Source: Alpinimonas psychrophila
GTDB lineage: Bacteria > Actinomycetota > Actinomycetes > Actinomycetales > Microbacteriaceae
NCBI RefSeq assembly: GCF_014137865.1
Contig: NZ_JACGWU010000003.1
Coordinates: 1 to 64,000, forward strand
Length of the DNA stretch: 64,000 bases
Direction of reading: 5' to 3'
The notes below the pieces were generated by a model that worked only from the letters and a program-made list of their open reading frames with translations, made no database searches and was not told the origin of the DNA. Positions 1 through 64,000 of this stretch are shown piece by piece (the first letter of the stretch is position 1; the number at the start of each line of letters is the position of its first letter). Both the position numbers and the translations under genes were made by a program.

Positions 1-2272
1 TGACAACGGAACCCTGGCCGCCAGAGCCCGCGCTCTCAGTGAAACCGAGGCCCGCAGCTTGACCGATGCCATGCGGTTGCCTTCCGCCAGCTGCACGGTT
101 ACGAAGCTTGAAACGAAGCCCTACTCGAAGCGCCCTGCGGCGCCGTTTACGACTTCCACACTGCAACAAGAGGGTGTCAACAAGCTCGGCTTCTCCTCCC
201 GTCAGACCATGAGCGTCGCTCAGCGTCTGTATGAAAACGGTCACATTACCTATATGCGAACCGACTCGCCTTCGCTCTCGGCCCAGGCCATGAACGCGGC
301 GCGCTCGCAGGCTGTCTCCATGTATGGTGCCGATCAGGTTCCGGATGCTCCCCGCCTCTACTCCGGCAAGAACAAGAGCGCTCAGGAAGCCCACGAGGCA
401 ATTCGCCCCGCCGGCGAAACGTTCAAGACGCCGGCCGAACTCTCCACCGTGTTGCGCGGCGAAGAACTGAAACTCTACGAGCTCATCTGGAAGCGCACCG
501 TCGCCTCCCAGATGGCAGATGCCAAAGGCCAGACCGCCACCGTCACCATCGCGGCCGAGGCCGATGGTTTCGACACGGCCGAGTTCACGGCGAGTGGAAC
601 TGTCATCACGTTCCGCGGTTTCATGAACGCCTACGAGGAAGAAATTGCGGTGGAGCGCAACGCCCAAGACACCCAAGATGACGCCAAGCTTCCTCAGATG
701 ACCGAGGGGCAGGTGCTGGTTTTGGCAGAGGTCACCGCCAAGGGTCACGACACGACGCCTCCCGCTCGATACACCGAGGCATCCATTGTTAAAAAGCTCG
801 AAGAGCTGGGTATCGGTCGCCCATCGACCTATGCCTCGACCATTTCGACGATTATGGACCGCGGTTATGTGACCTCCAAGGGCAAGGCCCTCGTGCCGAG
901 CTGGATTGCATTCGTCGTCGTTCGTTTGATGGAAGAAAGCTTCGCCGACCTCGTCTCCTACGACTTCACAGCCGCCATGGAAGACGACCTCGACCGCATC
1001 GCGAACGGCATGGCCGACCGCGGCGAGTGGCTGAAAGATTTCTACTTTGGGGCCGGCGAACAACGCGGACTTCTGGCCACGGCCGAAAACCTCATCACCA
1101 GCGACAAGCAGAGCCTGAACTCGGTGGTCATTGCCGATGACATCACCCTGCGCATCTGGCCCACCAACGCGTACCTCGAGATTGATGAGCCCGGCGCCGA
1201 TGAAGAAGAACCCAAGCGCAAGATTTACCTGCCCGAGGGCATGGCGCCGGATGAACTGACCGAAGCCCGCGCCCGCGAACTTGCCGCGGCTCCCGTTGCC
1301 GGTGACCGCGTGCTGGGAATCAATCCCGATAACGGCAAGCAGGTCGTGGCCAAGGACGGTCGCTTCGGCCCCTATGTCACCGAGGTCGATCTGGAACTCG
1401 CGGCCGCAGCCGCGGAGGCCGAGAAGACGGAAGCTCTGGCCGCCAAGGAATTGGCAGCGGCGAACACCACCGTTGATCCCGTGACCGGAGAGGTCATCGA
1501 GCCCAAGGCTCCGAAAAAGAAGGCCAAGGTTGCGCCCCCCAAGGAGCGCACGGCTTCGTTGTTCAAATCGATGGATCCTTCCACCGTTGATTTTGAAACC
1601 GCTCTCAGCCTGTTGAATCTTCCGCGCGAGGTGGGTGCCGACCCCGAGACCGGCGACATGATTTTGGCGCAAAACGGTCGCTTTGGGGCGTACCTGAAAA
1701 AGGGAACCGACACGCGTTCGCTCGATAACGAGAGCCAGATCTTCGGCATCGACCTGGCCGGAGCCCTCGAGAAGTTCGCTCAGCCCAAGTACGGAGCCCG
1801 TCAGGGCGCTTCCTCCATTGCCGAGTTTGAGGCCGATCCCACCAGCGGCAAGGCGATCAAGGTGAAAGATGGCCGCTTTGGCCCCTACGTCACCGACGGG
1901 GAGACCAACGCCACGATTCCTCGCGGCGAAAAGGTCGAAGAGGTCGACTACGAGCGTGCCATCGAGCTGCTCGCGGAGAAGCGGGCGAAGGGTCCGGCGG
2001 TTCCTCGTGCCAAGAAGGCTCCCGCCAAAAAGGCTGCGGTCAAGAAGCCTGCCGCCTCGGCAGCTAAGAAGCCCGCCGTTCGTAAGTCCGCGGTCAAGAA
2101 GCCTGCGGCAAAAACTGCCGCCTCGACGACGGCAAACACTATTCGCAAGGGAACGGCCGCCAAGCGAACGCCCGTTGTCAAGACTGGTTTGCCCTCCCGC
2201 GCTGGTGCCGGTGCCAGCGCCGGTTCCGAATCTGGCGCCCGGGTACCCACATTCAAGGATGCGGGTCAATGA
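1..2272 (+). CDS. topA: DNA topoisomerase I (5' end outside window)
   Basis: Type IA topoisomerase that relaxes negatively supercoiled DNA by nicking and passing one strand. The reading frame is open from the first bases, so the N-terminal Toprim domain lies upstream of the window. The catalytic tyrosine is in the motif GHITYMRTDS (Tyr codon at 251-253). Further landmarks are YTEASIVKKLEELGIGRPSTYA and three C-terminal repeats containing DGRFGPYV or NGRFGAYL. The last ~80 residues are a Lys/Ala/Pro-rich basic tail typical of actinobacterial TopA, which in that group replaces the zinc fingers of enterobacterial TopA and helps processivity. The stop overlaps the start of tmk as ATGA, so the two are translationally coupled. 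Confidence 0.97.
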   Translation, partial: DNGTLAARARALSETEARSLTDAMRLPSASCTVTKLETKPYSKRPAAPFTTSTLQQEGVNKLGFSSRQTMSVAQRLYENGHITYMRTDSPSLSAQAMNAARSQAVSMYGADQVPDAPRLYSGKNKSAQEAHEAIRPAGETFKTPAELSTVLRGEELKLYELIWKRTVASQMADAKGQTATVTIAAEADGFDTAEFTASGTVITFRGFMNAYEEEIAVERNAQDTQDDAKLPQMTEGQVLVLAEVTAKGHDTTPPARYTEASIVKKLEELGIGRPSTYASTISTIMDRGYVTSKGKALVPSWIAFVVVRLMEESFADLVSYDFTAAMEDDLDRIANGMADRGEWLKDFYFGAGEQRGLLATAENLITSDKQSLNSVVIADDITLRIWPTNAYLEIDEPGADEEEPKRKIYLPEGMAPDELTEARARELAAAPVAGDRVLGINPDNGKQVVAKDGRFGPYVTEVDLELAAAAAEAEKTEALAAKELAAANTTVDPVTGEVIEPKAPKKKAKVAPPKERTASLFKSMDPSTVDFETALSLLNLPREVGADPETGDMILAQNGRFGAYLKKGTDTRSLDNESQIFGIDLAGALEKFAQPKYGARQGASSIAEFEADPTSGKAIKVKDGRFGPYVTDGETNATIPRGEKVEEVDYERAIELLAEKRAKGPAVPRAKKAPAKKAAVKKPAASAAKKPAVRKSAVKKPAAKTAASTTANTIRKGTAAKRTPVVKTGLPSRAGAGASAGSESGARVPTFKDAGQ

Positions 2273-2889
2273 CCCGACTCTTCGTCACCTTTGAGGGCGG
2301 GGATGGCGTGGGCAAGTCCACGCAGGTTCGCTTGCTTGCAGCGTGGCTAGAGGAGCGTGGGGAGACGGTTGTTTCCACGCGGGAACCCGGCGGAACAGAC
2401 GTCGGTCTCGAGGTACGTGAGCTCGTGTTGCACCACCGGGGTGACATTTCGCCCCGCGCCGAAGCCCTGCTGTACGCGGCAGATCGCGCCCATCACATTG
2501 CCACGCTCGTGCGTCCGGCACTCGAGCGCGGCGAGGTCGTCATTCAGGATCGCTACATCGACTCCTCCGTGGCATACCAGGGTGCCGGGCGCGTTTTAGA
2601 TTCGGCCGAGATTCGTTCGCTGTCGCTGTGGGCCACCGAGAACCTCGTGCCCGACGTCACCATCCTGCTGGACCTCGACGAGCGTCTCGCACGGGAGCGT
2701 TTGACCTCGGATGCCAAAGTTTTCGATCGGCTGGAGAACGAGAAATCCGAATTTCACGAACGTGTTCGTTCCGGATTTCTGGCACTGGCTTCCGCTGAAC
2801 CTGAGCGGTTCCAGGTGCTGAACGCGGAGGCTTCTGTGGAGGAGCTTGCGGCGAGCATCCGTGCCCGCATCGAACCGTTATTGTCTTAG
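2269..2889 (+). CDS. tmk: Thymidylate kinase
   Basis: Phosphorylates dTMP to dTDP with ATP in the dTTP supply pathway. The 206-residue length is normal for the family. The P-loop EGGDGVGKST lies at residues 9-18, followed by the substrate-binding DRYIDSSVAYQG region and a lid segment. The ATG overlaps the topA stop by four bases. The topA-tmk-holB order is common in actinobacteria and groups DNA replication functions. No unusual features. Confidence 0.97.
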   Translation: MTRLFVTFEGGDGVGKSTQVRLLAAWLEERGETVVSTREPGGTDVGLEVRELVLHHRGDISPRAEALLYAADRAHHIATLVRPALERGEVVIQDRYIDSSVAYQGAGRVLDSAEIRSLSLWATENLVPDVTILLDLDERLARERLTSDAKVFDRLENEKSEFHERVRSGFLALASAEPERFQVLNAEASVEELAASIRARIEPLLS

Positions 2890-2953
2890 CCTTCCCCTTT
2901 TTTTGTCAGCAAGACGTCACGTATTCGGCGCGGGTGACGGGTAGCCTTATTCC

Positions 2954-4165
2954 ATGAGCGTGTGGGATGAGCTGGTCGGCCAGAAAGAGGCCATTGCCGT
3001 CTTTCGCGCGGCGGCAGAATCCGGGTTGGCGGTGTCGCCGGGCAGGGTTCAAGCCGGTGTCGACACCGTAGGCAAGGCTGCCTCGATGAATGACGCGTCG
3101 ATGACCCACTCGTGGCTGGTGACCGGTCCTCCCGGTTCGGGGCGCTCAAACTTGGCCTACGCTTTCGCCGCGGCATTGCTGTGTCGTAACGGCGGATGCG
3201 GGGACTGCCCCGACTGCAAGCAGGTTGCTGCCCGAACGCATCCGGATTTGGCGACCCTCACCACTGAAGCCGTCATCATCAAGATTGAAGATGTGCGTGA
3301 GCTGGTTCGTGGTTCACAATTTTCTCCGGCGGTTTCGCGTTATCGCGTGATCGTTATTGAGGATGCCGACCGCATGGCTGAGCGCACCTCCAACGTGTTG
3401 CTCAAGGCGCTCGAGGAGCCACCGGAGCGCACCGTGTGGATTTTGTGTGCCCCGAGTGAAGCCGATCTGATCCCCACGATTCGGTCGCGCGTGCGTTCCG
3501 TGCGGCTGCGGGTGCCGAGCATCCCCGATGTTGCTGAGTTGATCATGGCTCGCGATGGCGTTACCAACGAGGTGGCCGAGCGCGCTGCTCGCCACGCCCA
3601 GAGCCACATTGGCATGGCGCACCGCCTCGCCACCAACCCTGAGGCGCACACCCGCCGCGATGAAACGTTGCGGCTCGCGTTAGGGCTTTCCGGCGTTCGG
3701 GACGCGGTTTTGGCCGCCGCGCGCATGATCGAAATCGCCACCGATGACGCCAAGGCGCTCACCGATGAGCGTGACGCCAGCGAGCTCGAAAGCACTCGGC
3801 GCTCCATGGGGGTTGCCACCGGTGACGCCGTTCCGGCCCAGCTGCGTTCGCACATCAAGAACCTCGAGGATCACCAAAAGCGCCGCGCCACGCGCTCCCT
3901 GCGCGATGGCCTCGATCGCATTTTGGTCGACCTCCTCTCGCTGTATCGCGATATTTTGCGGCTCCAATTGGGCGTCGAAACGAGTCTCATCAACGAAGAG
4001 CTGGAGGCCGGCCTGCGCGCCGCCGCCACGGCCCGCACGGCCGCCGACACCCTCGCCACCATGGAGGCCATCGGGGTGGCCCGCACCCGCATCGACTCCA
4101 ACGTGAGCCCAGTGCTCGCCATTGAGGCGCTCATGATTCGTGCGGCTCGAAAGGAAGCCGCCTGA
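2954..4165 (+). CDS. holB: DNA polymerase III delta-prime subunit
   Basis: Clamp-loader subunit that works with delta and gamma/tau to load the sliding clamp. At 403 residues it has the long actinobacterial form. The N-terminal AAA+ fold carries GPPGSGRS (residues 58-65), where the Walker A lysine is arginine. This fits the family, since delta-prime is not an active ATPase. It is followed by a four-cysteine zinc knuckle in LLCRNGGCGDCPDCKQ and by a sensor-like region around IEDADRMAERTSNVLLKALEEP. The start at 2954 matches family N-termini (MSVWDELVGQ). The stop overlaps the next ATG in TGATG. Confidence 0.95.
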   Translation: MSVWDELVGQKEAIAVFRAAAESGLAVSPGRVQAGVDTVGKAASMNDASMTHSWLVTGPPGSGRSNLAYAFAAALLCRNGGCGDCPDCKQVAARTHPDLATLTTEAVIIKIEDVRELVRGSQFSPAVSRYRVIVIEDADRMAERTSNVLLKALEEPPERTVWILCAPSEADLIPTIRSRVRSVRLRVPSIPDVAELIMARDGVTNEVAERAARHAQSHIGMAHRLATNPEAHTRRDETLRLALGLSGVRDAVLAAARMIEIATDDAKALTDERDASELESTRRSMGVATGDAVPAQLRSHIKNLEDHQKRRATRSLRDGLDRILVDLLSLYRDILRLQLGVETSLINEELEAGLRAAATARTAADTLATMEAIGVARTRIDSNVSPVLAIEALMIRAARKEAA

Positions 4166-5754
4166 TGCGCCGCTGGAACCTCCAATTAAGCCTCCGATCA
4201 AGCCTCGCGGTGGCACTCTCCACCACGCTGCTCGTGGGGCTTTCGGCCTGTATTCCTTCCTTCCCCAATATCTCCGTGGACATGGGGACGAGGACTGCCG
4301 AAAAACTAGACCCCGCCGTCGCGTCCTTTTACGAGCAACAACTGACGTGGGGAACCTGTGCTCCGGATGCCGCCGGTACTCCGGTCGCTGCGGTTATGCA
4401 GTGCACGCGGGTTAGCGCGCCCATTGACTGGGCGAAGCCCGCAGGGGAGACCGTGAGTCTGGCGCTCATCCGCCATGAATCCACGAAGAAAAATTCTCTC
4501 GGATCACTATTTGTGAATCCCGGAGGTCCCGGCGGATCTGGCCTCAACTTTATTCGGGATTCGTTGGACTACGCGGTCGGCAAACCCCTTCAAGAAAGTT
4601 ATGACATCGTGGGATTCGACCCCCGCGGAGTCGGGCAATCAACGCCTGTCACGTGCTACACCGATCCAACCCAGACTGATGATTTGCTCTACGGCCTTAC
4701 TCCGGCTGCCCGCGGCAGCGACGAGTGGATTGCCGCCCGCGAAGCGTCAGCTCGTGATTTTGCGGCCGCCTGCGCGGCCAATACCGGCGCGCTGCTCGCC
4801 CATGTCGATACCGTCAGTGCCGCCAAGGACCTCGACATGCTGCGCTACGCCCTCGGCAATACGCACCTTAACTACCTTGGCTACTCCTACGGCACCCTGC
4901 TGGGAGCCACGTACGCCGACCTTTTCCCCACGCATGTTGGACGTATGGTTCTGGATGGCGCCCTTGATCCCTCCTCCTCGGGCGCGGATGTCACGCTCAC
5001 CCAGGCAGTGGGCTTCGAGAACGCACTTCGCTCCTACCTTGCCTGGTGTCTCTCGCAAACCGAGTGCCCCGTAGCGGGGGACGGAAACGTGGATTCAGCC
5101 CTGGCCGACATCACAGCGCTACTGGCCAACATCGATACCAACCCCATCTTGCCCTCGGGAACCGAGACGCGAACCCTTGGTGCTGACACGGTCGTGACGG
5201 CCATCATCGCTCCGCTCTATGACAAAACGGCGTGGAGCTACCTCTCAACGGTGCTGGCGGCAGCCCAGGCCCGCACGGCCGCGCCGGTTTTTGAATCCGC
5301 CGACTGGTACAACGGGCGCGATGGTTCGGGCACCTACCGTGATAACTCGACCGAAGCTTTTCTGGCCATTAACTGTCTCGACTATCCGGCTTCCGCCGAT
5401 GTCGCCTCCTGGCGAACGGATGCCGCTGCGCTCAGTGCCTCTGCCCCGGTAATTGGTCCCTACTTCGGTTTTGGTGATGCGACGTGCGCCAATTGGCCCT
5501 ACCCCGCCACCCGCACCCCCGCACCGATTGCCGCGGTGGGTTCGCCCGACATCCTCGTTATTGGAACCACCGGAGACCCCGCGACCCCGTATCAGTGGGC
5601 CGTCAACCTCTCAGGGCAGCTGTCGAGGGGGCATCTTGTGAGCTATGCGGGCGAGGGACACACGGCGTATAACAAGTCGAATTCCTGCGTGGATGATGCG
5701 GTCGTCGCGTTCTTCGTGTCCAGCGTTGTGCCCGCCACCGATCCGAAATGTTAG
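4165..5754 (+). CDS. Secreted alpha/beta hydrolase, TAP-like peptidase (lipoprotein)
   Basis: Serine hydrolase of the tripeptidyl-aminopeptidase-like family found next to holB in many actinobacteria. The N-terminus has a basic start, a hydrophobic stretch and a lipobox LSAC with Cys at residue 29, so it is probably a membrane-anchored lipoprotein. The oxyanion-region motif is NPGGPGGSG and the nucleophile elbow is GYSYGT. The C-terminal TAP-like domain ends with the catalytic His in GEGHTAYN. Probably releases short peptides from protein or oligopeptide N-termini outside the membrane; the exact substrate cannot be read from the sequence. Translationally coupled to holB. Converges on the MFS gene only 15 bp away. 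Confidence 0.88.
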   Translation: MRRWNLQLSLRSSLAVALSTTLLVGLSACIPSFPNISVDMGTRTAEKLDPAVASFYEQQLTWGTCAPDAAGTPVAAVMQCTRVSAPIDWAKPAGETVSLALIRHESTKKNSLGSLFVNPGGPGGSGLNFIRDSLDYAVGKPLQESYDIVGFDPRGVGQSTPVTCYTDPTQTDDLLYGLTPAARGSDEWIAAREASARDFAAACAANTGALLAHVDTVSAAKDLDMLRYALGNTHLNYLGYSYGTLLGATYADLFPTHVGRMVLDGALDPSSSGADVTLTQAVGFENALRSYLAWCLSQTECPVAGDGNVDSALADITALLANIDTNPILPSGTETRTLGADTVVTAIIAPLYDKTAWSYLSTVLAAAQARTAAPVFESADWYNGRDGSGTYRDNSTEAFLAINCLDYPASADVASWRTDAAALSASAPVIGPYFGFGDATCANWPYPATRTPAPIAAVGSPDILVIGTTGDPATPYQWAVNLSGQLSRGHLVSYAGEGHTAYNKSNSCVDDAVVAFFVSSVVPATDPKC

Positions 5755-5769
5755 GAGCCCGGCAGCTTC

Positions 5770-7017
5770 CTAGAGGCGTTTAGCGAAAACCGGTGACAGA
5801 AGCACGACAATGAGCCCCACGAGGGGGACGAGGAGCAGTCCGGCTCGTAGCCCGAACTGATCGGCGATGGCACCCACAATCAGGGGGGAGCTAAAGGCAC
5901 CGATCCGCATGAGCCAGGTGACGAGGGTCAGTCCCGTTCCGGTCCGAAATCCGGGGAGCTCGTTGGCCGCATGCATGGCGGCCGGAATCAACGTCGCTAC
6001 GCCGAAACCGGCAGTCGCAAAACCGACAATGGTTGAGGGAGTGCTCGGGAAGGCAAGCGCGACTCCCATCCCCAGCATCATGATCGCCGCTCCGCAGAGC
6101 GTGATGGCGCGTTGCCCAAACCGATTGACGGCGTAATCGCCCGTGATGCGTCCAAGGAATTGCGCACTCAGGAAGGCGATGAGCCCCAGGCCGACCAGCG
6201 AGGACGGGGTCGCGATCTCGTTGTTCAGATAGAACGTCGACCACGTTATTCCGGCATCTTCGACGATCATGCCACCGATTGCCATGATGGCCAAGATTGC
6301 CAGTGCAATCCATTTTGGTGAACGGGCGGGACTACCCTGTCGGGCGATCGCGACGGTATTTTCGCCAGCGGGCAGATCAGAGTTTAGCTCCGACCTCAGT
6401 TCTGTGCCGTGCAACATGAAGCGATACGCGAGCAGGCTGAGGGCAGTAAAGACGAGCCCTGAGAATGCTAGATGGATGCCGAGCGGGATATCCAGAGCGG
6501 CAGCAGCAGCTCCCATGGCCCCGCCGAGGACGGCACCGACGCTCCAGCCCGCGTGAAAAGAGTTCAGAATCGAGGACCCATAGATCTTCTGCACGCGAAG
6601 GCCCTGGGCATTCTGGGCAACGTCGGTCAAGGCATCCATGGCACCGGCAAAAAAAAGCGCTGAAGCTAGCAGAATCCAAGATGGGGCCAACCCGGCGCAG
6701 AGCATGCCGAGGCTGAGTAACAACGTCGCAACGACGGCTACGCGGGCGGAGCCGAATCGGCGGATCCCCACGCCAGCCAGGAGGCCAAAAACGATGGCGC
6801 CGACAGGGAATGCGGCTACGGCAGCGCCGAAATCAAGGTAGGTGAGATTGAGGGCATCTTTGATCTGGGGATAACGCGGCAGGATGTTGGCAAGGAGTGC
6901 GCCGTTTGTAACGAAGAGGAGCGTCACCGCGAGACGGGCGGTGCGAACCTGGGGTCGTGAAAGGGTGACGTCGGGATGTCGACCCGCGGGGACCCAGGAA
7001 AGACTCCGTCGCGACAT
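5770..7017 (-). CDS. MFS transporter
   Basis: A 415-residue integral membrane protein with about 11-12 hydrophobic segments, glycine-rich helices and the overall pattern of a 12-TM major facilitator. Substrate unknown. Its start codon shares one base with the stop of the upstream M56 protease (TGATG), so it is co-translated with the BlaI/M56 regulatory pair. It may therefore be an efflux pump or importer controlled by the same signal. The divergent arm encodes copper-handling proteins, which makes a metal-stress role plausible, but MFS proteins of this type transport many small organic molecules. Confidence 0.85.
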   Translation of the reverse strand: MSRRSLSWVPAGRHPDVTLSRPQVRTARLAVTLLFVTNGALLANILPRYPQIKDALNLTYLDFGAAVAAFPVGAIVFGLLAGVGIRRFGSARVAVVATLLLSLGMLCAGLAPSWILLASALFFAGAMDALTDVAQNAQGLRVQKIYGSSILNSFHAGWSVGAVLGGAMGAAAAALDIPLGIHLAFSGLVFTALSLLAYRFMLHGTELRSELNSDLPAGENTVAIARQGSPARSPKWIALAILAIMAIGGMIVEDAGITWSTFYLNNEIATPSSLVGLGLIAFLSAQFLGRITGDYAVNRFGQRAITLCGAAIMMLGMGVALAFPSTPSTIVGFATAGFGVATLIPAAMHAANELPGFRTGTGLTLVTWLMRIGAFSSPLIVGAIADQFGLRAGLLLVPLVGLIVVLLSPVFAKRL

Positions 7018-7820
7018 CAGTGGACCGCCCTTCGCGCAGCGCGCTTACGCAAACGCGCGACTCGTTCGGTGATGTCGGGATTCTTAGGAAAGGCGGCCAG
7101 CAGGGCGTCGGCCACAATATCCGGGCCATATTTTTTCGTGGCAAAGGCGCACGCTACGTCATCCGCGATGAGCTCAGTGGCAATGCGGGTGGCCTGCGCC
7201 ATGCGAGTGCTGGCCGAGAAAACGGGAGCCACGGCAACGGCGAGCTGGCCAATTCCGCGGAGGGCTGCGTGGTGCTCGCGCAGGTGCGTCTGTTCGTGTT
7301 CGACGGCGGCTTCCAACTGAGGAACCGTGAGGGCGTCGCGCAAGCTGGTGGTGAGCAAGACGTGGTGCCGCGCGGGAAGTGCCCCGAGAACGCGCAGCGG
7401 GGACTCGACAAGCAGAACGGTACGGGTGCCCACGGTGAGAGGCACCGCCCCTGTAAGGAGCATCAGCAGGCGAAGATTGCGAGCGTTTGTATCGGCGCGC
7501 AACTCCTGAGCGGCAACACCGAGGCGAAAGGCGATGAGACCGAACGCGGCGATGGCTGCCCAGCCGAGCATCGTGTCGATCGTGGGTCCCAGCCAGTCGT
7601 GGTTGGTGATGTGCTCGACATGATGACGGAGGGCTCGACCCACGAGAGTGCCGAGGGCCACCGTGAGGCTGGTCAGCGAAATAAGGAGGGCCGACATCCA
7701 GAGATTGAGGACTAGTCGCGGATGTTCTGACACCAATACGGGCCGGGCCAAGACCCAGGGGGCCAAAAACGTTACTCCCACATAGGTGAGTAGCAAGGCC
7801 ACGATGGCGAGAGGCTCCAT
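7017..7820 (-). CDS. M56-family membrane metalloprotease (BlaR1/MecR1-like)
   Basis: A 267-residue membrane protein with a cytoplasmic zinc protease motif HEQTH (in VEHEQTHLREH) and several hydrophobic segments. It resembles the N-terminal half of BlaR1/MecR1 but has no penicillin-binding sensor domain, as is usual for actinobacterial M56 proteins paired with small BlaI repressors. Expected role: cleave or otherwise inactivate the BlaI-type repressor encoded directly upstream when a signal is sensed in the membrane. It lies between BlaI (10 bp upstream) and the MFS gene (1-base overlap). Confidence 0.88.
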   Translation of the reverse strand: MEPLAIVALLLTYVGVTFLAPWVLARPVLVSEHPRLVLNLWMSALLISLTSLTVALGTLVGRALRHHVEHITNHDWLGPTIDTMLGWAAIAAFGLIAFRLGVAAQELRADTNARNLRLLMLLTGAVPLTVGTRTVLLVESPLRVLGALPARHHVLLTTSLRDALTVPQLEAAVEHEQTHLREHHAALRGIGQLAVAVAPVFSASTRMAQATRIATELIADDVACAFATKKYGPDIVADALLAAFPKNPDITERVARLRKRAARRAVH

Positions 7821-7829
7821 CTAAGGAGG

Positions 7830-8219
7830 TTACTCGCTGGCGAGCCCGTCGGCCGGCTCGCCAGCGGGCTCGATAGCCGCTCGCAAGAACTGGCGGTCTT
7901 CCTCGGAGAGAGCGCCGGCGAAGAGGAGGAGGGCAGCGGTGCGATCGTCAGCACCATGCAGCGCGGTGCTCATCGTCTCGGTGATATCGAGCACGCGACT
8001 CCGCGTAGCGGAAAAAACGTGGCTGCGTCCACTGGTGGCTTCGCGCACCACAGAACCTTTGGCGCGCATTCGATCGAGCACGGTGATGACGGTGGTGATG
8101 GCGGGAACCTTGACTGTGAAGGAGGCCTGAACTTCGCGGGCAGTGAGAGGCCCGGAAGCATTCCAGAGCACGTTCATGAGATCGGCTTCAAGCTCGCCGC
8201 GGTTGCGAGAGGTGGTCAT
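7830..8219 (-). CDS. BlaI/MecI/CopY-family repressor
   Basis: A 129-residue winged-helix regulator. The N-terminal half (GELEADLMNVLWNASGPLTAREVQ, then ITTVITVLDRMRAKG) is the characteristic BlaI DNA-binding domain; the C-terminal part is the dimerisation helix. Repressors of this family bind TACA/TGTA-type palindromes. Two such sites lie in the 99-bp divergent intergenic region just upstream (8241-8257 and 8269-8285), so it very likely represses both itself and the copper module. It forms an operon with the M56 protease and the MFS gene. Confidence 0.93.
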   Translation of the reverse strand: MTTSRNRGELEADLMNVLWNASGPLTAREVQASFTVKVPAITTVITVLDRMRAKGSVVREATSGRSHVFSATRSRVLDITETMSTALHGADDRTAALLLFAGALSEEDRQFLRAAIEPAGEPADGLASE

Positions 8220-8240
8220 GATGGCGGCTCCTTTTGCATT

Positions 8241-8257
8241 TTCTACAACTCGTAGAA
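8241..8257. promoter_or_regulatory. BlaI-type operator 1
   Basis: 17-bp palindrome TTCTACAACTCGTAGAA with perfect 6-bp arms (TTCTAC/GTAGAA). It lies 21 bp from the blaI-like start codon in the divergent intergenic region. The arms match the TACA/TGTA half-site style of BlaI/MecI/CopY repressors. Confidence 0.72.
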
Positions 8258-8268
8258 TAATGTGGTCG

Positions 8269-8285
8269 TACTACACATTGTAGAA
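8269..8285. promoter_or_regulatory. BlaI-type operator 2
   Basis: 17-bp near-palindrome TACTACACATTGTAGAA. Its arms TACTACA/TGTAGAA resemble operator 1 and the TACTACA half-site of known BlaI sites. Its centre is 28 bp from that of operator 1. It lies 33 bp upstream of the PCu(A)C start, so it would overlap the promoter of the rightward genes. Confidence 0.72.
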
Positions 8286-8318
8286 TGAATTCTGAGGTAA
8301 AAGGAAACTATTTCGCTC

Positions 8319-8909
8319 ATGACGATGACAATAATTGCGAAGCGCACCCTCGCTTTCGCGACTCTCACTATGGCCGCCCTCGCGCTCGCGGGGTGCACGT
8401 CGGCCGCGGCAGTCTCCACGCACACTCCTGAGGCCGACGCCGCTGTGGTTCCCACCTTCACCGATGTGTGGGTCAAGGCTGCTCCCGAGCTCATGGGCGG
8501 CACCGGCATGACGGCTCTCTTCGGTGTCTTCGAAAACCCCAGCCATGACGACATCACCATCCTTGGGGGAACGGCGGATGCTGCGCTGACGACCACCAAG
8601 CTTGACACTCACGAGGTTGTTCAAAACGATGCCGGCGAGATGGTGATGCAGGAAAAGAAAGATGGCATCGTCATCCCAGCTCATGGTTCCGTCACGCTGA
8701 AGCCTGGCAGTTACCACATCATGTTCTGGGATCTTAAGAAGCCCATCGCCGTGGGAGACACCATTACGATCACGGTGAACTTCTCCAACGGTACGAGTGC
8801 CACGGTCGATGCGGTTGCACGCGACATTGCGAACGCTAACGAGACCTACGACCCCAAGGCTGACACCGGTGCGACCCCCGCTCCGTCATCCACCATGAAC
8901 ATGGGTTAG
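8319..8909 (+). CDS. PCu(A)C copper chaperone lipoprotein
   Basis: Extracytoplasmic copper chaperone (DUF461 family) that can deliver Cu(I) to cuproenzymes such as the Cu-A site of cytochrome oxidase. The 196-residue protein starts with a signal peptide ending in the lipobox LALAGC. Candidate copper ligands are the His in DTHEVV, the Met residues in MVMQ and the H-x-M of SYHIMFWDL, in the order expected for the family. It is the first gene of a rightward operon with a DyP peroxidase and a CopC protein, downstream of BlaI-type operators. Confidence 0.9.
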   Translation: MTMTIIAKRTLAFATLTMAALALAGCTSAAAVSTHTPEADAAVVPTFTDVWVKAAPELMGGTGMTALFGVFENPSHDDITILGGTADAALTTTKLDTHEVVQNDAGEMVMQEKKDGIVIPAHGSVTLKPGSYHIMFWDLKKPIAVGDTITITVNFSNGTSATVDAVARDIANANETYDPKADTGATPAPSSTMNMG

Positions 8910-8951
8910 CCGCTGTCTGCCCCCGAAACGCCAGGAACTTCCCGCCGTGCT

Positions 8952-10142
8952 GTGACGCGACGGGGTTTCCTGCTGTCCGCTGGTACGACGACGGGGGCCT
9001 TCGCGCTCGGCGCCGGAGTCGGAGTCGCGGCAAACGCCGCAGTGGCGTTGAGAGCCGACACGGCTGTGGGAGCCGCCACCGTTAATTTTTACGGCGCCCA
9101 CCAAGCCGGTATCGAGACGCCTTTTCAGGCGCACGGCGTTTTTCTCGGGTTTGACCTCAAGCGTGATACCACTCACGTCATGGCCCGTCGCATGATGGAG
9201 CTCCTCACCGATGACGCGGCTCGCTTGGCGCAAGGGGACCCGGCCCTGCCCGACAATGACCCCTACCTCGCCGAAAAACCGGCCCGACTCACGGCGACCT
9301 TCGGCTTCGGCCCGGGATTCTTCACCAAGCTGGGGCTGTCGTCACAGATCCCCGCGGGCTTCGCTGATCTCCCCGCTTATCGCATCGACAAACTTGTTCC
9401 CGAGTACAGCGGCAGCGACCTCGTCATCAGTATTGGCTCAGATGACCCCCTGACTCTGGCCCACGCGGTGCGCCAACTGACCCGCACCGCCCGGAGTTTC
9501 TCGAGCATCCGCTGGTCCCAGAAGGGATTTGTGCGCAGTCAGGGTGTTGCTCCGGCAACCCAGACAAACCGCAATCTCTTTGGACAAGTCGACGGCACTA
9601 TCAACCCGGCGCCCGGAACTGAGGCCTTTGCGGGGCAGGTTTGGGCCGAGGGGAGCCCATCGTGGTTTGCCGGCGGAACGCAACTCGTTTTGCGCCGCAT
9701 TGCCATGAACCTCGACACATGGGACAAGTTGGACGAGGGTGGCAAAGAGATTTCCGTCGGTCGCAAGCTCAGCAACGGGGCGCCGCTGACCGGGGTGCAC
9801 GAGTTCGATGCTGCCGATATGGAAGCGAAAAATTCTGCAGGCCTCAGTGTTATTCCCGACTTCGCGCACATGCGCCGTGCCAGAACGGATAACCCCAAAG
9901 AGAAATTCTTGCGGCGGCCACTGAACTATGACGACGGTATTTTGCTCGACGGCACCAGTAATTCTGGCCTCCTATTCGCGGCCTACATGGCGAACATCCA
10001 GACGCAATATCTGCCCGTTCAACAGCGTCTGGTTGATCTTGATTTGCTGAACACCTGGACGACGCCGATAGGCTCGGCCGTATACGCCCTTCCGCCAGGA
10101 TGCCTTCCCGGTGGCTTTATTGGAGAAGGACTACTTTCCTAA
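8952..10142 (+). CDS. Dye-decolorizing (DyP-type) haem peroxidase, Tat-exported
   Basis: Haem peroxidase of the EfeB/DyP family, about 396 residues. The N-terminus carries a twin-arginine signal (TRRGFLLSAG) followed by a hydrophobic core, so the folded haem protein is exported. The family motif GXXDG is present as GQVDG in FGQVDGTINP, and HMRRAR near the end supplies the likely proximal region. The start GTG at 8952 has no clear ribosome site. A CTG at 8913 in the same frame would add 13 residues with a second RR pair, so the true start is uncertain. The stop overlaps the ATG of the CopC gene (TAATG). Confidence 0.92.
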   Translation: MTRRGFLLSAGTTTGAFALGAGVGVAANAAVALRADTAVGAATVNFYGAHQAGIETPFQAHGVFLGFDLKRDTTHVMARRMMELLTDDAARLAQGDPALPDNDPYLAEKPARLTATFGFGPGFFTKLGLSSQIPAGFADLPAYRIDKLVPEYSGSDLVISIGSDDPLTLAHAVRQLTRTARSFSSIRWSQKGFVRSQGVAPATQTNRNLFGQVDGTINPAPGTEAFAGQVWAEGSPSWFAGGTQLVLRRIAMNLDTWDKLDEGGKEISVGRKLSNGAPLTGVHEFDAADMEAKNSAGLSVIPDFAHMRRARTDNPKEKFLRRPLNYDDGILLDGTSNSGLLFAAYMANIQTQYLPVQQRLVDLDLLNTWTTPIGSAVYALPPGCLPGGFIGEGLLS

Positions 10143-10753
10143 TGCACAAAACTCTCGTCACCCTGGGGGCCCTCATTGCCGGTCTCACTCTCGCGTTCGG
10201 CAGTGCCAGCGCAGCTACTGCGCACAGTGAACTCGAAGGGTCCGTCCCCGCTCAGGGCTCCACGGTAAGCACGGTGACCGAGCTTGTTTTGACCTTTGGT
10301 GAAGCGGTTGTGCCGGATTACTCCACGGTCGTTCTGGCCAATTCTGCCGGCATCTCGGTAGAGCTCGGTGCGCCAACCTACGACACCACGGCCACCGTCA
10401 TGACAATCCCCATCACCTCGGGGGCCCTTCCCAATGGCGACTACATCGCTGGTTTCCGTATTGTCTCCGTGGACGGTCATCCTATTTCTGGGGAAATTGA
10501 CTACACGGTAGCCGGTTCGGATGTGCCGGCTTTCGTTGTACCGACTCCCTCTGACTCGGCAACCGAAGCTGCAACCCAGGGACCCGTCGTCACCGACGGC
10601 ACCACCGAAACCGTCACTCTCACAAGGGCCAATGATGGCCCCAACGTTCTCGTTGTCGTGGGCACCATCTTCGCGGCCCTCGTGGCTCTCGGTCTCGTGA
10701 CCGTTGTGCTCCTCGTTGCCATCCGCCGCAACCGCGCAAAGGCCACAGAGTAG
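10142..10753 (+). CDS. CopC-domain copper-resistance protein
   Basis: 203 residues. A signal peptide (hydrophobic residues about 5-25, cleavage near ATA) leads to a mature N-terminus beginning HSELEGSVPAQG. The first His and the later SVDGHPISG are the usual Cu(II) ligands of CopC. A Ser/Thr/Pro-rich linker and one C-terminal transmembrane helix with a basic stop-transfer end follow, so the CopC domain is anchored outside the membrane. The ATG at 10142 overlaps the DyP stop, which fixes the start. With PCu(A)C it forms the copper part of the operon. Confidence 0.9.
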   Translation: MHKTLVTLGALIAGLTLAFGSASAATAHSELEGSVPAQGSTVSTVTELVLTFGEAVVPDYSTVVLANSAGISVELGAPTYDTTATVMTIPITSGALPNGDYIAGFRIVSVDGHPISGEIDYTVAGSDVPAFVVPTPSDSATEAATQGPVVTDGTTETVTLTRANDGPNVLVVVGTIFAALVALGLVTVVLLVAIRRNRAKATE

Positions 10754-10754
10754 G

Positions 10755-10784
10755 TTTTCACCAACAGCGCCCAGAGGATAGGAT
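10755..10784 (+). promoter_or_regulatory. Candidate promoter of the tRNA-Thr gene
   Basis: TTTTCA (10755-10760) and TAGGAT (10779-10784), 18 bp apart, resemble -35 and -10 boxes about 30 bp before the tRNA. Position and spacing fit; there is no further support. Confidence 0.35.
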
Positions 10785-10815
10785 TAGTCTCTGTTGCGCC
10801 GTCACGGCTTAACAT

Positions 10816-10888
10816 GCCGCCTTAGCTCAGTTGGTAGAGCAATTCACTCGTAATGAATAGGTCGCGAGTTCGACTCTCGCAGGCGGCC
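10816..10888 (+). tRNA. tRNA-Thr (anticodon CGT)
   Basis: Complete 73-base cloverleaf. Acceptor GCCGCCT (10816-10822) pairs with AGGCGGC (10881-10887). The D-arm is GCTC...GAGC, the anticodon stem ATTCA/TGAAT with loop CTCGTAA, and the T-arm GCGAG-TTCGACT-CTCGC. Anticodon CGT reads ACG threonine codons. CCA is not fully encoded. Confidence 0.96.
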
Positions 10889-10911
10889 CCACGTTCAAAA
10901 AATTGCAAGCT

Positions 10912-12549
10912 CTACGGGGCGAAGTGCTGCTCTGGCTCCACGTCGACAACGAGTACCAGCGGTTCTGTGCGGTCCGCGAGGTCGGCCACGGCGCTCGTGA
11001 GAACGTTTTCCAGGGTGCCGTAGTCACTGAGTCGTTGACTAGTGCAACCGAGACTCGCTGCCAAGGCGACGAAATCGATGGCGTCGAAGGCCGGCCACGC
11101 TGGGGGCGCGGAGCTCGCACGTTCGGCCAAGCGGTCCATGACGGCATAGCGTTCGTTGTTCAGGATCACGAACAGAGTGCCCACGTTGTAGTGGCCAGCG
11201 CTCCAGAGGCCTTGGATGTTGTAGAGCGCCGAACCATCTCCCAGCACTGCAACGACCGGGCGCTTCGGGTTTCCCATGCGCAAGCCGATTGCGGCCGGAA
11301 GCCCAAAGCCGAGGCCGCCCATTGCGGCACTCACGAAGCCCAGCGGCGAGCGTGCCGGCATGAGCTCATGCATGTCGGGGCGAGAGGAGGGGGTCTCCTC
11401 GACGACGATGGCATCGGCAGGCAACAGCGCCCCCAACAGTGCCATGACATGCGAAGCGCGGATGGGCTCGCTGGCCTTCGGGGGCGCAGGGGCCGCTCGG
11501 TGCGGCGGAATCACCGTGCGTGGGGACGGGACGAGGGCGACGAGATCCCGAAGGTCCGCAAGCGCCGGGGCAGGATCGGCAATGACCACGACAGAAGCGC
11601 GACTGCGGTGGGCCTCGTCGGTGTCTTCGGTAACGAGGAGAACCGTTGCGCCCTCGTCAAACATGGCGCCGGGTTCAAAGTTGTACTGACGAAAAACGGG
11701 AGCACCGACGGCCAAAATAACGTCGTACCCGACAAGCTGGCCACGAAGCGTTGACCGCGCTGCCGAGAGGAACCCCGCGAAAAGAGGATGATCCTGAGGG
11801 AAACCGGGGCGTGCGCCGAACGACTCCTGATAGACGGGGAGCTGAAGTTTCTCGGCAAGGGCAACGGCTGCCGTCCATCCGTCATCGGTGGCATTGCCGC
11901 TTCCAACCACCAGGACGGGGTTCGTGGCGGCATCGAGGTGTGTGGCGAGCTCGGTGAGAGCCGCGGGGGAGGCAAGACGGTCGGAATGAACGAGGTCGGG
12001 GGCCGCGAGAACGTGCGTGAGGTCGTAGGGCGCGAGCCAGTCATCCATGGGAACGATGACCACGGCCGGCCCGCGGTGGGTCGTGGCCTCGTGGAATGCT
12101 CGGGCAATGGCGGCAGGAACATCCTGGGCTGTTATGGGCTCATTGAACCAGACGGGGTAATCGCCCAGAAGGCCCCGAAGGCGACCCGCCAAAAAAGGTT
12201 GCGTGGCAAGGTGACGGCGATCCTGCTGGCCAACGATGATGACCAGTGGCGCCCTATTGACGCGTGCCGTGGCGATCGCGCCCACGGCGTTGCCGAGACC
12301 AGCGGTGGTGTGGACGACGACAAGGGCCGCATGATCGGTCGCCAAAGCGTGCCCGGTGGCCATTCCCACGACCGAGCCCTCATGCAGGGCAAGGATGAAT
12401 TCGAGGTCTTCGGGGAGGTCAGCGAGCAGCGTAATCTCGGTCGAGCCGGGGTTGGCAAACATGCGAGTCAACCCGTGAGTTCGGAGAATATCGAACGCGG
12501 CATCGCGAACGGTAGGCACAGGGACTGGCTGGATTTTGGGCTCTGACAT
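10912..12549 (-). CDS. mdlC: Benzoylformate decarboxylase-like ThDP enzyme
   Basis: 545-residue thiamine-diphosphate enzyme. Compared with Pseudomonas putida benzoylformate decarboxylase (from memory), it keeps the ThDP-activating Glu (ALHEG), the Ser of FANPGS (Ser26), the His of VVHTTAG (His70) and the GDGSALYNIQ...NN cofactor motif. The residue matching His281 is not His: GAPVFRQYNFEPG stands in place of GAPVFRYHQYDPG. Expected reaction is non-oxidative decarboxylation of an aryl 2-oxoacid to an aldehyde, but the substitution leaves the substrate open. It diverges from the aldehyde dehydrogenase at 12735, which would oxidise its product. Confidence 0.82.
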   Translation of the reverse strand: MSEPKIQPVPVPTVRDAAFDILRTHGLTRMFANPGSTEITLLADLPEDLEFILALHEGSVVGMATGHALATDHAALVVVHTTAGLGNAVGAIATARVNRAPLVIIVGQQDRRHLATQPFLAGRLRGLLGDYPVWFNEPITAQDVPAAIARAFHEATTHRGPAVVIVPMDDWLAPYDLTHVLAAPDLVHSDRLASPAALTELATHLDAATNPVLVVGSGNATDDGWTAAVALAEKLQLPVYQESFGARPGFPQDHPLFAGFLSAARSTLRGQLVGYDVILAVGAPVFRQYNFEPGAMFDEGATVLLVTEDTDEAHRSRASVVVIADPAPALADLRDLVALVPSPRTVIPPHRAAPAPPKASEPIRASHVMALLGALLPADAIVVEETPSSRPDMHELMPARSPLGFVSAAMGGLGFGLPAAIGLRMGNPKRPVVAVLGDGSALYNIQGLWSAGHYNVGTLFVILNNERYAVMDRLAERASSAPPAWPAFDAIDFVALAASLGCTSQRLSDYGTLENVLTSAVADLADRTEPLVLVVDVEPEQHFAP

Positions 12550-12734
12550 GGAGGCGAGGCTACAGGGGCGGGCGGGATTAGGGAATAGCTCCTGCGAAGC
12601 TCAGCGCGCTCTGTGTACTCGCTGACAAAACCTTTGCACGCATGGACAAATGGAGGGGGTTCCCCCGGATTAGTGTCATGCTTGAACGACTGTGAATTTC
12701 GACGGCAGTGCCGCCACTCGTCTTAGGAGAAGTT

Positions 12735-14192
12735 ATGACCTTGCTCGACCCCGCTCTGTGGAATGACAAAATTTTTATCAACGGATGGGTTGCCGGCAAC
12801 GGTGGCACGCGTGACGTTGTTGCCCCAGCCACGGGCGAGAAGCTGGGATCGTTGGGTCTTGCGTCTGTCGAGGACGTTGCCGCTGCGGCAACCGCTGCAT
12901 CGGCCGCGCAGAAGCTCTGGGCTGCAAAGAAGCCTGAGGAGCGAGCAGCCGTCTTACGCAAGGCGGGCGACTTGTGGGAACTTCACGCTGCTGAAGTTCA
13001 GGAGTGGCTCGTCAAGGAGGCCGGTTCGATTCCCCCCAAAGCGGGGCTCGAAACCCATATCGCGGCAAACGAGTGCTTTGAGGCAGCAGGGCTTCCCTCG
13101 CACCCCATGGGAAATGTGCTTCCCTCGAACGAGGCCCGCTGGAGCATGTCGCGCAAGCGCCCGGTCGGTGTCGTCACGGTTATTGCCCCCTTCAACTTCC
13201 CGCTCATTCTCTCGATTCGTTCGGTTGCCCCGGCGATTGCGCTGGGTAACGCTGTCCTTTTGAAGCCAGATCCTCGTACCGCAGTAAGTGCCGGTGTCTC
13301 TCTGGTTCGTATCTTCCAAGAGGCGGGGTTGCCCGATGGCGTTCTGCAACTGGTCAACGGCGGCGTTGACGTTGGCGAAGCCGTTGTTTCAGCAGCCGAA
13401 GTCCGAGTTGTCTCATTCACGGGTTCGACCGCAGCCGGTCGCAAGGTTGGCGAATTGGGTGCCCGTCACCTGAAGCGCACCCACCTTGAGCTGGGGGGCA
13501 ACAACGCTCTGATTATTCTTCCGGGAGCGGACCTCGCCAAGGCGGCATCCGCCGGCGCATTTGGATCCTTTATGCACCAGGGCCAGATTTGCATGACCAC
13601 GGGGCGTCACATCGTGCACGAATCTTTGCATGATGAGTATGTGGCGCTGCTGTCTGAGAAGGCGTCGCACCTTCCCGTTGGTGACCCGTCCACGCAACAG
13701 GTTGCTTTGGGTCCCATCATTGACGCGAACCAGACGGCCCGCATTCAATCGATTGTGGACGCCACGGTCGCCGCGGGCGCAACCCTGTCAGCCGGGGGAA
13801 CCCACGAAGGCAACTTCTACAAGCCCACCGTCCTCACCGACGTCACTCCGACCATGAGTGCGTGGAAAGACGAGATCTTTGGCCCCGTCGCCCCCGTTAT
13901 GAAGTTTTCGACGATTGAAGAAGCTATCGCGTTGGCTTCCGACAGTGACTACGGACTCTCTCTCGGAATTCTCGGTGATGTTGGTGAGGCAATGAAGATT
14001 GCGGATGCCATCCCCAGCGGAATCATTCACATCAATGAGCAGACTGTTTCTGACGAGGCCAATGCGCCTTTCGGTGGCGTTGGCTCGTCGGGAACGGGTT
14101 CTCGCTTTGGCGGTGCCGAGGCGAACATTGAGGCCTTCACAGAGACGCAGTGGTTGACGCTTCGCCCGGACATCGCGTCGTACCCGTTCTAG
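12735..14192 (+). CDS. Benzaldehyde-type NAD(P)-dependent aldehyde dehydrogenase
   Basis: 485 residues, complete aldehyde dehydrogenase fold. It has the substrate/cofactor motif APFNFPLIL, the Glu in LELGGNNALI and the nucleophilic Cys in HQGQICMTTGRH, followed by EIFGPVAPV. The N-terminus LLDPALWNDKIFINGW resembles benzaldehyde/vanillin-type dehydrogenases. The start ATG is chosen because AGGAGA lies 7 bases upstream; an upstream in-frame codon at 12708 has no such site. It diverges from the benzoylformate-decarboxylase-like gene and probably converts the aldehyde it makes to the aromatic acid. Confidence 0.85.
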   Translation: MTLLDPALWNDKIFINGWVAGNGGTRDVVAPATGEKLGSLGLASVEDVAAAATAASAAQKLWAAKKPEERAAVLRKAGDLWELHAAEVQEWLVKEAGSIPPKAGLETHIAANECFEAAGLPSHPMGNVLPSNEARWSMSRKRPVGVVTVIAPFNFPLILSIRSVAPAIALGNAVLLKPDPRTAVSAGVSLVRIFQEAGLPDGVLQLVNGGVDVGEAVVSAAEVRVVSFTGSTAAGRKVGELGARHLKRTHLELGGNNALIILPGADLAKAASAGAFGSFMHQGQICMTTGRHIVHESLHDEYVALLSEKASHLPVGDPSTQQVALGPIIDANQTARIQSIVDATVAAGATLSAGGTHEGNFYKPTVLTDVTPTMSAWKDEIFGPVAPVMKFSTIEEAIALASDSDYGLSLGILGDVGEAMKIADAIPSGIIHINEQTVSDEANAPFGGVGSSGTGSRFGGAEANIEAFTETQWLTLRPDIASYPF

Positions 14193-14234
14193 ATCGATTC
14201 GTCTTCTGACGAATATCAGTGAGGTGGCACCACC

Positions 14235-15146
14235 ATGAAGATCGTTCTCATTGGCGGAGCCGGCGGTATCGGTTCATCCGTTGCTTTCAACCTGCTGCGC
14301 ACGCAGACACCGTACGACATCGTCGTCGTCGATAACCGCGACAACATGATCACGTCGCACGTAATGGACCTCCAAGATGCGCTCTCCCTCGGAGGCGCGC
14401 GGTCCATTCGCGGCGGCACGGCATCCGATGCCCTGGATGCTGACATTGTGGTGGTCAGTGCTGCTGTCCCCTTGCGGCTGAACACCTCTCGGGACGTTTT
14501 TCTGCACGACAACGCGAGCCTCCTCGCCGGCATCGTCGACCCGCTCGTTGCCAGCGGGTGGAGTGGGGTTTTCATTCTGATGACGAATCCCGTCGACCCG
14601 CTGCTCACCTGGCTCTCGCGTCGCACCGGTTGGTCTCGCAATCATTTGCTCGGGTACACCCTCAACGACACGCAGCGATTCCGAACGGGCATTGCAGTGG
14701 CTCTGGGCATCGCGCCCCAAACGGTGACCGGGGTCGTCGTTGGCGAGCACGGAGCAGGGCAAGTCCCGGTCTGGAGCAGCGTGCGCGTGAATGGCAAGCC
14801 TGTCACGCTCACATCCGCCCAGCGTGACATCGTGCTCGACTACATCGACAACTGGTACATCAGGCACGTGGCGTTGGATTCCGCGCGCACCTCCACGTGG
14901 AGCTCGGGTCTAGGCGGTGCCCTCATGGTGGAGGCCGTCGTGCATGGAACCGAGGACCCGTTCCCGGCCTCCGTGATTCTCGAGGGCTCCTACGGCGTGA
15001 TGGGGATCAGCTCATCAACCCCGTGCATTCTGGGGCCGACCGGGCTCGTTCGGGTACTCGAGGAGCCTCTGGAGTCGGAAGAGCTCGCGAAGTTTGCGGG
15101 GGTTGCCCGCAAGATTGGCGAGCTCGCCGACTCCATCACCGTCTAG
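14235..15146 (+). CDS. LDH/MDH-family NAD-dependent 2-hydroxyacid dehydrogenase
   Basis: 303 residues with the Rossmann motif IGGAGGIGSS, the catalytic-loop Arg (TSRDVF), the TNPVDPL motif, the D-x-x-R pair (NDTQRFR) and the catalytic His in GEHGAG. The position that separates lactate (Gln102) from malate (Arg102) enzymes aligns to Leu in AAVPLRLNTSR, suggesting a larger or hydrophobic substrate. A 7-bp stem (14197-14203/14208-14214) precedes it. The ribosome site GAGGTGG is followed by its complement CCACC next to the ATG. Given its place after the decarboxylase and aldehyde dehydrogenase, it may oxidise a mandelate- or aryllactate-like acid; this is inference. Confidence 0.78.
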   Translation: MKIVLIGGAGGIGSSVAFNLLRTQTPYDIVVVDNRDNMITSHVMDLQDALSLGGARSIRGGTASDALDADIVVVSAAVPLRLNTSRDVFLHDNASLLAGIVDPLVASGWSGVFILMTNPVDPLLTWLSRRTGWSRNHLLGYTLNDTQRFRTGIAVALGIAPQTVTGVVVGEHGAGQVPVWSSVRVNGKPVTLTSAQRDIVLDYIDNWYIRHVALDSARTSTWSSGLGGALMVEAVVHGTEDPFPASVILEGSYGVMGISSSTPCILGPTGLVRVLEEPLESEELAKFAGVARKIGELADSITV

Positions 15147-15246
15147 CCGGCGAGCCCACGAGCCCACGAGCCCATGTTTCGCGCCGGGGCCTCTCGGAGT
15201 CCCTCGCGGATGCCTTGAGATTTGGTCTCTCGAGTAACAATTTCAT

Positions 15247-15303
15247 CGAGACCTCACGAAATCCGACCTCGCGATGCGGTGGCCCGGATTTCGTGGGATC
15301 TCG
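15247..15303. repeat. Long inverted repeat between convergent genes
   Basis: Arms 15247-15265 and 15285-15303 are complementary over 17 of 19 positions (core CACGAAATCCG / CGGATTTCGTG is perfect) around a 19-base loop. A further partial copy, CCCGGATTTCGCGG, follows at 15324-15337. The element lies in the 233-bp gap between the convergent dehydrogenase and hpaD genes. It could work as a bidirectional terminator or be a dispersed repeat; there is no T-run directly after either arm. Confidence 0.7.
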
Positions 15304-15379
15304 GCGTCAGATCTCCGAATTAACCCGGATTTCGCGGTGTTTCGCCAGGTCTCGCGGCAGAGGCCGGATTGTGTGGCGC

Positions 15380-16453
15380 CTAGAGCTGGTGACCTAGCTT
15401 GAAGCCGTGCTCCTTGTCGTCCTTGCGCGTGTAGGAGAATCCATCCGCACCGATGGTCTGGGCGAGCTCGCTGGGATCAGCGCGCTCGATGACCGGCTGA
15501 GGGTTGCCTTCCAGATCGAGCACGAGGGATGCCTCCGTGTACCAGCTGGGGACCACGGCGTTGCCCCACCAGTCGCGACGCTGGTTGTCGTGGACATCCC
15601 ACGAAACGCGGGGGTTGTCGGGGTCGCCGGTGTAGTAATCCTGCGTGTAAATCTCGACGCGGTGGCCGTCGGGGTCCCGCAGATAGAGATAGAAGGCGTT
15701 CGAGACACCGTGACGACCGGGACCTCGTTCGATGTGATCCGACTTGCGCAGGGCGCCGAGCTTGTCGCAAATGGCGATGATGTTGTGCTTCTCGTGAGTC
15801 GAGAAAGCAACGTGGTGCATGCGGGGACCATCGCCTCCAGTCATCGCGGTGTCATGCACGGTGTCTTTGCGGCGAACCCACGCGGCGTAGACAACGCCAT
15901 CCGAGTCGCTGATGTCTTCGGTGACCTTGAAGCCGAGGTCTTCGACGTAGGCGACCGCGCGGGGAACATCCGGGGTGACCTGGTTGAAGTGATCCAGGCG
16001 CACGAGAGCACCGGGAGTCTGAAGGTCATAGGCCCACGCCAAGCGCTCGACGTGAGTTGTCTCGAAGAAGAACTCGTAGGGAAAGCCCAGAGGGTCTTCT
16101 ACGCGCAGGGAGTCGCCTATGCCCTTGACGAAACCCTCCTTGCGACGCTCAACCTTGCAGCCGAGCTCCTCGTAGTACTTCTGAGCGGCGTCCACGTCGG
16201 CGTTACTGCGCACTCGGAAGGAGAACGCGGCAACCGCGGCGATAGGGCCTTTGCGCAGAACGAGGTTGTGGTGAATGAACTCTTCGAACGAGCGCAGGTA
16301 GATGGCGTTTTCGTCCTCTTCGGTGACGACGAGACCGAGAATATCGACGTAAAACTCGCGGGATGCGGCGAGGTCGGTGACGACGATTTCCATGTAGGCG
16401 CACCGAAGGATGTCGGGTGCCGGCGCTGTGGGGGTGGGGATCGGGTTTGACAT
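15380..16453 (-). CDS. hpaD: 3,4-dihydroxyphenylacetate 2,3-dioxygenase (homoprotocatechuate extradiol dioxygenase)
   Basis: Type I extradiol dioxygenase that opens homoprotocatechuate to 5-carboxymethyl-2-hydroxymuconate semialdehyde. The 357 residues hold two vicinal-oxygen-chelate repeats. The metal ligands fall at exactly the numbers known for the Brevibacterium fuscum enzyme: His155 (LDHFN), His214 (MHHVAF) and Glu267 (RVEIYT). The second-sphere His200 (TVHDTAM) and Tyr257 (YLYLRD) are also present. It is the last gene of the minus-strand homoprotocatechuate operon, 33 bp after hpaE. Whether the metal is Fe or Mn cannot be told from sequence. GAGG stands just upstream of the ATG. Confidence 0.95.
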   Translation of the reverse strand: MSNPIPTPTAPAPDILRCAYMEIVVTDLAASREFYVDILGLVVTEEDENAIYLRSFEEFIHHNLVLRKGPIAAVAAFSFRVRSNADVDAAQKYYEELGCKVERRKEGFVKGIGDSLRVEDPLGFPYEFFFETTHVERLAWAYDLQTPGALVRLDHFNQVTPDVPRAVAYVEDLGFKVTEDISDSDGVVYAAWVRRKDTVHDTAMTGGDGPRMHHVAFSTHEKHNIIAICDKLGALRKSDHIERGPGRHGVSNAFYLYLRDPDGHRVEIYTQDYYTGDPDNPRVSWDVHDNQRRDWWGNAVVPSWYTEASLVLDLEGNPQPVIERADPSELAQTIGADGFSYTRKDDKEHGFKLGHQL

Positions 16454-16486
16454 GGCTCTCCTCCTTGGGAGTCAGTAGAAAAGGTG

Positions 16487-18040
16487 TTAGTGCTTGGCGG
16501 TGCTGCCGGTGCTGCCGGTGCTGCCGGCGCTGCTGGCGGAACCGTTGCCGACACCGAAGCGCGGGGAGTGAGATTCTTCCAGCGAGATCTGCACCGATTG
16601 TTGCGTTGTGTAGAAGTCAATCGAGCGGTAGCCGCCTTCACGCCCGAGGCCCGAGGCCTTGACGCCCCCAAACGGGGTGCGCAGGTCGCGCACGTTGTTG
16701 GAGTTCAGCCACACCATTCCTGACTCGATGGCATGTGCGAAGTTGTGCGCACGTTTGAGGTTCGACGTCCACACGTAGGCCGCGAGACCGTACTTGGTGT
16801 TGTTGGCGAGTTCGAGGGCTTCTTCATCGGTGTCAAACGGGGTGATGGCAACGACGGGACCGAAGATCTCTTCTTGGAAGATGCGTGCTTCGGGCTTGAC
16901 GTCGACAAACACGGTCGGGGCAATGAAGTTACCCGTCGGGAATCCTTCAGGGCGCCCACCACCAGCGAGGAGACGACCTTCTCCCTTGCCGATCTCGATA
17001 TAGCTCATCACCTTATCAAAGTGATTCGGGTGAACCAGGGCACTGATTTCGCTCGCGGCATCGGTGGGAAGCCCCACCACAATGTTGCGGGCGCGTGTCG
17101 CGTAGCGCTCAATGAAGTCGTCGTAGATCTCGCGCTGAACGAGCACACGGCTGCCGGCCGTGCAGCGCTCGCCGTTCAGGCTGAACGCGCCAAAGACGGT
17201 AGCGTCCAGCGCGGCCTCAAGGTCTGCATCGGCGAAGACCACAGCGGGAGACTTGCCGCCGAGCTCCAATGACAGACTCTTTAGGAGGGGAGCCGCGTTG
17301 GTCGAAAGCATGGCACCGGTAGAACTGTCACCAGTGAAGGAAATCAACGGAACGTCGGGGTGCTTGACGAGAGCGTCTCCGGCGATACCGCCGGGGCCGA
17401 GGATGAGGTTAAAGACCCCATCGGGCACACCAGCCTCACGAAAGATGTCCGGCCACAGAACGGCCGAGAGCGGCGTGTAGCTAGCGGGCTTCAGCACGAC
17501 CGTGTTACCGGTTGCCATTGCGGGCCCCAGTTTCCACGACTCCTGCATGAACGGCACATTCCACGGCGTGATGAGCCCAGCAACCCCAATGGGCTTGCGG
17601 TTCACGTAGTTCATCTGGCGACCAGGAACCTTGAAGGCGTTGTCCTGTTGGGCGACGATCAGGTCAGCGAAGAAGCGAAAGTTCTCGGCGGCGCGACGAG
17701 CCTGACCGAGCGCCTGAGTGATGGGCAAGCCGGAGTCGTAGGACTCGAGTTCTGCGAGCAACGCATCACGCGACTCCACGATGTCGGCGACATTATGAAG
17801 GATGCGCGAGCGCTCGCGGGGAAGCATCCGCGGCCACGGGCCCTCGTGAAAGGCACGCTTGGCTGCGGCAACGGCCAAGTTGACATCGGCTTCGCTCGCC
17901 GACGCAGCCGTGATGTAGGTCTCGTTTGAGACGGGCTCGAGCACGTCGAATGTGGCACCGTCAAGCGAGTCGACAAATTTGCCATCGATGAAGTGCTGAA
18001 GGTGGGCCGGAAGATTTTTGGGGATCGGTTGAATCGTCAT
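16487..18040 (-). CDS. hpaE: 5-carboxymethyl-2-hydroxymuconate semialdehyde dehydrogenase
   Basis: 517-residue aldehyde dehydrogenase acting on the HpaD ring-cleavage product. Motifs: TPWNVPFMQESWK, LELGGKSPAV, the catalytic Cys in GERCTAGSR, and EEIFGPVVAI. The start at 18040 (MTIQPIPKN) follows the DapA-like stop by two bases; an upstream in-frame codon would overlap that gene. The C-terminus ends in a short Gly-Ser-Thr repeat tail encoded by near-perfect 9-base repeats (about 16495-16550), which is unusual for this enzyme. Part of the hpaG/RraA-GntR-dapA-hpaE-hpaD operon. Confidence 0.92.
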   Translation of the reverse strand: MTIQPIPKNLPAHLQHFIDGKFVDSLDGATFDVLEPVSNETYITAASASEADVNLAVAAAKRAFHEGPWPRMLPRERSRILHNVADIVESRDALLAELESYDSGLPITQALGQARRAAENFRFFADLIVAQQDNAFKVPGRQMNYVNRKPIGVAGLITPWNVPFMQESWKLGPAMATGNTVVLKPASYTPLSAVLWPDIFREAGVPDGVFNLILGPGGIAGDALVKHPDVPLISFTGDSSTGAMLSTNAAPLLKSLSLELGGKSPAVVFADADLEAALDATVFGAFSLNGERCTAGSRVLVQREIYDDFIERYATRARNIVVGLPTDAASEISALVHPNHFDKVMSYIEIGKGEGRLLAGGGRPEGFPTGNFIAPTVFVDVKPEARIFQEEIFGPVVAITPFDTDEEALELANNTKYGLAAYVWTSNLKRAHNFAHAIESGMVWLNSNNVRDLRTPFGGVKASGLGREGGYRSIDFYTTQQSVQISLEESHSPRFGVGNGSASSAGSTGSTGSTAKH

Positions 18041-18042
18041 GG

Positions 18043-18990
18043 TTACTTTCTCCGCATGTCGAACTCGGGAAGGACAGGAGTGATCCACTTTTCGCCCTGG
18101 GCCAGAAGCTTTTCAATCTTCTCGATGCCGCCGGGAGTGGGAGTGATCAGTGGGGGGCGAACGAGGCCACTCTTCACCAGGCCCATGCGCTCGAGGACAT
18201 ACTTGCCGGGAGCTGGGTTGGTTTCAACGAACAGCAGGTCGACGAGGGGGTGAACGCCATAGTGAATCTCGCGGGCACGCTCGAAGTTACCTTCTTCGTA
18301 GGCCCAGAACATATCGGAGACGGCCTGGGGGGCAATGTTCGACAGTGCCGAGATGAAGCCGATGCCGCCCAAGGCGAGCAGGGGGAGGCACAAGAGTTCG
18401 ATGCCCGACCACATGAGAACGTTGCTGCCGCACAGGTGGAAGACTCTGGAGAAGTGCTCGAAGTCCTTGGTGGTCTCCTTGATGCCGACGATGTTATCGA
18501 AGTCACGGTACAAGCGCGCAAAAGTCTCGGGGTCGAGCTCCACGGCGGTGCGACTCGGAACGTTATATGCCACGAGGGGCATATCGGGAAACTCGCGCGC
18601 TACGGTCGCATACCATTGGTACAGGGCCTCCTGCGTGGGACGAGCGTAGTAGGGCGTGATGATGAGGGCAGCATCAACACCCATCTCTTGCGCGGCAGCC
18701 GTGACCTCGAGCGTCTCGTCAAGCTTGGCGGAACCCGTTCCGGGCATGAAGGGCACGCGATCGCCAATGGCATCGTTAACCGTCTTGATTGCCGCGATGC
18801 GTTCGGCCACGGTCTGCGAGCTGGGCTCACCGGTTGAACCGCCAAGCGAGATGCCGTTGGTGCCATTGGCGAGCTGCCAGTTGACGAGGTTCGCCAAGGA
18901 ATCATGGTCTACGGAACCGTCAGTGTTGAACGGGGTCATGAGCGGCGCGAGGGAGCCGCGCATCGAGCGGGGATCGCTTCTGAACTTCAT
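18043..18990 (-). CDS. DapA-family aldolase (likely homoprotocatechuate-pathway aldolase)
   Basis: 315-residue Schiff-base aldolase of the dihydrodipicolinate synthase/N-acetylneuraminate lyase family. The Schiff-base Lys is Lys171 (GIKETTKDF), the catalytic Tyr is Tyr142 (AYNVPSRT), and the GSTGE phosphate/carboxylate loop is at residues 51-55. Sitting between the GntR regulator and hpaE, it is more likely a catabolic aldolase than lysine biosynthesis: it could split 4-hydroxy-2-oxoheptane-1,7-dioate into pyruvate and succinic semialdehyde in place of HpaI. This role is inferred from context. Two bases separate its stop from hpaE. Confidence 0.85.
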   Translation of the reverse strand: MKFRSDPRSMRGSLAPLMTPFNTDGSVDHDSLANLVNWQLANGTNGISLGGSTGEPSSQTVAERIAAIKTVNDAIGDRVPFMPGTGSAKLDETLEVTAAAQEMGVDAALIITPYYARPTQEALYQWYATVAREFPDMPLVAYNVPSRTAVELDPETFARLYRDFDNIVGIKETTKDFEHFSRVFHLCGSNVLMWSGIELLCLPLLALGGIGFISALSNIAPQAVSDMFWAYEEGNFERAREIHYGVHPLVDLLFVETNPAPGKYVLERMGLVKSGLVRPPLITPTPGGIEKIEKLLAQGEKWITPVLPEFDMRRK

Positions 18991-19033
18991 TGTGAGGTGC
19001 CTTTCCAGTGTGGCGTGAGATGTCGGTCAGTCT

Positions 19034-19738
19034 TTAGGAAACGGAGGGATGTTCGGCGTGGCCGGGAGATTCGAGAAAGGCTCGGAGTGTGCTGAGGCGG
19101 TGCTCGCGCGCGGCCAGCTCGATGGTGAGCGCGTCGGCGCCACTCTCAATCAGGCTCAGCAAATCATCGTGCTCGCGCACCGAGTCCTGAGCGCGGCCCG
19201 GAATATAGGTGAACATGGATTCGCGAATTGTGGCCAGACGATTCCAGCCACGGTGCACGAGATCAAGAATGTGCAAATTCGAGCAGTGCTCGAAAATCAC
19301 CGAGTGGAAGTCGTGGTTCAGTGCCGTAAACTGTTTGGCGTCAAACGCCGTGAGGACCTCACGCATCTCGGCATTGATGGCGCGAGCGGAGGCGATATCA
19401 CTGGCCTCCAAAAAGGGTGCCGCCATGGCTGTGGCCATGCCCTCGACAAGGCTGAGCGTCTCCATGGTGTACCGATATTCACGGGCATCGGTGGCAACGA
19501 CCTGCGCGCCAACGTTCTGCGTAAACGTGACGAGTCCCTCGGCTTCGAGACGTCGGATGGCTTCGCGAACGGGCACCGCACTGATGTCGAGTTCGGCAGC
19601 GGTCTGGCCGAGAACGAGGCGGAATCCTGGTCCGAACGTACCGTTGGTGATGTTGTCCTTGATGTACACGTAGGCCCGCTCGGCCTTGCTGGGAACGAGA
19701 GTGTGGGTGACAGCAATCTCTTCCGTCAGGGACGTCAT
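19034..19738 (-). CDS. GntR-family regulator with FCD domain
   Basis: 234 residues. An N-terminal winged helix (KAERAYVYIKDNITNG, then the recognition region AELDISAVPVREAIRRLEAEG) is followed by an all-helical FCD effector domain containing NHDFHSVIFEHC and a late REH. The start ATG at 19738 overlaps the stop of the FAH-RraA gene (ATGA). It lies inside the homoprotocatechuate operon, so it probably represses that operon and is released by a pathway acid. A near-perfect 16-bp palindrome 32 bp before the FAH-RraA start is its likely target. Confidence 0.92.
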   Translation of the reverse strand: MTSLTEEIAVTHTLVPSKAERAYVYIKDNITNGTFGPGFRLVLGQTAAELDISAVPVREAIRRLEAEGLVTFTQNVGAQVVATDAREYRYTMETLSLVEGMATAMAAPFLEASDIASARAINAEMREVLTAFDAKQFTALNHDFHSVIFEHCSNLHILDLVHRGWNRLATIRESMFTYIPGRAQDSVREHDDLLSLIESGADALTIELAAREHRLSTLRAFLESPGHAEHPSVS

Positions 19739-21201
19739 GAGCGTGCCGCCAGCCAGACGACGAACTTCGCTTTCCATGAAGCGTTCATTGGGTACAGGCC
19801 GTCGACGCCTTCGCCGCCCGCTACCATCTCGGCGATATAGGTCTCTTCCTGTTCCTGCACAATTGAATCGGCTACAACTTCTTCGATCAGATACGGCGGG
19901 ATGACGAGCACGCCGTCGGCGTCGCCCACAATTACATCGCCGGGTTGAACCGCTGCGCCACCGCATCCGATAGTGAGATCGAAGTCCCACGGCACGTGGC
20001 GACGGCCCAAGACGGCCGGATGACCCCCCGCGTGATAGGTCGGAATATCGAGGGCTGAGACGGCAGCGAGGTCGCGAACCCCACCATCGGTGACAATTCC
20101 GGCGGCTCCTTTGATCTGGGCGCGAAGCGCCAGAATGTCGCCCACGGTGCCGGTACCTCTTTCGCCGCGTGCTTCCATGACGAGAACGTCATCGGGGCCG
20201 AGAGCATCGAAGGCACGCTTCTGGGCATTGTATCCGCCACCGAATTTCTCAAAGAGGTCTTCGCGATGTGGGATGTAGCGCAGGGTTCGGGCCAGGCCAA
20301 CCAGGCGAGTCTCGGGCCGGGTCGATTTCAGGCCGTCGATGCTCACATTGTTGAATCCGCGCTTGCGCAGTTGCGAGCTCAGCGTTGCGGTTCCGACGGA
20401 GTTGATGCGGGCCTTGAGCTCGGGGGTCAAGGTGCTAGCTACCGGAGTGATTCCGGCGGCTTCGGCAGAGCCCCAGGCCTCGGCCCGCTGGAGGTCGTCG
20501 ACCTTGGGGCCGGGGCTATAAGCGGGCAGGGGCGCGGTGCCCTCGATGATGGGGGTAACGAGGCGCCCCGTAGTCGGGCTTCCGGATGCCGTGGGCGCGT
20601 CCACCTCCACCTCGACGGTGTCGCCGGGAACGACCACGGAAGAGCCCGCAGGGGTTCCGGTCAAGATCACGTCGCCCACCTCCAGAGTCATGAGTTGCGA
20701 CAAGTCGGAGACGAGCACACTAAAAGGAAAAGCGAGGTCTGTGGTGGTGTCGTCTTGCACGAGTTCACCATTGACCCAGGTGCGCACGCGCAGGGCTGTG
20801 GGATCAATCTGGCGGGCGTCGATGACAGACGGACCCATGGGCGTGAAACCGTCACCCCCCTTGGAGCGCAGGTTTGACCCCTTGTCGGCGTAGCGCAGGT
20901 CGTAGACACCAAAGTCGTTCGCAGCGGTAATGCCGGAGACGGCAGCCCACCCGTCCTCGGGGGTGACGCGGCGAACTTCGGTACCGATGATGAGTGCAAT
21001 CTCGCCTTCGAAGGCCAGAAGCTCGGTTCCCGCGGGACGCTCGAGTACTTTCCCGGTCGAGGACAACGATGTCGAAGGCTTAACAAAATAGGAAGGGTGC
21101 GCGGGAATGCGACCGCGTTGGGCAATGCGTGAGGGGTAATTCAAGTGCAGGGCAATGATCTTGCCGGGCGTGAATTCGTTGTTCAAGGGAACAACAGTCA
21201 T
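19735..21201 (-). CDS. Fusion: FAH-family decarboxylase/isomerase (HpaG-like) + RraA-like aldolase domain
   Basis: 488 residues joining two enzymes. Residues about 1-255 are a fumarylacetoacetate-hydrolase fold (metal-binding ExE in LLAFEGEIALIIG, then GDGFTPMGPSVI and VILTGTPAGS), as in HpaG, which decarboxylates and isomerises the ring-opened acid. Residues about 265-488 are an RraA/HMG-aldolase-like domain (IVTDGGVRDLAAV, holding the Arg-Asp pair of class II 4-hydroxy-4-methyl-2-oxoglutarate aldolases, then GHPAVLG and VGDADGVLVIP). E. coli HpaG has two FAH repeats instead. The start at 21201 has GGAGAG upstream. First gene behind the palindromic operator. Confidence 0.88.
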   Translation of the reverse strand: MTVVPLNNEFTPGKIIALHLNYPSRIAQRGRIPAHPSYFVKPSTSLSSTGKVLERPAGTELLAFEGEIALIIGTEVRRVTPEDGWAAVSGITAANDFGVYDLRYADKGSNLRSKGGDGFTPMGPSVIDARQIDPTALRVRTWVNGELVQDDTTTDLAFPFSVLVSDLSQLMTLEVGDVILTGTPAGSSVVVPGDTVEVEVDAPTASGSPTTGRLVTPIIEGTAPLPAYSPGPKVDDLQRAEAWGSAEAAGITPVASTLTPELKARINSVGTATLSSQLRKRGFNNVSIDGLKSTRPETRLVGLARTLRYIPHREDLFEKFGGGYNAQKRAFDALGPDDVLVMEARGERGTGTVGDILALRAQIKGAAGIVTDGGVRDLAAVSALDIPTYHAGGHPAVLGRRHVPWDFDLTIGCGGAAVQPGDVIVGDADGVLVIPPYLIEEVVADSIVQEQEETYIAEMVAGGEGVDGLYPMNASWKAKFVVWLAARS

Positions 21202-21232
21202 GGTCTCTCCGCTTCCTCGCGAGTGGTATTTG

Positions 21233-21248
21233 AAATCATATACGATTT
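21233..21248. promoter_or_regulatory. Likely GntR/FCD operator of the homoprotocatechuate operon
   Basis: AAATCATATACGATTT is a 16-bp palindrome with one mismatched pair (AAATC-R-TATA-Y-GATTT), 32 bp upstream of the FAH-RraA start. The central TATA with flanking AT/GAT arms fits sites of FCD-type GntR regulators, and a GntR gene lies in the same operon. A related sequence is at 36853-36868. Confidence 0.62.
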
Positions 21249-21292
21249 GGGGCAACCGTCAACCCCTCCCGTACGCAGCGCAGATTGCGGGG

Positions 21293-22639
21293 TTAGTGCC
21301 CCGCCAAAATTGCTTCCAACGTGACCGCGACGGCCAACACATGACGGTCCGCCCCGATGGCGCCTTCAATCCCCAAGCCAATGGGGAGCTGCCCGGCGGC
21401 TCGCGGCAGCGGGATGCTGAGCGCAGGCTGACCCGTCAGGCTTCCGGGATCAGTGTTGCGAATTGTGGTGGCGAAGTGCGGCAGAGCGATGCCGTCAATA
21501 TCCACCGTCGACTCCCCAATGACGGGCGCGGTCACGGGAACGGTGGGGTAGATCAGGGCGTCGAGACTATCTTTCGCAAACGCATTCGCGTAGGCCAACG
21601 CGAGAACCTCTTTGGCATCGAGCGCGCTCTCGTAGGCCTCGAACGATACGGGGGCCGCCAGGAGGTTTTCCATGATGGCGCGAACATCGGGAGAGGCAAC
21701 CTGGGCGGCAACATCCTGAATCGTCAACGAACCGAACGGTTCGGGAAGACTCTGCAGGTACGTGTCGAAGCCGTTCAGGGTTTCGTAGGCAACGACGGGC
21801 ATGGCAGCGGCCTCGGCAATCGCCTGCGCATCGACAACCTCGGTTTCTATGATCACGACCCCCGCACGTCGAAAAGCCTCAATCGCCTCCTCGGTGGCCA
21901 CGCGCACCTCCGCGCTCAGCAGGTCGAAGAAGCCGGGCCGAGGGACCCCTAAGCGAATCTGGTCGGCGGTGATGGGGAGCAGCGGAGCATCACCCGTGAT
22001 GATCGCATCGACCTCGGCCACATCTGCGACCGTGTGGGCGAAGATTCCTGCGGTGTCGCGCGTGGGAGAGAGGGCGATCATGCCCGCTCCGGGATATCTT
22101 CCTGTCGTCGGACGCATGCCAACGACGCCGCAGAACGCAGCGGGAATGCGCATTGAGCCGCCCGTGTCATTCCCCACCGCGAAGGCGACGATGCCAGCGG
22201 CAACGGCCGCCGCGGATCCACCGCTGGAGCCCCCGGGCACTCGAGTTGGATCCACGGGGTTATGCACGGCCCCAAAAGTCGCGTTGTTGCTGGTGGTCCC
22301 GAAGCCCAGTTCGTGCATGCCGACCTTGCCCACCATGTCGGCGCCCGCCTTCCGGATACGGGCAACGACCTCGGCGTCTAACGCGGGAATGGAACCGAGG
22401 AGGGCTGGCGTGCCACTGGTGGCCGGGAGTCCGGCCGTCTCGACATTGTCCTTAACTGCGAAAGGGATGCCCGCCAATGGGCCATCGGAGGAACGTGCGA
22501 CAGCGTCGTCGGCCACCGCCCAAAAGATTCCCAGCGTCGGTTTCGTTTCCACGGCGAGGCGACGAGCTTCGAACGAAACGGCGCGCGCATCCGCCGCCAC
22601 ACGGGCGCGAAAATCAGCAATGGATCCTGACATAACCAT
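21293..22639 (-). CDS. Amidase-signature hydrolase (mandelamide-hydrolase-like)
   Basis: 448 residues of the amidase-signature family. The catalytic Lys is in PFAVKDNVET, the Ser-rich loop is GGSSGGSAAA, and the nucleophile Ser is in NDTGGSMRIPA, completing the Ser-cisSer-Lys triad. The start ATG at 22639 follows AGAGGAG by six bases. It probably hydrolyses an aryl or alkyl amide to the acid and ammonia. P. putida mandelate clusters carry an amidase of this family (MdlY), and this cluster has decarboxylase and benzaldehyde-dehydrogenase homologues, so an arylamide is a reasonable guess. It runs toward the FAH-RraA gene with the operator between. Confidence 0.82.
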   Translation of the reverse strand: MVMSGSIADFRARVAADARAVSFEARRLAVETKPTLGIFWAVADDAVARSSDGPLAGIPFAVKDNVETAGLPATSGTPALLGSIPALDAEVVARIRKAGADMVGKVGMHELGFGTTSNNATFGAVHNPVDPTRVPGGSSGGSAAAVAAGIVAFAVGNDTGGSMRIPAAFCGVVGMRPTTGRYPGAGMIALSPTRDTAGIFAHTVADVAEVDAIITGDAPLLPITADQIRLGVPRPGFFDLLSAEVRVATEEAIEAFRRAGVVIIETEVVDAQAIAEAAAMPVVAYETLNGFDTYLQSLPEPFGSLTIQDVAAQVASPDVRAIMENLLAAPVSFEAYESALDAKEVLALAYANAFAKDSLDALIYPTVPVTAPVIGESTVDIDGIALPHFATTIRNTDPGSLTGQPALSIPLPRAAGQLPIGLGIEGAIGADRHVLAVAVTLEAILAGH

Positions 22640-22836
22640 GGGATTCTCCTCTTTGAGATCAACAACTTCAGTTTCGACCATGGAGGGCGCGCTCAGCTTG
22701 CCGCAGGGAGAAAGCAGGTAGGCGCACCGCGAACTGTTCGCCCGTGGTCAATTCGGACTTCAGGTTCCGACAACCACACGGCCATACTCTGAGTGAAGAT
22801 AGTCGCAGGCACTCAACGAAGAGGAATCTGATCATC

Positions 22837-24375
22837 ATGACGACACAACCTGACGTAATCATTGTTGGCGGTGGCACCGCAGGGTCCATCATTGCTCGTC
22901 GCTTGGTCGACGCCGGCAAGAAGGTACGCCTGCTCGAAGCAGGACGCCCCGATGTGAACCCCGCCATTCATGACATCAGCCGCTTAGGCGAGTTGTGGCT
23001 CAGTCAAGACGATTGGGGCTACTTTACGACGCCGCAAAAAGACGCCTTTGGGCGAAAGTTGCATTGGCCTCGCGGCAAAGTTCTCGGCGGCTCCCATTCC
23101 CTCAACGCCTCGATCTATGTGCGCGGCAATCACGCAGACTTTGACGGCTGGGAAGCTTCGGGTAACCCGGGCTGGGGGTGGAAAGATGTTCTCCCCGTTT
23201 ACCAGAAGATCGAAAACTACATCGGTGAGGCATCCCCTCTGCGGAGTCCCGGTGGTCTCCTCGACGTGACGACCGACTACCCCAAGGCGCCCATTCAGGT
23301 CTCCGGTCTCGAGGCAGCCCAGCAGGCGGGTGTTCCCCTCAACCCCGACTACAACGGCGAAAGCCAAGAGGGCGTCAACTTCGAACAACTCAACATGCGA
23401 GGCGGTGAGCGCCTCAGCACCTACCGGGCCTACTTGCACCCCATTGTGGGCAACGCGAATCTCGAGATCACGACAGGCGCTTGGGTTCACCGCGTCATCA
23501 TCGAAGACGGTCGTGCTGTCGGTGTCGAATACGAGAAAGACGGAGAGGTGCACGCCCTTCTCATCAAGGCTGGTGGCGAAGTCGTTCTCTGCGGTGGCGC
23601 CCTCGACTCTCCTCGAGTGTTGCTGCAATCGGGAATTGGCCCCACGAAAGACCTCGAAGCTCTCGGCATTAATGTCGTCAAGGACCTTCCGGGGGTCGGC
23701 GAAAACTTGCACGATCACCTCCTTGTTCCCGTGATCTTTAAGACCACCAAGAAGGATGTCGGCCCGCCGCCCGCCAACGTCCCGATCACGCAGGTGCACT
23801 GGTTTACCACCAGCCGCCCCGGCCTGAGCGTGCCCGACACGCAGCCCATCATCTTTAGCGTGCCTATGACGAACGCCGACACCATGCCCGATGCTCCGGC
23901 AACGGGCTTCACCATCATGGGCGGTCTCGTTACCCCCAAGAGCCGTGGAACGTTCAAACTCTCTGCCAAGGACCCGCACGCGCCAACCTTGCAGGACCCC
24001 CATATTCTCGAGAATGATGATGACGTCACGAGTCTCGTGTTCTCGGTCAAGGAGGCTCGTCGCGTTGGTGCGCAGGCGGCGCTCGCCGATGAGTGGGGGG
24101 CAGTCGAGGTATACCCCGGCGCTGACGTCGTCACCGATGAGCAGATCGCGGACTACATTCGCCACAACGCCATCACCTACCACCACCAGGTGGGCACGAC
24201 GAAAATGGGGATTGATGAGCTTGCCGTCGTGACGCCCACGTTGCACGTTTACGGCATTGAAGGGCTGCGCGTGGCGGATGCCTCGGTCATGCCTTTTGTG
24301 TCGACTGGAAACACTAACGCCCCGTCAATGGTCATCGGTGAGAAAGCGGCCGAGTTCATCCTCGACGGAAAGTAA
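22837..24375 (+). CDS. GMC-family FAD-dependent oxidoreductase
   Basis: 512-residue glucose-methanol-choline oxidoreductase. FAD-binding VIIVGGGTAGSIIARRL is near the N-terminus, the GMC signature region WPRGKVLGGSHSLNASIYVRG follows, and the C-terminal catalytic His is in AITYHHQVGTTKMG. It would oxidise an alcohol to an aldehyde, possibly an aromatic or polyhydroxylated alcohol given the surrounding genes. The start at 22837 (MTTQPDVIIVG) places the FAD motif as usual and has AGAGGAA ten bases upstream. It diverges from the amidase across 197 bp, in which no clear operator was found. Confidence 0.9.
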   Translation: MTTQPDVIIVGGGTAGSIIARRLVDAGKKVRLLEAGRPDVNPAIHDISRLGELWLSQDDWGYFTTPQKDAFGRKLHWPRGKVLGGSHSLNASIYVRGNHADFDGWEASGNPGWGWKDVLPVYQKIENYIGEASPLRSPGGLLDVTTDYPKAPIQVSGLEAAQQAGVPLNPDYNGESQEGVNFEQLNMRGGERLSTYRAYLHPIVGNANLEITTGAWVHRVIIEDGRAVGVEYEKDGEVHALLIKAGGEVVLCGGALDSPRVLLQSGIGPTKDLEALGINVVKDLPGVGENLHDHLLVPVIFKTTKKDVGPPPANVPITQVHWFTTSRPGLSVPDTQPIIFSVPMTNADTMPDAPATGFTIMGGLVTPKSRGTFKLSAKDPHAPTLQDPHILENDDDVTSLVFSVKEARRVGAQAALADEWGAVEVYPGADVVTDEQIADYIRHNAITYHHQVGTTKMGIDELAVVTPTLHVYGIEGLRVADASVMPFVSTGNTNAPSMVIGEKAAEFILDGK

Positions 24376-24418
24376 GACCACTTTTTACGCTTTGCTCGAC
24401 TCGACGAAAGATTCCTTC

Positions 24419-24925
24419 ATGTCTTCTGCCCGTTCTGCTCGCGATGTTGTCACCGCTCACTACGCGAACTCCGCCGCAGGCGACATGGAGGCCGCTTTCG
24501 CCGATCTCTCGCCGAACATCGTATGGACCGAATCGGCGGGGAGCGCCTACGCCGGAACGTTTGTGGGGCTACCGGCTGTCTTTGAGAACGTGTTCGGCCG
24601 CATTGCCGCCGAGTGGGATGACTTCGGCGCAATCCCATCGTCGATCATCGCCGATGAAACGACCGGGACGGTAGCCGCCGTTGCAAAACGCCAGTATGAG
24701 CTAGCGTTCGTAGACCTTTTCGCCCGCGAACCACGTCTGAAGCACCACGGTGTCGGCGATGTCGGTCGCAGGAATCTCCCACGGATTGCGATCCAGCACG
24801 ATGAAATCCGCCGACTTTCCAGGCTCGAGACTGCCAGTGATGGCGTCCAGCCCCATGGCCTTCGACGCTGCTGTCGTGTAGACCGCGATGGCTTCATCGA
24901 CGGAAAGCGCCTGTTCCAGCCATAG
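24419..24925 (+). pseudogene. SnoaL/NTF2-like protein, apparently 3'-truncated
   Basis: The first ~85 residues look like a SnoaL-type NTF2 fold: VVTAHYANSAAGDMEAAFADLSPNIVW, then FVGLPAVFENVFGRIAAEWDDF. From about 24695 the frame runs antisense through the 3' end of the convergent amidohydrolase gene (225 bp overlap) and the protein becomes low-quality sequence rich in Arg and His. The usual second half of the NTF2 barrel is missing. The simplest reading is that a deletion or rearrangement joined a cut SnoaL gene to the amidohydrolase. The start ATG lies 44 bp after the GMC gene, so it probably belonged to that operon. Confidence 0.6.
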
Positions 24926-26359
24926 AGTTCCGGGAAACTCGCCGTTGGGATCCGCGCGCGTGATGAGGCCTTCGATTCCGAGCCAGGGGTTGGGGATTGG
25001 GACCACGGGCCAGTCGGAGCCCCCGATGACGACGGCCCCCTCATCTAGGAGCAACCGGTTGGGTTGCATGTGCGTGGCGCGCTCTTCGCCAATCACGAGT
25101 TTGATCGCCTCAAAGATCACGCCGGGAAACCACAGCGACGGCGAAATCTCGGCCGTCACGGCAAGGCGTGCCATCCGGGGGATGTCCGCAACCGAGACGA
25201 ATTGGCCGTGGGCGATATGAACGGCCGTTTTCGTGAGACCCTGGCCCCGCAGAATTTCTACGGAGTCCAGCACCTGGCGAACCGCCCCATCGCCGGTGCA
25301 GTGAATCTTGGCGGAGAGTCCCGCTTTCGCCGCGCGAATGAGCCAGTGTGTCAGTGTGTCGGGCGACATGGCAGTGTGTCCATGGTGGTTCGCGCCATGT
25401 TCGGCATCAGGCAGGTATGGCTCGAGAAAACAGGCCGTGCGGGTCGGCGGAATGCCGTCCAGAAAAATCTTGATGAAGTCGGGGAGGTGGTGCTCGGTTC
25501 GAAATGCTTCGCCACCCCAGACCAGTCCATCGCCCACGGGGTCGGCCCCGAAGATCATGTCGTTGGCCATCATGCACGAGACGGCCCACGCCTTAAGACG
25601 GCCTTCATCATCCATTTTCTTCATCGCGGTCATCAGTTCGAGGCACGCCCCGGCGTCCTGAAAAGCGGTCACGCCATAACGATGCAGAATCTGGATGCCC
25701 CGTTCGGAGGTATCTGCCCACTGCTCGATGCTGAGGCGGTTTGCTGCCGCCATGACTTTCTCAACCATGACGCCGGCCGTTTCGAGCAGCACGCCGGTGG
25801 GGTCGCCGGTGGGGGAGCGTTCGATGCGCCCCTCGGCGGGGTCTGGGGTTACGGCCGTAATGTCGGCGAGACTCAGCGCCGCACTATTGGCCCACTTGTT
25901 GTGGTGGCTGTCATCGACGAACAGTGCCGGATGGTTGCCCGTGGCCTCATCAAGGCGAGTCAGCGTTCCCGAAGCCGACAGCTCTTCGAGCAACGTGCTA
26001 CCCCACGAGCCGCCGACGATCCAGGAGCCGGGGGTGAGGTTTTCGGCATAGTCGCTGATGGTCTCAAGGATCGCATCGAGCGAAGCCGTCGGAAGAAAAT
26101 TGACCTCCATGAGGTCGGCCTTGCCGCCAATTTGGTGATGGTTGTGAGCGTCATGGAGTCCCGGCATGAGAAAAGCACCCTGCATGTCGTGCACGACAGA
26201 ATCAGGACCGTGATGAGCAGCGTGAATCTCTGCCACGGTTCCAACGGTGAGAACTCGACCATTCTTGATGGCCAAGGTATCGGCCCACGGGGCCCCGGGA
26301 TTCAGAGTCGCAATTCGGGCATTGCGAACGATGAGGTCAGCGGCCGTTTTCTTCGCCAT
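24701..26359 (-). CDS. Amidohydrolase (YtcJ/amidohydrolase_3-like)
   Basis: 552-residue metal-dependent hydrolase of the amidohydrolase superfamily. The metal-binding HxH lies in GLHDAHNHHQIGG after the typical LMPGL strand. Later motifs are KIHCTGDGAVRQVLD and GSDWPV near the C-terminus, the latter supplying the catalytic Asp. This subgroup (YtcJ-like) hydrolyses C-N bonds in poorly defined substrates, including amides and formamides. It follows the MoaF-like gene by nine bases, so the two form an operon. The 3' end overlaps the truncated SnoaL gene. Confidence 0.9.
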   Translation of the reverse strand: MAKKTAADLIVRNARIATLNPGAPWADTLAIKNGRVLTVGTVAEIHAAHHGPDSVVHDMQGAFLMPGLHDAHNHHQIGGKADLMEVNFLPTASLDAILETISDYAENLTPGSWIVGGSWGSTLLEELSASGTLTRLDEATGNHPALFVDDSHHNKWANSAALSLADITAVTPDPAEGRIERSPTGDPTGVLLETAGVMVEKVMAAANRLSIEQWADTSERGIQILHRYGVTAFQDAGACLELMTAMKKMDDEGRLKAWAVSCMMANDMIFGADPVGDGLVWGGEAFRTEHHLPDFIKIFLDGIPPTRTACFLEPYLPDAEHGANHHGHTAMSPDTLTHWLIRAAKAGLSAKIHCTGDGAVRQVLDSVEILRGQGLTKTAVHIAHGQFVSVADIPRMARLAVTAEISPSLWFPGVIFEAIKLVIGEERATHMQPNRLLLDEGAVVIGGSDWPVVPIPNPWLGIEGLITRADPNGEFPGTLWLEQALSVDEAIAVYTTAASKAMGLDAITGSLEPGKSADFIVLDRNPWEIPATDIADTVVLQTWFAGEKVYER

Positions 26360-26368
26360 GGTAAGAAT

Positions 26369-27070
26369 TCACCTCTCTTGGTGGGGGTTTGTGGTGGAGA
26401 GCAGAGCGCCATCGGTGTCGTCGGTGCCGAAAGTGAAGTGGACCGTCTCCGTACCCGAGGAATCGAGGCCAAATACTGCCCCTCGGCTGCGAGGGTTATG
26501 TTCATCGCGGCGGTCAGCGATGATGACGGCCCCGCGCGGGACAACTTTTTCACGCCACGTTGCCACAAAAATACCGGATCGGATTTCGCACGTCGACTGG
26601 CCCTTCGCGTCCACAGGGGAGACAACGGGCATTGCGCCGGTAGGCTCGCTGCCGACAATCGTGAACGGCTCAAATTGGTGCCGAACAGTCAACATTCCGT
26701 CCGTGACGTCGTCAATTGTGGCGATGACAGAGAGCCCCACCCCGCGGGTCAGATCAAAGAATACGGAGGGCGCCTCGATAGGACGGTCATCGCGCTGAAA
26801 CTGAAGATAATAGAGTCCCTCGTCGATCTCAAAAACTTCGCAGGGGTCGTACCCACGCCGATCGCCGTGATTCGTGAGGTAGTGCCACGTGAGGCCATCT
26901 GGCTCGAAATTGTGATCAATGAGGGTGCCATCGGCCCACAGGGTGCGCACCAAGAGACCTTCGAGATCACGAGACCTAGGCGCCTGATTTGTCGTGAAAC
27001 CAGGCATGACGCCGTCGAGAGTCAACCACTGTGCCGTTGCACTCACGTTCGGTTTCTGGTTGGACGTCAT
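26369..27070 (-). CDS. MoaF-like protein
   Basis: 233 residues resembling the MoaF family (named from the monoamine regulon of Klebsiella; lipocalin-like beta-barrel domains). Supporting segments are GLTWHYLTNHGDRRGYDPCEVFEI, LYYLQFQRDD, and a second-half block IFVATWREKVVPRGAVIIAD that matches the C-terminal MoaF domain pattern. No catalytic residues are established for the family. It directly precedes the amidohydrolase, suggesting a shared role in handling an aromatic or amine-derived compound. Family assignment comes from recognised sequence patterns only. Confidence 0.68.
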   Translation of the reverse strand: MTSNQKPNVSATAQWLTLDGVMPGFTTNQAPRSRDLEGLLVRTLWADGTLIDHNFEPDGLTWHYLTNHGDRRGYDPCEVFEIDEGLYYLQFQRDDRPIEAPSVFFDLTRGVGLSVIATIDDVTDGMLTVRHQFEPFTIVGSEPTGAMPVVSPVDAKGQSTCEIRSGIFVATWREKVVPRGAVIIADRRDEHNPRSRGAVFGLDSSGTETVHFTFGTDDTDGALLSTTNPHQER

Positions 27071-27258
27071 TGTCAGCCTTGTTTCTTAAATCGCCAAGTA
27101 TGTCTTCCCTCACAGTATGAACGATTCGAGGCCCGTGAGCCTTGCGCGTGCGTGCTAATGCCTTGCGATAGAGCGCAGTGGGGCACACGTTGCGGTCCGC
27201 GATAAACCGGCGTTAACGTTAGAGACGTCAAAGTTCGCTCGTTCGAGGAGAGTTAATC

Positions 27259-28359
27259 GTGAAAACTACCGCCGCCGTCGCATTCGCCAAGGAACAGCCC
27301 CTTGAGATTGTGGAGATTGATCTTGATGAGCCTCGCGCCACGGAGGTGCGCATTCGCATGGTCGCCAGTGGCGTTTGCCACACCGATGCAATCGTGCGGG
27401 ACCAGTGGTACCCCACTCCGCTCCCCGCTGTTCTTGGTCATGAGGGTGCTGGTGTTGTGGATGCCATCGGTTCCAGCGTTACCAAGGTGGCTGTTGGCGA
27501 CCACGTCCTCCTGAGTTTCGACCACTGTGGCGAATGCGCCAACTGCGCCGCTGGCCTCCCCTCCTATTGCACCAACTTTTTCGGGGCTAACTTTGGTGGT
27601 CGTCGCGCCGACGGTTCCTCCGGATTCAGTTTGGGCGGCGAGCAAATTTCGTCACACTTCTTCGGCCAGAGTTCCTTCGCCGAATATGCCAATGTGTCGG
27701 TCAACTCGGTGGTCAAGGTCTCGAAGACCGCACCCCTTGAGGCGTTGGCACCACTGGGGTGCGGGATTCAAACCGGCGCCGGAGCAGTCTTGAACAGCCT
27801 GAACCCGGCGGCCGGGTCCTCCATTGTGATCTTCGGTGCTGGAGCCGTGGGGCTGTCAGGTCTCTTGGCCGCCGTTATTGCCAATTGCACGACCATCATC
27901 GCCGTCGACGTGCACGAGAGTCGACTGACTTTTGCCCGCGAGCTGGGTGCGACGCACACGATCAATGCCGCCGCCACCGCTGATGTTGTCAAAGAGATCC
28001 AAAAAATTACGGATGGGGGAGCGCAATACGCTCTGGAGACCACGGGCGTTCCCGCAGTCTTCACCAACATGACAAAAGCGCTCGCCGTTCGCGGCCACGC
28101 GGTCGTCGTCGGCGCCGCTGCACTGGGAACAAATGCCAACTTCGACATTGGGTCGCTCCTCCCCATGGGGATTACCGTCACCATGGTCGTTGAGGGTGAT
28201 TCCGTGCCCTCACAGTTTGTTCCGCAGTTGGTCGATCTCTATGAGCGTGGACTATTTCCCTTTGACAAGCTCACCAAGCAGTATGCGTTCGCCGATATCA
28301 ATCAGGCATTTGACGACTCGGCCGCCGGGATTACGCTCAAGCCCATCGTGATCTTCTAG
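27259..28359 (+). CDS. Zinc-dependent aryl-alcohol dehydrogenase
   Basis: 366-residue medium-chain dehydrogenase of the benzyl/aryl-alcohol type (AreB/XylB-like). The catalytic zinc Cys-His pair is in SGVCHTD, with GHEGAG following. Structural-zinc cysteines are in CGECANCAAGLPSYC. The third catalytic Cys is in LGCGIQTGAGA and the Rossmann motif is GAGAVGLSG. It would interconvert benzyl alcohol-type compounds and aldehydes, feeding the aldehyde dehydrogenase at 12735. The start is GTG at 27259 with GAGGAG eight bases upstream. It stands alone with its own 188-bp upstream region. Confidence 0.9.
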   Translation: MKTTAAVAFAKEQPLEIVEIDLDEPRATEVRIRMVASGVCHTDAIVRDQWYPTPLPAVLGHEGAGVVDAIGSSVTKVAVGDHVLLSFDHCGECANCAAGLPSYCTNFFGANFGGRRADGSSGFSLGGEQISSHFFGQSSFAEYANVSVNSVVKVSKTAPLEALAPLGCGIQTGAGAVLNSLNPAAGSSIVIFGAGAVGLSGLLAAVIANCTTIIAVDVHESRLTFARELGATHTINAAATADVVKEIQKITDGGAQYALETTGVPAVFTNMTKALAVRGHAVVVGAAALGTNANFDIGSLLPMGITVTMVVEGDSVPSQFVPQLVDLYERGLFPFDKLTKQYAFADINQAFDDSAAGITLKPIVIF

Positions 28360-28552
28360 GGAGGGCTCCGATGGATGCAACGAGGTCGGCGCGAACCGCC
28401 GTCAATTTAGCTTCATTTCTTTCCGCTTGGCGGATGCAGTAGCTCTGCAAGACGTCTGATTGTCCAATCTGCCCGTCACGGATTTTGGCCGACGCATCCG
28501 TGAGCTGAAGGGGGCTCTGCCCGTGAATTCTTGCATGGCGCTGGCAGCCCAC
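28350..28552 (-). pseudogene. Possible remnant of an amidase N-terminal region
   Basis: The minus-strand frame reads PLQLTDASAKIRDGQIGQSD and on to RQAERNEAKLTAV. This resembles the first helices of amidase-signature proteins (LTEASAxIRxGEVSxVELxxAxLxRI...LNA). No catalytic part follows, and a neighbouring frame upstream (starting 28641) may hold the broken 5' end. The match is short and was judged by eye only. Confidence 0.3.
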
Positions 28553-28702
28553 TTTCCTGTGGCCAACCTTTGGAGATTGTGACGACCTGTCGGATTCGTT
28601 CTATTCCAAACTGTTTCTTCAGTGAAGAGTTTCGTCGTCATGTCCTTCTCGGTTCCGATGGCCGTGCGAGCAACGTTGAGACAGCAATGTCTCGACTCAG
28701 GA
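28360..28702. other. Non-coding gap after the aryl-alcohol dehydrogenase
   Basis: 343 bp between the aryl-alcohol dehydrogenase and the hydroxyquinol dioxygenase, two convergent genes. Apart from the possible amidase remnant on the minus strand nothing recognisable is present: no strong terminator, tRNA or operator was found. G+C content begins to fall here. Confidence 0.5.
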
Positions 28703-29590
28703 CTAGGCCGGAGCTAAGACAATGTCAAAGCGCGTTCGTGACCATGGCAGGCCCCCTACATCCCTGCCATCAGGCGTGGGCGTGTCACCTCGTTGGATAT
28801 CAAAGTGTTTGATGAGTGATTCCTTCACGCCAAACACGCTGTCGCTAATCAACAAGTCGTCTCCGGCGACGAATATGTGGGTTATAAGTTTCCGTTTGTG
28901 CAGTGCGGTTACCATGAAATGCAAGTGTGCTGCCCGCATGGGGGACCGGCCCGTTGCTTCAAGCAACATGCCGACAGGTCCATCGTGAGGAATTGGATAC
29001 GGTGTGGGGGTCAAACCCCAAAATGAATATTTTCCTTTCGGATCGGCATAAAGATGCGCCCGACCGGCAACTCGACCGTCAGCGTATTGAACATCGTAGA
29101 GCCCGTCGTCGTCAGCTTCCCAAACCTCAATTCGAGCACCTCCAATTGGGTTGCCCTGAGTATCACGAACGGTTCCTTCCACCCAGCAAAGTTGGCCCGG
29201 TGCACCCCCGGTGATGTCTCCACCTATTTTGATGGGCGGAGCATTTTTTACGAAAAAAGGGCCGAACACCGTTGCTTCAGTCGCACTCCCTGATGCCTCA
29301 TTGTTGACAGCTACCGTTTGCATGGATATTCCAAGAACGTCTGATAGGAGAATGAATTCTTGGCGACGTTCATCTGTCATGTGTCCCACGGCGGTCAGGA
29401 AATCAATCATGCTGCCCCATTCGGATTCTCCCAATCGAACATCGCGAACAAAGTTGTGGAGGTGTTGGACCAACTTCTGCATAACTTCTCGTAAACGGGG
29501 ATTTGAAGTTTTTTCAAACGACGCAATGACGGCATGAACAAGTTCCTCTTCGCGTTTCGATTGATCATCGGAAATATTGGTCGTCGACAT
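28703..29590 (-). CDS. Hydroxyquinol 1,2-dioxygenase (intradiol)
   Basis: 295-residue intradiol dioxygenase with the N-terminal helical dimerisation domain of the catechol/hydroxyquinol group and the beta-sandwich core. The non-haem Fe(III) ligands are visible: Tyr in GLYDVQY, Tyr in [13 protein letters not shown], and two His in RAAHLHFMV. It opens hydroxyquinol to maleylacetate. The maleylacetate reductase gene two bases upstream strongly supports hydroxyquinol rather than catechol as substrate. The start ATG at 29590 follows AAAGG. Last gene of this minus-strand unit. Confidence 0.92.
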
Positions 29591-29592
29591 TT

Positions 29593-30669
29593 TTACCTTT
29601 CGTCGTTCGAGACTGGCGTTTCGCCGGCCCAAGCGGTGTGGAGCAATTCAATGAGATTTTCTCGAGATACTTTGCGGGGGTTGCTTTCAGGAATTAGAGG
29701 AAAGATAATTTCCGACGCTTCCTCAATGTTGGATTCCTCGAAGCCCAAGTCTTTAAGCCCTGTGGGAACGTTAAGCGCTGCACGCAGCAGATTCAGGCCC
29801 TCGAGCCCGCTTGATGCCCCAAGAGCATAAGCGATGCGCTGATTCGCCTCCTCAGCAAACGGTGCGTTGAAGGCTAAGACATATGGCAATACCGAAGCAT
29901 GGGTCTGAGCATGAGGGAGGCGGTAAGTTCCGCCAAGGACATGGCAAATCTTATGATGCATCCCTGATCCTGCCGATGCAAAGGAAGCCGCTGATAGGTA
30001 GGCTCCATAGAGAGCTAGCTCTCGGCCTCTTTCGCCCGAGGGATTCCTGAGGATCATAGGTAGTCCTGACGCAAGCGCACGGATTCCCTCAGTCGCCAAA
30101 GCCTGGTTGATGGGGTCCGCCCCCGGAGCCCACATCGAGTCAATACAATGAGCAATTGCGTTCATCCCCGACGCGATGGACAAATCAACTGGCAAGGAGT
30201 ACGTCAATTGTGCGTCGTAAACTACCGCAACGGGAAGGACTTTGATGTCGCTACCAGTGGTCTTTCGGGTTGCTTCAGTCAGCCCCCACACATTGGTTGC
30301 TTCTGACCCCGCGTAGGTCGTTGCTACCGCAAGAATCGGGATCCCAGTAGTCAAGGCAATCGCTTTAGCCAGACCGGTCGCTGATCCGCCCCCAACAGAA
30401 ATTATGAGGTCGATGCCGTTGTCCGTTGCCGCTTTTCGGGCAGCCTCTGCACCCTCAATGGGGACATGTTGGACGACGTCGTCACAAGTTAGAGCAATCG
30501 AAATCCGGGAGGTCACCGTCCTAACAATTTCCGATTCCAGAGAGGTCGCAACAAGCATCACCTTGCGGGAACCCTGTCGCGCGACTTCTTCGGCTACGTT
30601 AATTGCGGCTTTTCCACTTCCGAAGAGAAGTCGCTGACCGAGGGTTTCATGGGTGAAATTAAGTCCCAT
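29593..30669 (-). CDS. Maleylacetate reductase
   Basis: 358-residue iron-type alcohol dehydrogenase fold reducing maleylacetate to 3-oxoadipate with NAD(P)H. NAD-binding [16 protein letters not shown], the family segment [16 protein letters not shown] and metal-region His residues in [13 protein letters not shown] and [10 protein letters not shown] are typical. It is translated just ahead of the hydroxyquinol dioxygenase (two-base gap), so ring cleavage and reduction are co-expressed. GGAAGG lies upstream of the ATG. A 474-bp untranslated stretch separates it from the HpaB-like gene. Confidence 0.93.
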
Positions 30670-31143
30670 ACTATAAAGACCTTCCTGCCTAGGCTTTGGT
30701 GTTGAGCGTCAATTGGGAAAATTTCGGAATCTAACGTTGATCATCGAAGTTGTGTCAACACCGCCGATTTTGTTGGCGACCTCAATTAGAACGGACTGGT
30801 CCTAAAAAACGAGGGAGATTGCATCGAATTACGTAACGTGAATTACTAGCTACGTTGAGCAGGAATTCGGGCACTCCCCGTCAATCCAGACGGAGGCATG
30901 ACTTTTTCCTCACTAACCCAATGGGAACAGAAGGTCGTTCTGAGGGATGTCGTTTGGGGCCTCGTTCGTAGAAGATTAGCCGAGATGCGCGCGACTCGGC
31001 GGCTAAAAATTTAATGGTAGCCGCGCTCTGTTTTCTCAACAATTGCCTTCGCTTTAAGGCCACAATACTTTCTTGCGAAAAAATCGGTTGCTTCGGGGAC
31101 GAAGCTGGCCTCGCCCCCGAAGCTACCGTTTTCGGAAAGTTTC
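30670..31143. promoter_or_regulatory. Upstream region of the maleylacetate reductase operon
   Basis: 474-bp intergenic stretch without a credible gene. Near the middle it has a direct repeat GAATTAC at 30826-30832 and 30840-30846, the palindrome TTACGTAA (30829-30836) and GGACTGGTCC (30793-30802). These are candidate activator sites for the catabolic operon. The right end contains the terminator of the HpaB-like gene. Confidence 0.45.
31078..31127 (-). terminator. Rho-independent terminator of the HpaB-like gene
   Basis: On the minus strand a stem built from 31115-31123 and 31090-31098 (GCTTCGGGG/CCCCGAAGC), extended by GGT/ACC past one mismatch, is followed by a run of six T (31083-31078). 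It lies 17 bp after the stop codon. Confidence 0.8.
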
Positions 31144-32745
31144 CTATTTGTTGGACATCACTTTTGTCGCGGATTTCTCGTTCATATAGCCTTCCTTTTG
31201 ATCCTGCGCCTTGGCATATTCGGGTTGAAAGCGGACGCTAGCATAATGCGATGCTTTCTCAGCTTCCTCTGCACGTTTACCTAGTTCAGCGGTATCTCCA
31301 AAGCCGAGAACATCTCGAGCCAGCTGCGTCAAGGGCCCGTCAACTTGGTATTCCGTGCGTTGCATAGTGAGCAAGTTAATGAGGTAAAGGGGTGTTCCAT
31401 TGAACTTCTCGAACATTTCGTGCCGAGCGCCCCACTCTGACAGGAATCGTTCACTAATCTGGCGGAAGATTTTAATGCGGTCGCGGGCGCTAATTTCAGA
31501 CCCACGTAACGCTTCCTCTAGCTTGGGCCCAATATATGGGTCATCCAATTCTCTCTTTGTCGGTTGAATAACAACACCTCGGCCGCAAAAATCAATTAGT
31601 AGGTTAACCATGTCGTGCTGGTTTTCCAGATAGTGGGCACGACCAAAATCGATAAAAATATTGTTTGGTTTGTATAAGCCGCCAGGCGTGTGAAACCCAG
31701 TCTCTTCAGCCGCAATCATGAATGCGCGGCAAGTCTCACGAAAACGAATCAACTGAGCCAGTTGTGACTGAACCAAAGGGTTCGTTGCCGTGCCTAGCGA
31801 TTGTGTAATTAGCAGGGCTAGGCCCACCATGAGCTCTGCATGGACAACTTGGCGAACTTGGGTTTCGAGATGTACCCAGTCGAATTGACGTTGAGGATAC
31901 CATTTTGCGTGGTCTGGGTTGCCAATGTGCTGAACCTGGTCCCACGTAATGAGAACGTCATCAAAGTAGACCATGCCATCCAGTTCATCGCCGATACTGG
32001 CCAACGGGTGATCGTATGGATCGGCATCTGGAAGTGCGCGGGACTCGCGTGCAACGATTGAAACCCCAGGCGTTGCAACCGGAATAAGTGCGTACAGAGT
32101 TTGTTCTGAAGTTTGCCCCGGTCGCCAAAGGTTACCAATCAGAAGATGATTTACAAAAGGAATTGCCGTGCCAATCGCCTTCCAACCTCGAACAATCACG
32201 CCTTCGTCGTTCTCCTCGATTACGCTCAGCATGGGTGTTTCGGCCATGGCATCGTCGCGGCCGCGGTCATATTGAACATCTAGAAACATGGGCGAAATGG
32301 CATGATCCAGACTCGTAACCATGTCCCACTGCCGTTGGATGTTCCCGGTGAGATCACGCTGACCGTTCTTGAAAATTGAATTTCCTGCCCAGGGCTCCTG
32401 ATCATCAACCTGTGTAAACATCACGACGTTCATCCCTGCCGGGGGCCTCGTAAAAATGCCACCTTTGAAATGCCGAAACATGAAATCGGCATAGTTACGT
32501 CGACGGACTATATCTTCCTTCGAGCGGGGCAAGAACCAGTGCATCGATTGACGATTTCCATCGTCATCGATAAATGTGCACAGATCTTGAAACTCGGGGT
32601 TTAGATGTAAATCGTAATAGTCCGCAATTGCGTGGGCGTATCCCTTTGTCTTGGGGTGGGTTGTGATGTCATCAATGACTTCGCCGCCCACGTAAACTTT
32701 GCGTCCATCTTGAAGTGACTCAAGGTATTCTTTTCCGGTTCGCAT
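31144..32745 (-). CDS. FADH2-dependent aromatic hydroxylase, HpaB family (large component)
   Basis: 533-residue oxygenase of the 4-hydroxyphenylacetate 3-monooxygenase/chlorophenol-nitrophenol monooxygenase family. Typical segments are TGKEYLESLQDGRKVYVGGE at the N-terminus, the flavin/substrate region around DPYDHPLASIGDELDGMVYFDDVLITWDQV, and SEWGARHEMFEKFN near the end. It hydroxylates a phenol ortho to OH using reduced flavin supplied by a partner reductase (likely the gene at 36117). It could make hydroxyquinol from a dihydroxy- or nitrophenol, or homoprotocatechuate from 4-hydroxyphenylacetate. The start at 32745 has GGAG eight bases upstream. Confidence 0.9.
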   Translation of the reverse strand: MRTGKEYLESLQDGRKVYVGGEVIDDITTHPKTKGYAHAIADYYDLHLNPEFQDLCTFIDDDGNRQSMHWFLPRSKEDIVRRRNYADFMFRHFKGGIFTRPPAGMNVVMFTQVDDQEPWAGNSIFKNGQRDLTGNIQRQWDMVTSLDHAISPMFLDVQYDRGRDDAMAETPMLSVIEENDEGVIVRGWKAIGTAIPFVNHLLIGNLWRPGQTSEQTLYALIPVATPGVSIVARESRALPDADPYDHPLASIGDELDGMVYFDDVLITWDQVQHIGNPDHAKWYPQRQFDWVHLETQVRQVVHAELMVGLALLITQSLGTATNPLVQSQLAQLIRFRETCRAFMIAAEETGFHTPGGLYKPNNIFIDFGRAHYLENQHDMVNLLIDFCGRGVVIQPTKRELDDPYIGPKLEEALRGSEISARDRIKIFRQISERFLSEWGARHEMFEKFNGTPLYLINLLTMQRTEYQVDGPLTQLARDVLGFGDTAELGKRAEEAEKASHYASVRFQPEYAKAQDQKEGYMNEKSATKVMSNK

Positions 32746-32935
32746 TCGAACACTCCTCAACATTAAATATGGCCCACATGGGCTTTCTTGAAGCATGACG
32801 AGTGAAGCGTTAACCTAGGGGAAATTTGTCGCTTGGAATTGCTCACGCCGTGGGATGGACGATTATGTTGGGTTGCGGTCTCAGATAGGGACCCCCATGT
32901 TGCTTGGCGAGCAGATTTCGTCGAATTGGTGCTCG

Positions 32936-35900
32936 CTAAGGTCGCAACAGAAGAAACAATTCTTTTGTAGCAGAGGAAGGAACTAAGCTTCCTTCAGCCA
33001 AAGCGGCTTCGCAGCGGAGATAAGAAGACGTCACAGCATCGGCATCACCAATTGCATTGCTCACTCGCATCATCATTCTCCAAGCGCGTTCTGAGTAAGG
33101 GTCTCCTGCCAGCGACGCTTCCGCCATCTTTTTAGCCTGTTGATATCGTTGTGCCGCAAAACAAATTGCTGCGCCAGCAAGGCTAGCGGTCACGGCTTTT
33201 TCTGACATCGATGAACGCCGACCGTCGGCCCAAGAGGATTCAATTCTCGGTAAGTACTCACCTTTGTCAAAAAGAGCTAAGGCCCGCACGAGGAGCTGTA
33301 GTTTGTCTTCTCCTTGGAGGCGGTTGGCTTCTAGGAGGAGACTCTCGAATTGAGTCGACTCACTTGTTATTGAAACCACCCCTGTAAAAGAAAGCACATC
33401 TCCTACAAAGGAAGGGCCCAATCCAGGAGGCATCACCTCGCGAAGACGATGAACTGCTTGCCTCAAATAAGCTCGTGATGAATCATTGTTTTCCCCTTCG
33501 AACAAAGCTTTGAGCGCCTCCGATCGTGTCACGCTGTGATTCGGCGAAGTCGCCAAGAGCGCGATCAGGGCGAGACTCTTGGCGATACGTGGTTTGACGC
33601 AAATACCTCCAACTTCAAGGGACGTCTCACCAAATTCCTGAAGTAGTAGCCAAACTCGACTCTGACTTTGACCCTTTAAATCACGACCCATCAAGGAGCG
33701 GCCGAGCTCATGCCACTCTGAGTCAACGTCAGTTTCGACATCAAGCCTCCTCGTCACCACGGCCTCGAAATCGGCTAGTGCAAGAAGGAGCTGATGATTA
33801 GATCCTTGTTGTTGGGCTGCGGCTAGAGCCCAATCCGTCGCAATGTCAGCCGCGTCTGAATTTCCAGAACGCCATTCCGCCTCGGCCAGGTACACGGCTG
33901 CAGAGGGAAGATCGATGATTCTTTGTGCCCTGTTCATGCTTTCCACTGCACGCCTTAGCGATACAAGCGCGAGCCCATCATGATCGCCCATTAGAAGGTT
34001 GGCCAGACCGCGCCACATATCAACAGCCTCGTTGATGAAATTGTATTTTCGGTTGCTTGCCTCTTCGACTTGATTGAGGAGAAAAATTGCCCTCTCCGTG
34101 TTACGTTGCAATTTGAGTTCGAGCTTAACTTCTATCAGGATATTGAGCCACTCAAAAACTATCGAACCGCTTGCTTTAATGTGATTGCGGCCGATTACTA
34201 GGGCGTGACGCGCTTCATCCACTCGTTGCAGATCTATCATGAGTTCAGGCCCAACAATGCCGTGTAACCAAGATAGTGAGTGGGCATGAAGGTCGGATCG
34301 TGCGTAGACATCGAGTGCTTCGGTCAAGCGACCGGTTGCCCGTAGGACGCCGATACGCCACGGAGCAGATACTGCAGCCGCCCACGGAGATTCAGGCTCT
34401 TGCGCCATTTCCTTCAAGCGCCCGTGAGCGAAATGAACCCGCATTACGAGTGCGTCGAGGGGGCCGCCCGTTAGTTTGATCCCTTTGTCAAATTCTGTAG
34501 CGTAGTTCTCGTTCAGAAGAGTCATCAGGTACCTGACGGCCGCCACTTCTGGAGTTAGTGGCGCCTTAGCCATAACAGATTCCATGTCGAGTATGCGGTT
34601 AAGGTGCCAGTACGACCAGGCCATCATGCTTGCGCCCACGGCAGACGTTGAAGCAAACTCGTCCCGCTGTTTTGCTATTTCCAGAGAGTCCGAAATATCA
34701 CAGGCCAACCCGTAATTCTCTCTTGATATGGCAAGAAGAAGCTGTGGCAAGGCAAGACGAGGATCATGTTCACCGAATGAGGTGACGAACACCCCCAACC
34801 ATCGGTCAGCGATCGCAAAATCCAGACGATCAATAATTCCGCCAATAACTGCCTCAGCAGGAATTAGTGCCTTGTCCAAATCCCCGACAAGCATGTACTG
34901 TTCAACCGCCTCCTCGTGATGCCCTTCGGTCAGGAGCAGGTCACCGTACAGAGATCGTCGGTAAGCGACTTCTTTGGGCTCGCGCCGCTCGAAAAGAGCA
35001 ATGAGGTACTCACGAAAACGAGGGTGACATCTCATTCCCTCATGCCCGACCACCCACGAGACTGGTAAATGTTTCGTGCGAAGGCCCATCAAGATTTGTG
35101 GGCTCCGTCTTTCCTCAAGGGCCGTGGCCCGGCTTGGAGTGACTTCATCTAGTAAAGATGTACCTATGAGAAATTCGCGCTCGACTGGGTCGAGTCGGTC
35201 AAGAATTTGCGATGACAAGTAGCCGTGAAGCGGATCTGACTCTCCACCGACACCGATGATATTCTGTCGCGAGCGCCAAGATTCAAAAAGGATACCGGCG
35301 ACCCAGCCGTTAGTCACTTCCATCGCGTGAATCGCGTCGACATCACCCATTTCCATTTTTTGAAGGACGATCACAGCCTCCTCAAGCGTGAATGCGAGAT
35401 CTTGTTCTCCAATTGCTGCAACCAAGTCGACACCGCTTATCATTCGCGAATCGATCGGAATGTCTGAGCGGCTAAGTAACACAACCTTGAGTGAACTCGG
35501 TGCGTACCGGACAAGAGCCTCTATAACGGCAAGTCCACCTGGCGATTCAGTGAGATGCTCCAATCCGTCGACGACGAGGATAAGCGGAAACCCATTTGTG
35601 GCATCAACGAGAAGTCCGGCTGCCTCATCATGCGTTATTCGTGCTGCAAGGACCCCGTGGACCAAACCCCTTACCGATTCCACGTGTGATGCAATTGTTG
35701 CTTCTAAGTAGACGAGGATGCGACCCGGCGCAGAATCAGCCCAATCAAGCGTCAGCCATGCGACCGGAGTGACTCCGGACTGACATGCCTGAACAACTGC
35801 TGTTGTCTTTCCCGATCCTGCGGTCGCGGCCACAATAACTATTTGATTGTCCCGAATGGTATCGCAGATTAATTTAGTAAGTCTCGGGCGCTCCACCAAA

Positions 35901-36007
35901 TTAGCGCCGAGGGGAGGTAACGCAATTTTGGTTCGAATTATCGAGGGCGGAGTGCGCGGAGTGGAGCGCCGTATTGTCCCAATCTCGTCTTTCTTCATTT
36001 GCATCAC
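32936..36007 (-). CDS. Large STAND-type transcriptional activator with BTAD domain
   Basis: 1023 residues. The N-terminal NTPase resembles the MalT/LAL group: Walker A ATAGSGKTT at residues 61-69 and Walker B-like PLILVVDGLEHL. A long helical-repeat middle follows. The C-terminus has a winged-helix-like segment (SVTRSEALKALFEGENNDSSRAYLRQAVHRLR) and a BTAD/TPR region (LLLEANRLQGEDKLQLL...YSERAWRMMMRVSNAIGD), as in SARP-type activators, instead of a LuxR helix-turn-helix. The start is GTG 36007 or ATG 36004. It diverges from the flavin reductase and lies behind the HpaB-like gene, so it probably activates the hydroxyquinol genes. Confidence 0.82.
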   Translation of the reverse strand: MMQMKKDEIGTIRRSTPRTPPSIIRTKIALPPLGANLVERPRLTKLICDTIRDNQIVIVAATAGSGKTTAVVQACQSGVTPVAWLTLDWADSAPGRILVYLEATIASHVESVRGLVHGVLAARITHDEAAGLLVDATNGFPLILVVDGLEHLTESPGGLAVIEALVRYAPSSLKVVLLSRSDIPIDSRMISGVDLVAAIGEQDLAFTLEEAVIVLQKMEMGDVDAIHAMEVTNGWVAGILFESWRSRQNIIGVGGESDPLHGYLSSQILDRLDPVEREFLIGTSLLDEVTPSRATALEERRSPQILMGLRTKHLPVSWVVGHEGMRCHPRFREYLIALFERREPKEVAYRRSLYGDLLLTEGHHEEAVEQYMLVGDLDKALIPAEAVIGGIIDRLDFAIADRWLGVFVTSFGEHDPRLALPQLLLAISRENYGLACDISDSLEIAKQRDEFASTSAVGASMMAWSYWHLNRILDMESVMAKAPLTPEVAAVRYLMTLLNENYATEFDKGIKLTGGPLDALVMRVHFAHGRLKEMAQEPESPWAAAVSAPWRIGVLRATGRLTEALDVYARSDLHAHSLSWLHGIVGPELMIDLQRVDEARHALVIGRNHIKASGSIVFEWLNILIEVKLELKLQRNTERAIFLLNQVEEASNRKYNFINEAVDMWRGLANLLMGDHDGLALVSLRRAVESMNRAQRIIDLPSAAVYLAEAEWRSGNSDAADIATDWALAAAQQQGSNHQLLLALADFEAVVTRRLDVETDVDSEWHELGRSLMGRDLKGQSQSRVWLLLQEFGETSLEVGGICVKPRIAKSLALIALLATSPNHSVTRSEALKALFEGENNDSSRAYLRQAVHRLREVMPPGLGPSFVGDVLSFTGVVSITSESTQFESLLLEANRLQGEDKLQLLVRALALFDKGEYLPRIESSWADGRRSSMSEKAVTASLAGAAICFAAQRYQQAKKMAEASLAGDPYSERAWRMMMRVSNAIGDADAVTSSYLRCEAALAEGSLVPSSATKELFLLLRP

Positions 36008-36116
36008 TATTTCGTTTCGGTTAACGCGCGGGGAGACATGCTGTATTCGAGACCCTAACTGGGGTCAAGCGAATATTGCAATGGGGACGCCGTCCCTCTT
36101 AGGGGTAAGGAATCAA

Positions 36117-36620
36117 ATGTTGAATCCAGTGACTCAATTTACTTCGGTAGTCGATCGAGACATTTTCCGCGATGTTATATCGAACCTCGTGAGCGGTGTT
36201 TCAATCATCAGCTCTCAACGCGGAAACGAGCGATTTGGGGTGACAGCAAGCTCTGTCACATCACTGTCGATGGATCCCGCGTCAATCCTGGTTTGTCTTA
36301 ACCAGCGCCTAGCCATTACAAATGTGATCTCGGAGACAGGGGTTTTTGCGGTAAATATTTTGGGTGAAGATCATGGACAATTAGCGGCTCAATTCGCAAC
36401 GAGTCATGTCGATAAATTTCGGGGAACGAACCTGAAGAAAGACAGTCTTGGAAACCCAATACTGGCTGACGCGCTCGCCCATCTTGAGTGTCGCGTCATG
36501 GAGAGAAAAGATTACGCAACTCACGCTATTTTTATTGCACAAATCGAATCTGCGTCATCTCGACTCGGCTCTCCGCTGGCCTATTTCCGGAGTTCCTTTG
36601 GTCGCTTTGAGGTTGAGTAG
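36117..36620 (+). CDS. Flavin reductase, HpaC family (small component)
   Basis: 167-residue NAD(P)H:flavin oxidoreductase domain protein. The FMN-binding region FGVTASSVTSLSMDPASILVCLNQ and the segment GVFAVNILGEDHGQLAAQFA are characteristic, and the protein ends in a short beta-strand tail. It supplies reduced FAD/FMN to two-component hydroxylases and is the obvious partner of the HpaB-like oxygenase at 31144-32745. The start ATG follows AAGGA; an in-frame ATG at 36081 would add 12 residues but has a poorer site. It shares a 109-bp divergent promoter region with the large activator. Confidence 0.9.
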   Translation: MLNPVTQFTSVVDRDIFRDVISNLVSGVSIISSQRGNERFGVTASSVTSLSMDPASILVCLNQRLAITNVISETGVFAVNILGEDHGQLAAQFATSHVDKFRGTNLKKDSLGNPILADALAHLECRVMERKDYATHAIFIAQIESASSRLGSPLAYFRSSFGRFEVE

Positions 36621-36944
36621 AAGTTGCTGGCTTCGTTTTCCGGGTTCTGTTACTAAGAGCAGTCGCCATAAACGTTGAGAAGGATAGGGGGTTATGGGCG
36701 TTCAATAACTACTTGATCCCGAACTGCTTCTGAGGTCTCCTCGGCAGTTGAGCATTCATTAATCTAGGTCGGCGGGAAACCGTTTCCCACCTGGCGTAAT
36801 CGTTATCTGAAAGATCCCTTGGTGAATCGAACAGGGGGAATCAAATCGTGTAGAATTGTATATGATTCGAGAATTGCACGCGTTTCGTTCGTCTGAATAA
36901 AGTTAGTTTTGCCGTCATTTTTTTGCCGTACGAAGGAGTACGCA
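36621..36944. promoter_or_regulatory. Intergenic region with several palindromes upstream of the AraC regulator
   Basis: 324 bp holding no gene. A hairpin AACTGC...GCAGTT (36722-36749) with an inner GAGG/CCTC stem may end the flavin reductase transcript. GGGAAACCGTTTCCC (36774-36788) is a perfect inverted repeat. GAATTGTATATGATTC (36853-36868) resembles the GntR-type operator at 21233-21248. Confidence 0.5.
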
Positions 36945-37943
36945 GTGGAACTTTCTGCAACCGTGAAGCACCCAGATGTGACGGTCCTGTTCTCAACGGA
37001 CAATTTCTCTGAATGGCGACACGCAATATCGCAGGCCTTCGTGCCGCTTCACGTCAGTACAGGGCATGCCGAGAACTTCATGGGGAAGATTCGTTCGCGC
37101 TCCATGGGCGATATTTTGATTAGTGAAATAACCGCCGGGCCTCACCAAGTGGAGCGAACTCCAGCGCTTATTTCTCGCAGTGAAAAGCGTTATTACAAGC
37201 TCTCCTTGCAGCTATCGGGTACGGGACTGCTGATTCAGGACAACCGCGAAGCGATTTTGCGCCCGGGAGATATCGCGATTTACGACACGGATCGACCGTA
37301 CACACTTACGTTTGACCGTGATTTTCGGTCTCTCGTGGTGATGTTTCCACAGACGCTCATCGACCTCCCCAGGGATGCTGTTAGCCGATTGACGGCGACC
37401 CGAATCCCCGGTGACGAAGGCCTCACTCGCCTGGTCGGACCGTTCCTCACTCACTTGATGAGGAACATGGACCGCCTCACTGGACACAGCGGGATGCGCC
37501 TGGTTCACAACACTCTGGACCTAGTCTCGACGGTCTTGCATAGTGAACTTGATTCGCGCGGAGGTGAGAATCAGGCTAATCATCGGGCCACGAGGGTTCA
37601 AGAAATTCGCGCCTATATTGACGAGCACCTTTCGGATCCCGATCTCAGTCCTGCCCGAATTGCTGCCGTCAGCTTCATCTCCACGCGCCATCTCCACGGT
37701 ATTTTTAAGGACCAGGAAGTCACCGTTTCGGCTTGGATCCGTGGCCGTCGGCTGGAGAATTGTCGCCGGGACTTGGCCGATCCTCTGTTTTTCAGCACAT
37801 CCGTCGCTATGGTTGGTGCTCGTTGGGGTTTCACGGACGCCTCCCATTTCAGCAGGCTTTTCCGGGCGACTTTTGGCCAGACGCCGAGCGACTTCCGAAT
37901 GCGCGAAATGGAAGAGTTCCGCCGCACACGGCAGGCGAGCTGA
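36945..37943 (+). CDS. AraC-family transcriptional regulator
   Basis: 332 residues. An N-terminal AraC-binding-like sensor domain (YKLSLQLSGTGLLIQDNREAI, then RPGDIAIYDTDRPYTLTF) is followed by a C-terminal double helix-turn-helix: IDEHLSDPDLSPARIAAVSFISTRHLHGIFK and then WGFTDASHFSRLFRATFGQTPSDFR. This arrangement resembles FeaR-type regulators of aromatic amine and acid catabolism. The GTG at 36945 is preferred because AAGGAG lies six bases upstream; an in-frame TTG at 36909 lacks a site. The gene after it is a decayed copy. The ABC importer begins 0.85 kb downstream and may be its target. Confidence 0.9.
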   Translation: MELSATVKHPDVTVLFSTDNFSEWRHAISQAFVPLHVSTGHAENFMGKIRSRSMGDILISEITAGPHQVERTPALISRSEKRYYKLSLQLSGTGLLIQDNREAILRPGDIAIYDTDRPYTLTFDRDFRSLVVMFPQTLIDLPRDAVSRLTATRIPGDEGLTRLVGPFLTHLMRNMDRLTGHSGMRLVHNTLDLVSTVLHSELDSRGGENQANHRATRVQEIRAYIDEHLSDPDLSPARIAAVSFISTRHLHGIFKDQEVTVSAWIRGRRLENCRRDLADPLFFSTSVAMVGARWGFTDASHFSRLFRATFGQTPSDFRMREMEEFRRTRQAS

Positions 37944-37959
37944 GGGGGCAGCACCTTCT

Positions 37960-38642
37960 GCACTGACTGGCGGTCGGGATATCGTCTCGCTCCAACTCTC
38001 ACAAGAACCTACGAGACGGGATTCCGCTCCTTGGTGTGCCGGTTTCCTCAGAACTTCCTGGACCTTCCCAGAGAGTCAATCTTTCAATTAACCGCGACAC
38101 GTTTCGAAGCGTCCTCCGAAGTTGCCCAACTTGTCGGTCCGTTCCTCACCCAAGCGGCTGATGCCATTGACTTGTTCCAGGCAACCAGCAGAGCCCGCCT
38201 GATGCACAATGCGGTCGATCTAATTTCTACGCTCCTCCACGAAGAATTGGGCCTACGCGTGGGCAGCAGTCTGACGCGCAAACAGTCTGCCTTGATGGCG
38301 CACGTCAATGTCTATATTGATGGGCACCTTTTGGACCCCAGTCTGCGACCCCCTTATGTGGCGCGGGCAAGTTATACTTCGACCCGTTACCTCCATGCAA
38401 TCTTTCTCGCTCAGGGGGTGAGCGTTTCGACTTGGATTTGCATCCTCCGATTGTCACGTTGCTATCGCGATTTACTCGACCCACTTCTGGTGGAAATATC
38501 GATTTCTGCGACAGCGAATCGGTGGGGTTTTACGGACTCGTCTCAGTGCCGTCAAGTTTTCCGAAAGTCGTGCAGAGAATCTGCTCGCGACATCCGGAAA
38601 CGAACTTCGCTCTCAGACAACTGCACTGCTCCACGGGACTAG
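37960..38642 (+). pseudogene. Decayed tandem copy of the AraC regulator
   Basis: The frame ending at 38642 reads FRSLVCRFPQNFLDLPRESI, then LVGPFLTQAADAIDLFQATS, YIDGHLLDPSLRPPYVARAS and NRWGFTDSSQCRQVF. These align with FRSLVVMFPQTLIDLPRDAV, LVGPFLTHLMRNMDRLTGHS, YIDEHLSDPDLSPARIAAVS and ARWGFTDASHFSRLF of the intact neighbour. The first ~110 residues are absent, and homology upstream of 38031 continues with a frameshift (TLTRTYETGFRSL). Key helix-turn-helix positions are altered. It is best read as a broken duplicate, although the C-terminal part is still one open frame of about 200 codons. Confidence 0.82.
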
Positions 38643-38704
38643 AAGGACACATTTCTGGATCCTAATCTTTATCCACAGGACTGGAAGTGACGATGATGTC
38701 ATTT

Positions 38705-38754
38705 TTTTCGGAGCTTCAGGTCTTTGCACGATTTTGCAAACGTAACTCCGAAAA
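38705..38754. repeat. Nested inverted repeats upstream of the ABC importer
   Basis: Outer arms TTTTCGGAG (38705-38713) and CTCCGAAAA (38746-38754) are perfect complements. Inside them TTTGCA (38723-38728) and TGCAAA (38735-38740) form a second pair. The element ends 42 bp before the substrate-binding protein start, so it may be an operator or a leader hairpin of the importer operon. Confidence 0.7.
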
Positions 38755-38796
38755 GTGAAACGTTGTTGTTTCGCACCAAACCGAGAGGCATCACAC

Positions 38797-40005
38797 ATGC
38801 ACATCACAAAGAAAGTTCTTGCAGTAGCCGGCATTGCCGCCGCATCGGCTTTGATTCTGGCGGGCTGTTCTAGCACGTCAACCAGCACCGGCGGCACCGC
38901 AGCCACGGGTATCCCCATCATCGTTTCGGGTATCAGCACGCTGTCCGTTTTCCCCGAAGCTCCTCAAGCAGCTCAGGCCGTCTTTGACGAGTACAACGCT
39001 GCGGGTGGCTTCAATGGCCGCCCCATCGCTTACACCGTCTACGACGATAAGATTGACCCCGCCGTCACCGCAACGGCCGCGAAGGATGCACTCGCTGCTG
39101 GCTCGGTAGCCATGGTCGGTTCCTCCTCGCTTCTCGAGTGCGGCGTGAACTACAAGACATGGCAAGACAATAGCGTCGTCTCCTACCAGGGAACTGGTGT
39201 TGACCCCTTCTGTTTCGCTACCCCCAACATTGCTCCTGCCAATGACGGCCCTTTCTTTGACATCTACGCCACGGCGTGGAACGCCGTCAAGGTTGACGGT
39301 GCCAAGAGCGCTTGTATCCTTGCTGCAACTGCTGACCCCGCAACGAAGCTTGCCTACGAGCAGACGTTCAAGGACTTCGAGAAGGCAACGAACACCAAGT
39401 TCGCCTACATTGATGACTCTGTCGGCTACGGTGCCGATTACACCGCCGCAATCACTAACTTGCTCGGCAAGGGTTGCGACGCCGTCATCATGGGTGGCGT
39501 CGGTCCCGACGTCACGGGAATGATCTCGGCAATGACGGCCCAGGGTTCCAAGCTTCCTGTCTACGTTCAGACGTCGTGCTACTACCCAGACTTCGCTGCC
39601 GGTGTTGCTTCCTACGGTGGCAAGGTTTCGGTTCCCGCTGAGTTTGCTCCATTGGATGACCCCGCAAACGCAGACTTCTCGGCTCTCATGGCTGCGAAGA
39701 ATGTCACGCCGTCCTCCTTCGCACAGGGTGGCTACCTCGCCGCTAAGGACTTTATTTCCGCCCTCGAGCGCACCACAGGTGACGTCACGGCCAAGTCGGT
39801 CATGGCTGCCGCAACCTCGCAGACGGAAGCAAACTCGAGTGGAATGCGCGGTAACCCCTGGATCTTCGGACCCGGAACCTCGCACCAGGCGAACGCTGCA
39901 ACGTACCGAATTGATATCGCTCCCGGATCCGGTGTATGGGCGAATGTCGGCCCATGGCTCCTCGGAGACACCATGAAGTGGGTCAACACGGTCGTCCCGT
40001 CCTAA
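38797..40005 (+). CDS. Branched-chain-type ABC importer substrate-binding lipoprotein
   Basis: 402 residues. A basic start and hydrophobic stretch lead to the lipobox LILAGC, so the protein is anchored outside the membrane. The rest is a type I periplasmic-binding fold of the Leu/Ile/Val-binding (HAAT) family: GRPIAYTVYDDKIDPAVTATAAKD, then VSYQGTGVDPFCF and GCDAVIMGGVGPDVTGM. Such proteins also bind aromatic acids in catabolic clusters, which the context favours. GAGAGG lies upstream of the ATG. It is first in an operon with two permease units and two ATPases. A strong hairpin follows it. Confidence 0.92.
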   Translation: MHITKKVLAVAGIAAASALILAGCSSTSTSTGGTAATGIPIIVSGISTLSVFPEAPQAAQAVFDEYNAAGGFNGRPIAYTVYDDKIDPAVTATAAKDALAAGSVAMVGSSSLLECGVNYKTWQDNSVVSYQGTGVDPFCFATPNIAPANDGPFFDIYATAWNAVKVDGAKSACILAATADPATKLAYEQTFKDFEKATNTKFAYIDDSVGYGADYTAAITNLLGKGCDAVIMGGVGPDVTGMISAMTAQGSKLPVYVQTSCYYPDFAAGVASYGGKVSVPAEFAPLDDPANADFSALMAAKNVTPSSFAQGGYLAAKDFISALERTTGDVTAKSVMAAATSQTEANSSGMRGNPWIFGPGTSHQANAATYRIDIAPGSGVWANVGPWLLGDTMKWVNTVVPS

Positions 40006-40033
40006 CATGAGTCACCGCGAGTAATTCGCACAA

Positions 40034-40074
40034 GCTGTGGGGGCGTTCTCGCCCCCACAGCACCTCTGTTTTTG
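40034..40074 (+). terminator. Attenuating hairpin between binding protein and permease genes
   Basis: Perfect 12-bp stem GCTGTGGGGGCG / CGCCCCCACAGC (40034-40045, 40050-40061) with loop TTCT, then a T-run at 40069-40074 (CTGTTTTTGT). It probably lets the binding protein be made in excess over the membrane parts while part of the transcription reads through. Confidence 0.75.
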
Positions 40075-40120
40075 TCTCATTGTCGAGGCCTCTCAACACG
40101 TTCTTTTTATAGGAGTTCAC

Positions 40121-40987
40121 ATGTGGTTGAACAACGTCGTCGCTGGCCTTACGCCCGGCGCGACCTACGCCATCGTGGGAGTATTGCTGACGCTCATGTC
40201 GCAGCTAACCCGCGTTGTTAACTTCGCCCAGGTCGCCGTCGGGATGTTCGGCGGATATATATCCCTGACGCTCGTCACCAAGATGCATCTGCCGATTTTC
40301 GTTGGCGTGATCGGAGGCATCCTCGTAGCGGCGCTGCTGTCGGCTCTCCTTGGCTGGATCATTGCAACGTGGCTTGCCGAGGCCTCGACCTCTGCTCGCT
40401 CGGCGGTGACGGTCGCGGCGCTACTCTTTTTAATCTCGCTCGCCTTCATTTTGTTCGGTTATCGAAATCAGCCCTTCCCTACTCTGGTGGCAGGTCCAAT
40501 GTTTACGCTCCCCGGTGGGGCGGTGGTCAGCAAAGTAACGGTGCTTGTCATTGGTTTGGCAATCGTCATCACGGTTGGTTCATGGGCATTCCTCAAGTTC
40601 ACTGCATTTGGAGTCAAGCTCCGGGCAGTTTCGGATCGTCAAATGGCGGCCGAACTTCTTGGCATTAACGTCAAAATGTTGAACGTGAGCGTCTGGTCCA
40701 TTACGGGCGCCATCGCTGGCCTGACGGTGGCCCTGGTGGGCCCTACTGCGAGCAACGACTACGTGACGGTCTCGACTTTGGTTATTCCCGGCGCCGCCGC
40801 CGCCCTCGTTGGCGCATTCAAAAGGATGGATCTTGCTCTCGTGGGCGGTCTTGCAATCGGCGCCATTCAGGGCCTTTTCTCAGGATTCCCCAACCTACTC
40901 ATTGTTCGGGACTGGGTTCCCATCATTTTCATCATCTTGTTCCTCTTGTGGAACCAACGGAAGGAAGTATGGGATGTTGCGCGTTAG
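40121..40987 (+). CDS. Branched-chain-type ABC importer permease (LivH-like)
   Basis: 288-residue inner-membrane permease with about eight hydrophobic segments and the LivH-type opening LTPGATYAIVGVLLTLMSQLTRVVNFAQVAVGMFGGY. The cytoplasmic coupling-loop region FGVKLRAVSDRQMAAELLGINVKMLN is present. The start ATG at 40121 has AGGAG five bases upstream. The last 14 bases overlap the following permease-ATPase fusion gene, indicating coupled translation. Confidence 0.92.
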   Translation: MWLNNVVAGLTPGATYAIVGVLLTLMSQLTRVVNFAQVAVGMFGGYISLTLVTKMHLPIFVGVIGGILVAALLSALLGWIIATWLAEASTSARSAVTVAALLFLISLAFILFGYRNQPFPTLVAGPMFTLPGGAVVSKVTVLVIGLAIVITVGSWAFLKFTAFGVKLRAVSDRQMAAELLGINVKMLNVSVWSITGAIAGLTVALVGPTASNDYVTVSTLVIPGAAAALVGAFKRMDLALVGGLAIGAIQGLFSGFPNLLIVRDWVPIIFIILFLLWNQRKEVWDVAR

Positions 40988-42743
40988 GGTCGCTTCTCAA
41001 GAAAAATGGTGGCTTCCCTTAGCCATCGGTGGGATTGCCATCGTTGTGGGAATCCTTATTGCCGTCATCGTTCCCGCTGACTCCCTCTTTCGTCCGACCA
41101 CCATCCTCGTCGCCAGTATTTCGCTCATGGGCTTGGGCGTCGTAACCGGCACCGCCGGCATGATTGCCCTGTGCCAACTCTCGTTCGCCGCTGTTGGTGC
41201 GTGGATTGTTGAGTGGCTCTCGGTCAACGACGTGTGGGGCAACATCTTCGGCAATTTTTCCTTCGTTGTCTACATGTTGATTGCCGGTGTTGGAACTGCC
41301 GTCATCGGTGTCATCGTTGGACTCCCGGCGTTGCGATTGCGCGGCGTAAACCTTGCCGTTATCACCCTCGGTATTGCGGCAGCATTTGACCTCACCCTCC
41401 AGAAGACGTCGTTCCCGGCGCTGGTGGGCGGCAAGCACATTGCTCGTCCCTTTGGCCTTGGATCCGACTTCGGCGGTGACCGCGGAATTTTCATCTTTGC
41501 TGTCGTGGTCACGGCCGCTGTCGCCATCGGCGTCACGTACCTCCAGCACAGTCGTTGGGGTTCCTCGTGGAAGTCTGTTGCTTTCTCTGAGCGCAGCACG
41601 GCATCCGCGGGTACCAGCGTTCAGTTCGCCAAACTCACGGCGTTCGGCGTGAGTGCATTCCTCGGCGGCATCGCCGGGGCTCTCTTTGACAGCCAGATTA
41701 CGCAAGCCAATTACTCGAGCTTCTCGCCACTGCAGTCATTGGGAATGTATGTCCTCAGTGCCGTCGTCGGGTCGCACCTTATCGACATGGCACTCCTCGG
41801 TGGCATCCTCTTTGTTGTCATTCCTTGGATACTTCAGCTTCTTAAAGTCCCCCTCGAGTGGTCGACGGTTGTTTTCGGTGTTCTGGGAATCCAAGCTCTG
41901 ACCACCGGGTCCAATTTGGGAACGGATATTCGAAACGCATTCCGCAAGCGTCGCGGTAAAGCTCTCGTCCCGGTCGAGGTGGGAATTGCCTCGAGTGAGG
42001 CTGTTGCTGCCGTCCAGATTCCTCGGGGAACAGGCAAAGTTTTGCTCGAGGTCACGGGGCTCACGGTGGCATTTGGCGCGGTGAAAGCATTGACCGACGT
42101 GAATATTTCGGTGGAAGAAGGAACAATCTTGGGGCTTATCGGCCCCAACGGGGCAGGAAAGTCGACGTTTGTTGACGCTCTCACGGGATTCCTTCCTCAG
42201 CACGGCGGAACCGTCACTCTCGATGGCATCAGCCTCGACAAGCTCGCTCCCAACCGCATTGCGCGAGTCGGACTACGGCGCACGTACCAACAGGACCGGG
42301 TACCGCCGACGTTGAGAGTCGGGGCATACGTTCGTTTCGTTTCTCGGGGGCAATCAAGCCCGACCGAAATCGCAGAAATCCTGCAATTCTTCGCGTGCCC
42401 CGTGGCCAGCACGCCCTTGAGCTTGGTCGACGTGGGAACGCGTCGCCTCATCGAGGTGGCCGCGAGCATCGCAGCAAAGCCCAAGGTGTTGCTTCTGGAT
42501 GAGCCTGCTGCCGGTCTCTCGCATGAAGAGCACATCGCTTTCGGGGATCGGCTTCGCCAGGTACCCTCACGCTTTGGCGTTACGATCTTGCTCATTGAGC
42601 ACGACCTCGACCTCGTGCGGAGCGTTTGCTCCAGTCTTACGGTGTTGAACTTTGGTGAAGTCCTGGCAACCGGTTCACAGGAGAGCGTGCTCTCCAACCC
42701 CGATGTTCTCAAGGCCTACATGGGCGAAACGGAGCTCCTATGA
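40974..42743 (+). CDS. ABC importer permease-ATPase fusion (LivM-LivG)
   Basis: 589 residues fusing two transporter parts. Residues about 10-320 form the LivM-type permease (about nine hydrophobic segments; GLPALRLRGVNLAVITLGIAAAFDL). Residues about 350-589 are the LivG-type ATPase: Walker A GPNGAGKST, signature region VDVGTRRLIEVA, Walker B VLLLDEPAAGLS and a switch His in LLIEHDLDLV. LivM and LivG are separate in E. coli; fused forms occur in other bacteria. The ATG at 40974 overlaps the LivH stop; the gene's own stop overlaps the next ATG (ATGA). Confidence 0.92.
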   Translation: MLRVRVASQEKWWLPLAIGGIAIVVGILIAVIVPADSLFRPTTILVASISLMGLGVVTGTAGMIALCQLSFAAVGAWIVEWLSVNDVWGNIFGNFSFVVYMLIAGVGTAVIGVIVGLPALRLRGVNLAVITLGIAAAFDLTLQKTSFPALVGGKHIARPFGLGSDFGGDRGIFIFAVVVTAAVAIGVTYLQHSRWGSSWKSVAFSERSTASAGTSVQFAKLTAFGVSAFLGGIAGALFDSQITQANYSSFSPLQSLGMYVLSAVVGSHLIDMALLGGILFVVIPWILQLLKVPLEWSTVVFGVLGIQALTTGSNLGTDIRNAFRKRRGKALVPVEVGIASSEAVAAVQIPRGTGKVLLEVTGLTVAFGAVKALTDVNISVEEGTILGLIGPNGAGKSTFVDALTGFLPQHGGTVTLDGISLDKLAPNRIARVGLRRTYQQDRVPPTLRVGAYVRFVSRGQSSPTEIAEILQFFACPVASTPLSLVDVGTRRLIEVAASIAAKPKVLLLDEPAAGLSHEEHIAFGDRLRQVPSRFGVTILLIEHDLDLVRSVCSSLTVLNFGEVLATGSQESVLSNPDVLKAYMGETELL

Positions 42744-43426
42744 CACTCAAATTGAACGACGTGACGGTGAGTCGCGGCGTGGGCCCCGTCATCTCCAACG
42801 TCACCCTCGAGGTGACGCCCGGAGAGGTCACGACGGTCGTCGGCCCAAATGGGGCCGGCAAGACGAGCCTGCTCGAATCTCTTTCGGGGGTCATTGGCAT
42901 CAGCGGTGGTTCGATTGAGCTCGACGGTGTGGACATCTCCAAGATGTCGCGCCGCCGCCGGTCTCACGCCGGCCTCGCTCACGTGCAACAGGGACGCATG
43001 ATCTTCCCGTCGTTGACGGTCAAAGAGAACTTGCAACTCACTGCCAGTACCAAGGCTGACATGGATGGTGCGCTGGCTCTCTTCCCGGAACTGGAGAAGC
43101 GTCTGGATAGTGCTACCGTCCTCCTCTCCGGTGGCGAGCAGCAGATGGTCGTTTTGGCGCGTGCTTTTGCGGCGAAGCCCAAGTACCTGCTCCTTGATGA
43201 GATGTCCTTGGGCCTCGCGCCGGTGGTCTTTTTGCGATTGATCCCCATCATCGAGCAGATCGCGAAGACCGGGGTGGGAGTTCTCCTCGTCGAACAATTT
43301 GCACACTTGGCCCTCAAGATTGCGAGCGATTCCCTGGTCATTACCAGCGGCCATGTTTCCTATCACGGCCCAGCCGATGCTCTTCTCAAGGACCCTGATC
43401 TCCTCAAGAAGGCTTATCTCGGGTAG
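42740..43426 (+). CDS. ABC importer ATP-binding protein (LivF-like)
   Basis: 228-residue ATPase. Walker A GPNGAGKTS, Q-loop region HVQQGRMIFPSLTVKENL, signature LSGGEQQM, Walker B YLLLDEMSLGLAP and the switch region LLVEQFAHLAL are all intact. It pairs with the LivG domain of the upstream fusion to power uptake. Last gene of the importer operon. A weak stem CCGGCC/GGCCGG (43507-43538) followed by TTTCCC may end the transcript before gabD. Confidence 0.94.
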   Translation: MTLKLNDVTVSRGVGPVISNVTLEVTPGEVTTVVGPNGAGKTSLLESLSGVIGISGGSIELDGVDISKMSRRRRSHAGLAHVQQGRMIFPSLTVKENLQLTASTKADMDGALALFPELEKRLDSATVLLSGGEQQMVVLARAFAAKPKYLLLDEMSLGLAPVVFLRLIPIIEQIAKTGVGVLLVEQFAHLALKIASDSLVITSGHVSYHGPADALLKDPDLLKKAYLG

Positions 43427-43618
43427 TCGGGATGGAAAATATCCCACGGTGGCGTGAACCTGTACGCGATGTGCTCGCTCGCGAAGAACACTCAACCGTG
43501 TCGCCTCCGGCCTTCATGGAGTGATCTGTGAGGGCCGGTTTCCCTTATCCCGCCCCACCTTGTCAAACCCCGCGCAATTCTCAGCGAGTAGGCTTGAAGC
43601 TTCGAAGGAGAAATGACA

Positions 43619-45091
43619 ATGACGATGATTTCCGAAGCCGAACTTTTGGCCCTGGTCCCCACGCAGCTGTACATCAACGGTGCGTGGGTTGACGCAACGG
43701 GCGGCAAGACTCTTCCCGTCTATGACCCGTCCAACGGCAAACTCATTGCCACCATTGCGGATGCCAGTCCCGCGGACGGTAAAGCAGCGCTCGACGCCGC
43801 TGTGGCGGCTCAGGACTCCTGGGCACGCACGCCCGCACGCACGCGGAGCGACATCCTGCGCAAGGCCTTCGACCTTGTCCAGACGCACAAGAACGAGTTC
43901 GCTCTGCTGATGACCATTGAGATGGGTAAGCCCTTCAATGAGGCTCTCGGTGAGGTGGGGTATGGCTCCGAGTTCCTTCGCTGGTTCAGTGAAGAAGCAG
44001 TGCGCGTGCAGGGGCGCTACGGTAGCAATCCCGAAGGCACGGGTCGTGCCATCATCACGCAGATGCCCGTCGGCCCCTGCTTCCTTATCACTCCGTGGAA
44101 TTTTCCCCTCGCCATGGCAACGCGCAAGATTGCCCCGGCCCTCGCCGCCGGCTGCACGGTAGTCATCAAACCCGCCAGCCTGACCCCGCTGACCACGCTG
44201 TACTTCATGAAGATCCTCGAGGAGGCCGGCGTTCCTGCTGGCGTCGTCAACGTCTTCACGACCTCGACTACCGCTGCTGTTTCGGATCCCATTATCGCCG
44301 ACAAGCGCCTCCGCAAGCTCAGCTTCACCGGGTCCACCGGTGTGGGCCAGGCTCTCATGCGTCAGGCCGCCGACAACGTTCTGCGAACGTCGATGGAGCT
44401 CGGCGGCAACGCCCCGTTCATCATCTTCGACGATGCCGACCTTGACAAGGCTGTGGAAGGCGCGCTCGTAGCGAAGTTCCGCAACATCGGTCAGGCCTGC
44501 ACAGCGGCCAACCGTTTCATCGTGCACGAGTCGCTGGCCGAGGAGTTTGCCAAACGCATCACTAAGCGCGTCTCCGAGTTCACAATGGGCCGCGGCACGG
44601 AGGAGGGTGTGACCATTGGGCCCCTCATCGATAACAAAGCCGTTGCCAAAGCCGACGAGCTTGTTCAGGATGCCCTCACCCGCGGCGCGACCCTCACCAC
44701 CGGGGGGCACAAAGTCGAAGGCGCTGGAAGCTACTACGAGGCAACTGTGCTGACCAATGTGCAAGCCGGCAGCAAAATTCTGAAAGAAGAAATCTTCGGG
44801 CCCGTGCTCAGTATCGTCACTTTTAAGACCGAAGACGAAGCCATCGACATTGCCAACGACACCGAATACGGTCTCATCGGCTACGTCTACACGGAGAGCC
44901 TGTCTCGCTCGCAGCGTCTCATTGAGCGCCTGCAGACAGGCATGATGGGCCTGAACGCTGGGGTCATCTCCAACGCTGCCGTTCCCTTCGGCGGAGTGAA
45001 GATGTCGGGCCTTGGTCGCGAGGGTGGGTTCGAGGGAATCCACGAGTACCTCTCGACCAAGTACACGATGACACCGAACCCTTTCGCCTAA
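43619..45091 (+). CDS. gabD: Succinate-semialdehyde dehydrogenase
   Basis: 490-residue NAD(P)-dependent aldehyde dehydrogenase. Motifs: TPWNFPLAMATRKIAPALAAGCTVV, MELGGNAPFIIFDDADLDKA, catalytic Cys in IGQACTAANRF, EEIFGPVLSI and the C-terminal GGVKMSGLGREGG. The succinate-semialdehyde type is supported by NAPFIIFDDADLD and FMKILEEAGVPAGV. In this cluster it would oxidise the semialdehyde released by homoprotocatechuate breakdown to succinate. Of three close ATGs (43613, 43619, 43625), 43619 is chosen because AAGGAG then lies eight bases upstream. Confidence 0.9.
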   Translation: MTMISEAELLALVPTQLYINGAWVDATGGKTLPVYDPSNGKLIATIADASPADGKAALDAAVAAQDSWARTPARTRSDILRKAFDLVQTHKNEFALLMTIEMGKPFNEALGEVGYGSEFLRWFSEEAVRVQGRYGSNPEGTGRAIITQMPVGPCFLITPWNFPLAMATRKIAPALAAGCTVVIKPASLTPLTTLYFMKILEEAGVPAGVVNVFTTSTTAAVSDPIIADKRLRKLSFTGSTGVGQALMRQAADNVLRTSMELGGNAPFIIFDDADLDKAVEGALVAKFRNIGQACTAANRFIVHESLAEEFAKRITKRVSEFTMGRGTEEGVTIGPLIDNKAVAKADELVQDALTRGATLTTGGHKVEGAGSYYEATVLTNVQAGSKILKEEIFGPVLSIVTFKTEDEAIDIANDTEYGLIGYVYTESLSRSQRLIERLQTGMMGLNAGVISNAAVPFGGVKMSGLGREGGFEGIHEYLSTKYTMTPNPFA

Positions 45092-45130
45092 GGAATCACT
45101 TCGCACGACAGTCTGCGTTATGCAGTATTG

Positions 45131-45170
45131 ACAACAATGGGCTCCATCTCTGGAAGGGGCCCATTGTTGT
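45131..45170. terminator. Bidirectional terminator hairpin
   Basis: Arms ACAACAATGGGC (45131-45142) and GCCCATTGTTGT (45159-45170) are perfect 12-bp complements between the convergent gabD and quinone-oxidoreductase genes. No long T-run follows, so the terminator type is uncertain. Confidence 0.65.
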
Positions 45171-45181
45171 GTCTGGAGTGT

Positions 45182-46153
45182 TTAGATCAGGAGCAGAATC
45201 TTGCCGATGTGATTCGACGATTGCATCAGCAGTTGGGCCTCGCGGGCATCCTTGAGGGGAAACGTCGCGTGGGTGAGGGGTTTGAGCGCCCCATTCTCGT
45301 AGAGCGGCCAGATGATCTCACGGACCTCCCGCAAAATATCGGCCTTGTCTTCGAGCGTTCGTGCCCGGAGGCCGGCAGCCGAGAGCGTGCCGCGCACACG
45401 CATGAGGGCGCCCATTTTGATCGTGGCGTCTTCACCGCTCATGTTGCCGATGCTCGCGATGTGGCCCCCCAGAGCGAGGACAGCGATGTCGCGGGCAATG
45501 TAGGGCCCACCGACGTGATCGAGAACCCGCGTGACTTTAATGCCATCCCGTTTTAGCCTCTCGGCGAAGTCCTCTGAGCGATAGTTGATCGCGACGCTCG
45601 CGCCCAGCGCCACACTGGCGGCTACCTTCTCATCCGTGCCGCAGGTCGTGACCACCTTGTATCCGAGAGCCACAGCGAGTTGGGTACCGAACGTGCCGAT
45701 TCCGCTGGTGCCACCATGGAAGAGAATCCACGATCCGGAAGGCGGCAGGGTTCCCCGAAAAATATTGGACCACACGGTGGCAGCCACCTCGACGATTCCC
45801 CCGGCATCCGTGACGCTCATGCCACGCGGAACCGGGAGAACGTGGGAGCTCTCGGCAAGGGCATACTCTGCGTATCCACCGCCACCGAGCAAAGCGCAGA
45901 CGCTGTTCCCCACGGCCCACTCGGTCACACCGTCGCCCAAGGCTGCAATCTCTCCGGAGACTTCGATGCCGAGAGTATCGGTGACACCAGCTGCAGGGGG
46001 ATGCGACCCTTCGCGCTGATAAATATCGGCGCGGTTGATCCCCGCGGCAGCGACCCGAATCAGTACTTGACCGGGGCCGGGCACCGGGATCTCAACGTCA
46101 ACAACGTTGAGAACTTCTGGACCACCGGGTTTAGATGCTACGACTGCAAACAT
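45182..46153 (-). CDS. NAD(P)H quinone oxidoreductase (zinc-free MDR family)
   Basis: 323-residue medium-chain reductase of the quinone-oxidoreductase/PIG3 type. GINRADIYQREG near residue 40, the nucleotide-binding GGTSGIGTFGTQLA and the absence of zinc-ligand cysteines are typical. It would reduce quinones or similar enones with NADPH, possibly protecting against quinones made from catechols and hydroxyquinol next door, although such genes are also common in core genomes. It follows the ABC exporter by 10 bp on the same strand, so the two may be co-transcribed. Confidence 0.9.
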   Translation of the reverse strand: MFAVVASKPGGPEVLNVVDVEIPVPGPGQVLIRVAAAGINRADIYQREGSHPPAAGVTDTLGIEVSGEIAALGDGVTEWAVGNSVCALLGGGGYAEYALAESSHVLPVPRGMSVTDAGGIVEVAATVWSNIFRGTLPPSGSWILFHGGTSGIGTFGTQLAVALGYKVVTTCGTDEKVAASVALGASVAINYRSEDFAERLKRDGIKVTRVLDHVGGPYIARDIAVLALGGHIASIGNMSGEDATIKMGALMRVRGTLSAAGLRARTLEDKADILREVREIIWPLYENGALKPLTHATFPLKDAREAQLLMQSSNHIGKILLLI

Positions 46154-46163
46154 GGCTCAAGTC

Positions 46164-48158
46164 TTACACGAGCAGTTGGTGCTTGGCCAAGTCGCGGTAG
46201 AGAGGTGTGCTGACAACCAGCTCGGAGTGCGTGCCGACCCCGACGACCACGCCATTTTCGAGCACAACAATCTGATCGCTGTCGACCACGGTGGACAGGC
46301 GGTGCGCGATGATCAACAGCGTGCGATCCACCGAGATCCGGTCGATGGCCTCACGCATGAGCTGCTCGTTCACTCCGTCGAGGCTCGACGTGGATTCATC
46401 CAGCAACAGGATGGGGGGAGCGGCCAGCAGGGCACGGGCAATCGCTAGGCGCTGACGCTCGCCTCCGGAAAGCATGACACCCTCCTCGCCCACGGGAGCA
46501 TCGAGGCCCAGTGCCGTGCGCTCGAGCACCGTCGTGAGGTTCACCTCGTGCAGCACCGCGATGCACTGCGCGTCGGTGGCGTCGGGGGAGCCCAGGCGCA
46601 AGTTGTCGCGAAGGGAGCCGGCCAGGACGGGGGCGTCCTGCTCCACGTAACCAATCTGGTCGCGGAGGTCGGTGCGTTCGAGGCCGCGAATATCGATTCC
46701 GCCGAGGCTGATCGTGCCCGATGTCGGGTCATAGAAGCGCTCGATGAGAGCAAAAATTGTGGACTTCCCCGAACCGCTGGGTCCCACGAGCGCGGTGCGT
46801 TTTCCGTGCGGGACGGCAAAGGAGACGCTGTGCAGGATAACGGGAGCAGTCGGTCGGGGAGTGCCGTCCGCATTCAACCCGGGCGTTCCATCGGCCGCGT
46901 CGAGGGCATCGAGTGCGGCACGGCGGGCTGTCTCAATGACAGCGGTCGCGGCATCCGCTCGCTCACGGCGCGATGGCAAGCTGATGCTTTCATCTTCGGC
47001 AATGGCGAGTTGAACAAGCGGATAGGAGAACCGAACATCAGTGAACTCGAGGGCGTTGGGGCTCGACGCAATGGCGGCTCGAGCTCCGCCCGGTGCGACG
47101 GCGAGAGGGGCAACTTTTCGGTCGAACTCCCCTTCGCTGGGAAGGGCGATGATTTCTTGGATGCGACCGAGCGCACCAAGGGCTGCGTTCACCGAGGTGA
47201 TGGCGCCGAAGGCCTGGCCCAGCGGCATGATCATCATGAAGAGGAACAAGATGAAGGTGACGAGCTGAGCTACGGTGATGGAACCGTCGGCCACGCGGAA
47301 TCCGCCGACGCCGAGCACCGTGAGGAATGCGATCTGCATGGCGATTCCGGCGATGGGAACAACCAGGGCTGAGATGCGCGCGACTTTGATGCCCATGCGC
47401 CAGGCGCCCTCGGCTTCGGCCTCAACGGTTTTGATTTCTCGCTCGGTGGCGTTCGCCGCGCGGACGGTCCGAACGGAGGAGATGGCACGCTCAACCGAGG
47501 CAGCGAGCTCGCCCACCTTTGCCTGAGCCTTGCGACTGGCGACCCGGATGCGCCGTGACAGGAGCACGACGACGACCACGGCAACGAAGACCACCGTTAC
47601 GGTGAGCCCCAGTAACACGGGATCGATCAAAATCATCGCCACGAGCGCGCCGACAAAGGTCAGAGAGCCTCCAATGGCCTCCACGAGGCCCTGCGTGAGG
47701 ACGGCACGAAGGAGAGTCGTGTCGCTACCGACGCGGGAGACGAGGTCGCCCGTGCGACGCGTGTCGAACTCAGCGATGGGGAGCCTCAGAATGCGGCCGA
47801 CCAGTCGACGGCGGGAGGACAGAACGACGCCCTCACCGGTGCGTTGCAGAAGGTAGTGCTGAAAACCGGTGATGAGTGCAGAAGCAACAACGAGCCCGAT
47901 GAGGAGCCACACGAGGAAGCCGAGGGTATCGCCCTTGCCTACCAGCGTGATGACTTGACCGACCAAAAGTGGTTGCGCTAGCGATGCGCCGGCACCCAAA
48001 ATACTGAGCACAATAACAAAGCTGAGTACGCGACGATGCTCCAGCAGATAGGGCATCAACTGACTGAAGCTGGCCTTGCTTCCGGCGCTGGCGGCAGAAG
48101 AATCGGCAAAATCGCGGCGGGACCGCGAACGCGGTTCTTTCGTGCGTGAAGTAGACAT
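46164..48158 (-). CDS. ABC exporter, fused membrane and ATPase domains
   Basis: 664-residue half-transporter with six predicted membrane helices followed by a nucleotide-binding domain. Walker A is GPSGSGKST (around residue 457), the signature is LSGGERQRLAIARAL and Walker B is ILLLDESTSSLD. It probably exports drugs or lipids as a homodimer. About 58 residues (roughly 383-441, rich in Ala, Asp and Arg) are inserted between the first strand of the ATPase (FTDVRFSYP) and VILHSVSFAVP, where other exporters have only a few residues. The N-terminal ~25 residues are basic and Ser-rich. Confidence 0.92.
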   Translation of the reverse strand: MSTSRTKEPRSRSRRDFADSSAASAGSKASFSQLMPYLLEHRRVLSFVIVLSILGAGASLAQPLLVGQVITLVGKGDTLGFLVWLLIGLVVASALITGFQHYLLQRTGEGVVLSSRRRLVGRILRLPIAEFDTRRTGDLVSRVGSDTTLLRAVLTQGLVEAIGGSLTFVGALVAMILIDPVLLGLTVTVVFVAVVVVVLLSRRIRVASRKAQAKVGELAASVERAISSVRTVRAANATEREIKTVEAEAEGAWRMGIKVARISALVVPIAGIAMQIAFLTVLGVGGFRVADGSITVAQLVTFILFLFMMIMPLGQAFGAITSVNAALGALGRIQEIIALPSEGEFDRKVAPLAVAPGGARAAIASSPNALEFTDVRFSYPLVQLAIAEDESISLPSRRERADAATAVIETARRAALDALDAADGTPGLNADGTPRPTAPVILHSVSFAVPHGKRTALVGPSGSGKSTIFALIERFYDPTSGTISLGGIDIRGLERTDLRDQIGYVEQDAPVLAGSLRDNLRLGSPDATDAQCIAVLHEVNLTTVLERTALGLDAPVGEEGVMLSGGERQRLAIARALLAAPPILLLDESTSSLDGVNEQLMREAIDRISVDRTLLIIAHRLSTVVDSDQIVVLENGVVVGVGTHSELVVSTPLYRDLAKHQLLV

Positions 48159-48226
48159 CCTTGTGAGTCTAATTCGCGTCTAGGGGCGAACGTGAGCGTT
48201 TCCCTTGAGGCGAAATGCTGGGTGTT

Positions 48227-48649
48227 CTACGCGGCCCAGCTGGCCAAGAGTTCCGACAGTGCGACACTGAATTTTGGGTTGTCCGTTCCGCAGACGTACG
48301 TGCTGAAATCGGCTTTCTTGCCGTCGCTGTAAGCGAGGGTCACCTTGCTGGTGAGGCCACCGACACAGCCCGTTGAACTGCCGAGAGTATCGGTGACGCC
48401 CGGCTGGATCTCGTAGGTCGTGAGGAGCTTTTCGAGGGCGGCAATTTTGGTGCTACTCGTGATGACGACATTTACCGGGGCGGCGTTCGTTCCGGCCTGT
48501 GTCTGCGAATACGTCACCTTCGTGATGGTCGCCATGGCGGGTGTCCTGGTGGAGTTCAGCGAGAAGAAGATGACACCAATGATGGCCAACAAAATGATGG
48601 CCGCTCCCACCAATACGGCTACGGTGTGGGCCTTGAACCATGCTCCCAT
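48227..48649 (-). CDS. Membrane-anchored hypothetical protein
   Basis: 140 residues of unknown function. One transmembrane helix (residues about 8-30, VAVLVGAAIILLAIIGVIFF) is followed by an extracytoplasmic domain of ~105 residues with two cysteines (SSTGCVGG and YVCGTD) that could form a disulfide. The start ATG at 48649 follows AAGGA; an in-frame codon 45 bp upstream would overlap the preceding gene. It lies 13 bp after another small membrane protein, so the two are probably co-expressed. Confidence 0.75.
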   Translation of the reverse strand: MGAWFKAHTVAVLVGAAIILLAIIGVIFFSLNSTRTPAMATITKVTYSQTQAGTNAAPVNVVITSSTKIAALEKLLTTYEIQPGVTDTLGSSTGCVGGLTSKVTLAYSDGKKADFSTYVCGTDNPKFSVALSELLASWAA

Positions 48650-48662
48650 GCGACGGTGTTCC

Positions 48663-49031
48663 TTACTTGCCGGTCCAGGCAACAGCCAAGACAACGTTTA
48701 GTGTTGTGAGGCCACCAATGGCCCAGAGAACCCAAGAGGGAGCAACCTCGCGCTTGCGGTAGACGAAGACCAGGGCGACGATGACCAAGAGCACAACAAG
48801 CTTGACGGCGATTTTGGCGTTGTTGACTTCTTCACCATCGATGAGGTGCGCCGAGTAGATACCGGTGAGGGCGAGACCGGTGATGAGCTGGAGTAGCGCT
48901 CCATCGATCATCCCGCGCAGAACACGGCCCTTGCCCTTCGCAATGTCTTTCACTTGAACCAGGAATGACCCCAGAAGAAAGGAAAGGCCGATGAAGTGAA
49001 GGATGACCAGAATGGTCGCGAGAATCTGCAT
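48663..49031 (-). CDS. Small integral membrane protein
   Basis: 122 residues with four hydrophobic segments (about 2-24, 40-60, 72-92 and 100-119) and short loops. The pattern is that of a conserved actinobacterial inner-membrane protein without known function. The family was not identified further. It is upstream of, and likely co-transcribed with, the membrane-anchored protein at 48227-48649. It lies 68 bp downstream of ribH on the same strand, so it may be read through from the riboflavin operon. Confidence 0.78.
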   Translation of the reverse strand: MQILATILVILHFIGLSFLLGSFLVQVKDIAKGKGRVLRGMIDGALLQLITGLALTGIYSAHLIDGEEVNNAKIAVKLVVLLVIVALVFVYRKREVAPSWVLWAIGGLTTLNVVLAVAWTGK

Positions 49032-49099
49032 GGCGTCAGCCTAGCGATTTCAGACCGCCACATGAAACTCTTATAGCGCCAAAATGGGGGACAAAAATC

Positions 49100-49573
49100 C
49101 TATTTATGGGAGATGTGGCGAAGAGTAACTGCCGTCGAGAGAGCGGCAATGGCCGCCTCGGCTCCCTTATCTTCTTTCGAACCAGGAAGGCCGGCACGGT
49201 CGAGGCCCTGCTGCTCATCGTCGAGAGTGAGCACACCAAAGCCGACTGGCTTGCCCGTATCGAGCATGACGCGCAGGAGTCCATCCGTGGTGGCGCTCGC
49301 GATGTATTCAAAGTGGGGAGTTCCGCCACGGATGATGACGCCGAGGGCGACCACCGCATCCGCGCCATTTTCTAGCGCCACCTTGCAGGCCAGGGGAAGC
49401 TCGAAACTTCCGGAAACGCGAACCAGAGAGTGCGAGGCGCCATTCTCCTCGAGGGTGCGTTGCGCGCCGGCAATCATGCCGTTGGTGATCACGTCGTGCC
49501 ACTGGCCGGCGATGATCACGACGTTCATACCGTGGCCATCAACCTTGATTGTGGGAGAACCTTCGCCGCTCAT
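49100..49573 (-). CDS. ribH: 6,7-dimethyl-8-ribityllumazine synthase
   Basis: 157 residues. Condenses 5-amino-6-ribitylamino-uracil with 3,4-dihydroxy-2-butanone 4-phosphate, the penultimate riboflavin step. Visible landmarks are SGSFELPLACKVA, the substrate region VVALGVIIRGGTPHFEYIA with the catalytic His, and PVGFGVLTLDDEQQGLDRAG. Length is normal. The ATG overlaps the ribBA stop (ATGA). Last gene of the FMN-riboswitch operon. Confidence 0.96.
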   Translation of the reverse strand: MSGEGSPTIKVDGHGMNVVIIAGQWHDVITNGMIAGAQRTLEENGASHSLVRVSGSFELPLACKVALENGADAVVALGVIIRGGTPHFEYIASATTDGLLRVMLDTGKPVGFGVLTLDDEQQGLDRAGLPGSKEDKGAEAAIAALSTAVTLRHISHK

Positions 49574-50850
49574 GAGGTGACCTCTTTCTGACCGATCGTG
49601 GCCGATTCTAGGGCAGGGAGGTTGCCGGGAAGCTGGTGCCCCATGCGGTCGCGCTTGACCCCTAAGTACTCGGTATTGAATTCTCCTAGGCCAACGACGA
49701 GGGGAACGAGGGCCGTGATGCTGATGCCGTGGTCCTCGAGTTGGCGCTGTTTCTCCGGGTTGTTCGACAGCAGCCGGACAGAACGGATGCCCATGTCATC
49801 GAGCATGCGGGCGGCCGCCGTGTAGTCGCGGGCATCGGCGGGGAGGCCGAGGGCGAGGTTGGCATCCACGGTATCGAGGCCCGTCTCCTGCAGCTTGTAG
49901 GCCTTGAACTTGTTGACCAAGCCAATGCCGCGTCCCTCGTGGCCGCGCATGTACAGCACGATACCGCCCTCGCGGTTAATGGTACGCAAGGCTTCGTTTA
50001 GTTGCGGGCCGCACTCGCATTTGAGCGAGTGTAGGGCTTCGCCTGTGACACATTCGGAGTGAACGCGCACGAGGGCATTCTCAGCCGCCGGAGTGCCGGA
50101 GACAATGGCGATATGGTCGGCTCCCGTGGAGTGATCGCGGTATCCGCGCATGCGGAAAGTTCCGAATTCCGTGGGAACCGTCGTCTCCACCTCGAACGCA
50201 ACACGGTAGGTGTCGAGTTCCTCGGCAGAGGGCTCCACGAATGGGTGGATATTGAGCCATTCGATCATCGCGGCAATGGTGGTGACCGGAATATTGTCGC
50301 GCTCGCCGAGATCGAGGAGGCCGGGCATCCGCATCATGTCACCGTCATCGGCAACGATTTCGGCGATAACACCCACGGGGGAGAGTCCCGCTAGGCGCAT
50401 GAGGTCTACAGCGGCTTCGGTGTGGCCGGCACGAACCAAGACTCCGCCATCAACGGCGCGAAGTGGCAGGATATGGCCGGGCCGAATCAGGTCGCCGGGC
50501 ACAGATTCGGGATTGGCGAGCGCGCGCAACGTCATCGCCCGGTCGGAAGCGGAGATGCCCGTGGTGATGCCAACAGCAGCATCGACGGTGATCGTGTACG
50601 CGGTCTTCCGGGAGTCCTGGCTGCGCTCGATCATGATGGGGAGGTTGAGGCGGTCGGCGACATCGCGGGGCATGGGGGCGCACAGGAGTCCGGAGGAGTT
50701 TCTGACAATCCAGGCGACACTTTCTTTCGTCGCGAGCTCCGCGGAGGCGATGGCGTCGCCCTCGTTCTCGCGGCCTTCGTCATCGGCGACGATCACGACG
50801 CGGCCGGCCCGCAGAGCGGCGAGCACTTGGGGCATGGGGGTGAGAGACAT
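49570..50850 (-). CDS. ribBA: Bifunctional DHBP synthase / GTP cyclohydrolase II
   Basis: 426 residues carrying both entry reactions of riboflavin synthesis. The N-terminal RibB domain has the acidic metal motif DDEGRENEGD and RAGHTEAAVDL. The C-terminal RibA domain has the zinc cysteines in SECVTGEALHSLKCECG and the GHEGRGIGL motif. Both halves look catalytically complete. The start overlaps the ribE stop by one base (TAATG) and the stop overlaps ribH, so the four rib genes are translationally coupled. Confidence 0.96.
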   Translation of the reverse strand: MSLTPMPQVLAALRAGRVVIVADDEGRENEGDAIASAELATKESVAWIVRNSSGLLCAPMPRDVADRLNLPIMIERSQDSRKTAYTITVDAAVGITTGISASDRAMTLRALANPESVPGDLIRPGHILPLRAVDGGVLVRAGHTEAAVDLMRLAGLSPVGVIAEIVADDGDMMRMPGLLDLGERDNIPVTTIAAMIEWLNIHPFVEPSAEELDTYRVAFEVETTVPTEFGTFRMRGYRDHSTGADHIAIVSGTPAAENALVRVHSECVTGEALHSLKCECGPQLNEALRTINREGGIVLYMRGHEGRGIGLVNKFKAYKLQETGLDTVDANLALGLPADARDYTAAARMLDDMGIRSVRLLSNNPEKQRQLEDHGISITALVPLVVGLGEFNTEYLGVKRDRMGHQLPGNLPALESATIGQKEVTS

Positions 50851-51557
50851 TAGAGACCTTCTGACGGGATAACGGGCGGTGCTGGTGGTGTCGTGATGGA
50901 TGGTGTCGCGATGGATGTCGCGGCGGGGAATGCTGGAGGAGCTGACGCAAGGGTTTGAAATGCGAGCATGCGCTGCACGTGGCGAGCGACGATGTCGGTT
51001 TCAATATTCACGGTATCGCCCACGACGCGCTCGCCCACCGTTGTTGCCAAAAGTGTCTCAGGAATGAACGAAACCTCGAACCATTGATCGATCTCACGGG
51101 GGTCGCTCACGTTACTGACCGTGAGGGAGATGCCGTCCACGGCGATGGAGCCCTTATCGGCCACCAATGGTGCGAGCCCCGGGGAAAGGGAGAAACGCAC
51201 AATGCGCCAATCCTGACTGGGAGTGATCGCGATAACGGTCGCTGTTCCGTCGATGTGCCCCTGGACGATATGGCCACCGAGGCGGTCGCCGGCGCGAGCC
51301 GCTCGCTCGAGGTTTACGGCGGTGCCCACGTGGGCTTCGCGCATGGTGCTCATCGCGAGGGTTTGCTCCATGACATCGGCGGTGAAGGAATTAGGGGTTT
51401 GCTCGACGACTGTGAGGCACACCCCGCTGACGGCAATGGAATCGCCGTGCTGGGCATCGGCCAAGACCGCGCTACCCGTGATCGTGAACCGTGCCGCGTC
51501 GGGCAGCTTCTCGATGGCCGTGATGGTCCCGAGCTCTTCGATGAGGCCAGTAAACAT
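50850..51557 (-). CDS. ribE: Riboflavin synthase alpha chain
   Basis: 235 residues with two lumazine-binding repeats: MFTGLIEELGTI at the start, GDSIAVSGVCLTVV in the first repeat and GSIAVDGISLTVSNV in the second. Dismutates two lumazine molecules to riboflavin. About 35 extra C-terminal residues rich in Pro, Ala and Thr follow the core and look disordered; typical enzymes end near residue 200-210. One base separates it from ribD. Confidence 0.95.
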   Translation of the reverse strand: MFTGLIEELGTITAIEKLPDAARFTITGSAVLADAQHGDSIAVSGVCLTVVEQTPNSFTADVMEQTLAMSTMREAHVGTAVNLERAARAGDRLGGHIVQGHIDGTATVIAITPSQDWRIVRFSLSPGLAPLVADKGSIAVDGISLTVSNVSDPREIDQWFEVSFIPETLLATTVGERVVGDTVNIETDIVARHVQRMLAFQTLASAPPAFPAATSIATPSITTPPAPPVIPSEGL

Positions 51558-51558
51558 G

Positions 51559-52695
51559 TCAGGATTCCTTTGCTGGTTGAGCAGTCGTTGTCGGAGCGAC
51601 CGGTGCTGCGGGTGCTGCGGGTACGTCCGATGATTCGCGCGTTGCGCGCGATTCAGGTGGTGCGGGTTTCGCCGGCTTCGCTTCTATATAAATATCCTCG
51701 CCCAATAGCTCCATGGCGATGAGTTTCAGGTTGAGACGTTCGGTGAGCGTGCTGATTCCGAGATCCGTAAGAGCCAACTTGGGCCCCCCAAGGAGCACTG
51801 GAGCGAGGTAAATGTAGAAGCGGTCGACAACGCCAGCCTCGATGAAGGCGCTCGCGAGGGTGGGCCCGCCTTCGACAAAGACAGATCGCACGCCTTTGTT
51901 TCGCAGCTCGGTGAGGGTTTGCTCGATGTTCCGGTGGCCGGTAACGAGAGCTTCGTGGGGGTGCCAGTAAACGAGTGAGTCGGAGGGGATCGGGCGCTCG
52001 CCGATGACAACCGGCATGGGCTGATTCCCGTGTAACTCGCCACCAGGGGTGCGGGCCGTGAGCGAAGGGTTGTCGGCAAGGATTGTTCCCGTGCCGACGA
52101 CAATCGCATCGGATTCGGAACGCTGAACGTGCACGCGCTCCCGAGCTGCTTCTCCTGAAATCCACTGGCTCGTGCCGTCCTCGGCGGCCGCGCGGCCGTC
52201 AAGGCTCGACGCCCACTTCACCGTGACGAACGGTCGGCCGAGTTTGGCGGACCTCATCCAGTCATGAAGTTGTTCGTTGACTTCCTCGCCGAGGATTCCG
52301 CTGTCAACCTCAACGCCGGCGTCGAGCAACGTTTGGGCACCGCCACCGGAGGAATGGCCGGGGTCGGTGGCGGCGTAGATGACGCGCGCCACTTTGGCAT
52401 CGATAATCGCTTGGGTACAGGGTCCGGTCACTCCGGTGTGATTGCAGGGCTCGAGAGTAACGACAAGAGTGGAGCCGGCGGCCTGGTCAGCCGTTATCTT
52501 GGAGAGCGCATCGACCTCGGCGTGGGGGTTTCCGCTTCCACGGTGCCAGCCTTCGGCAATGATGGCACCGTTGGAATCGAGGACGACACAACCCACTTGT
52601 GGGTTCAGGCCTCTCGCGGGGCCCCGCGCGGCGAGCTCTATGGCGCGGTGCATGAAAACCTCAACGGGAAGTGGGGAGATCACTGCCGAGGCCAT
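51559..52695 (-). CDS. ribD: Bifunctional riboflavin deaminase/reductase
   Basis: Residues 1-140 are the deaminase (zinc motifs PHAEVDAL and EPCNHTGVTGPC); the rest is the reductase (FVTVKWASSLDGRAA, SVFVEGGPTLASAF). The family begins close to the PVEVFMHRAIELAARG segment, so ATG 52695 (378 residues, GAGGA ten bases upstream) is preferred. Earlier in-frame starts at 52767 (ATG) and 52818 (GTG) would add acidic, Gln-rich residues and cannot be excluded. A Pro/Ala-rich C-terminal tail of ~30 residues follows the reductase. First gene behind the FMN riboswitch. Confidence 0.93.
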   Translation of the reverse strand: MASAVISPLPVEVFMHRAIELAARGPARGLNPQVGCVVLDSNGAIIAEGWHRGSGNPHAEVDALSKITADQAAGSTLVVTLEPCNHTGVTGPCTQAIIDAKVARVIYAATDPGHSSGGGAQTLLDAGVEVDSGILGEEVNEQLHDWMRSAKLGRPFVTVKWASSLDGRAAAEDGTSQWISGEAARERVHVQRSESDAIVVGTGTILADNPSLTARTPGGELHGNQPMPVVIGERPIPSDSLVYWHPHEALVTGHRNIEQTLTELRNKGVRSVFVEGGPTLASAFIEAGVVDRFYIYLAPVLLGGPKLALTDLGISTLTERLNLKLIAMELLGEDIYIEAKPAKPAPPESRATRESSDVPAAPAAPVAPTTTAQPAKES

Positions 52696-52881
52696 GCCCT
52701 GACGTTCCTCAGGCTTTTGGACGTCGCGAGGTTCTTGGGTGCCCTGCTCGTTAGTCTGCGTGCTCATCTTCGGATTCTCTTCGTCATCATCGACGGGCTC
52801 CGGGGAGATAGTTGTCACAAACGACAGCTAACACCGACACCAGTTTCGCCACCGAAAGGTGGCTCAAAAAGTGCCGCGCGC

Positions 52882-53013
52882 TTCCTCCCATCCGGACTTT
52901 AACCGTCGGTCTCGGATTTTCACCGAATCAACCTCTTCACCGCATCCTGTTGGATGAAGATCGAGGGTCGTGGACTATCACCACCGGTACAGATTTACAC
53001 TGACCCCGGAGCG
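52882..53013 (-). ncRNA. FMN riboswitch (RFN element)
   Basis: On the minus strand the conserved blocks appear in order: GTACCGGTGGTGATAGTCCACGA (53-base 5' part, reverse of 52966-52988), GGTTGATTCGGTGAAAATCCG, GACCGACGGTTAAAGTCCGG and ATGGGAGGAAG. This is a full RFN aptamer for FMN. Between it and ribD a small stem GCCACC-TTTC-GGTGGC may belong to the expression platform. It should turn the rib operon down when FMN is plentiful. A TATACAT box just upstream (about 53022-53030) is a possible -10. Confidence 0.95.
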
Positions 53014-53066
53014 CGTTGCTATGTATAAGAGTGTAAACCCTGGTGGTATTCCCGCATACGGTTCCC

Positions 53067-53091
53067 GTTCCGCCCTCCGCGGAACATTTTT
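53067..53091 (+). terminator. Terminator-like hairpin upstream of the riboswitch
   Basis: GTTCCGC/GCGGAAC stem (53067-53073, 53079-53085), loop CCTCC, followed by ATTTTT on the plus strand. No plus-strand gene runs into it, so it may block antisense transcription into the rib leader or be fortuitous. Confidence 0.45.
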
Positions 53092-53152
53092 GTCCCTTTC
53101 CTGCGGATTTCTCGTCCCCGGAGACCACTGGACCTTCCCGGTGGGTCACGGT

Positions 53153-53252
53153 TTGTTCGTAACTCCTGAAATCCTTCACCACGGTTTCGTTGGTGCCTGG
53201 AATTGCGCGGAACACGTTGGGTCGGGCCAAGAATCTCAGGAGTTACGAACAA
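53153..53252. repeat. Perfect 17-bp inverted repeat, 66-bp spacer
   Basis: TTGTTCGTAACTCCTGA (53153-53169) is exactly complementary to TCAGGAGTTACGAACAA (53236-53252). It sits in the 342-bp region between the riboswitch start (53013) and the AbiEi/DUF559-type gene (53356). There is no ORF inside. It could be a small mobile element or a control element of the downstream gene. Confidence 0.75.
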
Positions 53253-53355
53253 TTCGGAGGCGGCACCTCCTCACGAGGGCCACTTCGAGGTGGTTTTCCA
53301 CAGAAAATGACGACCCTCGCAACGGCCGTGTCGCGTTCTTGGCAGAATTCTGGGC

Positions 53356-56113
<2,758 letters not shown>

Positions 56114-56115
56114 GT

Positions 56116-57048
56116 TCACAATTCTATTCGCGCGACCCGCGGAGCTCGGCTGCCAAAAATCCATCCGGAATCTTTGGCTTCGAGGCCGAGATCACTCATG
56201 CCGACGGCAATCCACGTCGCCGACAGGAGGTACACCCGGCACGCGATATTGAACCACACGAGCAGCCCGATGAAAACGGCGAACGACGCGAGAAGGGGAT
56301 TCTGGCTCGTACCGGCAAGCAAATATGCGCCCCCAATTTTCATCGCGCCGAGCACGATCCCCCCGAAAAATGACCCGACAAAGAGTCTTTTCCACGGGAT
56401 GGGGACACCGCTCAGCAAACGGATGAGCGAGGCCAACACGACCGTGTCCATCAACAGAATTAACAAGACGCCTCCGCCCTGCAGCGACGCGCGCAGGAAG
56501 GTGCTGGTTTCGGCGATTCCGGCCCACGTCGCGACAATTCCAATCAGTTTTGTAGCTAAGACGGATGCCGTCGCGCTCACAATAATGACAATTCCGTAGG
56601 CCAGAGCAATGATGAGGTCGTAAATCTTGAGGAGAACAACGTTGAGCGTCGAGGCGGGGAGATTGAAGATACGGTGAACCGCGATGCGAGCGTAATTGAG
56701 CCAGCCGATCGCCGTGTACAGCAGCACGAGGATGGCGATTGCGCCGGTCCACGTGAGGGCGGGGCTGTTGGTGAGCAGGGCAGGGTCGATAACGCCTTCC
56801 GTGCCAATGAATCCCGGGATCTGAATGTTAATAAAGGCAATAACGGCTTCGCGAATTGCCGGATGCCCGCTCAAATAGGCGCTGAAGAAAGTGAAGCCCA
56901 CCCACACGGCAGCAAAAACGGCGAACACCGCTTGAAATGACATTCCCGCGGCGAGAAGGTTTCCCCCCGACGAGAGGTACGCGCGAAAAACGCGCACGGG
57001 ACGCAGGCCTTGAGCCCAGGCAGACACTGCGGCAAGTCCTTGTTTCAT
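56116..57048 (-). CDS. YihY/BrkB-family membrane protein
   Basis: 310 residues with about six transmembrane helices and the typical opening GGNLLAAGMSFQAVFAVFAAVW. YihY/BrkB proteins were once called RNase BN by mistake; their true function is unsettled, perhaps lipid or solute transport. First gene of a leftward unit with xthA and trpS. Its promoter must lie in the 90 bp shared with the terminator of the fructose operon. Confidence 0.9.
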   Translation of the reverse strand: MKQGLAAVSAWAQGLRPVRVFRAYLSSGGNLLAAGMSFQAVFAVFAAVWVGFTFFSAYLSGHPAIREAVIAFINIQIPGFIGTEGVIDPALLTNSPALTWTGAIAILVLLYTAIGWLNYARIAVHRIFNLPASTLNVVLLKIYDLIIALAYGIVIIVSATASVLATKLIGIVATWAGIAETSTFLRASLQGGGVLLILLMDTVVLASLIRLLSGVPIPWKRLFVGSFFGGIVLGAMKIGGAYLLAGTSQNPLLASFAVFIGLLVWFNIACRVYLLSATWIAVGMSDLGLEAKDSGWIFGSRAPRVARIEL

Positions 57049-57065
57049 TTCCTCAGCTTAAACGC

Positions 57066-57110
57066 CAAAATGGCCCACGCGAACCCCGGGGGAAGGGGAC
57101 ACGTGGGCCA
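57066..57110 (-). terminator. Terminator of the fructose PTS operon
   Basis: Stem TGGCCCACG/CGTGGGCCA (57071-57079, 57102-57110), 9 bp, followed on the minus strand by TTTT (57070-57067). It lies 28 bp after the ptsH stop. Confidence 0.7.
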
Positions 57111-57138
57111 CAGGAGGCGACGGACGACCGAGATCCGG

Positions 57139-57414
57139 TTAGGCGGCGTCGAGATCCGATGCCAGCAGGCTCGCCAGCTCGTCGGCCACTGCCTCCGCGT
57201 TGTCACCATCGACGTCGAGCACGAGTTCTTCTCCGTGTCCGACGGCGAGAGCGAGCACCGAGAGGATGCTGGCGCCGTCGGCTGTATCACCGCTGGTTTT
57301 GGTAATCGTGACATCGTGTCCAGCGGCCGTCACAGCATGCACAAAAGTGCTGGCCGGGCGAGCATGCAGACCGACGCGTGATCCGACTGTTACGTGCCTG
57401 GTTGCCTTAGGCAA
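57139..57414 (-). CDS. ptsH: Phosphocarrier protein HPr
   Basis: 91 residues. The phosphorylated His is His17 in GLHARPAS. The serine region GASILSVLAL corresponds to the Ser46 site of Gram-positive HPr. It carries phosphate from enzyme I (ptsI at 61254) to the fructose IIA. The start overlaps the fruA 3' end by eight bases, so HPr is made from the fructose operon. Confidence 0.96.
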   Translation of the reverse strand: MPKATRHVTVGSRVGLHARPASTFVHAVTAAGHDVTITKTSGDTADGASILSVLALAVGHGEELVLDVDGDNAEAVADELASLLASDLDAA

Positions 57415-58885
57415 TTGCGGCCTCCAGCGCTTCGTCGCTTGTTTCTGGATTCTTCTTAATGTTCTTCGCGACGAGAACCAGCAGAGCCGTTACGACGGTT
57501 CCAATAGCCACGGCAACGATGTACATCACCGGGTTCGAGACCAGCGGGAAGACAACCAGTCCACCGTGGGGCGCGCGCAGTCCGATGTTGAAGATACCGA
57601 CGAGAGCACCGGTGAAGCCCGAACCGATCATGATCGAGGGGATCACGCGCAGCGGGTCGGCGGCAGCGAACGGAATCGCGCCTTCGGTGATGAAGAACGC
57701 TCCCAGGAGCCAGGCAGCCTTACCGTTTTGACGCTCGACGTTGGAGAAGAGGTGCTTACGAATGACCGTGGCGAGGGCAAGACCCAGGGGAGGCGTCATA
57801 CCCGCAGCCATGACCATTGCCATGATGACAAAGGATGGGTCGGTCGGGTTCGTGTTGGCCAGCTGCGTTGCGAGCAAGCCGGTGGCAAACAGGTAGGCAA
57901 CTTTGTTGACGGGGCCACCCATGTCGAAGGCCATCATCAGGCCCAAAACGAGACCAACGAGAGGCAGGTTGCCGCTGTCTGCCAGCTGCGTCAGTCCGGC
58001 GGTGAGGGCATCCATCAGGGCCTTGATGGGGGCGCCCAAAACGATGAACATGAGCCCACCGGTAACGAAGGATGCGACCAAAGGAATCAGCACAACGGGC
58101 ATGACGGGCTTGAGCCAGTTCGGTACCTTCAGGCGGCTGAGGCCCAAGGCGACGAAACCACCCAGGAAACCGGTGATGAGCGCGCCCAGGAATCCGGCGC
58201 CCACGGCACCGGCGACAGCGCCACCGACAAATCCCGGAACGAGCCCCGGACGGTCAGCGATCGCGAAGGCGATGAAGCCAGAGAGCACGGGGAGCAGGAA
58301 GGCAAACGCGGTTCCACCGATAGCCAGGCACAGGGCCGCCCAATAGTGAACGTCGGATAGATTGCCCGCAGCGAGGGCGTCATCCTTGGCGGTGCCAAGA
58401 GCGATCTCGTAGCCACCCAGCAGGAAGGCCAGGGCGATGAGGATACCGCCGGCGGCCACGAAGGGAATCATGTACGAGACACCCGTCATGAGCCACTTGC
58501 GGATGCGCGTAGCCGTGCGCTCGTTGGCAACAACCTTGGTGGACAGTCGGGGGCCAGCGCTACCACCAACCAGAGGAGCGGAGGAGATTGATGCGACGGC
58601 GGAAGCGACGACAGCTTCTGCTTCGGCCAAGGCCTTGCTCACCCCAATCTGAAGGAAGGGCTTGCCGTTGAAACGGTTCTTGTCCTTCACCTCAAGGTCG
58701 GTGGCAAAAATCACGACGTCGGCGGCGTCAATGACGGCCTGGGGGAGGGGAGTGGAACCAGCGGAACCTTGAGTCTCGACCGAGATCTCATAACCCGCCT
58801 TCTTGGCAGCCTGCTCGAGAGCCTCGGCAGCCATGTAGGTGTGAGCGATACCGGTAATGCAGGATGTGACGGCGACAATTTTCAT
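57407..58885 (-). CDS. fruA: PTS fructose permease IIBC
   Basis: 492 residues. The N-terminal IIB domain has the phosphocysteine in VTSCITGIAHTYMAAEAL (Cys9). A short linker leads to the IIC membrane domain with about eight to ten helices (LMTGVSYMIPFVAAGGILIALAF onward). It imports fructose and delivers fructose-1-phosphate. The IIA domain is a separate upstream protein whose stop overlaps this start (ATGA). Confidence 0.95.
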   Translation of the reverse strand: MKIVAVTSCITGIAHTYMAAEALEQAAKKAGYEISVETQGSAGSTPLPQAVIDAADVVIFATDLEVKDKNRFNGKPFLQIGVSKALAEAEAVVASAVASISSAPLVGGSAGPRLSTKVVANERTATRIRKWLMTGVSYMIPFVAAGGILIALAFLLGGYEIALGTAKDDALAAGNLSDVHYWAALCLAIGGTAFAFLLPVLSGFIAFAIADRPGLVPGFVGGAVAGAVGAGFLGALITGFLGGFVALGLSRLKVPNWLKPVMPVVLIPLVASFVTGGLMFIVLGAPIKALMDALTAGLTQLADSGNLPLVGLVLGLMMAFDMGGPVNKVAYLFATGLLATQLANTNPTDPSFVIMAMVMAAGMTPPLGLALATVIRKHLFSNVERQNGKAAWLLGAFFITEGAIPFAAADPLRVIPSIMIGSGFTGALVGIFNIGLRAPHGGLVVFPLVSNPVMYIVAVAIGTVVTALLVLVAKNIKKNPETSDEALEAAIA

Positions 58886-59346
58886 TGCTTCACCTCTCTA
58901 ATGATGATCTCCGCGATGTCCGCACCGGTGCGCGCCTCGCGAAGAGATTGACGGAAATCTTCATGAACTAGTTTGCGGGCGAGTGACGCCAAGATGTGAA
59001 GATGTTTGTCATCGGCACCATCGGGGGCGGCAATCAAGAAAATAAGGTGGGCCGGGCCGTCCGCAGCCCCGAAGTTCACACCCTTTACGCTCGTGGCCAC
59101 GGCAACACTGGGCACCGTGACATGAGCGGAACGTGCATGAGGGATACCGATACCGCCGGGCAAGCCGGTCGCCATCTGCTCTTCTCGCGCACGAACATCG
59201 ACGAGGAAGCCCTCGAGGTCGGTGACTCGACCGGCGGCAGCAAGCGTTTGAGCCAGCTGACGCGTGGCGTCTTCCTTGGTTTCTGCGACCAAACCAACGA
59301 TGACAATGTCTTCGGAGGTGAGGGCCACGTTCTGGATATCAGTCAT
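58882..59346 (-). CDS. PTS fructose-type IIA component
   Basis: 154-residue IIA domain of the fructose/mannitol family. The phosphorylated His is in GGIGIPHARSAHV, and LIFLIAAPDGADDKHL is the second conserved block. It passes phosphate from HPr to the IIB domain of FruA. Overlaps fruK upstream and fruA downstream by four bases each. Confidence 0.94.
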   Translation of the reverse strand: MTDIQNVALTSEDIVIVGLVAETKEDATRQLAQTLAAAGRVTDLEGFLVDVRAREEQMATGLPGGIGIPHARSAHVTVPSVAVATSVKGVNFGAADGPAHLIFLIAAPDGADDKHLHILASLARKLVHEDFRQSLREARTGADIAEIIIREVKQ

Positions 59347-60329
59347 CCGTGGAGCTCCTTAATAGTGAGGGTGTGGCTGGGGTTCATACGCACGCTGACG
59401 GCGTCGAGCGTAATGTTTTCGGGACCCGGGGCGTTGGTGGCGGGCAGTTGCACGGCAGCGGAACCCCACGCGACGGCCGTGGAGATGCGCAGTACGTTGG
59501 CGGAATCGATGTCGAGACTCTCGGCACGAACACGAACGTCGGCGGCGAGATAGCCCGCGAGCGTACTGTCGCCGGCGCCAACCGTGCTGTCGGCAATGAC
59601 AGGGGCGTGGCCGGCCCAAATTGTTGCGGAGGGCGTCACCAGCAAGGCGCCGTTTTCACCGAGACTCACGACGATGGCGGCTTTTTCATTGGCCAATAGG
59701 CTCCGCGCAAATTCTTCCACGTCCCCGACCGTGGGGAGCCCTCGTCCGGCGAGTTCTTCCAACTCCTCGTGGTTGGGCTTCATGAGGTCGGCGACTCCGG
59801 AGTGGGCAACTTCGGCAAGGGCGCCGCCGGAGGTGTCCACGGCAAAACGCACGCCGAAGTCACGGGCCAGTTTTCCGAGATGCACGTAGAACGATCCATC
59901 GAGTCCGCGTGGCAAGCTCCCGGCGGCAACGAGCCAGGCGGGCCGCGTTTCCAGAACGCTCACGATGGCGCCGTGCAGTTCTGCCTTCTCGTCGGCGCTC
60001 AAGACAGGGCCCAACGCATTGATCTTTGTGGTGGTGCCGGCGGCATCCTTGATTGTGATGTTGTGACGAATTTCATCGTGGATGGGCGTTGTAACGGTGG
60101 AGATTCCGGCAGCAGTCATAGCGGCAATGATCCACTGACCGGTCGAGGCATCGGCGGGGAAGAGAGCCGAAGTGGGAATGCCGTTCTTAGCGAGAGCTTT
60201 CGAAACGTTGATCCCTTTGCCCGCGGGATCCTTGTGGCTGCTGAGGGCGCGGTTAACCTCGCCATTTTCGTATGTCTCAATTTCCAGCGTCAGGTCAACG
60301 CTGGGATTGGCAGTAAAAGTAATGATCAT
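59343..60329 (-). CDS. fruK: 1-phosphofructokinase
   Basis: 328-residue PfkB-type kinase converting fructose-1-phosphate to fructose-1,6-bisphosphate. The N-terminal TANPSVDLTLEIE, the DPAGKGINVSKAL substrate motif and the C-terminal STVGAGDSTLAGYL motif with the catalytic Asp are all present. The position between the DeoR regulator and IIA fits a classic fruRKBA-type order. Confidence 0.96.
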   Translation of the reverse strand: MIITFTANPSVDLTLEIETYENGEVNRALSSHKDPAGKGINVSKALAKNGIPTSALFPADASTGQWIIAAMTAAGISTVTTPIHDEIRHNITIKDAAGTTTKINALGPVLSADEKAELHGAIVSVLETRPAWLVAAGSLPRGLDGSFYVHLGKLARDFGVRFAVDTSGGALAEVAHSGVADLMKPNHEELEELAGRGLPTVGDVEEFARSLLANEKAAIVVSLGENGALLVTPSATIWAGHAPVIADSTVGAGDSTLAGYLAADVRVRAESLDIDSANVLRISTAVAWGSAAVQLPATNAPGPENITLDAVSVRMNPSHTLTIKELHG

Positions 60330-61087
60330 GCGACAATCACGTCCGGTCCCCCTTGTTCGATTTCACGCAACAGCTCGCTGTCAATGCCACTGTCGGTGAT
60401 GACGGTGTCGATGAGGCTGAGGGGCGCCACGTTGGCAAAATCTTGGCGACCAAACTTCGTGTGGTCGGCGAGCACGACGGTGCGGCGAGCGGACTCGACA
60501 AAGAGTGTCTTGATGCGCGCTTCTTCAAGATCTGGTGTGGTCAGACCCCGATCTGCCGTCAGGCCGTTGATGCCGAGAAAGGCGACGTCAACGGAAATCG
60601 TTGCGAGTTCATCCTGAGGCCAGGTGCCGACAACCGCAAGAGTTTGGCTTCGGACGTGACCGCCCAGAAGGTGAAGAGAGATATTGGGGCGCGTCGCAAG
60701 GGTGGCCGCGATGGGGATGGAGTTTGTGACGACCGTCAGCTCGATGTGGGTCGGGAGCATGCTCGCCAGGCGAGATGTTGTCGTGCCGGCGTCGATGATG
60801 ATGGAGCCGCCATCGGGGAGCTCGGCGAGGGCGCGGCGGGCAATGCGCTCTTTCTCGTCGGTGTAGACGGCATCGCGGTCCGCCACTCCGGGTTCCACAC
60901 CGAGGCGGTCCACGGCAATGGCGCCTCCGTGAGCGCGCTGCACGAGACCGCGGCGCTCCATAACGGTCAGGTCGCGGCGAATGGTCTCGGGGGTGACATC
61001 AAGTTCTTCCGCGAGCGACTTGACCTCGACGCGACCAACGAGGCGTGCCTTGGCCAAGATGGCCTGGTGGCGCTCAGATGCGTACAC
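60326..61087 (-). CDS. DeoR-family regulator of the fructose operon
   Basis: 253 residues. An N-terminal helix-turn-helix (RHQAILAKARLVGRVEVKSLAEELDVTPETIRRDL) is followed by the sugar-phosphate-binding DeoR C-terminal domain (IIDAGTTTSRLASML). First gene of the operon, overlapping fruK by four bases. Probably a repressor released by fructose-1-phosphate. It likely binds the repeats in the divergent region to control both the fru operon and ptsI. Confidence 0.93.
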   Translation of the reverse strand: MYASERHQAILAKARLVGRVEVKSLAEELDVTPETIRRDLTVMERRGLVQRAHGGAIAVDRLGVEPGVADRDAVYTDEKERIARRALAELPDGGSIIIDAGTTTSRLASMLPTHIELTVVTNSIPIAATLATRPNISLHLLGGHVRSQTLAVVGTWPQDELATISVDVAFLGINGLTADRGLTTPDLEEARIKTLFVESARRTVVLADHTKFGRQDFANVAPLSLIDTVITDSGIDSELLREIEQGGPDVIVA

Positions 61088-61148
61088 GCGGGACTCCGTT
61101 GTCTGGGGAGAGGATCAGGGGCAGAAACTATTTTCTCCCTCGAATATA

Positions 61149-61206
61149 CACACAAAATGTTTGTTTGTATTGTTTTAGTCCCGTTTTGGCTTGTTTGTGC
61201 TGTTCT
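61149..61206. promoter_or_regulatory. Candidate FruR operators in the fru/ptsI divergent region
   Basis: TTGTTTGTATTGTTTT (61161-61176) and TTGTTTGTGCTGTTCT (61191-61206) match at 13 of 16 positions with a 30-bp period. ACACACAAA-ATG-TTTGTTTGT (61149-61169) is also an inverted repeat with one mismatch. AT-rich repeats like these suit a DeoR regulator binding between the divergent genes. Confidence 0.5.
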
Positions 61207-61253
61207 GCCCGGGTAAAGTAGTCAACGCACGCGCATCTATGAGGAGTACAGCA

Positions 61254-62894
61254 ATGGAGCTACACGGAATCGGCGTTGGCCGCGGAATCGCGGCGGGGCC
61301 CCTGAAGCGCATGCCGGAACCACTGGCCGAGCCAGCAGATGTTGCCCGCACCGCCGATGCTGAGGTCGAGATTGCCGTGGCACGGGAGGCACTTGCCGCC
61401 GTGGGTGCCTGGCTACGGGAACGCGGGATTGCCGCCGGAGGCGAAGCCAAAGATGTGCTGGATGCCCAAGCACTGATGGCGGCCGACCCCACGTTGGCCA
61501 AAGATATTGCGGCACGGATCACCGCGGGCACGACAGCCGAACGTGCTGTCTTCGATGCGTTCGCGAGCTTTCAGAAACTTCTGGAAGGCATGGGGGGATA
61601 CATGGGGGAGCGTGCCACTGACCTCGCGGATGTCGCCCAACGCGTGATTGCCCGTTTGCGTGGTGTGGCTGCCCCGGGAGTGCCTGAATCGGATCAACCC
61701 TTTATTTTGGTGGCCCACGATCTAGCCCCGGCCGATACCGCACTGCTCGACTTCACCAAAGTCTTAGGGTTGATCACCCGCGACGGTGGCCCCACATCCC
61801 ACACGGCGATCCTTGCTCGCTCCAAGTCGATCCCCGCGATCGTGGGCGTCGTTGGTGCCGACGCCCTCGTCGAGAACACCGTCATCGTGTTGGATGCGGG
61901 CACGAACACCGTCATCGTGGATGCGAGTGATACCGAGGTAGCGGATGCCCTGCAGCGCCGGGAAGCGTGGCTCACCGCCTCCAACGCCCCCATCACTGAC
62001 GGAGCGCTCAAAGACGGCTACCTCGTTCCTTTGCTCGCGAATCTTGGTTCCGCGACGGAGGCGGCCGAAGCCATCGCCCTGGGTGCCGAAGGTGTCGGAC
62101 TATTCCGCACGGAGTTCCTTTTTCTGGACGCGCTGTTGGCGCCGACCGTTGCCCACCAAGAAGAGCAGTACACCGCCCTGCTCGAGGCATTCCCTGGCAA
62201 AAAGGTCGTCGTTCGTGCACTGGATGCCGGGGCCGACAAGCCTCTCAGCTTCTTGAACGATGCCCATGAGGAGAACCCAGCGCTGGGACTTCGCGGCCTG
62301 CGGGCACTGCGTGTCAACGAGCACATCCTGCGCGATCAACTCACTGCTCTGGTGAATGCCCAGAACAAGACAACGGCGGACCTGTGGGTCATGGCGCCCA
62401 TGGTTTCCGACGCGGAGGAGAGCGACTACTTCGTTGAGTTGGCACGTGAACTCGGCATCAACGTTGCCGGGGTTATGGCGGAGGTGCCGTCGTTGGCGCT
62501 GATGGCCGAGCAGGTCATGGTCAATTCCGACTTCGTGAGTATCGGCACCAATGACCTCACGCAGTACACGATGGCCGCCGATCGCATGCTCGGTACGGTT
62601 GCTTCCTACCAGGACCCGTGGCACCCCGCGGTGCTGCGCCTCATCAAGCAACTCGGCGTTGCCGGAGCACTGCTGGATTGCCCCGTCGGAGTCTGTGGCG
62701 AAGCGGCAGCGGACGCCAACCTCGCCATCGTGCTTGTTGGCCTCGGTGCGACCAGCCTCAGCATGACACCAGCAGCCTTCGCGGATGTTCGCGCGGCATT
62801 GCTCACCGTCACTCTCCCCGAGGCCCAGGCGCTCGCCGCCAAGGCTCTCACAGGTCGCACCGCCGCCGAATCCCGGGTGCTCGGCACCGCCTAG
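61254..62894 (+). CDS. ptsI: PTS enzyme I (phosphoenolpyruvate-protein phosphotransferase)
   Basis: 546 residues. Transfers phosphate from phosphoenolpyruvate to HPr. The phosphorylated His is in GGPTSHTAILARS. The PEP-binding domain follows with GVGLFRTEFLFL and the C-terminal SIGTNDLTQYTMAADR, and the active-site Cys is in CPVGVCGEAAAD. The start at 61254 (MELHGIGVGRGIA) has GAGGAG eight bases upstream, which decides it against an in-frame ATG at 61239. Divergent from the fructose operon; convergent with sdhB. Confidence 0.96.
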   Translation: MELHGIGVGRGIAAGPLKRMPEPLAEPADVARTADAEVEIAVAREALAAVGAWLRERGIAAGGEAKDVLDAQALMAADPTLAKDIAARITAGTTAERAVFDAFASFQKLLEGMGGYMGERATDLADVAQRVIARLRGVAAPGVPESDQPFILVAHDLAPADTALLDFTKVLGLITRDGGPTSHTAILARSKSIPAIVGVVGADALVENTVIVLDAGTNTVIVDASDTEVADALQRREAWLTASNAPITDGALKDGYLVPLLANLGSATEAAEAIALGAEGVGLFRTEFLFLDALLAPTVAHQEEQYTALLEAFPGKKVVVRALDAGADKPLSFLNDAHEENPALGLRGLRALRVNEHILRDQLTALVNAQNKTTADLWVMAPMVSDAEESDYFVELARELGINVAGVMAEVPSLALMAEQVMVNSDFVSIGTNDLTQYTMAADRMLGTVASYQDPWHPAVLRLIKQLGVAGALLDCPVGVCGEAAADANLAIVLVGLGATSLSMTPAAFADVRAALLTVTLPEAQALAAKALTGRTAAESRVLGTA

Positions 62895-62911
62895 CACTCT
62901 CGTCTTTCGGG

Positions 62912-63658
62912 CTAGCGCTTTCCGCGCAGAACAGCCTGCTTCACTTCGGCGATAGCCTTAGTGACCTCGATGCCACGCGGGCACGCCTCGGTGCAGTTGA
63001 AGGTCGTGCGGCAGCGCCACACGCCCTCTTTGTCGTTGAGAATGTCGAGACGAACATCCGCTGCATCATCGCGCGAGTCGAAGATGAACCGGTGAGCGTT
63101 GACGATAGCCGCGGGGCCAAAGTACTGGCCGTCGGTCCAGAACACGGGGCATGACGTTGTGCATGCGGCGCACAGGATGCACTTGGTGGTGTCATCAAAG
63201 ATGGCGCGTTGCGCAACACTCTGCGTGCGCTCCTTGCCGGCCTCGGGGGTGGAGTTGGCGATGAGAAAGGGCTTGACGGCGCGGAAAGCCTCGAAGAAAG
63301 GCTCCATGTCGACGATCAGGTCCTTCTCCAACGGCAGGCCCTTGATGGCCTCCACGTAGATGGGCTGGGTAATGTCGAGATCCTTGATCAGGGTCTTGCA
63401 GGCCAAGCGATTGCGACCGTTGATGCGCATCGCATCCGAGCCACAAATGCCGTGCGCGCACGAGCGGCGGAACGACAACGTGCCGTCCTGTTCCCATTTG
63501 ATCTTGTGCAGGGCATCCAGGATGCGGTCGGTCGAGTAGACCGAAACGTCGAAGGATTCCCAACGCGCCTCGTCATCGACGTCAGGGAGGAAGCGACGAA
63601 TAATGAGGGTGATGGTGAACGCGTCAGCGGCGGTGAGAGTTTGGGTCGCAGCAGCCAT
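62912..63658 (-). CDS. sdhB: Succinate dehydrogenase iron-sulfur subunit
   Basis: 248 residues. Cysteine motifs for the three clusters are in order: RRSCAHGICGSDAM with a later Cys in NRLACKT (2Fe-2S), CILCAACTTSCP (4Fe-4S) and CRTTFNCTEACPRGI (3Fe-4S, with one Cys shared). It passes electrons from SdhA to the membrane anchor and quinone. Two bases separate it from the sdhA stop upstream. Confidence 0.96.
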   Translation of the reverse strand: MAAATQTLTAADAFTITLIIRRFLPDVDDEARWESFDVSVYSTDRILDALHKIKWEQDGTLSFRRSCAHGICGSDAMRINGRNRLACKTLIKDLDITQPIYVEAIKGLPLEKDLIVDMEPFFEAFRAVKPFLIANSTPEAGKERTQSVAQRAIFDDTTKCILCAACTTSCPVFWTDGQYFGPAAIVNAHRFIFDSRDDAADVRLDILNDKEGVWRCRTTFNCTEACPRGIEVTKAIAEVKQAVLRGKR

Positions 63659-63660
63659 GA

Positions 63661-64000
63661 TTAGTACTTCCTCTCCATGGGCTGATAATTCGTGATGACG
63701 ACCGGTTTCCAGTCGAGCTTGATGTGGTCGCCGGCGTGCTCCGAGGAAGCATCACCGGTGAGGTACGCCATGGTGTGAACCATGTAGTCCTCGTCGTTGC
63801 GCAGAGGGTAGTCATCGCGCATGTGACCGCCACGGCTTTCCTTGCGGTTACGCGCTGAGTAGACGACAACCTCGGCGAGGTCAAGCAGGAAGCCCAGTTC
63901 CACGGCCTCGAGGAGGTCGGTGTTAAACCGCTTACCCTTGTCGTGAATGGAGATGTTCTTGTAACCCTCGCGCAGTTTCGTGATGGTGTCGGTGACCTGG
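63661..64000 (-). CDS. sdhA: Succinate dehydrogenase flavoprotein subunit (C-terminal part only)
   Basis: The last ~112 codons of SdhA; the 5' part lies beyond the window end. Conserved C-terminal features include AVELGFLLDLAEVVVYSARNRKESRGGHMRDDYP, whose RxSRGGHxRxDYP block is characteristic of SdhA/FrdA, and the terminal NYQPMERKY. Located directly before sdhB in the same operon. Confidence 0.95.
   Translation of the reverse strand, partial: QVTDTITKLREGYKNISIHDKGKRFNTDLLEAVELGFLLDLAEVVVYSARNRKESRGGHMRDDYPLRNDEDYMVHTMAYLTGDASSEHAGDHIKLDWKPVVITNYQPMERKY

Follow-up and report, generated by a model that had tools for sequence, protein, structure and literature searches.

The question raised by this locus is which 2-hydroxyacid serves as substrate for a protein of the lactate/malate dehydrogenase (LDH/MDH) superfamily, whose gene lies beside those of a benzoylformate decarboxylase (BFD) homologue and an aldehyde dehydrogenase (ALDH) in Alpinimonas psychrophila. 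The gene (positions 14235 to 15146, + strand, ATG start, 303 amino acids) was studied within a DNA stretch of 64,000 nucleotides, designated 'the window'. Both Pfam domains of the superfamily were found in its product above their cut-offs: Ldh_1_N (PF00056, 72.8 bits for a cut-off of 27) and Ldh_1_C (PF02866, 62.3 bits for 22.6). These were the only two domains returned by a Pfam scan at E<=0.001, and the FMN_dh domain (PF01070) was not among them. The protein clearly belongs to the LDH/MDH superfamily, as the initial annotation had stated. All nine LDH/MDH models of NCBIfam that matched it scored below their cut-offs, the best being that of L-lactate dehydrogenase (TIGR01771, 173.6 of 303.55 bits); the malate dehydrogenase model PRK06223 gave 158.4 of 283 bits. 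On the combined basis of Pfam, NCBIfam, alignment to PDB sequences, clade and tree, and a predicted structure with its fold match, we propose an NAD-dependent dehydrogenase of (S)-mandelate type.

MDHs carry Arg at position 102 and canonical LDHs Gln, while the trichomonad LDHs have Leu there (excerpt of PMC4109310). In the window protein, the loop AAVPLRLNTSR aligns without gaps with AGAPQKPGESR of the Lactobacillus pentosus LDH (PDB entry 1ez4), and Leu80 (codon at 14472 to 14474, + strand) therefore falls on the Gln102 column, a position assigned by sequence alignment rather than by superposed coordinates. Two further LDH alignments gave the same register, and the clade alignment described below agrees. 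Neither the Gln102 of LDHs nor the Arg102 of MDHs is present, and the annotated Leu at the discriminating position was thus upheld. The catalytic residues are intact, again as annotated: Arg86, Asp145, Arg148 and His172, invariant in a six-row alignment that includes the window protein, correspond to Arg109, Asp168, Arg171 and His195 in the conventional LDH numbering. A second residue of the presumptive pocket, Trp222 (codon at 14898 to 14900, + strand), pairs with Thr246 of LDH when the protein is aligned to 1ez4, and was followed in the clade alignment; with a one-residue gap at its side and residues of low model confidence close by, this pairing is less sure than that of Leu80. An Asp at position 33 is the usual sign of NAD preference, and Asp33, which closes the second strand, suggests such a preference here.

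An AlphaFold model computed from a five-row alignment (pLDDT 77.6, pTM 0.80; residues 173-177 and 209-219 below pLDDT 50) found its best fold match in the same L. pentosus LDH, 1ez4 (Z 28.6, rmsd 2.7, 299 aligned residues, 28% identity). The two proteins share the fold, the catalytic Arg, the Asp-Arg pair and the His. They differ in that the window protein has Leu for Gln102 and Trp on the Thr246 column, is one residue shorter, with LND where the LDH has LD just ahead of the substrate Arg, and remains below the curated LDH cut-off.

Several characterised members of the superfamily offer a comparison, as far as the excerpts of the two sources go. FrsC, with Ser102 and a five-residue loop insertion, makes L-phenyllactate and does not convert phenylglyoxylate; it shares with the window enzyme the superfamily and the proposed aromatic substrate, but belongs to the cytosolic-like MDH group and uses NADPH/NADH, whereas the window enzyme has Leu102 and no insertion (PMC9299796, in part). 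In the Trypanosoma cruzi AHADH, too, residue 102 is changed without loop insertion, and an aromatic substrate, p-hydroxyphenylpyruvate, is reported for it; it differs by its Ala102 and its place in the cytosolic-like MDH clade (same excerpt). The 2-hydroxyisocaproate dehydrogenases (HicDHs) have a longer loop and lack Gln102 (PMC9299796, in part); the window protein resembles them in having a residue other than Gln at 102, but its loop is of LDH length, without insertion relative to 1ez4. The trichomonad L-lactate dehydrogenases share Leu102 itself; they are lactate enzymes derived from MDHs (PMC4109310, in part) and lie outside the set of sequences used for our tree. The initial annotation had argued from Leu102 to a larger or aromatic substrate. 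The Leu is real, but the argument is weakened by the trichomonad LDHs, which carry the same residue, and by FrsC and AHADH, which carry Ser and Ala (excerpts of PMC4109310 and PMC9299796); as the sole argument for an aromatic substrate, Leu102 was rejected. We regard the protein as a candidate for a branch of new specificity within the superfamily, outside the LDH, MDH and HicDH families.

Relatives were then placed in a maximum-likelihood tree. The set contained 63 rows, reduced to 60 by the removal of three exact duplicates, and held no sequence labelled HicDH or trichomonad LDH. Twelve distinct proteins formed a separate group (support 100/99), and Leu was found at position 102 in 12/12 of them, against 0/48 of the other rows. 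Leu102 is therefore a feature of this clade, and chance or a sequencing error was ruled out as its source. Asp33 is likewise present in all 12. Six wider relatives (L004, L063-L066, L071) join the clade at 87/86, and a seventh look-alike, from Halorientalis, falls outside. Two of these rows, that of genome G240 (L004, end branch 3.13, joined at 82/72) and that of Halorientalis (3.0), have branches too long for good placement. Among the wider relatives, residue 102 is Ala, Gln, His, Glu or Arg. Trp222 is common to the 12 clade members and to 7/7 wider relatives examined, and is therefore not specific to the clade. In L063, L064, L065, L066 and L071, an ND motif precedes the substrate Arg and residue 102 is Ala, Gln or His; their sequences suggest that 2-hydroxyacid dehydrogenases of several specificities make up a broader group here.

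A scan of 84,980 species genomes with the single protein yielded four relatives: one at 81% in a metagenome-assembled genome (MAG) of Microbacteriaceae, two at 70% and 68% in Aurantimicrobium MAGs, and one at 49% in Actinospica durhamensis. With a six-row profile, clear members of the Leu102 clade were found in 9/299 genomes of the family (at least 493 bits, the next value being 185). The same profile, run against 394 genomes of the class at E<=1e-50, recovered, in addition to the own genome, one further member in G854 (422 bits) and three at 205-209 bits; a profile search of 396 genomes of the phylum added, besides the own genome, five with weaker relatives at no more than 250 bits. A close plasmid-borne relative was also considered and rejected, all 109 matching plasmid records being below 60% identity.

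The genes upstream give the first indication of a substrate. As the initial annotation had described, an ALDH gene (12708 to 14192, + strand; Pfam Aldedh) ends 42 bases before the LDH-like gene and diverges from that of the BFD homologue, a ThDP enzyme (10912 to 12549, - strand). Of 395 plasmid records, the one that matches the ALDH best (67.4% identity across the full query, on a Citricoccus plasmid) is annotated as benzaldehyde dehydrogenase, a name carried by 14 of the 25 matches listed (the best 25 of 395); the protein is under the NCBIfam cut-off in every one of the 25 families among the matches listed. Its real start may be an ATG near 12735. The BFD homologue scores 491.7 bits with the NCBIfam benzoylformate decarboxylase equivalog, for a cut-off of 493, and it is because of this shortfall of 1.3 bits that we call it a homologue. 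Among 50 PDB sequences matching it at E<=1e-30, 49 are named benzoylformate decarboxylase; many of these appear to be variants of a single protein. As a further reservation, the homologue reads FRQY where the BFD of G240 reads FRYH, at the site of a second catalytic His in the Pseudomonas putida BFD; the PDB entry 4k9q, named BFD, also has a Tyr there.

From these elements a pathway can be proposed. The LDH-like enzyme would oxidise (S)-mandelate or a mandelate hydroxylated on its ring; the arylglyoxylate so formed would be decarboxylated by the divergent BFD homologue to the aromatic aldehyde, and the upstream ALDH would then give a benzoate-type acid. The hydroxyacid itself could be supplied from an amide or a cyanohydrin by an amidase and by a nitrilase-family protein encoded elsewhere in the genome. 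Leu80 and Trp222 may hold the aromatic ring. We consider it moderately probable that the open reading frame encodes such a soluble NAD-dependent L-2-hydroxyacid dehydrogenase, acting on (S)-mandelate or its ring-hydroxylated forms; substrate and direction are predicted from the context, and the stereochemistry from the L-specific fold. The BFD, benzaldehyde dehydrogenase and amide hydrolase neighbours recall the mdl pathway of Pseudomonas. A mandelamide hydrolase and a benzaldehyde dehydrogenase of the P. putida mandelate pathway were reportedly described in 2003; an excerpt of PMC10155308 deals with that pathway.

On the other side of the gene, a second aromatic gene set begins. It comprises a 3,4-dihydroxyphenylacetate 2,3-dioxygenase (HpaD; 15380 to 16453, - strand; 426.4 bits, above the cut-off of 321.4) and an HpaE-like semialdehyde dehydrogenase (16487 to 18088, - strand; 617.1 bits, just under the HpaE cut-off of 638.35). 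These are followed by a DHDPS-family protein (18043 to 18990, - strand), an HpaI-like aldolase by context: its top NCBIfam score is with the HpaI-NOT-DapA model (341.5 bits, under the cut-off of 396.7), and the only cut-off that it passes among the matches listed is that of dapA (271.5 for 206.15). Pfam identifies next a GntR/FCD regulator (19034 to 19990, - strand), whose real start is probably further in, and an FAA hydrolase (FAH)/RraA fusion (19735 to 21255, - strand; PRK12764, 821.8 bits for a cut-off of 444), HpaG-like by context. Beyond these lie an amidase-signature hydrolase (21293 to 22681, - strand; Pfam Amidase), for which the PDB gave eight matches at E<=1e-40, all to general amidases and GatA, and a GMC-family flavin oxidoreductase (22744 to 24375, + strand). 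The PDB entries that match the latter best, a chloramphenicol-inactivating oxidoreductase and choline and alcohol oxidases, do not define its function.

This arrangement was compared with that of other genomes of the family. Beyond the window, eleven loci were available, corresponding to nine distinct ones (L033 equals L053, and L035 equals L054), some of them cut by contig ends; an additional locus, L061 of genome G458, encodes an ordinary LDH with Gln102 and was left outside this count. Near the LDH-like gene (at a distance of a few kb in the case of the amidase), relatives of the amidase and of the GMC oxidoreductase were each found in 8/9 distinct loci, as were Hpa-type (homoprotocatechuate-type) genes. 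BFD and ALDH form a divergent pair in 4/4 genomes examined (G440, G484, G407, G556), and in G484 and G407 some 11-12 kb separate the BFD gene from the LDH-like gene. These two genes lie on different contigs in G396, G440, G506, G556, G632 and G668, all of which are fragmented assemblies. In 6/9 loci a MoaF-type gene stands directly 3' of the LDH-like gene (MoaF domains were checked in one of the six). MoaF-type proteins also recur beside this gene or its neighbours at 26369-27070 of the window, at 7186-7980 of L034 and at 10939-11733 of L035.

The recurrence of Hpa-type genes, in the window and in eight of the nine loci, lends itself to another explanation: the enzyme could be an aryllactate dehydrogenase, turning phenyl-, 4-hydroxyphenyl- or 3,4-dihydroxyphenyllactate into the arylpyruvate, which after decarboxylation and oxidation would enter the adjacent HpaD pathway as arylacetate. 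This explanation is also in line with two aromatic members described for the superfamily, FrsC and the T. cruzi AHADH, which act on arylpyruvates (PMC9299796, in part). The accompanying enzymes point the other way, however. The ThDP enzyme matches BFDs, and no arylpyruvate decarboxylase occurs among its 50 PDB matches at E<=1e-30; the best annotated plasmid matches of the ALDH carry the name benzaldehyde dehydrogenase, and with two phenylacetaldehyde dehydrogenase models it scores only 271.6 of 800 and 259.8 of 850 bits, although it is under every cut-off among the matches listed.

Clusters from two distant actinobacteria outside the family argue in the same direction. In G854, an amidase gene, a nitrilase-family gene, a BFD homologue (58% identical to that of the window; 465.6 bits, under the cut-off), the LDH-like gene and an ALDH gene follow one another on one strand; the LDH-like protein is 56% identical to that of the window over 260 residues, and 53% in another alignment. 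In G240, 8.2 kb of one strand hold genes for a BFD (799.6 bits, above the cut-off of 493), an ALDH, an amidase, the LDH-like protein, a LysR regulator and a nitrilase-family (CN_hydrolase) protein. With the Nit6803 model, whose cut-off is 502.6 bits, the nitrilase-family proteins of G240 and G854 score only 233.2 and 219.1 bits. A homologue of the window HpaD was absent at E<=1e-12 from the 20 kb that were examined in either genome. Because the LDH-like protein of G240 is only 36% identical to that of the window (over 244 residues), has Glu102 and sits on a very long branch, its cluster may not be representative of the Leu102 clade. Taking both sides together, we hold the aryllactate explanation to be unlikely. 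The initial annotation had proposed a mandelate- or aryllactate-type enzyme; the sequence does not settle the choice, and it is the context in other genomes that favours the mandelate branch. What speaks for mandelate over aryllactate is the presence of the benzaldehyde-dehydrogenase-like ALDH, of the BFD homologue and of the nitrilase-family protein; ring-hydroxylated mandelates would fit both the mandelate-type and the homoprotocatechuate gene sets.

A further possibility is that the enzyme acts on some other 2-hydroxyacid, for example aliphatic or sugar-derived, and was recruited to aromatic clusters for a different step. This would be consistent with the variety of residues at 102 in the wider relatives (Ala, Gln, His, Glu or Arg) and with the surroundings of L073, where sugar-kinase-, aldolase- and Gfo/Idh-like open reading frames were recognised by eye. 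The Actinospica member of the Leu102 clade (in the stretch 9962-14278 of L036) has as neighbours a PRK07046-type transaminase (586.2 bits for a cut-off of 425) and a protein of MocR/aminotransferase type; neither the BFD query at E<=1e-50 nor the nitrilase query at E<=1e-20 found a match in this genome. One idea is that the two PLP enzymes of this locus transaminate an arylglyoxylate to an arylglycine.

Against recruitment for another substrate stands the association with BFD. A BFD query of the 299 family genomes matched 16 of them at E<=1e-90, namely all 9 that carry the LDH-like gene, G589, G677 (52% identity), and five genomes at 37-41%. If orthologues are defined at E<=1e-120, BFD is present in 9/9 carriers against 2/290 non-carriers (Fisher p 1e-15), and by genus in 3/3 against 1/82 (p 4e-5). 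The carriers represent three genera only, so that these counts are not independent and the p-values are a guide. The threshold was set after viewing the list, in the gap between 2e-127 and 2e-99 (best match per genome), which led to 11 genomes being counted; with the looser E<=1e-90, 7/290 non-carriers are positive. G589, a non-carrier with the BFD orthologue, is 77% complete and belongs to the same genus as four carriers. Among 11 genomes outside the family, Actinospica included, the query matched two at E<=1e-50, G240 and G854, in which BFD and LDH-like genes are tightly clustered (the G240 protein being a distant relative). We judge such a recruitment for another 2-hydroxyacid to be improbable.

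A nitrilase-family protein 60-63% identical to that of G240 occurs in 6/9 carriers, including the own genome (contig C9). No match at this level was found in the carriers G396, G506 and G407, two of which are less than 90% complete. A nitrilase query of 184 family genomes at E<=1e-90 gave six matches, 4 in carriers and 2 in non-carriers. The match in G556 (L097, contig C75) has one in-frame TAG, so that this gene is possibly disrupted or wrongly assembled. A route from cyanohydrin or amide to mandelate, arylglyoxylate, aldehyde and acid, with the LDH-like enzyme at the mandelate step, is the most economical explanation.

The own genome (97.5% complete) also contains one malate:quinone oxidoreductase, Mqo (752.4 bits), and, on contig C2, one strong FMN hydroxyacid dehydrogenase (PF01070) besides two weak partial PF01070 matches. 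The strong one scores best as a lactate dehydrogenase (297.8 of 376 bits, under the cut-offs). The oxidation of malate, and perhaps of lactate, need therefore not depend on the LDH-like enzyme. That this enzyme is simply the organism's own L-lactate or malate dehydrogenase, diverged, would agree with its being the only PF00056 protein found in the genome, with L-lactate dehydrogenases as its best fold and sequence matches and with the Leu102 of trichomonad LDHs (PMC4109310, in part), but is very unlikely in view of its scores with the LDH and MDH models (173.6 of 303.55 and 158.4 of 283 bits), of Mqo and the lactate-type FMN enzyme, and of its separate clade, found in 9/299 family genomes only. 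The FMN dehydrogenase, which adjoins an FAH-family-like open reading frame (recognised by eye), could in principle act on mandelate.

How would an NAD-dependent (S)-mandelate dehydrogenase of this type relate to the mandelate enzymes already described? The (S)-mandelate dehydrogenase of P. putida has a different fold from that of the LDH/MDH superfamily, and the NAD-dependent D-mandelate dehydrogenases belong to other enzyme families. An excerpt of a review on mandelic acid biosynthesis assigns (S)-mandelate to an FMN enzyme of P. putida and (R)-mandelate to one that depends on NADH (PMC12388565). The proposed reaction is thus that of the P. putida enzyme with another cofactor, while the nicotinamide cofactor and the phenylglyoxylate/mandelate pair are shared with the D-mandelate dehydrogenases, for instance that of Rhodotorula graminis, which differ in acting on (R)-mandelate (PMC12388565, in part). 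Among the matches listed in a search of open-access titles and abstract openings, none named a mandelate dehydrogenase of the LDH/MDH superfamily, which is no proof of novelty. The wider proposal, that the new clade is a dedicated NAD-dependent (S)-(hydroxy)mandelate dehydrogenase replacing the FMN enzyme in an actinobacterial nitrile/amide pathway, with electrons passed to NADH and not to the membrane, is in our view evenly balanced. If true, it would add a further change of substrate to a superfamily that serves as a model for how enzyme specificity evolves, obtained without loop insertion of the FrsC or HicDH type, and a substrate class with the 2-oxo group directly on the ring, which FrsC refuses (PMC9299796, in part). 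It would also offer chiral chemistry a soluble (S)-mandelate enzyme that works with NAD, and link Microbacteriaceae of the Aurantimicrobium kind to the breakdown of aromatic nitriles and amides.

Two other features of the window were observed. Tandem AraC-type open reading frames are found at 36909-37943 and 38031-38642; the second resembles residues 142-332 of the first (43% over 191 residues), the N-terminal part being absent from the frame as listed. The stretch 28703-36007 has a G+C content of 0.516, compared to 0.61 before it (10912-28359), and to 0.57 then 0.607 after it. It encodes an intradiol dioxygenase, an iron-alcohol-dehydrogenase-type protein, an HpaB-like hydroxylase and a large MalT/LuxR-like regulator (the names hydroxyquinol dioxygenase and maleylacetate reductase, and the regulator type, were given by eye), and was possibly acquired.
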